DNA of 64,000 nucleotides from Pezizomycotina sp. ARF18 (taxonomy: Eukaryota; Ascomycota), in assembly GCA_002224055.1 (NCBI GenBank), contig AZLU01000056.1, forward strand, positions 62,001 to 126,000, in the 5' to 3' direction. Made by a program: the position numbers and the translations under genes. Position 1 is the stretch's first letter. Every line of letters begins with the position of its first letter. The notes beneath the pieces were generated by a model. It was not told the origin of the DNA. It worked only from the letters and a program-made list of their open reading frames with translations, and did no database searches. Below, piece by piece: positions 1 to 64,000 of the stretch.

Positions 1-439
1 CGCTTCGCTAGGTTCGACGGTACACCCACGTCTTCGCGGCCTCCGATCGAGTCTGTGGTGCGTAGGCGCTCCTCGTGATTACCAGCGCCAGCCTCTCAGC
101 GTACCGTCAGTATTCTCCTGGCTATCTATCATATCGCCGAGTAATGTGCTCTGCCGCATGTGCTGCTGTTCTGCCGAGCAGTGATGGCTGTAAGAAGATA
201 TCCTCCTCGTCCTCAGATCTTGAATATCCCTTCAGTAGGTCATCGTAGTTATTGTTGTTGCATTGCTGTTAGCATTGGCGAGACTCTTGCGGGCGCTGGA
301 GCTTTTACGCGCACTTGAAGGCCAGTGGTTGGCGATTAGGCGTCGATTTGTTCTTGAGGGATTTCTCGTATGAATCTGATGCGGCGATGAGCAGCTCCTC
401 ATCGAGGTCGGAACCAAAATCGTCGTCGTCTTCGTCCAT
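1..439 (-). CDS. N-terminal fragment of an unidentified acidic protein
   Basis: The minus strand opens at an ATG (437-439) and reads MDEDDDDFGSDLDEELLIAA, then a Lys/Ser-rich stretch. Codon-like sequence with an acidic bias (LLKGYSRSEDEEDIF) continues towards base 1 only if the frame is changed near 310 and again further on. The gene leaves the window at its 3' end, so no domain is seen. An acidic start with an LLIAAS-type helix occurs in several fungal DNA-repair and helicase proteins, but that resemblance is too short to name a family. I do not recognise the product. Confidence 0.3.
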
Positions 440-780
440 TGCAACGGTGAGAAAGGTATTAACGAAGTGACGAGATGTTTATCCGGTGATATTGCTGGAT
501 CATAAAATGCGGTGAAAGAAATAGAAGTAACAAGGACAGAGTATCTCTCGTAGCAGTGGTAATGTTCTCTTCGTGCTTCGAAACTTCGAATTGGATTAAA
601 ATCCAAATATTATTAGTATTGGCAGTGTTTGTTCCTTTTGGGGGGGGGGGGTTTGTGAGGTTTCCGCCGTGGATTGTGTGTTTCGGTTGAAAAGATACTT
701 TTTCACGTCATTTTACGGTTTGGATTGTGGAGACGCGTTTTAATAATTGCACTACCGCGTGACAAAATAGGCTAAATACT
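440..780. other. Intergenic stretch with a G homopolymer
   Basis: No coding sequence is seen. A run of ten G lies near 641-650 and the rest is AT-leaning spacer between two minus-strand reading regions. Confidence 0.5.
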
Positions 781-1927
781 TCAATACCGCACGGGACACT
801 CAAGCACCTCAAAGGTTCCCAATCGGCTCCAGTTGATCATGCAGCCCGTTTCATGTTCCTCCCACTTTGCGCTTACGACCCCGTACATTACTCCGTCCTC
901 TGGATCAAATACAGACTTGAAGAGTCACCGCGTTCGATTATCTTTTTAGCTCCACCTCCGGTGAGGTAACGGGAACGGCCAATCGGAATCAAGGTAACGA
1001 CTTCCGACCGAATGCAACACCTCACTCAGCTCGGTATGGAACGTGTGTAGTCGGTTCTGGAGCCCAGCTCGCCAACTTTTTCTCCCATTTTGGTAAGCCT
1101 CAATCAGTCGCTCATCTGAGAGGTTTCCAAAGCCAGTTATGAACCCTGCATGTCTCCAATGTCATACGAACGGTCGGATTCTTCAGAAGGTTAACTGTTT
1201 GTTCAAAGAACGCGATACTCAGGTTTGCTCAAATGAAGCTTAACCAGAGCTGCGTCAATCTCTTCGTTCAAATCGAGAACTGCCCGATTTGCAGAAACGG
1301 ACCTAGAAGACACTTGAAACGAATTACCATCATCCGCCAATTCTGCCTTGGCTTTCTTGAGGAGGTCACCACGTGCTGAAAGGTTTGTCAACCTCGCTGC
1401 CTGCCCCTCTGACAATTCTCGAGCTTATCATCGCCTCAGGCTCTCTCACGATCGACATTGTCTCTAAGAATGTTTTTGGGACATCCTCCGGGACGGATAA
1501 AAGCGTATTTTTCTTGACATAAAGAATATTGCTATCAGCTCCTCACCTTATTCACACTAGATTGGCAGGCAAATACCAGGCAGGGGATAAACACCACTAT
1601 TACGTACCCACCGGCTTTTTTAGCCGTGTGCGCACTGTATCATAAAACGGTCACCGGTGTCTGGCACACTCTTGAGGATTACTCCCATCGTCATGCCCGC
1701 ATTCCCCCGCAGGTTCCGACACACAGCCTTTCGTGGTAGGCTAGGTCCGCCGCCCAAACCCACGAATTGCGGGCGGTAGTAAACGGGTATGCCGCGCCAT
1801 GACGTCGGGAATCTCTTCTCGATCTGAGATGCAGCTTCCCAATTGGGCATCACGACGACGATAACCCGCTCATCCGCTCTATTCTCGAATCACCACCTCG
1901 CTTCTTCCTCTTGCGTGTTTTCGCCAT
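781..1927 (-). CDS. Frame-broken unidentified coding region
   Basis: Several minus-strand stretches look like real protein but lie in different frames. From the 5' side they are a basic start at an ATG at 1927 (MAKTRKRKKRGG), a block from 1850 (MPNWEAASQIEKRFPTSW, GLGGGPSLPRKAVCRNLRGN), a block at 1203-1415 with alternating charged residues, a block near 1010-1165 (SYDIGDMQG, GNLSDERLIEAYQNG), and a clean C-terminus (DGVMYGVVSAKWEEHETG ... EVLECPVRY) ending in a stop at 781-783. Some joins need only one homopolymer base. Two in-frame stops near 1190-1205 are harder to explain that way. It may therefore be an error-laden gene or a decayed one. No family is recognised. Confidence 0.35.
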
Positions 1928-3818
1928 GCGCTTTGGCCACGTGTACTTGAGAGGCAAACGCGTTTCAAGGCTATTAAGCCTTCCGATCAGGACGTGGACA
2001 ATGGGTGCTCAGGATCCGACTCGTCAGATCGAACGAGTTAAATGTCCGAGTTCTCAGTTTGCGGCATTTTCTGCCGAAAAAACATTCAACTACCGAAGAG
2101 GGTCTACTTCCACCATTGACAGGAATCAGAGGAAACGGAGGTCAATCTTGGATTGTGAGCACAGATTCTCTCACCGCCGCTGAAGCTCTTTTGGGGGTTT
2201 TATATCTATCACTGCAGCGCCATATATACGAAACTGTTTTTATCCTCGAATTGTAAGTAATGAGTTCCCGGATACCCTTTTCCACGGAAAAACGCAAACT
2301 AAAAAACAAAATAGGTCGAGCCCGTTCAAGGAGCCCACTATAACTAGAGCGCTTTTACCGTATATGTGTACGGCCGTGACGTAGCCAAGTCGTTCCCGTC
2401 CATCCTCCCGGAGAAATTTCTTCCAGCATCACATTTTCATCGCTCCAGCTACCCTCCACCAGACGGAGTTCTGGCCAATGTTCCGGAAATGCTGCGGGCT
2501 GCATCATAATATGCGCCGAAGGAGAATGCGTTAGCATTTGTGTCACTAGTTTTCGGGAAATTGTTAAAAACCTAAAGGTTTTCTACAACGTACTAATCGG
2601 GGGGCAGCTCATTTCGACAACGATATACCTGCGTCTTATCAAGAAAACAGCGGCGCTGGTAAAGGTGAGTATGCTCTAGTTCTTATTTTTTTTTTTATAT
2701 TTTCTATTACTACAAGTCGAATGAATCTCAATGATTATATTAACGTTTGTATCGAAACTATCAGTTCTCAAACGTAAAAATGAGAGCGGAATTTTATTAA
2801 ACTTTATTTTATTTTATTTTTTTTAATTATCTACCTCTTGTTTCTATTTTTGGGGTATTATTATTATTGTTATTATTATTGTTATTATTATTATTATTAT
2901 TTATTATCATGGAAAGTTTATTGTTGCTATATTTCATTTCTCTCACGTTCTCTATCTAAGGTTTCAGCAGCTCGAAACCCAAAGCAACCAGTCCACCTCC
3001 TTTGAAGAGCTTTTTTTTTTTGCCTAAGTACGCTCAAATTTCAAAGTACACATGTTACAGCCAGGCAGCGAGCACTTCAAAACGTACGAAGATCTTTTTT
3101 ATTCGTCTTTTACACGATGAGATACACGAGGAACTAGAAGTCCGGTCACCTCCCCGATGGGGGGCCCGGGAGCGTGAGATATTGACCGAAAAAAAAAAAA
3201 AATAAACCACGAACATATATAAAATAATACATGTAGTCGGTGCACCCATGGTACCATGCACAGCTAGCTACCTCTAGCTCTACGGGTAAGTTATAAACGT
3301 TGAGAAAAGATGGGATCCTGAAATAAATAAAAAAAAAAAAAGCATCAGTGGATGAGGGTATTTTTATCCATGTGGCTTATATATATATAGACTTCAAGAG
3401 GATATTCAAAAAATAAATCGTGATATATATAAATAAGTAAAATTAAAAAAATCCAATAGATCAACAACTAGCATCTATAATATCAGATTTAAACCGAATT
3501 GAGATTTCTTTGAACGTTTTTGCGGGATGGAACGTAACGCCAAACCTCCCCCCGGGGCCGCGAAGGAAAAGTGGAGAAAGCTGTCCCTCGGGGGGGTCTA
3601 GGAAAACACAAATCTCGCGCATTGTGTTTGGCCGAAGGGTATTTTTTTTTTTTTTTTTTTTCGTATATCGGGAATTTATTATTGCTTCTTATTTGGTTAT
3701 CGAAAGCAAGACTTCACTTCTCCAAAGACTCTAGCTTTGACTGTGGATAGTTATACCTTGACCTCGAGTAATTTACTTTTCACGATTCCCTTCAACGTAT
3801 ATGTAAAAACACAAAACA
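1928..3818. other. Mostly non-coding, with one coding-like stretch and simple repeats
   Basis: A minus-strand open stretch at 2355-2546 (LRLVEGSWSDENVMLEEISP) has coding-like composition and could be an upstream exon of the broken gene at 781-1927, but no splice link is clear. A TTA/TTG microsatellite lies at about 2853-2905. Poly-A and poly-T tracts occur near 3010, 3189, 3335 and 3642. Nothing else is supported. Confidence 0.4.
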
Positions 3819-4259
3819 ATGGCAAACTTCGCCTCCACCCTTACTACACCCTCTTCCTCTCTACCTCGAACCACTTTCCGCGCTCCTCGGCGCACTCGCC
3901 GCCTTCTTTCCATCGCAATACCTAACCCTCCTCGATACATCCTCTCACCACGCCACCGACGCCGCAATCGATACAGCGCTAACGCAATTGGCGAACCTAT
4001 ACCTCTTCTTCTGCATCACGGAATTTCTAGTACTCCGCGCGGCAAGGGATAACTTACCCGTATGGAGAGCGCTGTGTACGGCTATGTTAATCGCTGACTT
4101 CGACATCTCGCGTCGGCATGGCGGCTTGGTGCGCGGCAGTACTGGTGCGCGGCCGATGGGGGTGGATGAAGTGGCGGACGGTTCGTGTACGCTGGTGCGA
4201 CGAGGATTGCGTTTCTCAGCGGGTTGGGGTGTAGTAGTAGAAGGCGGCGGAGAGGTTAA
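3819..4259 (+). CDS. DUF7704-type small membrane protein
   Basis: DUF7704 proteins are short fungal multi-pass membrane proteins of unknown role. From the ATG at 3819 the start reads MANFASTLTTP. After one frame change come the family landmarks LYLEPLSALLGALAAFFPSQ, a helix (LANLYLFFCITEFLVLRAA) followed by RDNLPVWRALC, and then, after another change, DFGHLASAWRLGARQYW and FVYAGATRIAFLSGLG. The order (YLEPLSALLGA, a TEFLVLRA helix, a D-x-GHL segment, a final R[IV]AFL helix) matches the family as I know it. Two or three single-base breaks are needed, so the exact C-terminus is uncertain; the stop at 4257-4259 is the best choice. No intron is evident. Confidence 0.6.
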
Positions 4260-7200
4260 GAAAGGATATAAAATCCGTATTTCTTTCTTTTTGCTTCCGA
4301 TCAAAAAAAAAAAAAAAAAAAAAATAGAGGCTCTAAATTAAAGCAGATCAACAACAAAAACATATTGCCCTGTCAAATTGAGACATTTAAAGCAGAACCT
4401 GAACGATTGAGAAGCAGACACGTGCGCAATATTGTTGACGCTCCGGTCAAATTAAAACACGGAAGTGACTTTTTCGCAATTTTCTCAAAAAAGACCTGTT
4501 GGCTGTAAGGCACATGCACGAAAATTAAATGAGAAGCAAACTGTACGAGAAGTTGGTTGAATGCCTCGATGCTTGTTTGCCCAGCCCAGTTAAATATATC
4601 CCCCCCAGGTACGTCACGGGCCGCTCGGCGAAATGTGAATCCATTTTTCAAAAAAAAAAAAAAAAGAGAATTGAATGCTTCTCAGACTGTACTCCGATCT
4701 CGATAGTATCTTTTTCTCCCATGGGAAGAATTAGGACAACAAAGGAAGAAAGAGCAAAAAGATTCAACGCCGGTTGCCAGCTAGCAACTGCCCGATGCAA
4801 CAAGATGCAGTGCACTGCATGCATGGATGTGTGCTAATGATGGTAATGGCAGTTCTCGAACCATCCCAGCAACGAAAAAAGTGCCTCGAAAATATCCGAG
4901 ACAGACTATAGGAAAGGTCTAAAAAGTTAGTGGTTTCCGTGCCAGAAAAATATATATATATATATAGAAAGAAAGAAATGAAAGAGAACGAGAAAGAGTA
5001 GATGCATTACGCAGGAGGCAAGAGTTAGCTCGAACCGTTATAAAGAACAATAGGCTTGTGAACAAGGAAGCCGTGTCGAAGGAGCTGCAAGGAGGCTCCT
5101 TGAGAAGCAGCCCGTTGTAAAAAAAGGGTCGGCCTGGGCCATTTGGGGCGATTTCTATTTTTATCAACGAAATTTGACGTCCACGGCACCATGGGTATTG
5201 TTGAGTTCCGAAGAATTCAAGGGGAAACATCAACGCTCACGATCATGAGAGTCAACGTAATGTTGAACAAGAATACGATGCTTCTTTTTTTTTGAAGATC
5301 AACAAGCATCTTCGTTTTCGCAAAAATGTAACCCACACGGCGGTTGTCCTATTTGTGGCTTCATACACAGCTTTTTTTTCCACTGTCGTCCGACACTATT
5401 AGCTCAACTCGGATCATTACCGATTTGCGAAATCTTAGCCTATTTCCTTTTGTTTTTTCGGCAGACATTTCTTCTCAAAAGACCGCCTGCTGAAAAGTCA
5501 AGAAATTGTGATCAACCACTCGCAGTACTTAGTGAAGGGAGTTATCACCTTTTTCAGGTCGACTAAGGTGCAAATGCATATCACCGATTCCCGAGGACCC
5601 GCCCCAACTGAGGACAATTTTTTGGTTCGGCTTCTAAGTCGTCCTCGGTTATGTCTAAATCTCCTATTCTTGGAGCTCTTCGGGTCAGCTGCGCCGACGA
5701 GTTAAAACTAACAGGTCGCGGATGTGTATGTAAGTGGTGCTTGTGCATCCGACTGGGTAGATCCAAAAAAAGGGCTGTTTGAAGGTTCACAATTTCGAAG
5801 GAGCTGAGAGGCGCCGCGATTTTTGGATACACAGAAAGAAAAATAGGTACATGTGCATCTGATGGGTAGCCAACCGGCATTCTCGTCTGCAGAGTAACCA
5901 TAAAAACTTTGGCTACGATCCAATTGTTTACTGTCGTTACGCTCATTTGTTCTAGAAGACGAGAGGACCCTGATTTTCGTGTTTTTGGCCGAGATGCTTC
6001 GATAGCTTATGCTCCTCCGCCTCTGGGACGTGATACGATGACCGCCTGCAAGAAAAGGTCTTCACGTCAGTTTCATGACAACTCGACTAACGTGAGTTTA
6101 TCTTTATCAATGCAAATATCGTCATAGGCTGCCCCCTTTTTTTTCCCATCACAATAGGAGTTTTGCCGAGTAGAGGCCTCAAGAACAGCCTCCAAAGTTC
6201 AGATCTCTGACTTGGCTCGGGTCCTGAGTCCTGACTCCTCGAAACGTTTCTTCTTCCCCCTCCTTTTTCCTTACCCCCAGTTTCTTGTGCTGCACGATAG
6301 TCGATTTCGTTTTTTACTTCCGTCAGACCCATCAAGCGTAATAAAATCAGCTCAAAGACGCTAACGAGGAAAAGTTTCGCAAAAATTGTGTATAGGCTTT
6401 TGGCGTGTGGATTCCTTTCGTCTTTAGAGAGAGGATCCCGTTTGTTGTGACCAAAAAACCCCTCGATATGCAGATTTAATTTCGCCTCGCTCTGCGCTCC
6501 CATGTTCCTTCCCTCCCTCCACCTCCAGGTTCCAACAATGGAAAATATAGATTAATTTTAAATTAGCAAGATGTACTTTTTTTTTTCTTAGACAGCTTCC
6601 GCAATTGCGCTCGTGTATCTGGCCTTGCAAGCTTGAACAAATAATAGATACGGCGTGACATTATTATTATTAATTGGTCATGAAAACAATGCGGTCGAAT
6701 GAAAACTGAGAGATTTAGAAAGAAGGCAAGAAAAAGAAAGGAAGAAAACGAAAAGAAAAGAAAGAAAGAAAAAAAAAAAAAAAAAAAAGGATCAATAGTC
6801 CACACCCACAGAAAGCTACATCCTCGCCATGTTCCGGCCTTGAACAAGGCATATACATCTTGCAGGGCGAAAATCTGCAGCAGGTGTGATTTGGCCAGTA
6901 CCTTTGTTCGAAAGAAAGAAAGCGAGATGTTTTTTTTTTTTTTTTTTTTTTTTTTCCCTACTGATCCTTGATGATTTGGTAGAGCAACGGTAGAGCAACC
7001 AATAATTTCTTTTTTTTTTTTTCAGCGTGTTCACCGTCACTTCCTTTCCTAAGGGCATTTCTTCTATTTATTTAGCAGCCAATCCCCCCCCTTTTTTTAA
7101 ATTCTCTTTTTCTTTTTTTTTTTTCTTCTTCCTTTCCCTTCTTGCTCGTTATCAACCACATTCGTTAATTTGGGTTATCAGTAACTTTCTTCTTTCTCCT

Positions 7201-7355
7201 CCTCCTTCTTACTCTCTCTCAATTCTTTCAAGGGCAATCACTCGTTCGAGCCTTTTTTCCAACTCTTCCTCTTATTACAAAGAAATAACGATCTTCACAC
7301 GAAGAAAGGAATAATTTAAAGAAACCCTTACGATTTCAATCACAATAACGACAAA
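4260..7355. other. Long intergenic region with a pyrimidine-rich promoter at its end
   Basis: About 3.1 kb without a gene I can support. It holds poly-A/T tracts (about 4303-4324, 4651-4665, 6770-6788, 6931-6956, 7010-7022) and a short AT dinucleotide run near 4950-4966. From about 7080 to 7290 the + strand is strongly C/T-rich, as is common just upstream of highly expressed fungal genes, which fits the surface-protein gene starting at 7356. Confidence 0.5.
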
Positions 7356-8070
7356 ATGAAGTACTCCCGTCGCCGCCGTTCTCCTCGCCACCGGTGCCTA
7401 CGCCGCCTCCTCCACCCAGTCGACCCTCGCACCTCGGCTTCGTCGTCTGAGTCGCTGCCTCTGCCGGCATCACCGCCGCCCCGAGCGCCCCAGCGGCCTC
7501 GCAGAGCCCCGAGCAGATCTCCATGTCTTCCTGCTACTCCCACTGCGGTGACAACATGACCTGCCGCGCCTCTTGCGCCTTCGTCCCTGCGTAAGTTTTT
7601 GTAATCGCTTTTCCTTTTTCGTTTTATATATTTCCATTTGCTAACGGTACATCCTTTTTCACAGCCCCAACTCCGCTCAGGCCCAGGGCAACGTCGAGTG
7701 CGTCTCCACCGCCTGCATTTCCCTCCAGAAGGTCACCGGCGACCCGTTCTTCACCGCCTACGCCTCCTGCGTCGAGTCCTGCCGCAACAAGTACTTCTAC
7801 AACCCGACCAACGCCGGCGGTGTCCCTAAACGTGGTTAACGGTGCCCCCAGCGCTAAGAACACTGGCTCGGCCGGCTCCGCTCCGGCAGCGCTCCAACTC
7901 CGGTTCCGGCTCCGGTTCCGGTCAGGCTCCGGCTCTGACAACTCCAACGGTTCCGGTACTGCTTCGGGATCTGCCAACCCGTCTGCTACCGCAAGTCTGC
8001 CGGTAACAAGATCACCTACTCCGCCGCTGGCCTCCTCGGTGCCGTCGGTCTCATCGTCCTTGCTCTGTAA
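7356..8070 (+). CDS. GPI-anchored cysteine-rich surface protein
   Basis: The start MKYS is followed, after a frame change, by a signal-peptide core (VAAVLLATGAYAASSTQ). A module with eight cysteines follows: CYSHCGDNMTCRASC before an intron at 7591-7664 (GTAAGT, branch-like CTAAC, CAG), and VECVSTACISLQKV then YASCVESCRNKYFYNPT after it. Next come a Gly/Ser-rich linker (SGSGSGS, DNSNGSGTASGSANPS) and a hydrophobic tail (KITYSAAGLLGAVGLIVLAL) ending at the stop, the layout of a GPI-attachment signal. Many ascomycetes encode secreted proteins with this order. Two or three single-base breaks interrupt the frame, mainly in the Gly/Ser linker. The likely place is plasma membrane or cell wall; a molecular function is not known. 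Confidence 0.7.
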
Positions 8071-8942
8071 AAAGATGTCTTACGAGCGATGTGATCGGGT
8101 AGTTGCTGGTGGTCGTAAGAATCGGAGAAACTATGGGTATTCTTTAATTAAGGTTGTTTCTCTCTTTCTTTTTAATTAATAATAATCAATTAAAGTCGCT
8201 GTTATTTTGTAATTAAGCACTTTTTTTCTCCAAAACTTTCCAAAACTTTATGGATACGGATTGGACAACTGGGTGTTTTATGCTTTTTTTCACCTATTTT
8301 AAGAATAAGCGAAAAAACTTGTTTTTTAAATACGGGCAGACGTGTCGCGTGATGTTTTAACTGTCGTGATTTGGCTACTGTTGTTCGTCTTATACCTACA
8401 GCCTTTCGATTGTAAGTTAAGCGCTGACCATGCGTCATCAATAGCCTTCTAACAAGCAATACTTGAGACGAAATTATTATAATTGACGTCTTTTTTAATA
8501 GCCCTATCTCTTATCTTAACCATCACGCCCCTTTTCTGCAATTAACTCCATCTACACCATGCTGCCAAGGAGCTACGAACCTGCAAGCACGCGATCTTTG
8601 CGTTCCCGCTCTAGTATAGCTGTTCACACTCTTATCGATGGCTTCATTTCCTTGTATTTGATAGATTTGCTTCCATTATAATCTATCCCTTTTAGAAGAA
8701 CCGGTACAACAGACAAACAAGAAAAAGAAAAAAAAAACTCCTATCCCTGATGAAAACAAACATACATGAGATACTACCTCTTTTATAAACGCGTGTTATC
8801 TAAGTCAACATAACGGAGGGAAAAAAGGGCAAATAAAAGTATATAAGAAAAAAAGACTTAACGAGTGTATTCGACTTTCACTTTAATAGGGGTATAATCT
8901 ATTCCAACCAGTAACAATAAAAAAAAAAATGTATATCGTGTT
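8071..8942. other. Intergenic region between convergent 3' ends
   Basis: AT-rich sequence between the end of the GPI-protein gene and the end of ppe1 on the other strand. Only A/T tracts are seen, consistent with 3' untranslated regions. Confidence 0.5.
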
Positions 8943-10490
8943 TTACAGCTGCCCGACTTTCTTCGGTAGTACGAGCGCGGCTCCTGTCGTTCCTCTTATA
9001 GAACTCGACGAGCTATGATTGACCTCATCAGTATCCTTCACCCCCAAAAAAAAACAGGCATCATATAACAGAAGCAAAAGACAAGGAAAAACTCACAGCA
9101 GCAGCCGTCTTCTCCGGCATCCTCATGAACGAAATGCCCAACCTCCGGCAGCACCAGCAGCTGATACTTCCCCTGCATCTGCCCAATAATCAACTCCCTA
9201 TCTAACCTATCCGTTCCCGCCAGTATTAACAGTTTCCCTCCGTAGCGGAGAGGAATTTTTTGCTGAGGCCGACGAACCAATCTTCCAGAACGGCTGCGTG
9301 GCGGTTAAATCCGTGCGCCAGCGCCACGGACGAGGATTCGGAAGGATTGTCGAGGGGGTGTATCGGGTGTTGGGGAGTTGTGGTGTTTGGATTAGCGCGG
9401 GGACGGAGACGCGGGCGGAGGAGCGGTTGCGGATTGTGCGGGAGCGGACACTGGATATATTAGCATTAGTAAAATGGTTCAATATTACAAAGTAACAACA
9501 AATTTGAAAATTGTAGGCGAAGAAGAGAAGGGAGGGGGGAGATGAAACACATACTGCCACTCAATAGCCTGCCCCAAGCTCGCAAATCCGTTCGGCCTCG
9601 GTCATCAAATACGTCTGCATACTCTGCAGCGCATCCATCGCGCTCCCCTCGACGACATCCAAAACCGCATACGCCAATAAATTCTTCCCCAACAATCTTC
9701 TAACCGCTACGTCCGCAACTACGGCGCCGCCGAGGCTGTGGCCTACTAATACGATATCCGGTGTTTTTCCCAGTTCAATTGCACCTCGCCCGTTCTAGCG
9801 CGTCGGATAAATCATTCCCTAGCGTTCCAAGCTTAAATCGCCGTCGGACTCCGATAGCGATTCGCCGTGGCCGCGGCGTCGATGGAGAATATGCCGGCGT
9901 CCGGGTGGATTTTACGTATTTCGGAGGCGAGGGGTGCGAAGGATAGACCGGAGGAACCGGCGCCGTGGTGGTTACGAAGAGGGGGCCGTTGGAGTTGGTG
10001 GGTGTAGTAGGCGTGGATTACGGAGGACGGGTGGGATGTGGATGTGAGGAGGAGGGATTGAGAGAAGAAGTGTTCCAGGGGATCGGTTCGAGGTCGCGCT
10101 TTTTGCTTTTACGCTGTGGAGATAAGAAAAACGGTATACTAGATTTAGCTCTTCGTGTCGTAGACAAATTGTATTGTGGCAAGCCGTAGCATTTAGTAAT
10201 CAGAAGAGAAAGGAATCTTACGTTTCCGGCCGCGCGAACGTCGCCGGCGCACGGATCGTAGAAGTAGACGACGCCGACGAAGCGGACGAAGAATCGTCGA
10301 ACGTGGGCGAGTGGGCGTTCAGATCGTCTATGCTGTCGCCGTCGCCGTTCGCGTACTGGAACTGCTGCTGCCCCTGCTGCTGGTCATCGTACTCTTCGTC
10401 CTCGTCGGCTTCATCGAGTATCAACTCAGGGGGCATGGCGGGCAGCTTCGCCAGCTTGGTCTTGAAAAAAGTCCTCTCCAGGCTGCTCAT
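8943..10490 (-). CDS. ppe1: Protein phosphatase methylesterase 1 (Ppe1/PME-1)
   Basis: This alpha/beta hydrolase removes the C-terminal methyl ester of the PP2A catalytic subunit. The first exon (from ATG 10490) reads [17 protein letters not shown], then an acidic linker and [12 protein letters not shown], typical of fungal Ppe1. An intron starts at GTAAGA near 10214. After it come [13 protein letters not shown], the [20 protein letters not shown] oxyanion region, and [20 protein letters not shown] with the nucleophile serine in GHSLGG. Then [58 protein letters not shown] and GHFVHEDA (likely catalytic histidine). A last intron (9013-9096) precedes the final exon, LVEFYKRND and a C-terminus VLPKKVGQL. 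At least three single-base breaks are present. All three triad regions are recognisable, so the gene is probably intact in the organism. Confidence 0.9.
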
Positions 10491-11111
10491 GGCTGCTAGG
10501 ACTCCAGGTTGCTTATTTCTTCCGCTGTGTAGTGAGATGAATGGTGAGGACCTGCGGTAGTGATCGTGTGCTTGGGCGGTTTGAAGGAATGTTAACTGCG
10601 AGTTGTCTTGTGATTTTCTTTTTATCTGTCTGTTGTCTAGCTAGGGGTTACGGTGGTGGCAACGGTCTTCCCAGTAGGAGGGAACTCGGAGGAACGATGT
10701 GGGTGGGACGATAATTTTTGCAGCAAAAAGGAAGCAGATTGGCTCTTATTTTTCTCGCTTATCGATAGCCCCAAGAAAATGAGGAAGCTAAAATACTTCC
10801 CGCCCCGCGTTTTAATGGGGTATGGGTTCGGGTCCACTGGAGTTTGAGCAAAAAAAAAAAAAAAAATTAAAAATTTGGAAGCTGTCCCTCTGGAAGCATG
10901 TGAAAGGATAGATATATATATGTGCATGGAACACAGGCCATATTATTTCATTACGGTCCATTCTTGAGGTATAAAGGACATTTTGAAAGGTTAAGTTACA
11001 TATTCGCACAGTTAAATCAAAGTTATATGACAAGAATTGTACAAAGTGACGCAAAGTTGTATTTGGAGAAGAAGAGAGAGAAAAAGAAAGAAGAATCCTA
11101 ATCCACTCTCA
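10491..11111. other. Spacer between ppe1 and VMA21
   Basis: Contains the ppe1 upstream region and the VMA21 3' side, with an A-rich tract near 10850-10866. No gene is seen. Confidence 0.5.
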
Positions 11112-11675
11112 CTACTTTTTCTTCTTATTGTCCTCATCATCTTCGTTCAGTGCCGTAATAACGTATGCTATGAGGACGAAATTCGCGACGATTGCTGCTG
11201 TGGCTCCTGACAGCGTGGAATTATCTGTATCGCCCAAAAAAGTAAAGTTAGCCCAAAACTCGGTCCCCGATGAGCTGAGGAGAAAAGGAAAGGGGAATAT
11301 TACTGTTGGTAACGTATTTCAGCATCACGTAGTATGAGCCTAGGGAGCCGAGATCATAGCCACCGTGAAGACGATGAGCTTGATGATGACGGACCTGCAA
11401 ATGGAGGGAGAATAGTGAGGCACGAATCAAGGAATATAGATCAGTGTAAGATGGTAGCTTCTCGAAAATCTCGCGGGGGCCGCTTGTCGATTACAACGCT
11501 TCTTTAGATGCTTCCAGAGGATAAGGAGAGCCGACTCACGTAGGTACGATCACCGTGTTCGAGCTGCCAGGTTTCGGCTCAGGTGCGGCGGCGCGCGCGT
11601 CCGTGGGCTCTGGATGCGCTTCTCTTCCTTTACTTCCTTCTCCTCGGTGCTGTAGACGTTCCTTCTGGTGGCCAT
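11112..11675 (-). CDS. VMA21: V-ATPase assembly integral membrane protein Vma21
   Basis: Vma21 is a small two-helix ER protein that guides assembly of the V0 sector of the vacuolar ATPase. Exon 1 (ATG 11675) gives MATRRNVYSTEEKEVKEEKR and, after a frame change, APEPKPGSSNTVIVPT before a GTGAGT donor. Exon 2 gives SVIIKLIVFTVAMISAP and LGSYYVMLKY, the first helix; one C appears missing at the CCCTAG. Exon 3 gives SSGTEFWANFTFLGDTDNST, LSGATAAIVANFVLIAYVIT (second helix) and a basic end (EDDEDNKKKK) before the stop at 11112-11114. The LSGATAAIVAN motif and the lysine-rich C-terminal ER-retention-like tail are family hallmarks. Length matches the usual 100-120 residues. Confidence 0.88.
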
Positions 11676-12940
11676 GGCTAACAAATTATCTCCTTTGGGT
11701 AAGGTCAGGGAGCGACGTGCGGTTTGCGAATAATTATAACTAGCTTTCTGGAGTTGGGAGGAGAAAGGTTGGACCAAGAGCGTCGGCGGATTACTGGAGA
11801 AGGATGTGGTTTCTAGGTTTGTGGTTTGTAAGAAAAGCCAAGTTAAAAAGATCCAATGGCCTGGAGGAATAAACACGCATCACCGACCAAAAAAAAAAAA
11901 TTTAAAAAAATTAAATTAAAATAGATTAGATTCTCAAGTAGCTTGTAAAACAATCGATAGTATCTCGCTTCCTTTCTCTAGAAAGATATATGTTATACTG
12001 CTCATAAGTTAAGCGTCAATGGATTTTACTCTTGGGGCGGCTTTTAAGTCGGATTATCGATCTATCGCTAAAGATTTACTACTGGTGTTGCAGCTCCAGC
12101 AGTGCCTTTTCCTTCCATTTCGTTCCCAATCTTCACGGTCACTATTGCTATACTACATAAACTAGCGGCGTGAGCAAGCACTCGAAGCGTCTCCGTCAGC
12201 GGTTTATCTAAAACTTCTACAACTCAAGAAGCATTATAGGCCTGTCGGTGCTAGCTACTTTAGAAATACGTGCACGAAGCGTCACTGGCTGCTGATTGGT
12301 TCAAAGTGATTAGTGGGTCACAGGTTTTCATGTCCCCTTCGCGTCCCTCCGTCGCGTCCATCCGTCGCGTGCCTCTACTGTCTCTCCTTTTTTTTTTTTA
12401 TCCGAGATCAATTTCCGCGTCCTTTTTTTTTTTTTTTTTTTTTTTCCATTTTCGCCTTTTCTTGCTTGTCCTTGATTTTTCTTCCACGCACACACACACA
12501 CACACACACACATACACACAACCTGCATACAAATACAAGATGAATTTTTCACGCTACTGACTCATAATAATGAACAAACAAAATAATAAATAATAAATAA
12601 TAAATAAATAAAGGGAGGGATCCATCTAAACAACCCACTAACAATAATTCTCATACAAAACCGCCTCCTCAAGGTCTCCAGCAAATCAATATATAGGAAA
12701 ATAGTTCCATAAAACAGGCCCTCTTCCACCTACTAAAGATCTATCTCCCTTTGGTGGCAATTGGGGTCTTTCAGCTCGCGAGTTTCCTGCTTTATTCTCA
12801 CGGTTCTCCTTTCACCTTTCTTCGATTCTTTGTATCATAACTCTGTCCGTCTAGCTTGTTTCAACCTTCGATACAAAGAAAGGAACCATGGCGAGCTCAC
12901 GGTTCTTCTCACAAGGCGATTCCTTCGCTTCTGGGAAGAA
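11676..12940. other. Divergent promoter region between VMA21 and Fun30, with repeats
   Basis: VMA21 and Fun30 are transcribed away from each other from this 1.27 kb. It carries a T tract at about 12423-12445 and a CA microsatellite at about 12487-12512, and AT-rich TAAATAA repeats near 12583-12611. In-frame codons run upstream of the chosen Fun30 start from 12761, but they begin at a non-ATG codon and look like leader sequence. Confidence 0.5.
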
Positions 12941-15900
12941 ATGGGATCAGATAACGATTCCGGATCTGATGCATTTAGAGACGACGACGATGATAACGAA
13001 GAGACAATGGTGGCTACGATGCTAATGACGACCCAACCCACACAAAAGATTGCTAGCGAGACAATTCCAACCCAAAAGATGGCTCCGGAAACGATACCCA
13101 CTCAGAAGATGGCCTCTGAAATGATACCGACGCAAACAATGATACCGACGCAGCTAATACCCACGCAGAAAATGGACACCAGTAATGATGATACCCTTAG
13201 ACCGAACGACGACGAAATATACTCCTCATCACCTCCGGCAACGGTGCCTACCCAGCTTATAAACCAACCCGTGGTGCAGGTTGCCGCCTCATCCCCTGCA
13301 AAACCCCATCAACAACAACCACACCCATGCGCCTTCCCTATTCGAAAGCTCCCGGGGCAAACAACAACATCCGTCGTCGCCATCGTCTGTAATCTCTGAT
13401 TTTAAAGTCAGCGATAGCCTCTCGCAATACCAACCCTTTCGACAAGCTGGAGTTTCCGCCCCCAAACCGAAATCAGGCCTGTCCGGCACGATAACATCGG
13501 CGGCGATGGAGGGCTCCGGCCTTAGCAATTCTACGCTTGCGACCACAGCTACGACGGCACCGAAAAGATCGCCGACAATAGATTTGACGAATGATGCAGC
13601 GGTGCCTTACGTAGCGTCGTCGGATCCGAGGAAGACAGCGCGGGCAATGCTATACCGTCTAGCACCTTTTTCAAAAGCAAAATCCAAGAGGAATCTTCAC
13701 TTGATAGGATGCGCAACTTGACGGGAAAGTTCTCATACAACGGTGCAAACGGTAGTCAGGGATCCGGAACCTCGTCACAGGGACCGTCACAATCGAAGTC
13801 GCAGCAGCAACAACAGCCTTCGTACATCGCTCGAAGAAGGTTGCTCAACATGGTCCACAGCTGTCTAAGAGACCGCACTACGACATCAGCAAGCTAAATC
13901 CGGTCTTGAAGAAGCATGTTAGTGACCTGAAGCAGACTTTTCCGAATTTCGACGAAAACTTCATCCTTCAATCACTCAATGAGGCGAAATCGAAGTACAA
14001 TGATGCGCTGGACGCGCTACGTACACTGGAAGACGGTGCGAAGCGGCTCCAGGTCATAGTGCCTCACATGAGCAACGAGACCATCTATAGGGTTTTATGC
14101 GAAAAGAAGAACTTTGATGATGCAGCTGACGAACTGCTGAAACTTGACGAAGGAGATGATGATTTGGTCGAGATAGAAAGGCCGCCGAGCTTTGTCGAAA
14201 AGTCGTCCAAGCGAAATGTCGATAAAGCTCCGAAGCGGACAGTTATCGAAAAGTTCTCTGCGACACAGCATCGGCATGATTCGCCCTCCTTCCTCTCCGC
14301 CACCTCAATCTGCTGCTCCCGCCGTGGCACCAGCACGGAGACGGCTAGTTAGAGGGGCTGATCGGGATAAATCTGCCTCAAAGCCATCGACAACCGATTG
14401 AAATCGATAGCTCGCCTGCCGTGTCCGAGGAGAGGACTCGGAAGCTGAAGAGCAAGAGGAAGAAGACGCCGTGACAGAGTGGGAGGTCATCAAGCTCATC
14501 AACGAGTCCGACTTGCCCAAGCTGCAGGACTCGCACCGGCCATCGCGAAGGAAGACCTTCAAGCTGTCCTAGACGCTGGGCCATTTGACTCCATGGATCA
14601 GCTTCGAGAACTTATCGTTTCCAGCGCGACGAAGAAAGGCACGAAGACTAGCAGGAGGAAAATCGGCGAGAGGGTTGCGAATTCGGTCATGGAGACGTAC
14701 ACGGGCTTACGCGCCGTCGATATCGTCGTGGAGAAGTGTCTGAAGATGAGCGAACGGGCGAGGGGTTATCACATCGTGGGGTGGAAACATTCACAACGGC
14801 GAGCTGAGGATCGTAGATGTGCCGTCCGACGAGACGATAGCTGGGAGGCAGCAGGACTCCGGCATTGGAACGCCCTCTAATGCTGGCGAACCTAGTCTAC
14901 GTAACTCGGTATTATCGTCCGATCCGATCGAGGCGGATATTCAGATTACCTCCGTGCGGCGGAAAATTCACAATTTCATTAGGACACAGCCTGAGTCCGT
15001 TGTCGACGGTATTTCGCTCAAGGATTATCAAATGGTTGGCTTCAATTGGTTATATCTGCTGTTCAAAGAAAACCTCAGCTGCATCCTTGCGGATGAAATG
15101 GGTAAGCGATCCCTTTCTATCTTCATTTATATTCACAAATGGGATATTATTAATCTGGCTCCTTGACAGGTCTTGGAAAGACGTTTCAAATCATCGCTTC
15201 CTGGCGTACTTGAAAGAACAGAACATTCCGGGTCCCCATCTCGTCGTCGTGCCCGCGACAACGCTGGAAAATTGGCTGCGAGAGTTTAACAGGTTTGTCC
15301 TAATGTGCATGTCGAGCCTTACCACGGTACCGCCGCGGAACGCACTACGCATCGCGACTACCTACAGCGGAACCGGAACTTTGATGTCCTAGTCACAACA
15401 TACAGCATGGCTCAAGGTGGGAAGGGAGGGATGCTAAGCAGGATGCGGCATTCCTTAAAAGCTTCCCTTGGAATGTATGTACCAATATCTCTTTAAATAA
15501 TGGATTTGTGACTTATGCTAACTTCTGACGCTTTGTAGGTTGGTGTATACGACGAAGGCCACATGCTAAAGAACAGCAACTCCGCACGGTACCGCGCCAT
15601 CGCCAAGATACGCGCGAAGCACCGTATCCTCCTCACCGGAACGCCTATCCAAAACAATCTGCAGGAGCTAGTGTCGCTTTTGGCTTTTCTTTACCCCACG
15701 TGTTAGTGACCACCAGGAGGAATTGGGTGCCGTGTTTAAATTCAAAGCGTCCACGTCGGACGCGAACTCGAACAACAGTGCTCTGCTCTCGCAAGCAGAG
15801 ATTAATAAAGCTAGGAATATGACGGGCATCGTTATCCTACGGAGGCGGAAGGTAGACGTGCTGAAATCTTACCGCCGAAGGTTAAGGAGATACAGTACTG

Positions 15901-17287
15901 CGATATGACACCTTCGCAGAAGGAGCTTTACGCATCGCAGGAGGCGGCTGTAAGGAAGATGATACTGGACCGGCAGTCGGGCGTTATGGGTCAGAGGGAT
16001 AGCCAGTCGAATGCGCTCATGCTGTTCAGAAAAGCTGCGCTGCATCCGTTGCTGTTTAGACGGTTATATACCGATGAGACCGTTGCGAAAATGGCGCTCG
16101 CGCTCTACAACGATAAAGCGGACTTTAATAGCCTCGGCGACCGTAATCTGGACTACGTCCGCGAGGACCTCGAGGTCATGACGGACTTTGAGCTAAACAG
16201 GTACTGCAGAACCATGCCGCGCGTGCTAGGCAAGTACGCGCTTAAAAACGAACCGTGGATGGACGCCGGAAAGGTCTTAAAGTTAAAAGAAATATTGCGG
16301 AAAGCGCAGGAGGACGGCGATCGCGTTCTTATTTTCTCGCAGTTCGTAATGTGTCTGGATGTATTGGAAAGCGTCATGAGCACGCTCGGCGTACCGTTCT
16401 TGCGTATGGACGGTTCCACGAACGTGCAGCTCCGACAGGACCTCATCGATCAATACCACAATGAAACGGATATCACTGCTTTCCTGCTGTCGACGAAGGC
16501 GGGTGGGTTCGGTATTAACCTCGCGTGCGCGAATTTGGTTGTTATATTCGACTGCTCGTTCAACCCCACAGATGATCTACAATCTGAAGACCGTGCGCAC
16601 CGCGTCGGTCAGACGAGACCCGTTAAAGTTATCCGGTTGATTTCTAGGGGTACAGTGGAAGAGAGCATATTAAACCTCGCGAACACGAAGATGGCGTTGG
16701 ATAAAAGCCTCAGCGGCGGTGTGGAGGAGGAGACATCAGAGAAGGAAAGCCAGCTTACGGCGGCGAAAGGTGAAGAGATGGTGTTTAATATATGAAGGAG
16801 AAGCTGTTAAGCGGTGGTGGTAGTGATGATAAGGAGGCCGTCATGACGGACCGGGAGGTAGTCGAAGTAATCGACGACGAAGAGGATGCAAATCCGCGGA
16901 AGGGGAAGACGTTGGAAGTTAAACCGGCGGATGAAGATTTACTAGCGCCGGGATCGGGAGGGAGGCGGAGTAGTCCCGCAATACGCCGGCGACGAGCGAG
17001 TTCGACAGCGACGCGTCTGAAGTATCGAGGGTTCAAAGCGGAAAGTGTCCGACGACGACGCTATGGAAGTCGAGGAGAGCACCGAACGATCGTCGAAGCT
17101 ACGGAGGCGGAATCCGCCATCTAATTCGTCATCGCAGAAAACAGCGACTCAGAGCTCGCAGAAGACGGTCACGCAGAAGTCTTCTTCCTCTTCTCAGAAG
17201 TCCGCATCCTCGTCGCAGAAATCATCATCGCAGAAGAAAGCTGCTGCGTCTGCTAAGAACGGGAACATTAAGAACTATTTTAAGTGA
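12941..17287 (+). CDS. fun30: SNF2-family chromatin remodeller Fun30/Fft3 (SMARCAD1)
   Basis: Fun30-type ATPases act in heterochromatin silencing and DNA-end resection. The start [12 protein letters not shown] leads into an acidic N-terminus with seven PTQ motifs (about 13030-13260). A CUE-like ubiquitin-binding segment follows ([20 protein letters not shown], about 13915-14170). A helix-hairpin region lies near 14540-14720 ([20 protein letters not shown]). The ATPase core has [17 protein letters not shown], Walker A GLGKT split by an intron (15102-15169), [18 protein letters not shown], an intron at 15475-15538, YDEGHMLKN in the DEAH position as in this subfamily, and [18 protein letters not shown]. 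The helicase C domain (15905-16795) has [28 protein letters not shown] and [14 protein letters not shown]. The C-terminal tail is SQ/TQ-rich and ends GNIKNYFK. At least eight single-base breaks interrupt it; the tail join at 16795 is one of them. Confidence 0.93.
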
Positions 17288-18630
17288 TTAGGGTTTTAAT
17301 ATCTTCTGTTTATACCATTATTATATCAACACAGTACTATTATTTCGTCAAGCGTGGTTTCATACAAAGTCCATTACATTGGTTTTTTCTTGCAGGCGTC
17401 TCTCTCCTGTTTTTGTTCTAGTTCCTAGACTATCGAATCCTACGAAACGAAGATTTTGCTATTTTATTATTTTTCCCCCCTCTTGTATCTAGATGTCCGG
17501 CGTTTTTGAAATGTTGTTATACACGTCCTTCTCATTTGGCATGTACTATCAACTCATGAAGAGGATAATAGAATCAAGCATTACCATCAGTGAAAAGAGT
17601 CTAGCTCCATTATTGCCTAAGCTTTATATTCGTATTTTTTTTCCATCGTGTCACATGACCCGTCAGCTCAAATGTTGGTCTTTCCCCCTTGTGCACAGTG
17701 AGGCTTTTGAACGAGGAATCCTCTTTCGGTTCTTTCACTATTCACGAATCTTTACATTATTACGAAAGAGAGGCTCTCCAAAGGAACATAAAAACGAGCG
17801 CTTTTTAAAGGAACAACAAAGAAGTGGAGGAAACAAAAACGCATGTGTAAGCGGCATATGCTGCGACATGAAAAAAAAGGGAACAAAGATGCAGAAACAC
17901 ACACAAGGAACTTCCCGCACTGCTTATCTCGGCGCTATAGACACATTTTTTCCCGCTCTATATCCAGCGAATCACCTTATGCAGCTTGGCTGGAATACTT
18001 CAAAGGTCCTGGACTGAATTGAGCACCTGATTGGCGAAGGGGGAAGCAAGCAGGCAAGGGAAGTGGTGCTTAGAGGTTGATAGGTGGGTCCGCCCTCTCT
18101 TAGCGGTAATCGCTGGGTTCCGAAAAATTACGAAATTTGGCGGGTGAATGTCTTTTGCCCGAAAAGATAAACAGTGCGCAAAAAAAAAAAAAAAAAAAGA
18201 AAAAGAAAAAGAAAAAGAAAAGAAAAAGAAAAAGAAAAAGAAAAAGAAAAAGAAAAAGAAAAAGAAAAAGAAAGAAAAAGAAAAAGAAAAAGAAAAAGAA
18301 AAAGAAAAAGAAAATTAAATCTACTTTACCCCCAATTTATTTATTTATTTTTTTTTCGTTCTGCCTTTTATTCTCTCATCCACATCATTACTAAACATCA
18401 ACACATTTCTTCATCTTCATCTAAAGTGCCCTGGGCCTTACCCAGATAGATCGAAAGAACATCGTTCGTCAAAATTTTACTGTGCGAGTAATATCTTTAC
18501 AAATCTATTTTTCTCTTTTCGGTCGTCCGATCGATCACCCTGGCGCAACGAACCTTGACCCTAAACTGAAAGAGAGGAAAAAAAAAAAAAAAAAAAAAAA
18601 AACGGCGTCCCACGCGATAAAAAAACGAAG
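17288..18630. other. Intergenic region with a (GAAAAA)n repeat
   Basis: Between Fun30 and Scm3, both on the + strand. A 174-codon open stretch at 17493-18017 shows no recognisable domain and is not called. The second half is dominated by the purine repeat listed separately and by an A tract at about 18579-18602. Confidence 0.5.
18179..18314 (+). repeat. (GAAAAA)n purine microsatellite
   Basis: About 20 near-perfect copies of a GAAAAA unit follow an 18-base A run. Two units are one A short. The open frames through it are only Lys/Arg strings and are not genes. Confidence 0.9.
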
Positions 18631-21006
18631 ATGCCGCGACCGAAAGGTTCGAAAAACAAACCCAAAGACGCCAACGGGAACCGTCTCCTGAGCACTACAC
18701 CACTAGCAAACACGTCATACGCCTCCACTACCTCCTTCGAATATGGAGTCTATGCGGCAGACTTTGACTCCCTGCCGATGGCTTCCACGAGCCTCAAGGC
18801 ATCATCCCTGCAAATTAACGCGACCGCGACAACGACGTCCACAACGGTGCGCCAGAACCCCAGGAAGAAGCAGCAGCAAAATCACCTACACCCACACTAC
18901 CCCTAATAGAAACAATAACAACACATCGTGAACCACAGCTACTACCACCAGCCCGAGAAATCCATCGAAGAGCTTAAAGAGGAACACGAGCGATGATGCG
19001 CGAGTCGATGCTGAAGCTGAAGCAAGGGTGGGAAGAGATATGCCGGAAGTACGGCCGCGATTTCGACGACGAGGCGGACGAGATCGACCTGCACACGGCG
19101 AGATAACGCTGGACAACGGCCACCTGCGGAACATGAAGGACGACACGCAGGGGAACTACGACGTGGATAATTGGCTGGTGAATACGGACAGCGAGGACGA
19201 AGACGAAGGCAAAGGCGGGAAGCGGGCGGAACAGAGTGGCTCTGGTACTAGTAGTAGCAGTGCGGGTAGCAATAACGCTGCGCTGACGACGCCGGAGGAT
19301 GAAGCTTTAGAGGTTGACGAGGACGAAGGGGAGTTGCAGAGGAGGAAGTGCTTTCGAGCTTGCAGCGTGTGCAGGAGGTTTTGGGCAGAGCTAGCGGATC
19401 AGCAGCGCCGCCGCCACCGCTTTCGCTCGTAGAGAGAAAGGACTTGGTGAAGCGGCCGGCAAGCCCGACTACTCCTGACTCGCTGACGCTGGAGCATGAT
19501 GTTGCGCCGGTAATTGCAGCTGAGAAGGATAGTCAACCGGTAGAGACTGAGAAAATGGAAGAGAAGGGACAGGCCGCCTTCGGCGACAGTTATTGATACT
19601 AACGTCGCGCTGTCCTTCCGGTCACCTGAGAATCGCCTATCGAAGCCTCTGTACCTGTTCGAGAGAGTGAGGCTCCGGTCCGCAAGTGGAAGAGTGGAGA
19701 AGCCGATTACGTTGCCGACGACGCCTCCAGCGGAAATCGAGACGATAGAAGTTGAAATGGAGGTGGATGAGATTGTTGAAAAGAATCTAGAAGAGGATGC
19801 GGAGAAGGACACGGGGAACAGCGTGAGAATGATTCGGGCGAGAAACGCGCAGGAAGATCTGAGAAGAGCGTTAGCATTACGGCCGCCACCTCGGATAGCC
19901 CCGAAGGACCTGGTGAAATTACTCCGCATGAACTTCTCCAACACCCCAACCGGAAATCGTGCCTCCGGATCCTCCCGTACCTCCCTCTGAGCCGGTAGCT
20001 GAACCTGAAAGCCTCCCCAGGAGCTGGTGCAGGAGCCTGAACCATCCGAAGAACCTATATTACCTAATGAGCCTGACATCCTTGAAAACCCGAAGAACCC
20101 GAAGAGCCTACATGGCCAGAAGATTCCGAAATTGCTGAAGAATCCGAGGGGCTTGTCCTATGACGCCGACTACCGCGACTGCCGCCGCCCTATCAGCCGT
20201 TTCCATCTCCCCTAAGGCATCCTTTAATGAAGCCAGGGCGGCAACTCTTCGAAATCCGTCAGAAAGACCAAGAACGTGTTAAGGAGGAAATGCGTCCGAA
20301 ATCCCCGATACCTTCGTCGGAGTCAGCCCCTTCGACAAAACTTCTTAAGGGGAAGGAGAAGGCGGCGCAGGAATCCCAGACGATGACATCTGGAAGATCT
20401 CGGAGGATGACCCTTCTTCGACCCTGAGTGGAATGACCGCCACCCTGACGGCGAACCGCCTGCACACATGTTTCCCCCTCGCCCTAAACCCTATGTTTCC
20501 GTTCCGCAAACTCCCACCCCTCGCTCTACACCTCGACGGACGTCTACGGCTCGCTTTCCAAGTCGAAGCGCAAAGCTTCAGCTTCGAAGAGGAAGAGTCC
20601 GCCGCCGATGCAGATCGTGACGCCTCGCTCTGGCAAGTACTTGGAGCTTATGAAGAGCAGGCTGAGCGTTAAACGTAATAACACTCCTGGCTCTGGCGAA
20701 GTTGACTCTTCACCTCTACGACACACGTTGCGTCAACGGTAGTCGAGAGCGATGATGAGGACGACCTCTCTTTCCTGCTCGACCCTTCCCGGAGTATAGA
20801 TCAGGGGACGAAGCGAAAGCGGCAAAGTCTGGGCGACAGCACCAACCAAAATGACACGAGTAGTGCACGCGGCCGGCGCTTCCCTGGCAAATGGCGATTC
20901 AGACGTTCGCACGCCAAAGAGCGTTAAGCTTTCGTCAAAACCTGCAAAGTGCGGTACCCCTGGCTACCGTTGTCCAAAAGCATTCTGTTTTACCTGCATC
21001 GATTAG
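18631..21006 (+). CDS. scm3: CENP-A chaperone Scm3 (HJURP-like), filamentous-fungal long form
   Basis: Scm3 delivers the centromeric histone H3 variant to centromeres. The start MPRPKGSKNKPKDANGN is an AT-hook-like basic motif. The diagnostic core lies at about 19029-19145: WEEICRKYGRDFDDEADEID, then LHTGEITLDNGHLRNMKDD, joined once a G is supplied. After it come GNYDVDNWLVNTDSEDEDEG, long acidic and proline-rich spacers, and a conserved block (DIWKISEDDP ... DPEWNDRHPDGEPPAH, about 20385-20465). The C-terminus is a cysteine cluster, CGTPGYRCPKAFCFTCID (20950-21006), probably zinc-binding. AT-hook and cysteine additions are known in filamentous-fungal Scm3 proteins. The gene needs about seven single-base corrections in low-complexity parts. 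It follows Fun30 on the same strand; a functional link is possible but not shown. Confidence 0.78.
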
Positions 21007-21544
21007 CGTTCTTGTACAACAAACAACTGTTTCTGTTTATATATGTCCTCTTTGGGTACAAATTTGCTTTTCGTTTGGGTTGTTCAAAATTGTCTTTGTT
21101 ATTCGGAATTGTATTATTTCTATGTTGTTTGCTTTTTGATTAGATCTCTGTTTTTTCTCTTCTCTTGTTTGGTTATACTTGTTCTAGTACTTTCTTTTTC
21201 TGTTTTTGATTATTCTTTTTCAGGTGTTGTACATTTATCTCGGACTTCGGCTACTCCGCGGTTTGAGTAAGGCGTCTCAGTCACTTAACGAATTGCTTGT
21301 CTATATCCTTGATTACCTTCTGTATGGATCGTGGCTTTGTATTCTCGTTTCCTGTTTCTTTTTATTTGTCTTTTTAAAAATGACTTTTACATTCTAGCCA
21401 TCGCGCATTTAGCACTGCGCAGATGTCCTACGTACACTCTCTTATATTTACTCTTTATTATTTATATACACCTATTCTCGCACCTCCTCTCCCGTCCTCA
21501 GCTTTTCTCTATCTTACTGGTTTCTCCTTTCCATTCACACACTA
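21007..21544. other. T-rich spacer between convergent genes
   Basis: 3' flanks of Scm3 (+) and the cysteine-synthase-like gene (-). T-rich with no coding content. Confidence 0.5.
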
Positions 21545-23026
21545 CTATCTTTCGTCTTTTCTTTTGCCTCTAAGGACTTGCTGGAGCGTCATGTCACATT
21601 TCCCTCCTATGTCTCCAACCTCCTTCCAGAACTTCGACAGGTGTCTGCTCCCGCTGTCGCAGATTACCGTCACTACTCTCTTTCCCGAACCTTCCCAACC
21701 CATCATCTTCACCGTCCTCGCTGCCGCGACGCAGTTCACGGCGCTGGAGCTACCCACAAATAAGCCATCCCTCTCGACTAGGTATTTTGCCATCGCGGCG
21801 GCTTCCTCGTCCCATACGCGGACGGCGTCGTCAATGAGCGGCCTACCGGCTTCGAAGTTGGCCGTTACCCTATTTAACCCGATACCCTCTACTATTGTAT
21901 CCACCTGCTGCCGCCTCCGCGTCCCTTCCCGCTCGGTGAACTCGTTGAACATGACGCCGTATTTCACTTTATTCAACAACCGGATCCCTGCGGATCCGCC
22001 AGGATAATCTTTATACCGTGCTCGCCACTAAAGACGCGCGGCTTCAGATACCTCGCTACACCCGCTATCGTTCCTCCGGTCCCCGCGCCCGCAACAAAGG
22101 CGTCCAGGTGGCCTCCGCACTGCGCGTATATCTCTGGCCCCGTGGTGTGCATGTGCGCCATCCAGTTCGCCTCGGACTCGAACTGGTCCGCGAAGAAGCC
22201 GCGGGACTGCGTCGACCGGTCGGAGGTGAAGCTGCGCGCGCGGGACCGGGCGAGGTTGACGAACTGCTTGTTGTCGACTATGCTTGCGGGCGCACGGGCT
22301 CGACGATCGCGCCGAGCTTTCGCAGCAGCGAGCTTTTTTCGGTGGATTGGTCGGATGGCATGCAACTAACATACGAACTCCGAATTAATTTACGATATCT
22401 CGCGTGTATATTGATGGCTGGCTCTTACATGTGTGCCAAGTAACCCTTCGCCCGACACATGTGCGTCAGCGATATCCCCGTCGAGCCGACCGTTCCTCGA
22501 ATACCGTGTCGCCGTGGTGCGGCGTATGAGACCATCTTTCTCTGCCTTTGTTGGAGAAATGTTAGCCAAGTATCCTTTCTATCAAATTTGATTTCTTCTC
22601 TTGTATTATTATTAAAGAAATTGTTCTCGGAATATCTCTTGCTCTTATACGGTATATAAGAAAGCTCTCCCACTGAAAAATTGTACAATGAGTATATCGA
22701 ACGCTCCTTGTATTCTTATAACAACTTATTTCCGGCGGTCAAAGAACCTGCATACATTCCCTCGTGTACAGAATATTTTCCAAAACCAAACGCACATATA
22801 TAGGTTATATTCTTCCGTCTCTCTTTTCAAGGTTGTATAACCAAGAACAATAAAGCACAATTACGCATTCTTTTATATATATCAGAAGCTATTAGACAAT
22901 TGGGGAAAAGTGAAAGAAAAGTTGTACTTGCCTTCTGTATGATCGCCAGCGCGACCCTATCCTTCGGACTACCGCAGGGATTCATGAACTAAAACAACAG
23001 CACTCAATCGCATTAGCAATCCCCCC

Positions 23027-23059
<33 letters not shown>

Positions 23060-23494
23060 ACCCTCCAAAAATTCGTCCCATGCGTATAGTAGGTGTTCCA
23101 TTACCTCGCACTTCGCCAAAACCTCGCACCCAAGCTCCTCACTCAAGCTCTTAATCTTCATCAGCGGCGTATTCCCAATACATCCTTCCAACCCAATTTT
23201 GATATCCTCTTTTACTTTTAATTTTTTCCCCTTGGAATTGCCCCATGATGTCCATTCGCCTACTACTGCTTCCTCCTCTTCTACGATGTCGTAGTCGTCT
23301 TCGTCGGATTCTGTGCGGAGGGAGATGCTGGCGCCGGGACCGTGGAGTGATCCTGTTCGCGAGCGTTTTTGGCGGCGGCGGGGTGGTTTGGAGGTGGCGG
23401 TGGTGGTGAAGTGCGAGAGGGTTATGCCGAGGAGGATACCGGCTAGGAGGGCGAGGGGGAGTGTGGTGGTTTGGGGGAGGTGGGGGAGTTGCAT
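21545..23494 (-). CDS. Membrane-anchored cysteine-synthase-like PLP enzyme (Cys12/Mcy1 type)
   Basis: A fold-type II PLP enzyme of the O-acetylserine sulfhydrylase family. From ATG 23494 a short head is followed by a transmembrane segment (LPLALLAGILLGITLSHF) and a basic linker, as in yeast Mcy1, which sits in the mitochondrial outer membrane. The catalytic domain begins at EGCIGNTPLMKIKSLSEELG. The next exon carries NPCGSPKDRVALAIIQ with the likely PLP lysine in SPKDR. Later exons give GTVGSTGISLTHMCRAKGYL, VDNKQFVNLARSRARSF, TTGPEIYAQCGGHLDAFVAG with the glycine-rich GAGTGGTIAGVARYLK phosphate-binding loop, and GLFVGSSSAVNCVAAARTVK. The C-terminus is VVTVICDSGSRHLSKFWKEV. Several introns are present, and an A tract of about 24 lies in one (about 23027-23051). 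Single-base breaks occur near 22005 and 22310. It may make cysteine or have another beta-substitution role. Confidence 0.85.
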
Positions 23495-26400
23495 CGTGGG
23501 ACGGATTGGACGGCTTTCATGGAAGATGTGAAGAGTTTTGGTGGGATGACCGCGGGGTGAATTTTTGTGTGGGCAGTTTTATTCTTGTGTAACGGAGTGC
23601 GTGCTTTAAGGGTATTGCACGGTTTTATTTCGTATACGATGAGCGGGTACCGGGTGGTTCGAAAGGTGGGTGGTAGACTGGTTATATCGCGCCTGGTGCA
23701 GACGTATTTTTGCCCATGCTCGAAAAAACCCACGGGCTTCTTTCACTTAGTGTATGGATTGGCTGGCTATCCTTTTTTTTTTTTTTTCTTTTTTTTTTTT
23801 TTTACAGGTGGAGATAGCAAACATTTTAAAACTGCAGCCCGCTAGAAATTATCTGAATACCAGGGAGCAAACAAAACCCAAAACAAACTCACTCTCATCG
23901 ATACAAATATACTTACTTTCATAAAATTACAGTTACGTCTAGCGCTTATATTGCCCGATCTATGGCTCCTTTACGTAGATATTACTATCGGGTCTTATTA
24001 CCGTCGCGTATTATTATACGATACGATATATCTTAGCATTCCAAACCCTTTCAGATAGATATTGTTAAAGCATTGAGTTTTACTCGTGAGATTCTAAAAG
24101 AATAGCGGTATAACACGACGAAAACAGTTCGGATGTTACATATATATGTCTATATACTTAAGTATCTATAAAGTACAGGCGAGCCTTGGTTTGATATTTT
24201 TATTTGCTTAGTCGAAGCAAACGTTCAAAGAGTTCCGACCCGGGCGATACTTTCAATACTAGATCTTTGAAGACCGTATCATAAGTTCAGTAAATTCTTC
24301 TCGTCGCATCCGCCAAGGATATGCTGCTTGCGGTTATTTACCTTCTATCTAGCGGGGCAGCATACTTTTCATTATCCACAGGCAGCCCATATTTAAATCG
24401 ATGAGATGACCTTCAGTTGGCTTGGGACCGAGTACAGAGATGAGGATCGATAATCAGCAGTCCGAGTTCCAGTACTTCGCCATAATCAGAGGTACTTTAA
24501 GGATGAACGGTGTATATCTACGTCAGTTTGTCTGACGGTGCGATCTGGGATAATTCTCAGTATACCCTCGAGAAAATCGCTTAGGGCACATAGTAGTTAT
24601 TAGGAGAGCTAAAAATCTTCCGATGGCCACATACGATGGCTTTCCGCTCTCGAACCTGTATTGTCTCTCTGGCCTGCGTCTTCCTCTTTGGATAGCCCTA
24701 GTCAATATTTATTAACAGAAGGCCTCGTCTCGGCTGCTTTATTTGAGAAAAAGCAAGGCATAACAGCGGCCACTTTGCGATATCGCAAACAAACACTTTG
24801 GCTTTATTTCGTAGTTCAGCTGCACAATCTTTCACGATCTATACATTGCGATCAATGGCACGGAAAAAGCCCATAAAGCAAATGGCTGCATGTAGCGTTG
24901 TTGCCGCGAGTAGAACCATGAAGAGGGATATGATAATTTCACATCGAAAATTGTGAGATATTTCCTAGAAACTTTGATATCATACGACTTACTACGTAGC
25001 TACGTGGAATTCTGAGACAACAATATTATTTCTATTTGTTCCTAAGGAGCTTTGGCATATTTCACAATAGAATATCGTAACAATCGATACGTTCAACCTC
25101 CATAGTCAAACTGGGCAGTTTCCCTGATAACACTGCGGGAATTGCTGTTTTCGAGGACGGAAATATACCACGCATACCTGTGTATTCGATGTTGGAGGGA
25201 GCCCTTCGCAATCAAGGATAAAAACGCAGGAAGTCATGCCATAGATGTGTACAATGTTAACACCACCTCTTGATAAGCGAAGAGATTTTACTGCTCCTCG
25301 TATTTCATCCATAAGCCCTCTTTTAACAAATAATCGTAATCGATATTATCAAATCCAGGTAACTTAGCCAGCCGTGATCTAAGTTCATATTACTGAGTAG
25401 CAAACGTGTTCGTAGGCAGGACGTTAATTGCGGGCGATATCTGAGGGTGGAACTAGGCAGGATTTTCGAAACAGAGACCTATTAGCAGTCTTGGGAAATC
25501 ACGGCTAGTGAGAGTACTAAGTGAACGGATTTGAAAATCGAATATTTCCTAGCCATTGCGTGCTGAACACGAAATATGCAGAGATCGCTAAGGATTAAAG
25601 AGCGAAGTCGTCATAAACCATCCAGAGGATCGAAAAATATGATCTCTATATCGTGGAAGACGTCGCTCTCGAGGGGCGGATTAGAATTTATAGTGTCTCG
25701 TGCCACGATGGATGAGTTCGATCATCATACATTCCTTGAGCATTAATATGAAAATATCTGGCCCCTTGGCCATATGAAGACGACAATGCTATCATGCTCT
25801 GAAATATTTGGTAAGCTTGATAAACCTCCCATAGACTCGAAGAAAGCGGAAAGAGATGTACTTGTGTAGATTTCAGGGCTTTTTCTTCAGGATTATACGC
25901 AATTGGAAACGCATATCGGTTTAAACTACCTCCGCTCGGAGAGTATCGGATCTAAAACGTTCACGAGGAAGTACTGTACGAAGGTTTTAGAAGCGAACGG
26001 AGAACAGATATCAAGTTCCTCAAAAACCTAACAGACAATATCTCGTATAGTAGTATGAACAGACCTGGCAGTTAACATTACGCAAGATAAGTAAAAGTTT
26101 TACCTGCACTTCACGACTTGCCTTGAAGAACACGGAACTTAATTGGAAGCGTCCAAAGAGGCCACCGACAGCTCGGGACATAATTTACGAAAGGACTACG
26201 TCGTAAAACGTATAACAAGACTTAAGTACTAAAGATGCAATTCAGCAATTTGATGAGCTTCTTGTACCGATGTGGCCAATTTATCATTCCGGCACGGCAA
26301 AACGAACTTGGACGTCTAACGTAGTTTCGTTTTTCGCCACAAAATTACAAAATATTCCAACTGTTAGAGTACAAGCTGAGGGAGTATAATTTTCGATAAA

Positions 26401-28403
26401 CAATAATTACCATTCAAAAGGATGGTCTCCTAGACACATGAACACACATAGTTCAGAATCCTATCCTAGAAAAACCGGTACTAGTTTATAGCATAAAATA
26501 TAGGCTTAGGGATGTTTTCGTCAATTTATATGACGGGTTACAGCAAACGAAGACGGGGAGATTTGTATAAAATAGACCTTAGGTTTTAAATAGTTTGAAT
26601 TTGTACAGGCACTAGCAGCTTAAAGGATACAGGCCATCTTATAGCGGCAGGGAGAGCAGGCACCCACGCCGGTATACATGGCATAACATTGACGACTCCA
26701 TGGCCCACTCATCACGCCTAATAGATCTAATAGGATCTGAAAGTCACATATAAAGCTCGATTAAAATGCGGGACGAAAAATTGTACTTACCTCGATGGAA
26801 GTATCGCTAAATTTCCCCGCACTATATTACAACCAGTTCCCGTCAAGCGATACATCAGGCGCCCTTATGAATTGGAGCTGGCTATCGAGTCCACAGGACG
26901 CATTTGTCATCGTTTGGTTTTTCTTTAGGAATTATTCTTTAGCCAATCAGGCACCACGTTCACACAATAAAGAAGGAGCAATCACGCTTATTCAATGAAT
27001 AGTCTGCCATGCCCGGACTGGGCTTATTGCTACTAAGGATTATCGAGAAACCGTAGACTGCCCTGAATATACAGATCTATTAGAAGAATACCACCATTCT
27101 AAACAATAGGGAGGCCATACACCCTAACACCTTACAGAAAGTTGGAGCCATAATCTCAATCAGTGATAATTTGACCAGTGGTCACGACTGCGTATGATAG
27201 CTATCACACTACACTCGGTTTCTAAAAGCGAATGCGCAATATCTTATTACTAGAAGATATCAACGTTTAAGTAATTTGAAAAGCTCATCATTGTCCTAAA
27301 CCTCAAAGAGCAAGGACCCGGGTGCGCAGTTCTACACAGGGTTGTCAGTGATTGGCACCTACTTACTGTTTGCTCTTTTCTTAATAAACCTAGAAACTAA
27401 ATCTCTTCTAATGCGTATCAACAAACCTTCCAAGAAAACGAGAAACAACGGAATGCTTTACTCTACGGGATATTTCTCTTTATGTCCTTCACAAAATCCG
27501 TATACTACCTATCAAATACTAGTCTCCACTGCGAGGTACATCCCATCTTGACTAACGATATATGATGTAGGATTTCTATAATCAGTTGAATATCGTTTTG
27601 ACGAAGTTATTAGCACTAGTTCGCGACGCGGACTTAGATAAATATAACTTTGACTCGGATGACTTACAGCACCAATTATTATAAACCAACTTATGTAGTA
27701 ACGGTGAAGCAAGAATTAAGGTAATGGTTATTACGACATCTTTAAATTTTGTACTTTGTAGGTCGCTCAATAATCTGTCTGAATATCCAGGGATAAAGCG
27801 TAGTATGCCGCCGAGAGTTTTATGCATGTAGACAGCTCTGATAATCCTTCACAACGACCGGTAATATCGAACTTATATTATAATCCTTCATCAGAGAAAA
27901 ATTCGAAAATAAAGTACCTCGTTGAAATGTAAAATATGGTTACAGACAAACTTAATACGAAGAATGCGGCCATAGTTAGTTTTTTATAAGTCTACAATTA
28001 TAGACTTGGGTTTTATGAACGTAGGTAGGATACAATATTAAACAAATTTTCTATTTGAGGAAAATACTTTCATATGATCCCGCGCTTAGTTCCAATATCA
28101 ATTCTTTTCACTTTAGGATAGGAAACAAATATGTTTAGATAAAATCGGACGGTAATATTAATTGAAGATACTCGTAATAGGCTGAAGTATAATGTATTCA
28201 ATATTTTTCATCGTGTGAAAATTATTGGCAAAAAAAAAAAAAATAAGGAAAGAAAGATGAGAGCAATAATCACACATTGTGAAGATAAAACGATCTACTT
28301 GCCAAGCTCTTGCTAGGAAAGAAAAAGACAGCACGAGTCAGTTTATTGACGACGTCAAAGAATTATTTATAGACATGACGAGAAAAAAAAAAAAAAAAAG
28401 AAC
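23495..28403. other. AT-rich gene-free block
   Basis: After a promoter-like 350 bases, about 4.5 kb (23850-28380) shows no protein similarity on either strand. Open stretches are short, and TA dinucleotides and interrupted A/T runs are frequent. This texture is typical of ascomycete DNA altered by repeat-induced point mutation, in which a former repeat is worn past recognition. No terminal repeats, target-site duplications or protein remnants could be found, so no element family is named. A simple AT-rich spacer remains possible. Confidence 0.55.
28383..28400 (-). terminator. Pol III oligo-T terminator of the tRNA gene
   Basis: A + strand A run, read as T on the minus strand, starts about four bases after the tRNA 3' end, as expected for RNA polymerase III termination. 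Confidence 0.75.
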
Positions 28404-28490
28404 GACCGATGTCGGGCTCGAACCGACGACCTTATCTTTGAACACAAGTTCTAATAGGAGAGATACGCTCTACCACTGAGCTAAACGGCC
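28404..28490 (-). tRNA. tRNA-Arg (anticodon CCU) with a 16-base intron
   Basis: The minus strand folds as a full cloverleaf. The acceptor arm GGCCGTT (28490-28484) pairs with ATCGGTC (28410-28404) with one U-U mismatch. The D arm is GCTC-AGTGGTA-GAGC and the anticodon stem is TATCT/AGATA. The T arm is GTCGG-TTCGAGC-CCGAC with perfect pairing. The anticodon loop reads CT-CCT-A, then an intron (28454-28439) in the canonical place after base 37, then A38. That gives anticodon CCU, decoding AGG. A run of 18 T on the minus strand just past the 3' end is an RNA polymerase III terminator. Anticodon and intron place are both usual for fungal tRNA-Arg(CCU). Confidence 0.92.
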
Positions 28491-29012
28491 AGTTTTCTTT
28501 TGATTTGATGTCGAACTCGATTAGGAAAGCGCTCTATGAACTTTGAGGCTGCTGGATAGACACGCTTTTTGCAAGCGAAAAATTTAGCTCATATCATATG
28601 CACTCACCAGCTGCTATAACAACGGTCGGGCTTCAAGAGGTTATAGGAGCTGTTTCACTGTTTTGGATACCTTGAAGCTGTTAGATTATTTGAGATATTG
28701 TTCTAGTAGTTGTATTTTGCAGTATACGAAGCTGATACGCATTTTTTAATCTATACAAAGAAAATGTAAAGAAATAAAAGAAGAGCTCTCTGTCTATCAG
28801 CTGTCTACTGTCTACAGGTCTTGGCTGTTAAATTTTTTCTCTTTTTTCTTATATAGCTTTAACACAAAATCGATCAATTAAATTCTTGAGCTATAGTACG
28901 TTTGGGTCCTTTGGCTCCTGTTTCAACTCTTCGCTGTCGTTGCGTGACAAGTTAGCATGCCGCGTTTTCCAATAAGAGACATTTAAGGAATGTGAATGTG
29001 TTGTTTGAGAGC
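28491..29012. other. Spacer between tRNA-Arg and thioredoxin reductase
   Basis: About 520 bases with no gene seen. It contains the upstream flank of the tRNA and the 3' flank of TRR1. Confidence 0.5.
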
Positions 29013-29990
29013 TTACTTTGGTTTTTCAGAATGAGCTTCGTCTTCTTCCTCCGCCAGCAGGCGTTCACATTCCAGCGCTGCGATACAACCCGATCCAGCG
29101 CTCGTGATTGCCTGCCTGTACCTTTATCTTGTACGTCACCGCCGCAAACACTCCCTTGACGCTCGTAAAGCTAGTGCCGGGCTTCGTAAGAACGTAACCG
29201 TCCTCGTCGAGGTCCATCTGACCCGTTACCAGCGACGTCGCGGGTACGTGACCGATAGCGTAGAATAGACCGTTCGCCTCTAAATCCCTCACTTCACACT
29301 CTTAACATCCTTAACCGCCAGCGACGTCAGTAGTTTTCCGTCGCCTTTAGCTTCGACCGCGACGGTGTTGTACAGTATCTCCACTTCGGATGCGAGCTCA
29401 ACCTCTTCGCCATGATGTTCGACGCCCGCAGCCGGTCGCGCCTGACGAGAACCTGCACGGAGCTTCCGTACTTCGTCAGGAACAGCGCCTCCTCCGCCGC
29501 GGAATCGCCGCCGCCGACGACGACAAGCGGTTTATTCCTGAAGATGGGTACGGCGCCGTCGCATACCGCGCACGCGGATATTCCGGACTGCCAGTACTTA
29601 TCTTCCCCGGGTAATTCATCCTCTTCGCCGACGCGCCCGTAGCCAAAATAATCGTGTCTGCGGTATGCGGCTCGTCTTTTTCCTTCCACTCGAGCCAGTA
29701 TTTAACGGTCGCTGGGATAAATCTACCTTCGCGACGGTCTCAGTTATGACGGTGGTGCCGAAGCGGACGGACTGCTTCTTCATCTCCTCCATGAGCTCGC
29801 CACCCATTATACCGTTGGGGAAACCGGGGTAGTTTTCGACGTCCGTGGTGGTTGTGAGCTGGCCGCCCGCTGCCGTGCCGTTGGCGAGGAAGCCTTCGTA
29901 TAGAACGGGCTTGAGCTCGGCGCGGGCTAGGTAAATGGCCGCGGTGTGGGCCGCGGGTCCAGAGCCGATGATTACTACTTTGCTGTGCAT
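29013..29990 (-). CDS. TRR1: Thioredoxin reductase
   Basis: Low-molecular-weight NADPH-thioredoxin reductase, a FAD flavoprotein. From ATG 29990 it reads [20 protein letters not shown] with the GxGxxA FAD-binding loop, then [20 protein letters not shown]. The redox pair is in [13 protein letters not shown] (C-A-V-C) near 29560. The NADPH-binding loop is [20 protein letters not shown]. The C-terminal part reads [20 protein letters not shown] and [20 protein letters not shown], ending at the stop 29013-29015. Single-base breaks lie near 29310, 29627 and 29700, at least one a missing G. No intron is needed. In-frame sequence upstream of the ATG looks like a mitochondrial presequence (see findings), so a longer mitochondrial form is possible. 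It is divergently placed to the DUF3807 gene. Confidence 0.93.
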
Positions 29991-30665
29991 TGTTTTACCG
30001 GTTGCTCGCTGCTGCTGGAGGGAGGATAGTGTCGGGGAGGTGGAGTAGCTGTGGGTGGATTGGCTGAGGAGGATGGCTTTGGAGCTGCGGAGGGTGTAGG
30101 AGCGAGGCGGTGGTGAGGGAGATGCCGAGGAGAGGTCGTATAAAGCGGGGCGAGGGTCGACCTAGAGATCGTAGAGGGAGGAGAAGGCCGAGGAGGGGAA
30201 TCTCGAGAACAGCCTGAAAGACGACGTTTTGAACGAAATCTTGAAGAGTTGGGGAGCTCTGAAAGGCTCAATTTCCGTGCTTCTATTATGCTTCTGTATT
30301 AACGATTAGACAAATGATGAAATGCGAGATGAAATAGTCCCTGTTTGATAGCTTTATATCACCGATGATTGCAATCGCTGTGTCTTTGAGATTTGTAAGT
30401 TTTGTAAATAAATGGATAATTTCCTGCAGGGAAGCTATTTCAACTAAGTAATTTCAATGTTCCCCAAAAACTTCGCAGCTTAAAATTCTTTTCTATTCTT
30501 TTGAGGCTCTTTTCCTTTTCAGCTGGTTGCATGCAGATCACATCATCCCGCCGTTTTGTAATCCACAGCCGCCAGGGTCCAGACTCATCAACCATTACAA
30601 ACCCGCTGATAATTTATCCCACGGCCTCGGTTCAACTTCCCAGGCTTCAAGTTTCAGCTCACCAA
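29991..30665. other. TRR1 leader / divergent promoter with DUF3807 gene
   Basis: The first 280 bases next to TRR1 read as a possible presequence on the minus strand. The rest (about 30272-30665) is the shared upstream region of two divergent genes, with no gene of its own seen. Confidence 0.45.
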
Positions 30666-31276
30666 ATGCCGGACTTAAACGTCCCAACCGTCACGCAAGT
30701 ACATCTTCCTTCCTTCTCTTTTCGCGATATCATGAAACAAACTATCATCCCTCATTAACATTGACAATCTCCTGACCCTTCAGCCTTTGATGTTCAAATT
30801 TTAGGAGCACATAGACGCCTTCCACCGGAAGCATTTTTCACCCGAAGCCGTTGATGCGTTCTTCGGTCGCTTCCGGCAGCATGCGCAACAACAACCGCCT
30901 TCTACCGACGTAAACCACCATGAAAACGAAGAAGAAGACGATGGATTGGGCTACTACCCGACGGCGCGAAGAGGACGCTGACGGACGAGCAGATTGCTAT
31001 ATTCAGGCACTCGGAGGAGGAAGCGTTGCGGCGAGTTGAGCGAAAGAAGCTGGAGGAGGCGAAGAAACGGTTGGAGGAGAAGCTATTAAGTGGCTTCAAT
31101 GAAGCTTCTAATGGGGATGCGGTGGAGGAGGAGAATGTTGAGATGGAGGAGGGTGTTATGAGGAGGAAGTGAAGGAGGCGAAGAGTATTGGGCGCGTCGA
31201 CCGGCGTCGGGGAAGACGTTCATGTGGCCGGCGATATCGTCGGAATGAGTCAGTTGCCATTGCGAGAATAATTTAA
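30666..31276 (+). CDS. DUF3807 protein of unknown function
   Basis: DUF3807 is a fungus-specific family without an assigned function. Exon 1 is short (MPDLNVPTVTQ, 30666-30698). An intron at 30699-30804 (GTACAT ... TTTTAG) leads into EHIDAFHRKHFSPEAVDAFF, GRFRQHAQQQPPSTD, and the family signature GLGYYP, then, with one base supplied, KRTLTDEQIAIFRHSEEEAL. A charged coiled-coil follows (RRVERKKLEEAKKRLEEKLL) and an acidic stretch. The C-terminus is uncertain: a TGA at 31170-31172 ends one frame, while one shift carries it through VKEAKSIGRVDRRRG to about 31245-31276. Either end gives a short protein of 160-190 residues. Confidence 0.65.
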
Positions 31277-31531
31277 CGAGCGGTTTTTATCGTACTGGTA
31301 CATCCCAAAGCTGGTGTTATGGCATCTCAAGCTCCTCGCGATTTATTTTTGGCTTTTCACAATTTCCTCCCTTTTTGAGGAGGAATTTGAAGAGGAACCT
31401 ATTGAAGGAAACGAAATGCAAATGGAAACACCCTCATGTATAAAGCTCAATACCCTAATACAAATACTATACAAAAAAATTTTTTTTTTCCAAAAGCAAG
31501 ACACGATGCTATAATTTACAATATTAACCTT

Positions 31532-35585
<4,054 letters not shown>

Positions 35586-36428
35586 GATGGCTTCGATGGG
35601 AGGGATATATAGGAGGTTGGTGGAGGTGGAATTGAGATGGTAATGAGCAAGGGAAGAAGAGATTGGAGGGTGAAATTGAAAGGTTTGTGAAAGCTAAAAA
35701 TTGTACGAGTCAAAATTGGGTTTTCTGTGATGCGGCTCTGCTTTGCTTGGCGTTATAACATGCATTTCTCTAAAACTCACGCAGAAATTCTCTCCAGAGC
35801 TTACAAGTATCACGTTCCGGAACTACGATGTGCGCGACGACGACGACGAGCAAGGGTCACAATTAATGGAAAATTCGTAGCCAAAAGGAAAAGTCATAGC
35901 GACATATCTAGTTTATTTGCTTTTAGATCTTCACTTCACAGAGTTTCGTCTATAGTTTTGGGGCTTCAATTAGAGTGTTTTTCGAAAGGTTTATGTGTTT
36001 TTTTTTTGTCATTTGTATGGTGATAGAGGAGGAATAAGAAAAAGTTATTAATGTCAATATTGTATAAAACACAAGATTCCCAACGCCTCACAGAAACATG
36101 GCAAAATAATAATACGTATCCGTCTCGAATTCTCTTTGTACATGCGGTTCTTCCCTTTTTTCCCTTGAAAGTCTTTCTTCGAGTAGGAGTTGGTGTCTTT
36201 TTCTCTTTCCCCTCCGAGAGACAGAAGCCCGATGATGGATGAAGTGTAGTAGCTTAATAAAGAAAAAATGAAAAAAAAAAAGCCGAAAGAGTTGCTTAAG
36301 GGAAAAAACGGGAGAAGAAAAAAGAAAAGTGCCTGATTACAATGTAAAAGGAGGTTTTATAGTGTAAGAGGAGAAAAAGCCGAAAGAAGAAAAAGGAAAA
36401 CAGAACAAACGACCACCCCTTCCCGAAC
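35586..36428. other. Spacer between Prp16 start and eL33 end
   Basis: AT-rich, with T and A tracts near 36000-36008 and 36270-36280. No gene is seen. Confidence 0.5.
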
Positions 36429-37121
36429 TTAGATGTTGCTCGGGTACAGCATGATCCTGACGCTCGCGCCGAATGACCTGGGTGGTAGGTTGGTCCTGAA
36501 CTGGCTCCTGACGACCCCGAGTTGCCGTGCGGGCGGGTGACCTTGCCCCAGATGACGCGGATCTTGGAGCCGCGGATGGTCTTGTTCGTTCTGTAGACGT
36601 AGGCGATGCGCTTGCCGAGGTAGAACTGGGCGTCCTCCTTGGTGTCGACTCCCTCTGTTTACACCAAAAACGTTCTTTGTCAGTCGAACATATTCCCTTT
36701 CCAATCGAGCTATCAAAGCTTCCACACAGGTTCTTTTTAGGTCGCAATAACAGGTATTTGGGGCCTATTCGTACCAATCTTGATCAGAGACGTGTTGGGT
36801 TGGTGTTGCGCTTGCCCCTCTGGTAGGAAAGGTGCTTTCCCCTGCAAACAGCGTAAAAACAGAACCCGTTAGCATTCTCCTCTTCCAGCATCCTGCCATA
36901 TCCTCTACAAACTGCGTCCCGTGTCATCCTTCCTCCCAATGCCATCGGTCGAACGGATGCGACTTTCGGGACCCAACTCTTCAATCTCAAAGCTTCGAAA
37001 GATACGGGAATGTTTGCTTACTTGACGTAAACTATGGAAAGCAGGAACCGTTAGTAAGAAGATTTATGTATGCCGAAGATATGTAGGTTGAAAAACTTAC
37101 GTCTGTGCTGACCTCAGGCAT
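36429..37121 (-). CDS. RPL33: 60S ribosomal protein eL33 (L35A)
   Basis: A component of the large ribosomal subunit. Four exons: MPEVSTD (37121-37101); a ten-base exon at 37031-37022 encoding the YVK region, one base short; 36841-36775 ([15 protein letters not shown], then TSLIKI once an A is supplied); and 36654-36429 ([52 protein letters not shown]). The last 20 residues are almost invariant in eukaryotic eL33. Introns are 37100-37032, 37021-36842 and 36774-36655, all GT-AG, with the first two near the start as in many fungal ribosomal-protein genes. Length (about 105-110 residues) is normal. The missing bases fall in A and G runs. Confidence 0.93.
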
Positions 37122-39275
37122 GGTGATGATTAGGATGTAAGGAGGAGCGGATTCTGAATGGCGAGAAAGATGACTAGTTAGTTGATGAGAAAGGACAGAA
37201 AAGATGGAGTGAAGTATCACAAGCTGAAGGAAGTATTGTCGAATGTATGAAGGGTGTATGTATATACTAACAGGAAATATATGGATATCGGGGATGTCGT
37301 GACTTTTGTCGTACCGGCGGCGGTGGTGTTGTTGTTGTTTTGGCGGTTCTGGTTGTCGTTGAATTCTTTTTGGTGATGGTGTATAGTACGGGTTTCTTTT
37401 TTGCTTGCTTCGTTGAAGAGAATTAGGGCTAAGTCCAGGGCCTGCAAAAGAAAAAATTTGGTGCGGAACAAAAAAAAAAAAAAAAAGGTTCACTGCCGAA
37501 AAAAAGATAAAAGTCAAATTGTGAGGAGGACTGCTTTTTCCTAAAAGAGTTTCGGTTTTGCCAAAAAGATATTGATTAGTCATTTCACGTGACAATCTTA
37601 AAGCTGGAAAAAGAAGCCAAGATTTTAAAGGCTTACTAAAAGTTTCGTCACCTTCGGATAAGCCGCACCGCGGTAAAAAGAAAATGTTGGGGGGTGACGG
37701 AACTGAGCGGGAGATAAGAAAGCGATATCTCCGGCTCCCTTGAACTCGGGAAGCTCATGTAGGATAGCTATATAACTTCATTAAACGGCAAATTATTTGT
37801 GATATCGATAAAAGCCTCGCCGTATGAACAGACGAAGGTTCCGGTTCCATTGGACCAGTTATCGAAGGAGGCGAAAGCATTGACGTCAAGGACTTGTCTG
37901 TCGCTCTCAAATCGTGTACTTCCTGAAGTGCCGACAGCTGGCCATGGAGGTTTACGAGCTCAAACATACCGGGATGTATAGATCTAGAGAGTTTTGATAT
38001 ACTCTGCATATCGTACCAGTACTATACGAATGCAGAAACGCAAATCGATAGCTATATGCCGGTGGAAGGATACCAGGAGCCATTTTCTAACCATTTTCCT
38101 CCCCTCCTTTGCTCGGCCCTTCCCCAGCATTATGGTAGGTTCTCTTTCTGCATGCCCTTTCAGCTAGCTAGCTCGGGTGCTTGATGAACATAACTGCCGT
38201 CATACAGCCGGGGGTTCGGCTAAGCAGATTGATTAATAAATGCTTGTATAAAACCCCGATTAACTCTTCTGCTGGAACTACTTTAAACGTCAAAAGAAAG
38301 AAAGCTAAAGAGACAGTATGAGAGCAATACGGGCAAGAGAGAACAAAATTACTCTCGCAATTATTAATACGATACGTATACGTAAGATGTATATTAAATC
38401 TATTACTAGAGTATTGGTTGTAACCGAAGGAACAAGAGGCAGTTCTTTTCACACTACCGTGTCCTCCGTTAAATGGGGGGTTTCCGTGATGGTGGAGAAA
38501 ATAGCACAAAATTGGAGTATAAAGAGGGCAAGAAGTCCCCCACGATGCAATGTGCAAAAACTGCTTCACGACATTGGAAGGGATTTCAAGACATTTCCAT
38601 ATACATTATCATTACCAGCTCTTGAAAGTTTTTCTTTTAATATATTTGAATCAAAAGCAACCGCAGTATAAGTTATATCCTCTTAATTATATATATAAAA
38701 CGCTCGCCTCTGTTTGACGAACCCACAACGCTCGACTTTTCCCTCCATTCTTGTGATTTAAGTAGGGTCTAGCCTCTAGGTCGTGGCGTTGTCTCTGAGC
38801 CTTTCTGGCTAAATTACCCCCAATTCAGTGTGACGACGGCAGAGCTTAATCCGTTCCAGTATACATACATACTACTATTAGTCTGTTACATATAGCGGCA
38901 GTTCGAGTATTTAAATTTACCCCTCCATTGCATTTGCCTGATAAGCTACCTATATATTTTTATTTTTTATTTTTTCTGCCTGTACTAGCGTGTTTAAGCA
39001 CTGCAGCATTATCAATACTTAGTACCTTATTACTATTTTATTCTTTTCTGTTACACCCCACCTTCGCCGCTGCCTTCCACACAACCACACGAACAACTAA
39101 CTCCCCTCCCAACCACGTTATAAAAAAGAGGAGCTACCCCCCAAACCCTTTTTCCAACTTCATAGCTTCGAGATACAAAAGCCTACTCTATTCAAACACT
39201 TATTTTACAGTACTTCTACAAATCTTTCAAACCTACATCTTTATTATCTTCGATTGAATCGATACATCTTCAAAA
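37122..39275. other. Intergenic: divergent upstream regions of eL33 and G6PDH
   Basis: About 2.1 kb. The side next to eL33 has an A tract (about 37468-37485). The side next to G6PDH has a TATA-like run near 38684-38699 and a C/T-rich leader from about 39050. No gene is seen between. Confidence 0.5.
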
Positions 39276-41573
<2,298 letters not shown>

Positions 41574-42340
41574 TCATGATCAGGTTGAAGCAAAATAAAT
41601 AAATAAATGACTTAAAAAAGTATATAAAATATCTTGGATGATCACACGCTGGAATGAGTTTCTTTTTTTGCTCTGAATACTTTGTCCAATCTAATGTCTA
41701 TGTTTTTTATATGTTTATGATTGCGGTTTTTCTGTTATGCCTTACGTTTTTTCTCTTTCTATTTTTCTTAGGCAACTTCACCATATAGCATTTTTTTGTA
41801 ACGCTCACAAAAGAGGACATGATATGGAATTTATTAAAGAAAATTTTAAGCGGGATATACGAAAGAATTTCGTATCCCGTAGATTGCCTCAAGTCTCTCC
41901 AAGGCCTTTTCCAAGCTGAAGCTGTGAAACCAGTGAATTTATTAGTCTCAAGCTATCACGTCCCTTAGATTCCGAAAGTTTCGATGAGCCACCATTCCGT
42001 ATAGCTAGGCGCCTGGTCGTTGTATATAACACAGAAGATAAGTAACTAAGCACGAGGTAATCATGTTTGACCGAAAGATATCCATCCGCGATGGCCAAGC
42101 TGAAGAAATTCGTGTGAGCAGACACTTCATTTCTCGATATATATTAGTATCTGTATGGAATATTTTTCATTGTTTTGATTCTTAACCAAGCAAAGATGAT
42201 AGCGAAAGTTGCTATATTATCCTCATTCATTGAACTATTTAATACCCCCCCCCCTTTTCTCCCCCCAATATCCTCTTGATCCCAAAATGTACGTGAAAAA
42301 TTCCTCCAACTACTTCCTATATTACAAGATTGTGCTTCTT
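41574..42340. other. Spacer downstream of G6PDH
   Basis: 3' flank with AT-rich sequence. A C run lies near 42245-42254. No gene is seen. Confidence 0.5.
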
Positions 42341-42960
42341 CTAAATAGGAATATCCGGCGAAAACCTTCCCCTGTGATACTCCACACTCTTATCACCCGT
42401 ATCAACATCAACCTCCGCGTGCACCTTTTCACTCCCTTCCTCCAGCAGCTGGAACGCATAAATCGGCGGCACCTTATCATCCGCGTTCCTAACGCCCGCC
42501 AGCGACGGCCTGTACAAATAAACCCTACTAAACCTCCCTCCGAACGGTCTATCCGCCTTTTTCGCCAGCTCCCACGCCGTATCAGCGTCCATATCCAACG
42601 CCGGCAAAATTGTTCCGTCCGGATAATACTCCCTCTCATACCCAAAACTCGGAGAATAAATCGGCTTCTCCCACGACGGCGTCGAACTTTTTTCGTCGGA
42701 CGGTTTCTTTTCGACGGTTATGGAGCCGCAGGTTCCGTCTTTGATGTAGTACTTGTACGTTACTATGTTTAATTTGGATGTGTTATCGATGGGTTGGTAA
42801 TTTGTAGTTGAACCGGTGGCGGAGCGGAGGGTTATGTCTGTGTCGGTGAGGTTGTTGTAGGGCAGTGTTTGGGGTCGACGATGATATCCGGTATCACTAA
42901 ACTCTCGCCTCGCGCTGCGCTGGCGGCGACGGCTTGCGAGAGATGGGGAGCAAAAAGAAC
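42341..42960 (-). CDS. Unidentified protein, C-terminal part
   Basis: A clean reading stretch on the minus strand, joined by one shift near 42650, runs through LPYNNLTDTDITLRSATGS, LNIVTYKYYIKDGTCGSITV, KPIYSPSFGYEREYYPDGTI, MDADTAWELAKKADRPFGGR and VPPIYAFQLLEEGSEKVHAE to the stop at 42341. No start codon or signal peptide is clear. At its 5' side it runs straight into a half RRM (42985-43199), with SQAVAASAARGESLVIPDII between. It may be the 3' end of a fusion or a separate gene whose start is lost. I do not recognise the family. Codon-like sequence and a single frame over 200 residues argue that it is real. Confidence 0.5.
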
Positions 42961-43199
42961 TTTAACGTAACCGGTCCTCCTATCCAAATTCGAGTGCGTA
43001 TTCTGGATGTCGCCGTACTCCGTGAACCTCTCCGTCAGTTCTTCCTCGCTGGTTTCCTCGTGGACGTTCGTGACGAGGACGATCCACTCTTCGATGCTGC
43101 GGACGGCGATGGCGCCCTCTGAGTTTCTCGGTGTATTTTTCTTGTTGTTGTTGTTGTTGTTGTTGTTGGTGGTGTTCGTGGGGCGTAGTCGACTTCCAT
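42961..43199 (-). CDS. Partial Y14/RBM8A-like RRM (half domain)
   Basis: From ATG 43199 the minus strand reads MEVDYAP, then an Asn-rich tract encoded by the (GTT)n microsatellite at 43142-43168, then SEGAIAVRSIEEWIVLVTNV, HEETSEEELTERFTEYGDIQ and NTHSNLDRRTGYVK. That is the first half of the Y14 RRM: the VTNVHEE beta-1, the LDRRTGYVK loop and the trailing spacing all match the exon-junction-complex subunit. The expected continuation GYALIEY and the second half are absent. Instead the frame goes on as VLFAPHLSQAVAASA into the unknown protein at 42341-42960. It could be a rearranged gene, a retained fragment, or an assembly join. No splice site at the break is convincing. Confidence 0.6.
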
Positions 43200-43239
43200 T
43201 CGAAATCGACGCGCTTGACGCAATGGGGTGTTTGTATCT

Positions 43240-43562
43240 AAGATTGTATAGAGAAAAGCTTGAGCCGCTGCTTGGCGTCCTTGTTCGGCGTGTCGTCTAG
43301 AAAGCCTGGGCTGTCTGCGCCTGTCTTCGTAATCGTTGTCTTTAGTGGAGCGAAACTGGCGCAGAGGAAGGCGGTTTCTTTAAGCCGGAACAAGTCCCAT
43401 GTCAATTATTTTTGCCGAAGCAATACCTCGCAAAGATCCGATACGTAGCGGGAATATTGTAGCAGCGCTAAGCAGCTTCCTCGATTTGAACGACGAGTTC
43501 TTCTTCGATGGCAGGCGATTTGATCGTCTCCAATATCGCGTTGAAGTTATTCCTATGCTCCA
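43240..43562 (-). CDS. Short unidentified coding stretch upstream of the RRM fragment
   Basis: From ATG 43562: MEHRNNFNAILETIKSPAIE, EELVVQIEEAA, then, after a shift, LLQYSRYVSDLCE. A possible exon beyond a short intron (GTATTG ... TTAAAG) reads KTTITKTGADSPGFLDDTPN and KDAKQRLKLFSIQS. Composition is coding-like. It may be a separate small gene or an upstream part of the RRM gene. Family not recognised. Confidence 0.35.
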
Positions 43563-44378
43563 TTCCGTCTTTGTTGAAGGGGTTTTGACTTAGCTAGAGA
43601 GATATCTTGAAGGAGAGATGAAAAGGGGAAAAAAAAAAAACCCTTGAGGTAAGTGGGTAGCAAGCAGTCTCGAAGGATTTTAAATATATTCGCAATTACA
43701 TCACGTGAGTCCGTTGAGGAAAAATAATTTCTTGGCGGGCTGATTGCTCGGATTTTCCTATTGAGCAAAACTTGTTCTTGGGCTTTAGTTGGGGTGGGCA
43801 GTGTTGAGGCTTGAGTGCTTGACCCCCCCCCCCTTGCGAAATTTTCATTTCTGACGCAGATAAGAGACGTAGATAAGAGGTAGTAAAATAGCAACAAGGG
43901 CTTATAAGATATTGATGAATTCCTTCGTTTAAATATTTATTTAATATATATCCATCTCCTGGATTATGTATACGCTTTTTTCTTTTGAACTTGCTGCTGC
44001 AGAAGAATTTGAAGATACTTAGGTATTGAAGATCGTGGAAGAGGTTTGAGAGCAAATTTGACAAGTTGAGGCTTTTTTTTTTTTTTTTTGTTTTTTTCTT
44101 TTTTTTTTACTTCGCGGGGAGGTTGCGGGAAATGACGTCCCCAAAAACACCGCCCTAAACTTTTATTTTCTCTTTATTCTCTGCTGGCGCTTTTTAAAGT
44201 CGCGTCTCCTTTTTTTTTTACCACGTCTTTTTTTTTAGCTTCCGTTTGCATCGTCATCAAAACCTTCTTTTCGACACCTGTACAAATCGGCTTGTCACCA
44301 TCGTATCGACCAAGGACCTACGAAGCGGTATCATCGATTCGCCGATCGCATACGGCTTGAGCCTCTTCTTTTCGAATC
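43563..44378. other. Divergent upstream region with T tracts
   Basis: AT-rich, with T runs at about 44073-44110 and a C run near 43825-43834. It is the shared upstream region of the minus-strand genes and the sugar transporter. Confidence 0.5.
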
Positions 44379-47107
44379 ATGGCGGGGGCGGCGGTGTGGA
44401 CGGGTACGCCGTCAATACGAGGCTCCACCGACACGATTCGGATGGCGCTGCTGACGGCATGCCTGGCTGGAGTACAGTACGTCAATAGATTCCCTCATTC
44501 TCCCAATTCCTCGAAGGCTCTTCAAGAGATAGCGGGATACGTGACGATGCTAATACTTGCGAAAGGTTTACGTGGGGAATAGAGATGGCGTGTAGGTTCT
44601 CGCCCCTCCAGAAGCGACCATAGACCTTCAGAGATCTACAGCCTAACTAGTTCACTTTTTCTCCTACCCACGTTTTTTTCCGTTGCAGACTGTACACCGT
44701 ACCTTCTATCCCTCGGCGTATCTAAGAGCAAGACGTCGCTAGTTTGGATCGGTATGCTCTCCTTCCCCTAGGAAAATTTTCTCAACCGGTCCCCAATGTG
44801 TTCATAACGGAAATTCAGTTCCGATATAAGCTGACATTTGAGTCTTGGCGCTTTTTTTTCTCTCTCTCATAGCTGGTCCGCTGTCGGGTCTAATTACACA
44901 ACCTATCGTCGGAGTACTAGCGGATAGATCGCGGCTACGATGGGGCAGGCGGCGGCCGTTTATGATCGGCGGTACTGTACTCGTAACAATTTCGCTGCTA
45001 CTGCTGGGTTGGACGAGCGAGGTAGTGGGCTGGTTCGCGAAGGACGAGGAGAGGGTTCGTTCATGGTTTCCGCTCCGCATCAGCTTGGAAATGCTACGGC
45101 TAACTCAATTTTCTAGGCGAAGAATGCCACCATCGTCGTCGCCGTATTTTCGATATACGCCCTTGATTTCGCCATCAACGCCGGTACGTATACGTCTCAC
45201 AATTTCTAGGAGATGGCAGGCTTTTTTTTTGATTATATAGGAGCTAAGGGGATGCATTTTAGTACAGGCTAGCTGCCGGGCGATCATCGTAGACACGTTA
45301 TCAATACCGCGCCAACAGCAGGGAAGCGCTTGGGTAAATTTTCCTAGTCTCGATCCCTCAATATTATTTTCTTGGCTTTTAATTCTAATAGGCACCACAG
45401 CTAGCAGAATGGTCGCATTCGGCCACGTCATAAGCTATTTCCTGTAAGTATACGAGTTTTAGCATTAATAATTTTTCATGTTTTTGTTCGCTCTACGACC
45501 GGGTACTAACTGTTGTTTTCTAAATTTTAGGGCATGATTGACCTCATGAGCATATTCGGGCATTGGTTCCTGGGGGGCTCGCAGTTCAAAAAGCTTTGCG
45601 TCATTTCTAGCGCTGCGCTGATTGGCAGCGTCAGCTTAACCTGCTCTGCCGTCACGGAGCGGGTGCTCTTATCGAGGAGGTTCGTTGCACAACTTAATCC
45701 GAGACAAAATTATTTGCGTCAATTTTAGCTAATTATCGCCTTAGAGATTCCGATGTCAAGGTAGGTATTTTTCACGTGTTTGCCGTAATATGGAGGACGC
45801 TCTGGACTCTACCGAACCGGATACGGGCGATATGCTTCATTCAATATTGGGCTTGGCTAGGTAGATCGCCTACGTGTTTCACTGAATTTTGCGGAGTAAA
45901 ATAAGCTAATTTCCTCTCCTCAGGATGGTTTCCTTTCCTATTCTACAGTAGTACGTGGGTTGGCGAAGTCTATAAACGGTACGACAGTCCGCCACCGGAC
46001 AAAACTGCCGGCAAGCCTAAGGATGCTGTCGCAGACATTGCCAGGATCGGAAGCATGGCGCTCGTTGTATTCTCTTTGGTCTCACTTTGTGGCTCTATCT
46101 CGTTACCGTGGCTTGTCATGTCCCGACATCGGACCAGAAGCGACCACCGAACCAAGTTCTCGTCAAGCGATTCCTATTGTGGGTACGACCATTTAGGCCT
46201 ACGCTATCGACTGCATGGATGATGTCCCATGTTATTTTTGGCGTCGCGATGATCTTAAGCTTATTCGCGCGGACGGTCAAGTTTGCGACGGTCATTGTTG
46301 CCGTGAGCGGGATGTAAGTTCACTAAAAAAAATCGATTAGCAATCGAAATGCTAGAAATTCATTTTACTAAACCTATCTGAAATATCGTAGTCCATGGGC
46401 GGTTACCTGTTGGGCTCCCTTCGCGCTTGTCGGCGAGGAGATCAACCGCATTAGCGCCACCGGTCACCGCCGCGCCTCTTATACCATGCGCGAGTCGTCG
46501 GACGTTTACGACGCTTACAGAACATCGCGGACGAGCGCGAAGAACAAGACGACCGCTTCTCCATCGGCGACATGAAGATGACGAAGCTGGGAAAACGAAT
46601 CCGCTGCTACGGCGCTATTGCACGCCGGACCCAGTCTAGAAGCGGATGTGGAATTGGGCACCCTCAGCCCGCCGAGTCCGAACCGCTCGCGACCGCACTC
46701 AAGGGAGACTTCCAGGTCGGGTTCCTTTTCAGGCGCCAGGTCGCCGACGCTGCACATCGTTGCGACGCCGGAGCAACAGGAGAACGACGAGGCGACGAAT
46801 TCGTCGACGGGAGAGCTGGCGGGTGTTTACTTGGGGATATTGAATTTGTTTATTACGCTGCCGCAGTTTGTGGCTAGCTTTGTTAGTTTCGTCGTGTTTG
46901 CCGTGCTGGAACCGGGGAAGAGTCCCGAACTCGCGGGGAAGCGGAGTGCTGTAGTCGGAGGGGTAACAACGGTACGCTGGCGGACGCAGGTGGGAAGGAA
47001 GATACGGTGAGGGAGGAGTTAACGCGATTGCTGTGACGCTGTTTTTGGGCGGACTCGGAAGCATCGTGGCGGCGTGGAAGACGAGGAAGCTCAAGTATAT
47101 AAGATGA
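44379..47107 (+). CDS. Sugar transporter of the SUT/GPH type (sucrose or alpha-glucoside:H+ symporter)
   Basis: A 12-helix plasma-membrane or vacuolar transporter related to plant sucrose transporters and fission-yeast Sut1. Exon 1 (ATG 44379) reads TPSIRGSTDTIRMALLTACL. Short exons follow: FTWGIEMA, then CTPYLLSLGVSKSKTSLVWI, AGPLSGLITQPIVGVLADRS and RLRWGRRRPFMIGGT, the RWGRRRPF cytoplasmic-loop signature of the GPH/SUT group. Later come NATIVVAVFSIYALDFAINA, the helix MIDLMSIFGHWFLGGSQFKK, GWFPFLFYSSTWVGEVYKRY, a central loop and helix (SMALVVFSLVSLCGSISLPW), GVYLGILNLFITLPQFVASF, and a final helix VTLFLGGLGSIVAAWKTRK before TGA 47105-47107. At least seven short introns and several single-base breaks are present, so exon borders are approximate. 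Sucrose versus maltose use cannot be told from sequence. Confidence 0.88.
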
Positions 47108-48139
47108 GAAAGAGGAGCTGCCTGGGTGAAGGATTGTAGAAATTTCTGGCTTATACGTTTTTGTGTTCAAATTTAGGCGCCTTTTTTGGTGTATTTTCCT
47201 TATGGACTTATATATTAATATCCATTGTTAATTTCTATAGCTCAATCGAGATTTTTCGCAGGTCGATTGTCGGTTCGGAAGTCTATTTGATCACGAACGA
47301 TACTGATTAAGACATGCTCTTAGGCCTGAGTTCTGCTTTGCGATCCCTAGTTAATCGTTTCACAAGGGATCTCTATTGTTTCTCGTTTGTTCTTTCAAAG
47401 GTAAAGAATCTGATGGGAAAAATACACATGAAAGTCCATAGAGTCAGTAGCCTCGGTGGATCCCATGGAACCGACATTTCATGCTTCAACCGGGCCAGTA
47501 GCACGGCTACAGAACATGCAGATTAATGGAATAACTTTATCGCTCTGATATTTCCGATTATAATACGTTAGTGAGTGTGTTTCTAAGAATAAACTAATTC
47601 GTTTGCCTAACGACGAGATGGTGAAAGTTTGGCGAATCTCCAACATTGTGTGCTTCAATGTAATGTCTGAATAAGCGCGAGGTTTTTCTGTCCAACGTTT
47701 CGTGACAACGCCTGAAAAAAAAGAAAAGAAAGGCCTTATCGTCAGTTTCTTTATGAGGGTCGAGGATTAGTTCTAGTATGTCTGAGAGAATTTTTCTTTG
47801 GGGCTTCTATGAGTATCTCGTAGTTAGCCGTATATGATAGGCCTTTTTAGCTATTAATCCAAAGAATCTGCACTGACTATGACCTTTCAGGCTCCAGTAT
47901 CTCTCCGTACCCTACGCTTTTTTCAGACTGTATGCGCTTTCTTGATGCCCTTGGGTAGTTAGAGATTTTAACCGTTCCCATTTTAAATTTTCATGTATCA
48001 TACATTTTTAGATATACAAATTTGTACATGCTAACGATCCGTCGCATGGCGACTCAGTTACGTATATAAATCCTAGGACAGCTAAAAACCTCAAATTTAG
48101 GTATCACCCAAGTAGTCCTCGAAGTCCAGGTCCACGAAT
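47108..48139. other. AT-rich spacer at the left edge of the variable block
   Basis: About 1 kb without coding content, AT-rich, with a TA-rich stretch near 47995-48065. It marks the change from housekeeping genes to the accessory block. Confidence 0.5.
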
Positions 48140-50538
48140 ATGGCTGCTATCAGTGTGGTGCTGGCGCCACTGGTAGTCTTCCTGTTTGTAAGCCACACTC
48201 TTGCGCTATCTAGCAACGAAATTTACAAAAGAGCAGACCTCGAGCCGATAATCTTCGACGACATTATCTACAATGTACATTGTTTTCCCCATATCCATTC
48301 TTAGTTTCATTTGTTCCGAGGTAACTGACATTATTTTCATAGGAACGGGAAGGGGGCCAAATGGCTCGTGTTTCTGTTGGTACGCCTCTCAATATAACCA
48401 ATATGTTGGCTTATGACATACCAAATGTTGCGTTTGAGCTAACAACATCGGCGTATAGGAACCCCTCCACAGGATATATGGCTATCCTTATCGTTATCTG
48501 AAAACACATGGATAGGCATGTCGATACCGGGTATTCCAAGCTTAATTGCAGCGACGAAACAACGTATCGGACGAAGTGTATGATCCAGGATATGTCTGGA
48601 GCCTGTAAGTGGAATTTAGTCCAGGATATAATTTAAGGATGACGGAATCGAGTCCTCCTAGAAAGTATTTAAATATATACTAAAGATCGCAATGTTCAAA
48701 TAGACGCACCGCAGTCTTCCTCAAGCTACCTCAACCTCACGCTATATCCTCTCCTGTATCCTCGGTCGGCTCCGTACCATCAAGAGTCCGATGCGGTAAG
48801 GATGGTTGTGCCTTCCTATAAATGATTACAAGGGTTACTGACTTTTAAAGACCACTTACGCTTTCTTGGAATACGCAATGGAGTCTTTTGAGTTTAGTGG
48901 ATCGAAGGTAGGTAAATCCTTTCTTTCCGTGCTGTATAGATCGCCTTTTCCTCTTTTTGATATTAGAATTGACGTAAGTTCGAGCGTACGAAAAGTTCAA
49001 CAACCTCACCTTTACCATTGCAAATAACTATTCCGGGTATTACCCTTCTCTCGGCTTAGGTCCGAGCTGGGATGCGCCAAATCCGTCCTTCATCGATAAC
49101 TTTTCAAATAATGGGCAGATCGCTCTTAGGGCGTTCGGGGCGTACTTGAATGATTTTAGTATATCCCCTTTAAAAAAAAAAATTCTTAAGAACAAGTTAC
49201 AAACGCTCTATGGGTTGGTAAATCTGACAGAAAGGGTTTAGGAACTAACAATTCCGAACTCCATATTGGCGCCGTCGACAGGTCAAAGTATAGCGGTAAT
49301 TTCACGACGCTAAACGTTCTTACCAACACCACGAATGTTGCAAGTATAGACTCGGTGTTTTGGTTCGATGGGAGTTTAAATTCAAGTACGAGTTCGACGT
49401 CAAATCTGGGGCAAGGATGGACTTCACAGATAGGTATTTGCATTAATATAGTATTGATATGAATTGGATTGCAGTAGTCCTGACCTCTATTGCTTGCTTG
49501 CAGTTATATAACAATCTCTACCTCTGATAAATCTGGCATTTCGACCTGATAACGAAAGCATTGAAAGCCACTGAGCGCGCGGATACGGGCACCGGGGCAC
49601 CTTCGTGGACCACCTCCTGCGACTTTCGCGACAGCAACCAACAATTTTCTTCTCTATCGGCGGAAACTCTCCTTTAGTAATCAGTATACCGGCTACACAG
49701 CTTATTCTCCCGGATATTGATGAGTATGGAGTGCGTCTCAAATTAGATGATGGCTCACCCTCATGTAAAATCTACATAGCGCAAATGCCGTCCGATGGAA
49801 CGTGGGACATCAAACTCGGCGCGCCGTTTCTAAGATCTGCGTACATGGTGTACGATTTCACGAATAAGCAGTATAGCATCGCAAAAGCTGTTGTAAATGC
49901 AACAGGCGAGAGGGATATCGTACCTTTGGAGAGGGGCGGGGTGACGCAGACGCCCGCGCTATTGTTAGCTAGGAATAGTACGAGGTCTTCAGGCGGGTTG
50001 GGTGGTAACTCCACATCGACTTCCGAAAGGAACAATGGTAATAAGTTAAAGAGCAAGCAAAAGCTATCGCTCATTGCAAAGGTCGCCGGTGCAGTTGCAG
50101 CAGGGATCGGGTTATCTGTTTTCGTACTTGTACTACTGATCAAATGGAGGAAGAGAAAACTAGCGAGACTGCCGGCTCACCAACATCCAGATCAGTATGG
50201 AAAGATGGAACTGCCTGCCGGCTTAGTAGCCCACGACCACCATTGATACCTATACTCAAGCGTTTCCCGCGTATCAATGGCTTCTTATGGAGATTAACGG
50301 GCGGTGATCCCAGGGAGAAGCGTATGTAGAGCGTAAGGTGGAACTGCCGGCGTCACCACCAAGGGTGGTCCGTGATCATCCTCCGCGTAGGCTCCAGGTG
50401 CCCTGGCTCAGGATAGTGCACGTGCGTCGGCGCAGCTCGCCGCCGAACGTAAAGCTGCTTCCGGCGTTACCGCCTGGCTACCGGTATCCGCATACTTCGT
50501 GGTATAAGGAGGATTGTTTGGAATTGGACGGCTCGTAA
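48140..50538 (+). CDS. Pepsin-like (A1 family) membrane protein lacking the first catalytic motif
   Basis: The start MAAISVVLAPLVVFLFVSHT is a signal peptide (ATG 48140-48142). After introns the fold marker VSVGTPPQDIWLSLSLSENT-WIGM appears. VGTPPQ is the classic pepsin N-lobe motif, but the D-T-G-[ST]-S-x-L-W position reads SLSENTW, so the catalytic aspartate is absent. Later exons give GYYPSLGLGPSWDAPNPSFI, N-glycosylation-rich stretches, LGAPFLRSAYMVYDFTNKQY and SIAKAV, the usual C-lobe end. A Ser/Asn linker and one helix (AGAVAAGIGLSVFVLVLLI) with a basic stop-transfer KWRKRK follow. The cytoplasmic tail includes KMELPA and, if the frame changes near 50250, KVELPASPPRV to 50538; without that change it stops at 50246. 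Many short introns and several breaks. Probably a binding or scaffold protein, not an active protease. Confidence 0.65.
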
Positions 50539-52343
50539 TTTCTGTTAATTTGTAAACTTACTTATTATTATACCATATGGACCTAGACTTGTAATTATGG
50601 CCGTTCTCTTCTCCTGGCTTAGTACCACGATCTTTGGTGTATATTTTTATAGCCCATTCCCAGTTGGCATTATCTAAACCAGGCTATTTCCCTGGAATCG
50701 ACCCTTTGAGGACTATAATCCGAAAGTAATTAGCCTTGAACCCTCAACCAAGCTAAACTAATCCAACTAGGCCATATACGTTAATACTCGAGGGAGCCAC
50801 GAGTTAGGCATTTGGATACATGCAGTACGCCATTACTAGAATTAAAGCAATTGAAACAGGAATAAGAGGTAGATCTCGACTTCAATATAAAAAGCTACAA
50901 CTTGATTCTAGAACAACGGCTTTATGATCAGTAGTAGTCTTCGTTTTTAACTACAGTGAACTTCATTAGTGGGTTAAAGGGGAAGGTGAGTGATAAACTT
51001 TGGCCCTGCGAAATTAGCCGCCGGGTATAACAAACAAGTTGGAAACTGGCCGGCGCTATTACCAGATTGGAAACCCTGAATTAGCGCCGGCGCTTCGGCA
51101 CGCACAATTGCACCCGTAATTTTAAAACGCCTCCCTTCAAACTCAACCCCAGAGGGCTTTAAGTACGAAATTTATCCCTTCTAGAACTTCGGAGAGATAC
51201 TGTTGCTTCGTGTCGGCCCTATTGCTATTAATAGAGCGATCTTCATTTCATTTTGGCGTGATTTTATGATTCGGAATCCTCTCCACGTCAAAGTATACGA
51301 AGCAATGGTAAGACGTTTTGCAGTCTGTTGCCGGGCACTAAAGGACCTAATTGTCATCTTGGTATGGGGAGCATCCAAACAAGTATATCACATGTAGTAG
51401 TTACCCACTGCCTAACTATAGTAGGCTAAGTCCGACTTAGAAGGCAAATTTAGCTGTTAGTTGGCTCTAAGCTTTAGTACAAGATTTAATTCAAACCGCC
51501 AATTCTATCTCCGGTAGAAATGCATGAAACTAGTCATTTCAAAAAATACTTCAACGACATCTCCATTGTTCTGTTTAGAAACGCGATATGCACAGAAATC
51601 ATGTAGCTAATATTTGTCATGATATATTGTTCCGCTGTATTAAATAAGTCAATATGGCACAATGTTCACGTTTATAGCATTGACTGCCTGGTCATAATGT
51701 ATGAAGTAGATTTGTTTTACTGAATTACCGGGCGCTTCGTGGGAATCTTGGTAGGGCTCAAAAAACGTAAAATTTTGAATCTCGCTTAATCAGTGCTGGT
51801 ACGACGTTTGTAACGGTATCCATTGCCTATTGCCATTGTGAAAAACAAAATAAATCAGACTGTGATTTGAATCCTTTAAAACGTCTTTACATAGGCTATT
51901 CTCTGAAACATTATTTTCATGCACCCAAGTATATCGAAGTGAATGGTTTATACGATAAAAATAGCAAAACTTTCTAGTGGTATTCGTGAGATTATAATTG
52001 ATGGAGCGAGTGTCATGCGTGACTTTGAAACAACCTGTTTACCGTTGCCAAGTATACAGGCAATCCTGGGTTGCCATGATTACGCGCGGAGTGCGAACGT
52101 TGTCAAAATCGCCCGATTACATGCATTAAGCGATTTTGGATACATGTAATCGCCCACCCTCCCACCGTAAAATTTCTATATAGTTCTTGATGCCCCCATA
52201 TATCAGACTTAATTGCGTTTTTCTTTTCTATTTTTTCCCCGTCTTCTGTATTTTGGAATTCCTATATTCATCTTTTTCATTTCTTAAGTTCATGTAGATA
52301 GCATTGTTGTTCTTTCGTTACCTGTGCTTTGTTATCATCCGAG
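50539..52343. other. AT-rich gene-free spacer
   Basis: About 1.8 kb with no supported gene. Short open stretches (for example 51203-51397 and 51943-52149) have no recognisable content. Confidence 0.5.
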
Positions 52344-53811
52344 ATGAGACAAGCACTACCTACTTCCTTGCGGTCATCGAACGCACTACACTCGCTTTAC
52401 TTATCTCTTTTCTTTTCTCTTTCTTTATTTCGAGATGCTGCGGCCAGAGTGCAACAGGTATTTCACAAACATTCGCGCAATGTTACGATGAGTGTGGTGA
52501 TGCCCTGGCAAAAGGCAGGCAGTCGGACTCACAAAAGAGGCATGCGACCCAAAAGGATCTTTCCAACAACAGCTGTCAATATGCGAACGATGTCTGAAGG
52601 AAAAGGGATTCGATATGGCCACCGAAGATCCGGATCTTATTCAGTATATCGACTATTGTGACAGTAAGCACAACGGCTCGGCTATATATACTCTTAAACT
52701 CAGATGCACTAACTCCTTGTAGAGAAATCGAGTCCAACTATACAGCTAGACAGCTTCGAAACCAACGAACCTACATCCACGGGCGATTCAGACAGGAGAC
52801 CGTTTCCGGGAGCACCGGCGATAACTCCCACTAATCAAACCTCGCAGCAGCAACAGCGGCAACCACAGGCGTCGCCGTCAGGGATGCCGTGCCAACCTTT
52901 CTTCTGCAACAGCGCGCTCGAGAACTGGCTAGTCTTTGTCAAGTACCGTGATATTTCGACAGCGATATGGGATGCCACAACATCAGCAACAGGGGGAAAT
53001 GCATGTCCTGCAAGACTGCTCTAAGATTCCCGTTGCCTTAAAGTACCGCAGAACGTCACCGATCTTTGAACTCCTGCACCGCCCTCCTAGCCAAAACGAA
53101 ACCGCAAGCGCCAACGGCACAGCCGCAACACGCGCATCCGATCAACTCGCTGCGGCCAGCAGAACAAAGGACCAAGCTCGAAGAAAATCGGCAGTATACT
53201 GGCCGCAGTAATAATAATATCCGTCGCGGGGGCCGCGTTCGGAGCTTACATAGTCTACCGGAAAACGAGGGGGAAACATTTGGAAGACGCGCCAGACCTG
53301 CCGCCACCGGCGGTCTCCCATACGAAAAGCGTCCGGCAGACGTTATTTATGCCGGAACTCCCGGGGACCCGCATCAGCAAGCGGTTTTGTACGGAACCAT
53401 TCAACCCCGTGGAGATGGATAGCCAGCAGCAGCCAGCTGAGGAACCCCCGCCCTCGTTATCCGAATCGCCCCCCTTCGTGGTTGAACTTGAGGGAGACAG
53501 ACCGTGGGAGCAGAAGCGGGGAGGCGTTCTCTTCATTAAGGAGTGAGACCGATTCGATATACTCCCTCTATTCGAGGACCGATTCGCTGTACTCGCTGTA
53601 TAACAGGGCCGACTCTGTGCTCTCGCTGTATTCTTGGTCGGATTCGGTGTACTCGATGTTTTCGAGGACCGATTCCATATACTCGATGCATTCGATAACT
53701 CAGAGCGAATACCCTGCTCAGAGCGAATATTGGGAACTTGAATATTTGATGGATATTTTTAGTTGTTTGGGTTTTCTTGTCATGTTTTCTTTCCTTTCTT
53801 GTAAATCTTAG
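52344..53811 (+). CDS. Cysteine-module single-pass membrane protein, array member 1
   Basis: From ATG 52344 comes a signal-like head (SLYLSLFFSLSLFRDAAA). After a shift the first cysteine module follows: FAQCYDECGDALAKGRQ, then EACDPKGSFQQQLSICERCL and DLIQYIDYCD. A phase-1 intron (52664-52722) lies just after this last cysteine. Exon 2 holds a Thr/Pro/Gln linker, then a second, shorter module (CQPFFCNSALENWLVFVKYR, then after a shift CHNISNRGKCMSCKTAL). The transmembrane helix is IGSILAAVIIISVAGAAFGA with stop-transfer YRKTRGK. The cytoplasmic tail has FVVELEGDRPWE and, over one more shift, the Tyr/Ser 10-residue repeats at 53548-53697. At least four single-base breaks. Family not recognised; homologous to the other array members by module, intron place and tail motif. 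Confidence 0.65.
53548..53697 (+). repeat. Five 30-base tandem repeats encoding Tyr/Ser decapeptides
   Basis: Five abutting copies begin at 53548, 53578, 53608, 53638 and 53668, each exactly 30 bases. They encode units such as TDSIYSLYSR, TDSLYSLYNR and SDSVYSMFSR, pattern [TAS]-D-S-[ILV]-[YL]-S-[LM]-[YFH]-[SN]-x. They differ at several bases each but keep length and frame, which suggests selection for the peptide. They sit at the end of the cytoplasmic tail of array member 1. Confidence 0.85.
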
Positions 53812-56231
53812 CATTAGTTTAATGAACCGGTAGCTTAATAAATCGCTGTTTAATATTTAATTTTAAAAGTTTAAGTGCGAAGATCTCGTCGAGTTGTTCC
53901 TCGTCTATACCACCAACTGAAACCCCCTTACAACCTAGTATTTGTTACTAGTTCTTGGTATACGTGTCTTACAAAATCAGCCAACGCGTCTATTTGCCAG
54001 GCTGAGATGAACATAGACTATTGCGTTCAGACGCCTCGGCTGCTGCTATGTAACAACACACTTGAGATAACAAAATCCGGATTCAGAGTGTTTTGGTCGC
54101 CAAAAATGAAGATAGTTTTGCTATTTGTCCAACCTCGTGAGCGAAAACGACTTGGTATTTTAGGACTTTTGCAGTGAACAACTGTGAAAAGATGAAGTAG
54201 GCTTTTTTGTGAGCCAATGCATTGCTCGAATGGTCATCGTAACCGCTGCCGTTAAATTTGAAACAAGTCATCACATTTTCGCCGCCATCTATCCTCAATA
54301 TATCGACAATATGTTGACAAAAACAGCAAAACCTCTGGTTTCAGGGAATGCTAACTAAAGAAGATCGAAACTCGCGGGACGAAAGACTGATAGATTTTGA
54401 ATTAAGACACGAAAAACTTACCATCACGACATTCTTGAGGGTGATGAAAGAGCTTGGAAGACTGCTTGTTAAGTTTCGCGTGCTTATTTAACTCGTTCAT
54501 TGTAAAACTCATGTGATACTTTATTCTGTATTCCAAGTACTTATGGTTTATGATGGGAGCTGAACCACGCCGCGACTTGGAGTATTTCCGGGACACCGCC
54601 ACTAGAATCACTGCAACGTCAGACTCCATAACTATATCCTTTGCAACAGACAACTTTGCCACGTTAACGTTCCATCTGTTCCGCATTGTTTGGAAACGAC
54701 CATAGGATTATCCTAGCCCCTGAGGCCGACTACGTTGAAGGAGGAAGCAAACAACAATATACTTGTAACCCAGTGATTAGTATAAGAATCTTACCTAGAA
54801 CCTCGTCTCATGGTATTTCGTCTGCCTCCATGTTTTCTCAGATCTTACCAATGTTTAAGATACGTATTCTCACTCGAAAGGCTCGCCGCCATCTAGAACG
54901 AATCCCAATGGAGAGCCATTTGCCAACCTCGAGAGAACGGTGGGGATTTCCATTGGCCTAAATAGTTTATCCCTGAAGCAACGGATCTAGAACTGTTGGA
55001 ATATCCAGAAAACGTGGAAAGCGTTATAGGGTACATAAAACGCGCAGGGCTGCTCCTAAGGGTCTTAACTAGGTGGCGAACGTGAAAACGCCTGAATTAG
55101 CGAGCGGGAAATGGCGGTGGATTAATCAAATTTTTATTCAAGGGCTACTAGAAGTAAACACTGTGCATGCATGCTGTTGTCTTTTCCCCTTTACCTTCCT
55201 CTTCTCCTTCTTGCACGAAGGCTGGGGAATTGCTATAGTTTTGCTTGCCGCCGATGGTTTTCAGCGCATCCAATCACAAGCGCGCTGTAACCGCACAGCG
55301 GCCGAATTAGGAAATTATTTCGCGTCTAACTTCTACACGCTCCTTTTCCATAGGAGGGATGGATTTTTGTACACGTGCTTTCTAGAATAGATTGTGCTTT
55401 CAAGTAGGCTGTCGATGACTGAGATAGGGGCATATCGAGAAGCGAGAGCCTTGCCTCGGCCTCGTGGGCTCGCTAAGCGATATGAAGCGGCGCTCGAGAA
55501 TTCTTAGAAGTTCTTCAAGCCTTTTGAACGGTCTTCGGATCACACAAGATCGCGCGATACTGGCTGCCAGATTTGGAATTAATATGACTTGAGACTTCTC
55601 CTGGTATGGATGGTATTCTGTCGTGTAGCCGTATGTACGGCATCAAATAGCTCTTTTGCCCTCTATATTATACATATCAAAGTATTGTAAGTCTCGTGCA
55701 ACGTTTGTTGTTCTCTCTTCGTGAAATTTTGAAAGGGTACTCTCAAATACGTGTACAGATTACAAGTCCGCAAAGCTACATAGTCCGCGCCTCAGCGCTC
55801 ATGAAAATGAGGATATATAGGGTTGTCTAGATCCTGCAGCAGAAAAGTGAAATTCTTCTATTGATTCGCGCTAATAATGATTTGCCATGGTGTTGTGGAT
55901 CGGACAGAACGGAACGCCACCAACAGTCACCCGAACCGCCGGGAGACTAACGCCTTCTGTGGATTTTCCGTATATCGTGTCCCCGCTCAAAGTTGGGCCA
56001 CGAACCAGAAAACTTCACTCTAGGGCCCCAACTTCAGTGAATAAAGGAGATGCGCAAGAGGCTAGCAACTAATGGGTCTTTGCGCTCCTTATTTTAATGG
56101 GTTCGTATCCGGATTTCTATCCTTTTCTTACTAGCCAAAGAATCAAGTTTTGATTGCCTTCTCTTCCAGCTTTTATTATCATCATACTGTAAAAGTCTCC
56201 AGAAAACGGCCTTCTCAACTACTCAGCAGAA
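53812..56231. other. AT-rich gene-free spacer within the array
   Basis: About 2.4 kb. Open stretches at 53875-54177, 54402-54686, 55073-55390 and 55887-56072 show no cysteine module, helix or other feature and are not called. Confidence 0.5.
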
Positions 56232-57266
56232 ATGAAAGCATCATTGCCCAAGACTTACTGGCTTCTGCCATTCTTTCGACTCCTCATATTGCTCCTGGCC
56301 CTTGATTCGCTCACAGCACCTCAATGCCATGCGGCAGCTGTACCACAGATCAACAGACTGGATGCAAATCCGCAGCAAGTAGATAGTTGCATCGACAATC
56401 ACGCCAGCTTCTGCCTTAGAAACTGCAGCCTCAGGATTTGCGTCTACTACAAACAGCTCAAGCCTTCCTCGTTCTGTGGGAGAAGGTTTTGCAGCATGCC
56501 AAAATGTGTGCTCTGAGACCCAAAGGCGCATGAGTTCCTTTGTATGCACCCTTCGACATGCGATGCGAACTTTCTCGCAGATGTGACTTGGTGCGGATCA
56601 TGCATCCAGCAAAATTCCGAGCTCGCTAAGCTTATCGACCAAAAAGAGACAGAAGAGTATGCGGCTTATTGTCAAGGTAAAGACATATTCCGTGACTTTA
56701 AATACTAATACAAGTATGATATATATTAGATCGTAATACTTCAGCGACTTCTTTTGCTAACTTACATGTCGCAGATACCGAGAAGCAAAACGGTGGTGAA
56801 ATTGCCATGCCACTGACCCTTATCCTCCTCGGCGCGGTTTTTATCATCCTGTCAATATTTTTCATACATTGGAGATGGCGGTTGCGCCTGCAAGCGCCGG
56901 TCGAGCAGGTGCCGACTTTCTCGGATTTCTTCGAATATTCCAAAGCCGATAGATTATCCATGGGACACGTTAGCCCAGTAGAAATAAGTCCGCCTCCTTG
57001 CACGTATAAGGCCGAGTGGCGCTTCGACACGTGGAAGTCTGAGCTCCCTGGCCTGATGGATTTTCCCCCCGAGTTTGAACGCCATCAAAGAAAATATTGA
57101 AGTGTATCCGAACGCGCTTGAATTAATTTGCGGAATGTGGCGATATAGAATCAATTTGTCCTTAGAACAAGTTTATAGAGTAGGCGTGGCGTGTGCGTGC
57201 CTTCGTATTTTTTTCGATGTTTATAATTTTTGTCAATCCTTTCGCTTTAACTTCAGGACATCATAA
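56232..57266 (+). CDS. Cysteine-module single-pass membrane protein, array member 2
   Basis: ATG 56232 starts a signal peptide (LLPFFRLLILLLALDSLTAP, QCHAAAVPQ). After a shift a Thr/Ser linker leads to the module GFAACQNVCSETQRRMSSFV-C, then ACDANFLADV-like sequence (TCDANFLADVTWCGSCIQQN) and ETEEYAAYCQ. A phase-1 intron (56677-56774) splits the next codon, G|AT. Exon 2 begins DTEKQNGGEIAM, then the helix PLTLILLGAVFIILSIFFIH and stop-transfer WRWRLR. The tail contains RFDTWKSELPGLMDFP. One frame stops at 57100; with one base changed in the C run at 57065-57070 it continues PSLNAIKENIEVYPNALELI in line with member 3, so 57266 is given as the outer limit. Closest relative in the window: member 3. 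Confidence 0.65.
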
Positions 57267-57645
57267 TAATTTTAATTTCGTTGCCGCCCTTAGTATTCTG
57301 GTTAGCCAATGATAAGCCCGCTAGAACCGTTCGTGACGAATTTGGAAATGGTAATACGCGTCTAGATCGATTTGGCATGCTCCTGACCCCGAACAGAAAT
57401 ATATTTAATTAAATAAGACAGCTATAGATCCATGTGGAACATATTGTATCTAGATATCCATGAGTAAAAAAGTAGACATCACGGTTAAGGACAATAGCAA
57501 GCGATATGAACGAGCGCTATCATAATTTCCCAAGAGTTCTTTAGACTTTCTAAACCACAGCCTTCCGCCTACCAAAGTTGTTTCCCACTTTTATACGATA
57601 CTGGAGTGCAAACTATATATAGCATCGGTTATAGCGTTTTTTACG
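57267..57645. other. Short AT-rich spacer
   Basis: Between array member 2 and the degraded copy; no coding content. Confidence 0.5.
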
Positions 57646-57879
57646 TTGGATCAGGATATAAACAGCATCTATAGAGCAACATGGGAAAGTTCTAGCGAGG
57701 TTCGCTCTTCAGCGTTGGTAGATCCAGCGGATAACCTCGACTGTCAAAACATGTGCACATTCTTCAAAAGTCACGAGGCTGCGCTTACCAGCTTTGGATA
57801 CGTAGAAGGCTGTGTATATACAGGTGCATATTCCGCAGCTGAAAAAGTTAACTGCTCATTTATACCTTCATGCCAATAA
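57646..57879 (+). pseudogene. Degraded array member with an isolated cysteine module
   Basis: An open stretch without ATG reads LDCQNMCTFFKSHEAALTSF, GYVEGCVYTGAYSAAEKVNC. This has the C-x3-C, a middle cysteine and a later cysteine at the spacing of the other members, but no C-x2-C pair, signal peptide, helix or tail was found nearby, and stops follow at once. I read it as a remnant copy of the array family. A distant exon of a larger gene cannot be excluded. Confidence 0.4.
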
Positions 57880-58212
57880 GACTTATCAATCGTGTCATGA
57901 AAAAATACGACGGAAACGCCACTGCAGCAGCTAGTAGATTGATTAGCCGCCCCTGCAGAGACATTGGATATCGTGTCACCACTGAAGAGAACCGGGAAAT
58001 GAACGCATCGAAAACGTGTTGTTGGTAAACAGGTAGAGCATGCGAGGCTAGCGCTCTAAACGGGTTGATAAATCTATTTGATCAGTGCATTGTCCCGGTT
58101 TTACTTAGATAAATCTCACTGATGGAGTGTTTCTCCCTTGAGGGCTCCTTTATGGTATTTGCTGTATATATTTACGGTCTCTCAAACACCCTTGGAGAAT
58201 TGTCCATTGAAA
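57880..58212. other. Spacer upstream of array member 3
   Basis: Stops occur in all frames near 57900-58030; no gene is called. Confidence 0.45.
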
Positions 58213-59421
58213 ATGGAGTCGCTCTTCGCTGGTCGTCTGAATCTTTCTCTTTCCTGTATCAGCCTTCTCTCGTCCTTTTTATACTCGAGTTATTTTCAAT
58301 ACAATGCCAGGCGGCAGTCATTTCAGCAGGGCAGATCAGACCACGCATTATTGTATCTGCTTCATCGACCAGGACACGACAGTCCACATCACTATCGCCA
58401 CAATGGTTCGGTACGGTGCTCCCAACAATGGCACCGCCACAGGCTCCTACGATGATGTCTATGGTTACAACTGGGGCAGAAGAACTATTGGCGTCACAAT
58501 GGTTCGGAACCGTGCTTCTAACAATGTCGGTTCCACCGCCTGCTATTATGACTGCTGAAGGAACAGTAACATCCCAGCTGGGTACCGAGACCGCCGCCGC
58601 GGACACAGATGCTTCTAGTATTACAAAGGTCGCCTCTGCTACACGAACGCTTGATTCTTCCATAGCAACAACCCAATCTACACCGACGACTTCCCCTAGT
58701 CTCAACTCTGTAGGACCTGGCCCATCTTGTGAAGATAATTGCGCGAGAGCACAACAACATATCCAGTTCATTGGCATGAAAAATTCGTTGTGTAACAACA
58801 ATTTCTTGGGAGATGTTTCTGGATGCGAATCATGTATCAAGCAGAATCTGGATTTGACCTCTTTGTTTGATTTTCAGAGGCTGAAGGAGTACGGCACATT
58901 CTGTAAAGGTATTGATACATACTCTCCAACGCCATTGTTCATCTAATTCCTTTAAACGCCGTTTTATAGATAGGTTTGTAGGTGTCAACTCTTCTAACTT
59001 TTAGCAGATCCGACGAAATACAGAGCAAAAAAATAGGTATCCCCGTCGGGCTCAGTTTATTAGGCACTTTATTTACCGGCATTTCGATATTTCTCCTGTA
59101 CAAAAACGCCGACAGCGTTGGCAAACATTCAAAGAGAAAGTACCACGTTTCGCGGAGGTCTTTAAATATCCAAATATCATTATTGACAGAAAGTCAATCG
59201 CCAACACCAAGCCGATCGAACCGGAAGCACTTGCAGACTCGCCCGGTCCTGAGCTGATTTTCGATACGTGGAGGTCCGAGCTGCCAGGGTGCACGAATTT
59301 CCCTTCAGAATTAAGCGCCGTGAAAGATCCAGTAGAACTGGAGGCGAACAATCACAAGGTATTCGAACTTGAAGGTGACACGCCCATTTGCACCTGCAAT
59401 AAGGGTAGAGTTTTGTTATGA
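58213..59421 (+). CDS. Cysteine-module single-pass membrane protein, array member 3
   Basis: The likely start is ATG 58213 (MESLFAGRLNLSLS), followed after a shift by a hydrophobic core LVLFILELFSIQCQAAV that resembles member 2 around the QC[QH]A cut site; an in-frame ATG at 58122 is the alternative. A Thr/Ser stalk with an internal duplication follows (QWFGTVLPTMAPP and QWFGTVLLTMSVPP). The module is GPSCEDNCARAQQHIQFIG, LCNNNFLGDVSGCESCIKQN and LKEYGTFCK. A phase-1 intron (58909-59007) splits G|AT. Exon 2: DPTKYRAKK, helix IGIPVGLSLLGTLFTGISIF, then the tail with IFDTWRSELPGCTNFPSELS and KVFELEGDTPICTC, ending at TGA 59419-59421. Single-base breaks near 58260, 59033 and 59205. Confidence 0.7.
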
Positions 59422-60308
59422 CACTAGGCCGACTAAGTTTGGGATGGCTAGACGTCAGCTCTAAAATCATTGCATTCTTGTCATTTACATTTTCATTTCT
59501 TCTACATAGATTAGACGCTTGTAGAGTAGATTTTATGGTTCCTTTAGCGTCTGCATTGTAGCTTTGTTTGGGTTTAAGTCGTTCAATATAATAATGTACG
59601 ATCTAAAGGGAAATAAGCACATGGAAGATGGAGAAAAACGCGTCGACAGGAAATATATAAATGCGAGTAATTGGAACGAATGACTGAACAAATTGGCCTT
59701 CCTTTCATCCGCACCAGAAAACGCAGAATTCGTCTTTCAGATTTCAAGTTGTGAATTTCGAATTTCTCGGGGTTTGTGTTCTAAGCGCCGTGACAGAGCT
59801 TGCCACAGGCTTGTCCACTGCCGAACGCCACCAACTTTTGTTTTGCAGATCTGCGTAGATGCTCCTGCAAAACAAATTAATCAAGCTAATAAAATCACTA
59901 TCTGGAAAAAATAGAAGCTAATAATACCGCAAGGCTGGCGATTTCGAAGGCGCGTCTCCTTCCAAAGATATATAAATGACCCTATGTTCGCGAACATTGC
60001 TTCGAGAAGCATAGGATTCCTTTTATTTATTTATTTTTTTCTAGGAGATCTTCATGGCAACTAAGATATTGTTCTCAACATGCGACAGGATGCATCCTAG
60101 TGCAGTTTTAAAGCTACGAATTCCTTACTTTTAGATATTTTCAATCAAGAACAAACTTCAGTTGGTTGCTTGGGGTTCCTTTCGCAACTCCTCCGTCCTC
60201 TCTTCTAGCGACGCGCCTTCATTGTCCTTCCGATTCGGATTTTCAAATCTTGATAGTACCAACATTTACAAAACCACATTTACCGTTTAATGCTTCCCAA
60301 TTTATGCC
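59422..60308. other. AT-rich spacer between array members 3 and 4
   Basis: A TTTA run lies near 60022-60041. An open stretch at 59693-59914 has no recognisable content. Confidence 0.5.
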
Positions 60309-61211
60309 TTGAGAGTTCACTGTACTCACGAAGTAGGGGGACACGACTGTGTAACCGAATATTTTACCTCGTTTGACCCAAATTCTATCTCCTTCAACAT
60401 TTTTAATGCTCTGCAAAACCCCTTAGCATTCATACTACAATGGCGGATCTTAGGGGAAATGGACTATCCGAGTGGCACCTCAATTCAACCACTCCTACAA
60501 CAATGGGACTTCCCACATAACAGCAGTTTCTTCAGCAACGTCAAATGTCTTGTCAATAAACTTACCCTCGGAGACGACACCTTCACCAATACCAACATTC
60601 AACCCTCCGAATCTTCTACTTCATCCTTTCTAAACTGCGAATACAGCTGTAGAACGGGTGGACTGTGGTCCACCATCGAGGGTGGTTCGGACTCAGGAAT
60701 GTGTAAAAGCTTTTTAAGAAACCCGCAGCTTACGATTTGTAATTCCTGCATAAACCAATATAACTACACTGGCGGCGGCTTCGACAAAATCCGGCGCGTT
60801 GAGTCTTTCTGTCAAGACTGGGAAAACAGTATTCCTTCAGATAGCAGTCTCAAGAGAACGCTCGCAATAGATATAGGTCTTCCGTTCGGTTTTCTTACGC
60901 TTGTAAGTTTGGGAGCTTATGCATATTGGCTGGTGAAAAACTATAAATTCAGATTGCCGTGGGTGAAGATGCGATTAACGGATCCACCAGAGCCGCCTCC
61001 GATACCGGTATGGGGAGTAGTAGGAGTGACCAAGTATCCAAAAGAGTTAGATAGTGTGCGTAGTCCGCGCGAAATGGAGGGCAACAGCCCATTAGCTCAG
61101 GAACTGGAAGCTCAAGGGTCAATTAGTAAATTTTTCCGCTATAGTCTTTGGAGAAGAACCGTTCATGAGCTCGAAGGAGATTCGCCGCGGACCCAGGGTG
61201 ATGATCCGTAA
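60309..61211 (+). CDS. Cysteine-module single-pass membrane protein, array member 4 (intronless)
   Basis: One uninterrupted frame of 300 codons. It opens at a TTG, so the true start, and any signal peptide, is unresolved; a frame change or an upstream exon may supply it. The module reads SSFLNCEYSCRTGGLWSTIE, GMCKSFLRNPQLTICNSCIN, VESFCQDW. The C-x3-C, C, C-x2-C and FCQ-D landmarks match the family. Here FCQD is continuous, so the phase-1 intron of members 1-3 is absent. The helix is IGLPFGFLTLVSLGAYAYWL with VKNYKFR after it. The tail has PREMEGNSPLAQELE and TVHELEGDSPRTQGDDP at the stop, giving one exact ELEGD and one close variant. No breaks are seen after the module, unlike its neighbours. 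Confidence 0.7.
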   Translation: MRVHCTHEVGGHDCVTEYFTSFDPNSISFNIFNALQNPLAFILQWRILGEMDYPSGTSIQPLLQQWDFPHNSSFFSNVKCLVNKLTLGDDTFTNTNIQPSESSTSSFLNCEYSCRTGGLWSTIEGGSDSGMCKSFLRNPQLTICNSCINQYNYTGGGFDKIRRVESFCQDWENSIPSDSSLKRTLAIDIGLPFGFLTLVSLGAYAYWLVKNYKFRLPWVKMRLTDPPEPPPIPVWGVVGVTKYPKELDSVRSPREMEGNSPLAQELEAQGSISKFFRYSLWRRTVHELEGDSPRTQGDDP

Positions 61212-62026
61212 TATATATTTTTCATTCTCTCTTCTTCACTATGTAATTGTACTTTATTAACATTCTTGTAATTTGCGATGTATAATATCACAATCTACAC
61301 AATACCAGTAGCTAAGTGCTCGATAGGTAAGCGTAACCTTTAGTTTTGGGCTTTTTCCTCTTCAAAGTATTTCAAAAGTTTTCTGATAAGCTATCAGCTT
61401 TTGCTAAATTATGAGAGTAATTTTGAAAAACGGGACATTCTGTGTTCAACCACCTGAATGTTTAAGCGTGTCAGAATCCACATCACCTTAGATTGTCTTA
61501 TTTGAGAGCGCTTGCTCTGCATATAGTTCTTCTAGCTTGGATATATCCATGATGATTCAGAATAAAATATTAGTACCGAGTCTCCCGCTCTATATATCCC
61601 ATATATATAGCAAATTTACGAGAATACGTATGAAATTCTAAATAATTGCCTACGTTTTATACATATACGAAGAGAAGAAGCCGAAGCTCACTGACTGGTC
61701 AACTGGATCAAGATCGCAAGCGGCGGATAATTAGGGCGTGTTATAAGGGTTCGAATAACACGGATAACGGACAAAATATTTCCCGCTCGTGTGCGGTGAA
61801 ATATGGGCGGCAGAAAAAAAAAGTTTCAAATTTTTCAACTTGAAAATTTCACAAAGATTCGATAACAAACTCGACGGCGCAACCGCTTTCGCACCTCGAC
61901 AACTCCGCTCAAGGCCAGTCTGTATCATCGATGACAGTCTAATCAATCGAGGCGACTATAAACCTTCATTTCGGCGCCTCAATCACCGTCAGATTCAATC
62001 CGTTGCTCCGACTAACAAGGTGAAAA
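61212..62026. other. Right-edge spacer and Nop14 leader
   Basis: AT-rich to about 61640, then less so towards the Nop14 start. No gene is supported; the short open stretches there look like Nop14 leader sequence. Confidence 0.5.
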
Positions 62027-64000
62027 ATGGCGGGCGGCGGTTCTCAGCTCAAGAAGCTCAAAGCTTCCTTGAAGGCGGCAGGCGTGATCGGGCAGCCTCA
62101 GCTATCGAAGAAGGCGAAGAAGCGCCAGCAGGGTCAACGTTCCGCTAGCAATTCCCGTCTCGATAGGGAGGCGGCGCTGGAAAGCATTAGGGCCGAGTTC
62201 AACCGTTCGACGTGAAGAAGACGAGGCAGAAGTACGACATTTCCGGCCGCGGGAAATCAAGGAGCGCAGGGGAATCCGGCGTTGAGCAAGCAGGTTGGAG
62301 AGGAGAATGTATGTGTCTACTCGTCGCTGTCTTTAATAGGTCGTACTGGCTGGAGTTGAGCGACAATCGCTGACTTTTTGGGCGCAGAGGAAAAATACGT
62401 TGCTGGTAGAAATGAAGAAGCGGAACAGGGCCGGCGAAATCATCGACAGACGGTTCGGAGAGAACGACCCAACCATGGACCCGAGCAGAAGATGCTAGAA
62501 CGTTTCACCCGAGAAAGGCAGAAGCAAGCAAGGAAGGCGGACATCTTCAATCTCGAGGACGACGATGTTCTGACACACTACGGCCAGTCACTCGGCGCCT
62601 CTACGAACAAGTCACTGCTCGACGATTTCCAGGAGAATGATCTGGCGGTAGCAGCGATGACGACGGCGAATTCATGACTCGTCGGAAAGAAGGCCGCATC
62701 ATACCAGATATCGCCAACGGAGACGGCGAAGAAGGCGAAGATGGTAGTGACGACGAAGGACAACCAGCGCGCAAGAAGAGCAAAGCGGAGTTATGAAGGA
62801 AGTCATTCTGAAGTCTAAGTACCACAAATACGAACGGCAGAAGCAGAAGGAAGATGACGAAGATATTCGCGAGGAACTTGACGCGGAGCTGGATACTATC
62901 CGGTCGCTGCTTGGTACCACTGCCAAAGCTTCCATGAACAGGGCTGCTCCGCCGCCAGCAGCCCAGCTTGGGTCATTGGAAATGAATCCCGAGCGTCGTC
63001 AACGTATGGAAGAAGATATCGACGTTGATGCGAAATACGATGCAGCTGTGAGAGAAATGACATTCGACAAGAGGTCCAAGCCGGCGGAGAGGACGAAGTC
63101 TGCGGAGGAATTGGCCCAGGAGAAGGCCGAGCAGCTCCAGAAGCTTGAAAAAAGAGGCTGAAACGCATGCGCGGTGAAGAGGACAGCAGTGATGAAGAAT
63201 CGTCACGGGAGACAAAGGATGACTCTGGCGTAGAAGATGAGGACGAATTCGGGCTGGGGGAAGGAATCGGACTCGCAGAGGAAGAGCGCGAGTTTATTCA
63301 CGACGAGGATAGCGGCTCGGATTCAGGCTCATCGTTTGGAGATTTAGATGAAGCTCCAAAGACCAACGGCATTGGAAAGCCAAAGGTAATGGACATGGTA
63401 AAGTCGCGGTGGCGAATGGAGACGACCTTGAAACAAATCTCGACTTTGACTATGACTCTGCATCCGCGGAATCGAGAGACGATGCTGGTAACGAAGAATG
63501 GGAGAGCGCTGAAGAAGAGGGTGTCGAAGATGCAGGAGAAGATGACCTGACTCGAGAAGCGGAAACCAAGGATACAAACACGTCTTTATCTTTTACGTAT
63601 TCGTGTCCTGCATCCCACGAAGAGTTCATGAAAATCCTCAGAGATGTTAAGGCTGAAGACATCCCAATTGTCGTTCAGCGGATACGTGTACTCCATCATC
63701 CATCACTCCACCCGGATAACAAGAGCAAGCTCGAGGTAAGCCATTGAACAGTTCTAAACTCATAAGTTTCACAATATGCTGATCCTGATTCCTATAGAAA
63801 TTCGTGCCCATCCTCCTGGAACACATCCTTTGGCTCTCCGACAACACTTCGCCGATTCCTTTCCCCGCCATTGAGACACTTATCCGTCATCTACACAGTC
63901 TTTCTAAGCAGTACCCGAAAGCCTCCGCAAATGCCTTCAGGGAACACATTATCAAAATCAACGCCGAGGTATCAGACTCATTGCAGCAAAGACGGCCGAG
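62027..64000 (+). CDS. NOP14: Nucleolar protein Nop14 (SSU processome), 5' part
   Basis: Nop14 is needed for 18S rRNA maturation and 40S assembly in the nucleolus. ATG 62027 gives MAGGGSQLKKLKASLKAAGV. An intron at 62309-62387 (GTATGT ... CAG) precedes RKNTLLVEMKKRNRAGEIID, RFGENDPTMDPEQKMLERFT and RERQKQARKADIFNLEDDD, the family core. Then come LTHYGQSLGASTNKSLLDDF, an acidic stretch, VILKSKYHKYERQKQKEDDE, DIREELDAELDTIRSLL and REMTFDKRSKPAERTKSAEE. Acidic Ser/Glu runs lead to FTYSCPASHEEFMKILRDVK. A second intron at 63736-63797 is followed by KFVPILLEHILWLSDNTSPI. The gene runs past the window end. Single-base breaks near 62210, 62255, 62660, 62790, 63160 and 63400. Confidence 0.93.

Follow-up and report, generated by a model that had tools for sequence, protein, structure and literature searches.

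A local array of diverged, predicted single-pass membrane proteins with a common cysteine module in Pezizomycotina sp. ARF18

Four neighbouring genes on the + strand of a Pezizomycotina sp. ARF18 contig have a cysteine module in common: are they one family, and if so, what kind of protein do they encode? They lie at 52344–53546, 56232–57100, 58213–59421 and 60459–61211 (genes 1–4) of the window, by which we mean the whole 64,000-nucleotide stretch that was analysed (positions 62,001 to 126,000 of AZLU01000056.1). To their left is an aspartyl-protease-like gene with a transmembrane (TM) stretch, and to their right is NOP14. The array had been described as lying between housekeeping genes, and this is so on the right side but not on the left; the spacers, described as AT-rich, are mildly so (intergenic GC 0.395–0.436, contig 0.452).

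Organization of the four genes

Gene 4 alone reads in one open frame through module, TM helix and tail, with no intron at the site common to the other three. Its module (60636..60812) is an intact six-cysteine copy, C-x3-C-x17-C-x11-C-x2-C-x20-C, followed by a borderline helix (60861..60917; KD 1.77) and, in a motif scan, the tail motif ELEGDSP (61167..61187); hydropathy reveals no clear signal peptide. Gene 3 has a putative signal peptide (hydropathy 1.31 or 1.93, depending on the frame), a long stalk rich in Ser, Thr and Pro (S/T/P), a second intact module (58728..58904), C-x3-C-x16-C-x10-C-x2-C-x22-C, an intron assigned to 58909..59007 (99 nt, or 96 nt with the nearer AG; CTAAC at +85), a helix (59039..59095; KD 1.92), and a tail with ELEGDTP at 59365..59385 (motif scan). 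The complete module of gene 3 models as a small helical domain (58719–58914, from 4 aligned sequences; mean pLDDT 79, pTM 0.60, four helices), and a Foldseek search of the PDB with this model returned no match at E up to 0.001.

Gene 2 comprises a signal peptide by hydropathy (1.94), an S/T/P stalk, a module, an intron assigned to 56677..56774 (98 nt; CTAAC at +80), a helix (56810..56866; KD 2.76) and a tail, with at least two frame breaks. Gene 1 begins with a putative signal peptide (hydropathy 1.09) and the module (52481..52659), whose first C-x3-C is in one frame and the remainder in the next. An intron assigned to 52664..52722 (59 nt; CTAAC at +45) comes next, then the S/T/P stalk, a second cysteine-rich stretch, the helix (53196..53252; KD 2.39), and a tail with ELEGDRP at 53484..53504 (motif scan); the gene has several frame breaks. 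Five 30-nt tandem repeats directly downstream (53547..53695, + strand) encode a DSxYSxYS-like decapeptide in another frame, and could possibly be the true C-terminus of gene 1. The second interval of the module crosses a frame break in gene 1, and likewise in gene 2, and the second halves of these modules read C-x12-C-x2-C-x21-C and C-x10-C-x2-C-x22-C, respectively. All four modules terminate in [FY]C. When the contig was scanned for the complete six-cysteine pattern (stop-to-stop segments of at least 20 residues, 333,051 residues in all, from the 217 kb contig minus 2 kb), genes 3 and 4 alone were found, together with one poly-Cys stretch.

The layout of stalk and helix was read from hydropathy and S/T/P content. 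Each gene has an S/T/P-rich stretch (0.34–0.53 versus 0.21) and a 19-residue hydrophobic stretch downstream of the module; the latter alone is weak evidence, since 242 of 1,499 segments of at least 60 residues reach KD 1.8. In genes 2–4 the module adjoins the membrane, with the stalk farthest out. The common build that the original prediction described—four + strand genes with module, stalk and helix—is present, then, except that in gene 1 the module precedes the stalk, and the signal peptides that it assigned to members 1–3 are predicted from hydropathy. The remnant at about 57.7–58.0 kb is unsupported: the stretch is absent among the nine family-profile matches listed, the top match for it in the window, itself aside, is an unrelated one (E 0.56), and a CQNxC start like that of an other-frame piece of gene 2 is too little to make it a family member.

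Common descent and divergence

Genes 1–4, we conclude, are paralogues from one ancestor, and each is predicted to encode a membrane protein with a single pass. Genes 2 and 3 match one another in searches over the entire assembly, by module (E 2.7e-9 and 2.3e-10) and by tail (E 2.0e-7 and 4.6e-7), and the closest pair in the array is 40–44% identical. Some of the pieces compared have ragged ends: in alignment A1, that of gene 1 stops just short of the last cysteine and those of genes 2 and 3 extend 17 and 6 bases into their introns, and the gene 2 module piece in one genome-wide search (E 2.3e-10) likewise runs a few codons into its intron.

Run on the contig as 7,078 six-frame segments, leave-one-out profiles recover the module of gene 3 (E 4.9e-13) and of gene 2 (E 1.1e-9), and the tail of gene 3 (E 5.5e-4) and of gene 4 (E 7e-4), each as the top non-training match. 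The module of gene 4, left out, scores E 0.2, tied with a background match, and so it is by its tail that gene 4 joins the family; the tail of gene 2 scores E 1.4 versus 1.6 for background. Gene 1 scores weakly. Its module is the top non-training match (E 0.91) but level with background (0.94), and its tail (E 11) is outscored by two background matches. When the second half of its module was searched against the window at E up to 1, the two non-self matches were the modules of gene 3 (E 0.065) and gene 4 (E 0.87). Gene 1 joins the family on account of an intron site and a C-terminal motif. A phase-1 intron begins at the identical base relative to the last cysteine of the module, 4 nt after it, in genes 1, 2 and 3; an intron-like string of this kind, defined post hoc from the three genes, begins at 319 of 430,606 contig positions. 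ELEGDxP occurs three times among the 333,051 six-frame residues of the contig, where 0.005 would be expected, and all three are in genes 1, 3 and 4. A further tail motif, DTWxSELPG, is common to genes 2 and 3.

Single-sequence searches of the 46.4-Mb assembly disclosed no member beyond these four. Gene 4 and the module piece of gene 1 matched only themselves, and the tail of gene 1 matched one non-self place (L030 on contig C166, E 0.3), which looks by eye like generic S/T/P-rich sequence containing a TM segment and was rejected as a relative. The protein database was searched with gene 4 (302 candidates, none of them passing E 0.01), with the gene 1 piece (no candidates with three words in common) and with NOP14. 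Local duplication with strong divergence, as originally proposed, is thus borne out by the genome-wide search, the leave-one-out profiles, the common intron position and the tail motif. ‘Fast-changing’ is a weaker statement, drawn from the 40–44% identity above and the lack of database homologues for gene 4 and the gene 1 piece.

Repeat-induced point mutation (RIP) does not appear as a visible driver of this divergence. Its signature is TpA/ApT of at least 0.89 together with (CpA+TpG)/(ApC+GpT) of at most 1.03 (PMC3828140); genes 1–4 give 0.80, 0.65, 0.76 and 0.93 for the first index (contig 0.87) and 1.13, 1.59, 1.16 and 1.04 for the second (contig 1.06). None of the four passes both thresholds: gene 4 passes the first, and genes 1–3 neither. 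Copies that are duplicated locally and have diverged would also suit strain-polymorphic proteins of self/non-self recognition (allorecognition), a role that the original prediction, like that of sensing, put forward as inference only and that we consider quite improbable, as the scanned pieces contain no HET, NLR or NACHT-type Pfam matches.

Broken frames and the quality of the assembly

Genes 1–3 change frame at several places where there is no space for introns. Gene 3 reads as broken near 59030 and near 59104, at runs of A7 and A5, and also within its signal region. As assembled, module, helix and tail are in one frame in gene 4 and in none of genes 1–3. At face value this is a decaying array, genes 1–3 being pseudogenes and gene 4 alone functional, and the difference in openness between gene 4 and the others speaks for it. 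Two control loci, NOP14 and a tubulin, lead us to set this first reading aside. All five matches to NOP14 reported for the assembly fall at the single locus beside the array, and near 62,780 and 63,150 its aligned pieces overlap and yet differ in frame, looser switches occurring elsewhere; in the tubulin, a conserved glycine-rich stretch reads in three frames. Genes 1–3, moreover, keep splice sites with CTAAC branch sites, and two of the breaks in gene 3 fall at A-runs. Decay we therefore judge improbable; since the same kind of breakage affects the sole NOP14 found and a tubulin, the breaks in genes 1–3 are probably assembly indels. A codon-usage test was weak and carries no weight in this argument. 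The gene models of this assembly are unreliable, given that even NOP14 and a tubulin are frame-broken, and calls of ‘pseudogene’ or ‘orphan’ made from it need polishing first. Neither the broken frames nor the similarly broken NOP14 next door is mentioned in the original prediction.

The NOP14 search served as a control that fungi are present in the protein database, and also placed the organism. Judged by this protein, the genome belongs in or near the Orbiliomycetes, and probably to the same class as the nematode-trapping Orbiliomycetes.

Function, and comparison with known systems

The reading that we prefer, with a little less than even confidence, is a diverged family of type I surface proteins with stalks, possibly acting as sensors, that is restricted to this locus, arose by local duplication and has frame breaks that are assembly indels. 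Unequal crossing-over, or some similar local duplication, would have produced the four genes, which then diverged quickly. The stalk, which would be glycosylated, and the cysteine module would face the cell wall and surroundings, and the tail motifs might dock one cytosolic partner common to the family. Differently tuned ectodomains could in this way feed a single internal response, as in stalked wall sensors, the layout of which suggests the idea. In the pieces scanned with Pfam no signalling domain was recognized. A varied ectodomain set against a common tail motif offers a testable handle on signalling. In its boldest form, which we regard as a long shot, this would be a receptor-like family private to a lineage of nematode predators, with a helical, disulfide-bonded, membrane-proximal domain on a mucin-like stalk, and varied ectodomains coupled to one partner through ELEGDxP for sensing prey, neighbours or kin.

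Alternatively, the proteins could be adhesins or wall glycoproteins that do no signalling: module and stalk would bind to substrate, to partner hyphae or to the cuticle of nematodes, and the tail would only anchor or sort. This is an unlikely alternative, though one to be taken seriously. The stalks are rich in S/T/P, and in nematode-trapping Orbiliomycetes candidate surface adhesins, WSC and mucin proteins among them, are described as expanded or highly expressed (PMC3828140, PMC4237727). A TM helix and a tail of ~100 residues with common motifs would, however, exceed what an anchor needs.

The claim that the family is neither CFEM nor WSC nor another named family is upheld by Pfam and by the CFEM cysteine formula. 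No Pfam family exceeded its cut-off in nine array pieces (E up to 1) or four module pieces (E up to 10), bearing in mind that few matches above about 0.1 survive the HMMER filters; the matches to Commissureless (E 0.17) and to DUF6485 (E 0.016) fell short of the cut-offs of these families, and neither the CFEM profile nor the WSC domain matched any of these pieces. As a fungal extracellular cysteine module with a C-x3-C start, that of the array resembles CFEM, for which PMC4530338 gives eight cysteines in the formula PxC[A/G]x2C-x8-12-C...CxC-x9-14-C-x3-4-C-x15-16-C. A degenerate, haem- or iron-binding CFEM that has lost cysteines 3 and 4 could account for that start, and for a spacing between second and third cysteines near that between CFEM cysteines 2 and 5 with two skipped. 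In genes 3 and 4, though, the intact module has six cysteines rather than eight, lacks CxC, and has C-x2-C and a last interval of 22 and 20, respectively, in place of x3-4 and x15-16; with no Pfam match besides, this derivation is very improbable.

WSC-type wall stress sensors, which carry their WSC domain at the N-terminus (PMC9148135, where signalling mucins of the Msb2 type are also listed), are alike in having an S/T-rich extracellular region, a cysteine-rich domain, one TM helix and a cytoplasmic tail, and the array genes display this layout by hydropathy and composition. They differ in that the module adjoins the membrane in genes 2–4, the WSC-like order being confined to gene 1, and membership is rejected for want of a Pfam WSC match in the scanned pieces. 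The array proteins also resemble signalling mucins of the Msb2 type in layout, with a mucin-like outer part, a membrane-proximal domain, one helix and a cytoplasmic tail. Msb2 itself has a large mucin domain, a membrane-proximal cleavage domain, one helix and a cytoplasmic tail; the array proteins are probably shorter, and have a six-cysteine module.

Closest in kind are the orphan secreted proteins of Orbiliomycetes, which are tandemly duplicated and diverge rapidly, the largest orphan cluster reported there having 5 proteins with 12 conserved cysteines (Meerupati et al. 2013, PMC3828140). The array shares with these small proteins adjacent paralogues from tandem duplication and cysteines kept amid divergence; the scanned pieces gave no Pfam family over its cut-off, and gene 4 and the gene 1 piece no database homologue. 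It differs in that its proteins have a helix and tail and are predicted to reside in the membrane, in having six cysteines, and in bearing no RIP signature. The kind is already known, in the tandem orphan proteins of Orbiliomycetes, and the family itself is unnamed: a surface-protein family is added to a class in which tandem orphan secreted proteins have been linked with predation on nematodes (PMC3828140).

The array and its members

The window covers bases 62001–126000 of contig AZLU01000056.1 (217,452 bases), in an assembly of 46.4 Mb and 408 contigs. Read frame by frame, its + strand carries four genes—genes 1–4, at 52344–53546, 56232–57100, 58213–59421 and 60459–61211—each with pieces of a common build. 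The array is genuine: an unnamed family, duplicated locally, whose products are predicted membrane proteins. The original prediction gave all members one build. The pieces (six-cysteine module, Ser/Thr/Pro-rich stalk, hydrophobic helix) are there in all four, but their order is not common to all: genes 2–4 run stalk, module, helix, cytoplasmic tail, and in gene 1 the module comes first, then the stalk, then another cysteine-rich stretch. Stalk S/T/P content is 0.34–0.53, versus 0.21 for the six-frame background; for the helix, hydropathy by itself is weak evidence, the same threshold being reached by 242 of 1,499 segments of at least 60 residues. Cysteines four and five form C-x2-C, and the module closes with [FY]C, in 4/4 genes; the last interval is 20–22 residues in all. 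Other Pezizomycotina proteins may carry modules of a similar C-x3-C … C-x2-C … YC kind.

Local duplication, also predicted, is borne out by reciprocal assembly matches between genes 2 and 3 and, for gene 4, by a tail profile. The assembly was searched with eight protein queries taken from genes 1–4. The modules of genes 2 and 3 find each other (E 2.7e-9 and 2.3e-10), as do their tails (E 2.0e-7 and 4.6e-7), with no third place reported for these queries across the whole assembly. Gene 4 as a single query matches itself alone; among 7,078 contig segments it is the top non-training match (E 7e-4) of a tail profile made without it, and its module, when left out of the profile, scores E 0.2, tied with a background match. 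Outside the array the eight queries gave one match (E 0.3, contig C166), which we judged unrelated. The first pass kept only one or two candidates per query, so this search may have overlooked diverged members in other places.

Gene 1 is the weakest member by score. Among contig segments its left-out module reaches E 0.91 against a background of 0.94, and its left-out tail E 11; in a window search at E up to 1, its module piece has two non-self matches, the modules of gene 3 (E 0.065) and gene 4 (E 0.87). Two features of the sequence, a shared phase-1 intron position and a tail motif, speak for its membership. A phase-1 donor lies exactly 4 bases past the last Cys codon in genes 1, 2 and 3, with a CTAAC branch site and then an acceptor behind it (assigned intron lengths 59, 98 and 99); gene 4 has no intron at this site. 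Such an intron-like string, defined only after these introns were seen, starts at 319 of 430,606 contig positions. The tail motif, ELEGDxP, was counted in the six-frame translation of all but 2 kb of the contig (333,051 residues): there are three copies, one in each of the gene 1, gene 3 and gene 4 tails, against 0.005 expected from composition. The proposed fifth member, a remnant at about 57.7–58.0 kb, lacks support of this kind.

Broken frames and neighboring features

The frame of gene 4 is open across module, helix and tail; those of genes 1–3 are not. Assembly indel error is the likely cause, and was observed at two control loci only. Two breaks in gene 3 coincide with A7 and A5 runs. 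The gene for NOP14, a protein essential in yeast, adjoins the array; the assembly's five reported matches to Pfam NOP14 all fall at this one locus, so no second copy was found. Aligned with Arthrobotrys NOP14, overlapping pieces switch frame at ~62,780 and ~63,150, the latter on an A6 run, with looser switches elsewhere (e.g. ~62,640 and ~63,400); NOP14 in so many frames is a strong sign of indel errors. The second control, a tubulin that we take to be beta-type, lies far from the window on contig C143 (~79,760–79,290, minus strand) and shows an error of the same sort, with three frames across a conserved glycine-rich stretch.

Directly after the gene 1 stop, five 30-base tandem repeats (53547–53695) give a DSxYSxYS-like decapeptide when translated in a different frame; judging from this, the gene 1 tail may in reality end in a Ser/Tyr repeat. 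An aspartyl-protease-like gene in several frames (~48140–50246; Pfam Asp pieces 49190–49459 and 49575–50243) has a C-terminal TM stretch (50085–50141, KD 2.58), and its tail carries an ELPA motif. The window also holds SNF2-type helicase pieces (14841–16792, + strand; Pfam SNF2-rel_dom and Helicase_C) and a tRNA gene (28403–28490, minus strand; Rfam). NOP14 itself spreads over its frames from 62042 to 64000, continuing beyond the window to ~65014 in window coordinates. Of 719 protein-database candidates for a NOP14 piece, 30 match it at E up to 0.001; the top ten of these are named as Arthrobotrys, Orbilia and Drechslerella, all of the class Orbiliomycetes (top identity 63%).

Known families and systems

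That the array is no named family such as CFEM or WSC held up. A Pfam scan of array pieces gave no family at its cut-off and no WSC domain hit, and the eight cysteines plus CxC required of CFEM, in the part of PMC4530338 consulted, are absent from the modules. The gene 3 module, modeled from four sequences, forms four helices (mean pLDDT 79); Foldseek matched it to nothing at E up to 0.001, and its VIA scores were only middling; the gene 4 module, modeled alone, has pLDDT 41, so the four-helix fold comes from the gene 3 model only. In the protein database, fungi included, no homologue came out for gene 4 (0 of 302 candidates) or for the gene 1 piece; this search works through shared 5-residue words and could overlook more distant relatives in other fungi.

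Common tail motifs and diverged outer parts would fit a surface set with different ligands outside and one common partner inside; the main rival is adhesins without signaling. A sensing surface set would have its analogy in WSC-type sensors, whose S/T-rich, O-mannosylated outer region, in the portion of PMC9148135 seen, is a spring and whose cytoplasmic tail passes the signal. WSC membership itself was rejected for want of a domain hit and for the order of cysteine domain and stalk, which in genes 2–4 is the opposite.

For orphan small secreted proteins of Monacrosporium haptotylum, the available part of PMC3828140 proposes tandem duplication, then RIP-driven divergence. By its indices (TpA/ApT at least 0.89; (CpA+TpG)/(ApC+GpT) at most 1.03), no array gene passes both thresholds: gene 4 passes one, genes 1–3 none. 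The whole contig (0.87, 1.06) and NOP14 (0.59, 1.21) pass neither; the flank at 20001–48000 (0.91, 0.99) and the protease region at 48700–50300 (0.98, 0.98) pass both. The array agrees with the duplication half of the Monacrosporium model.
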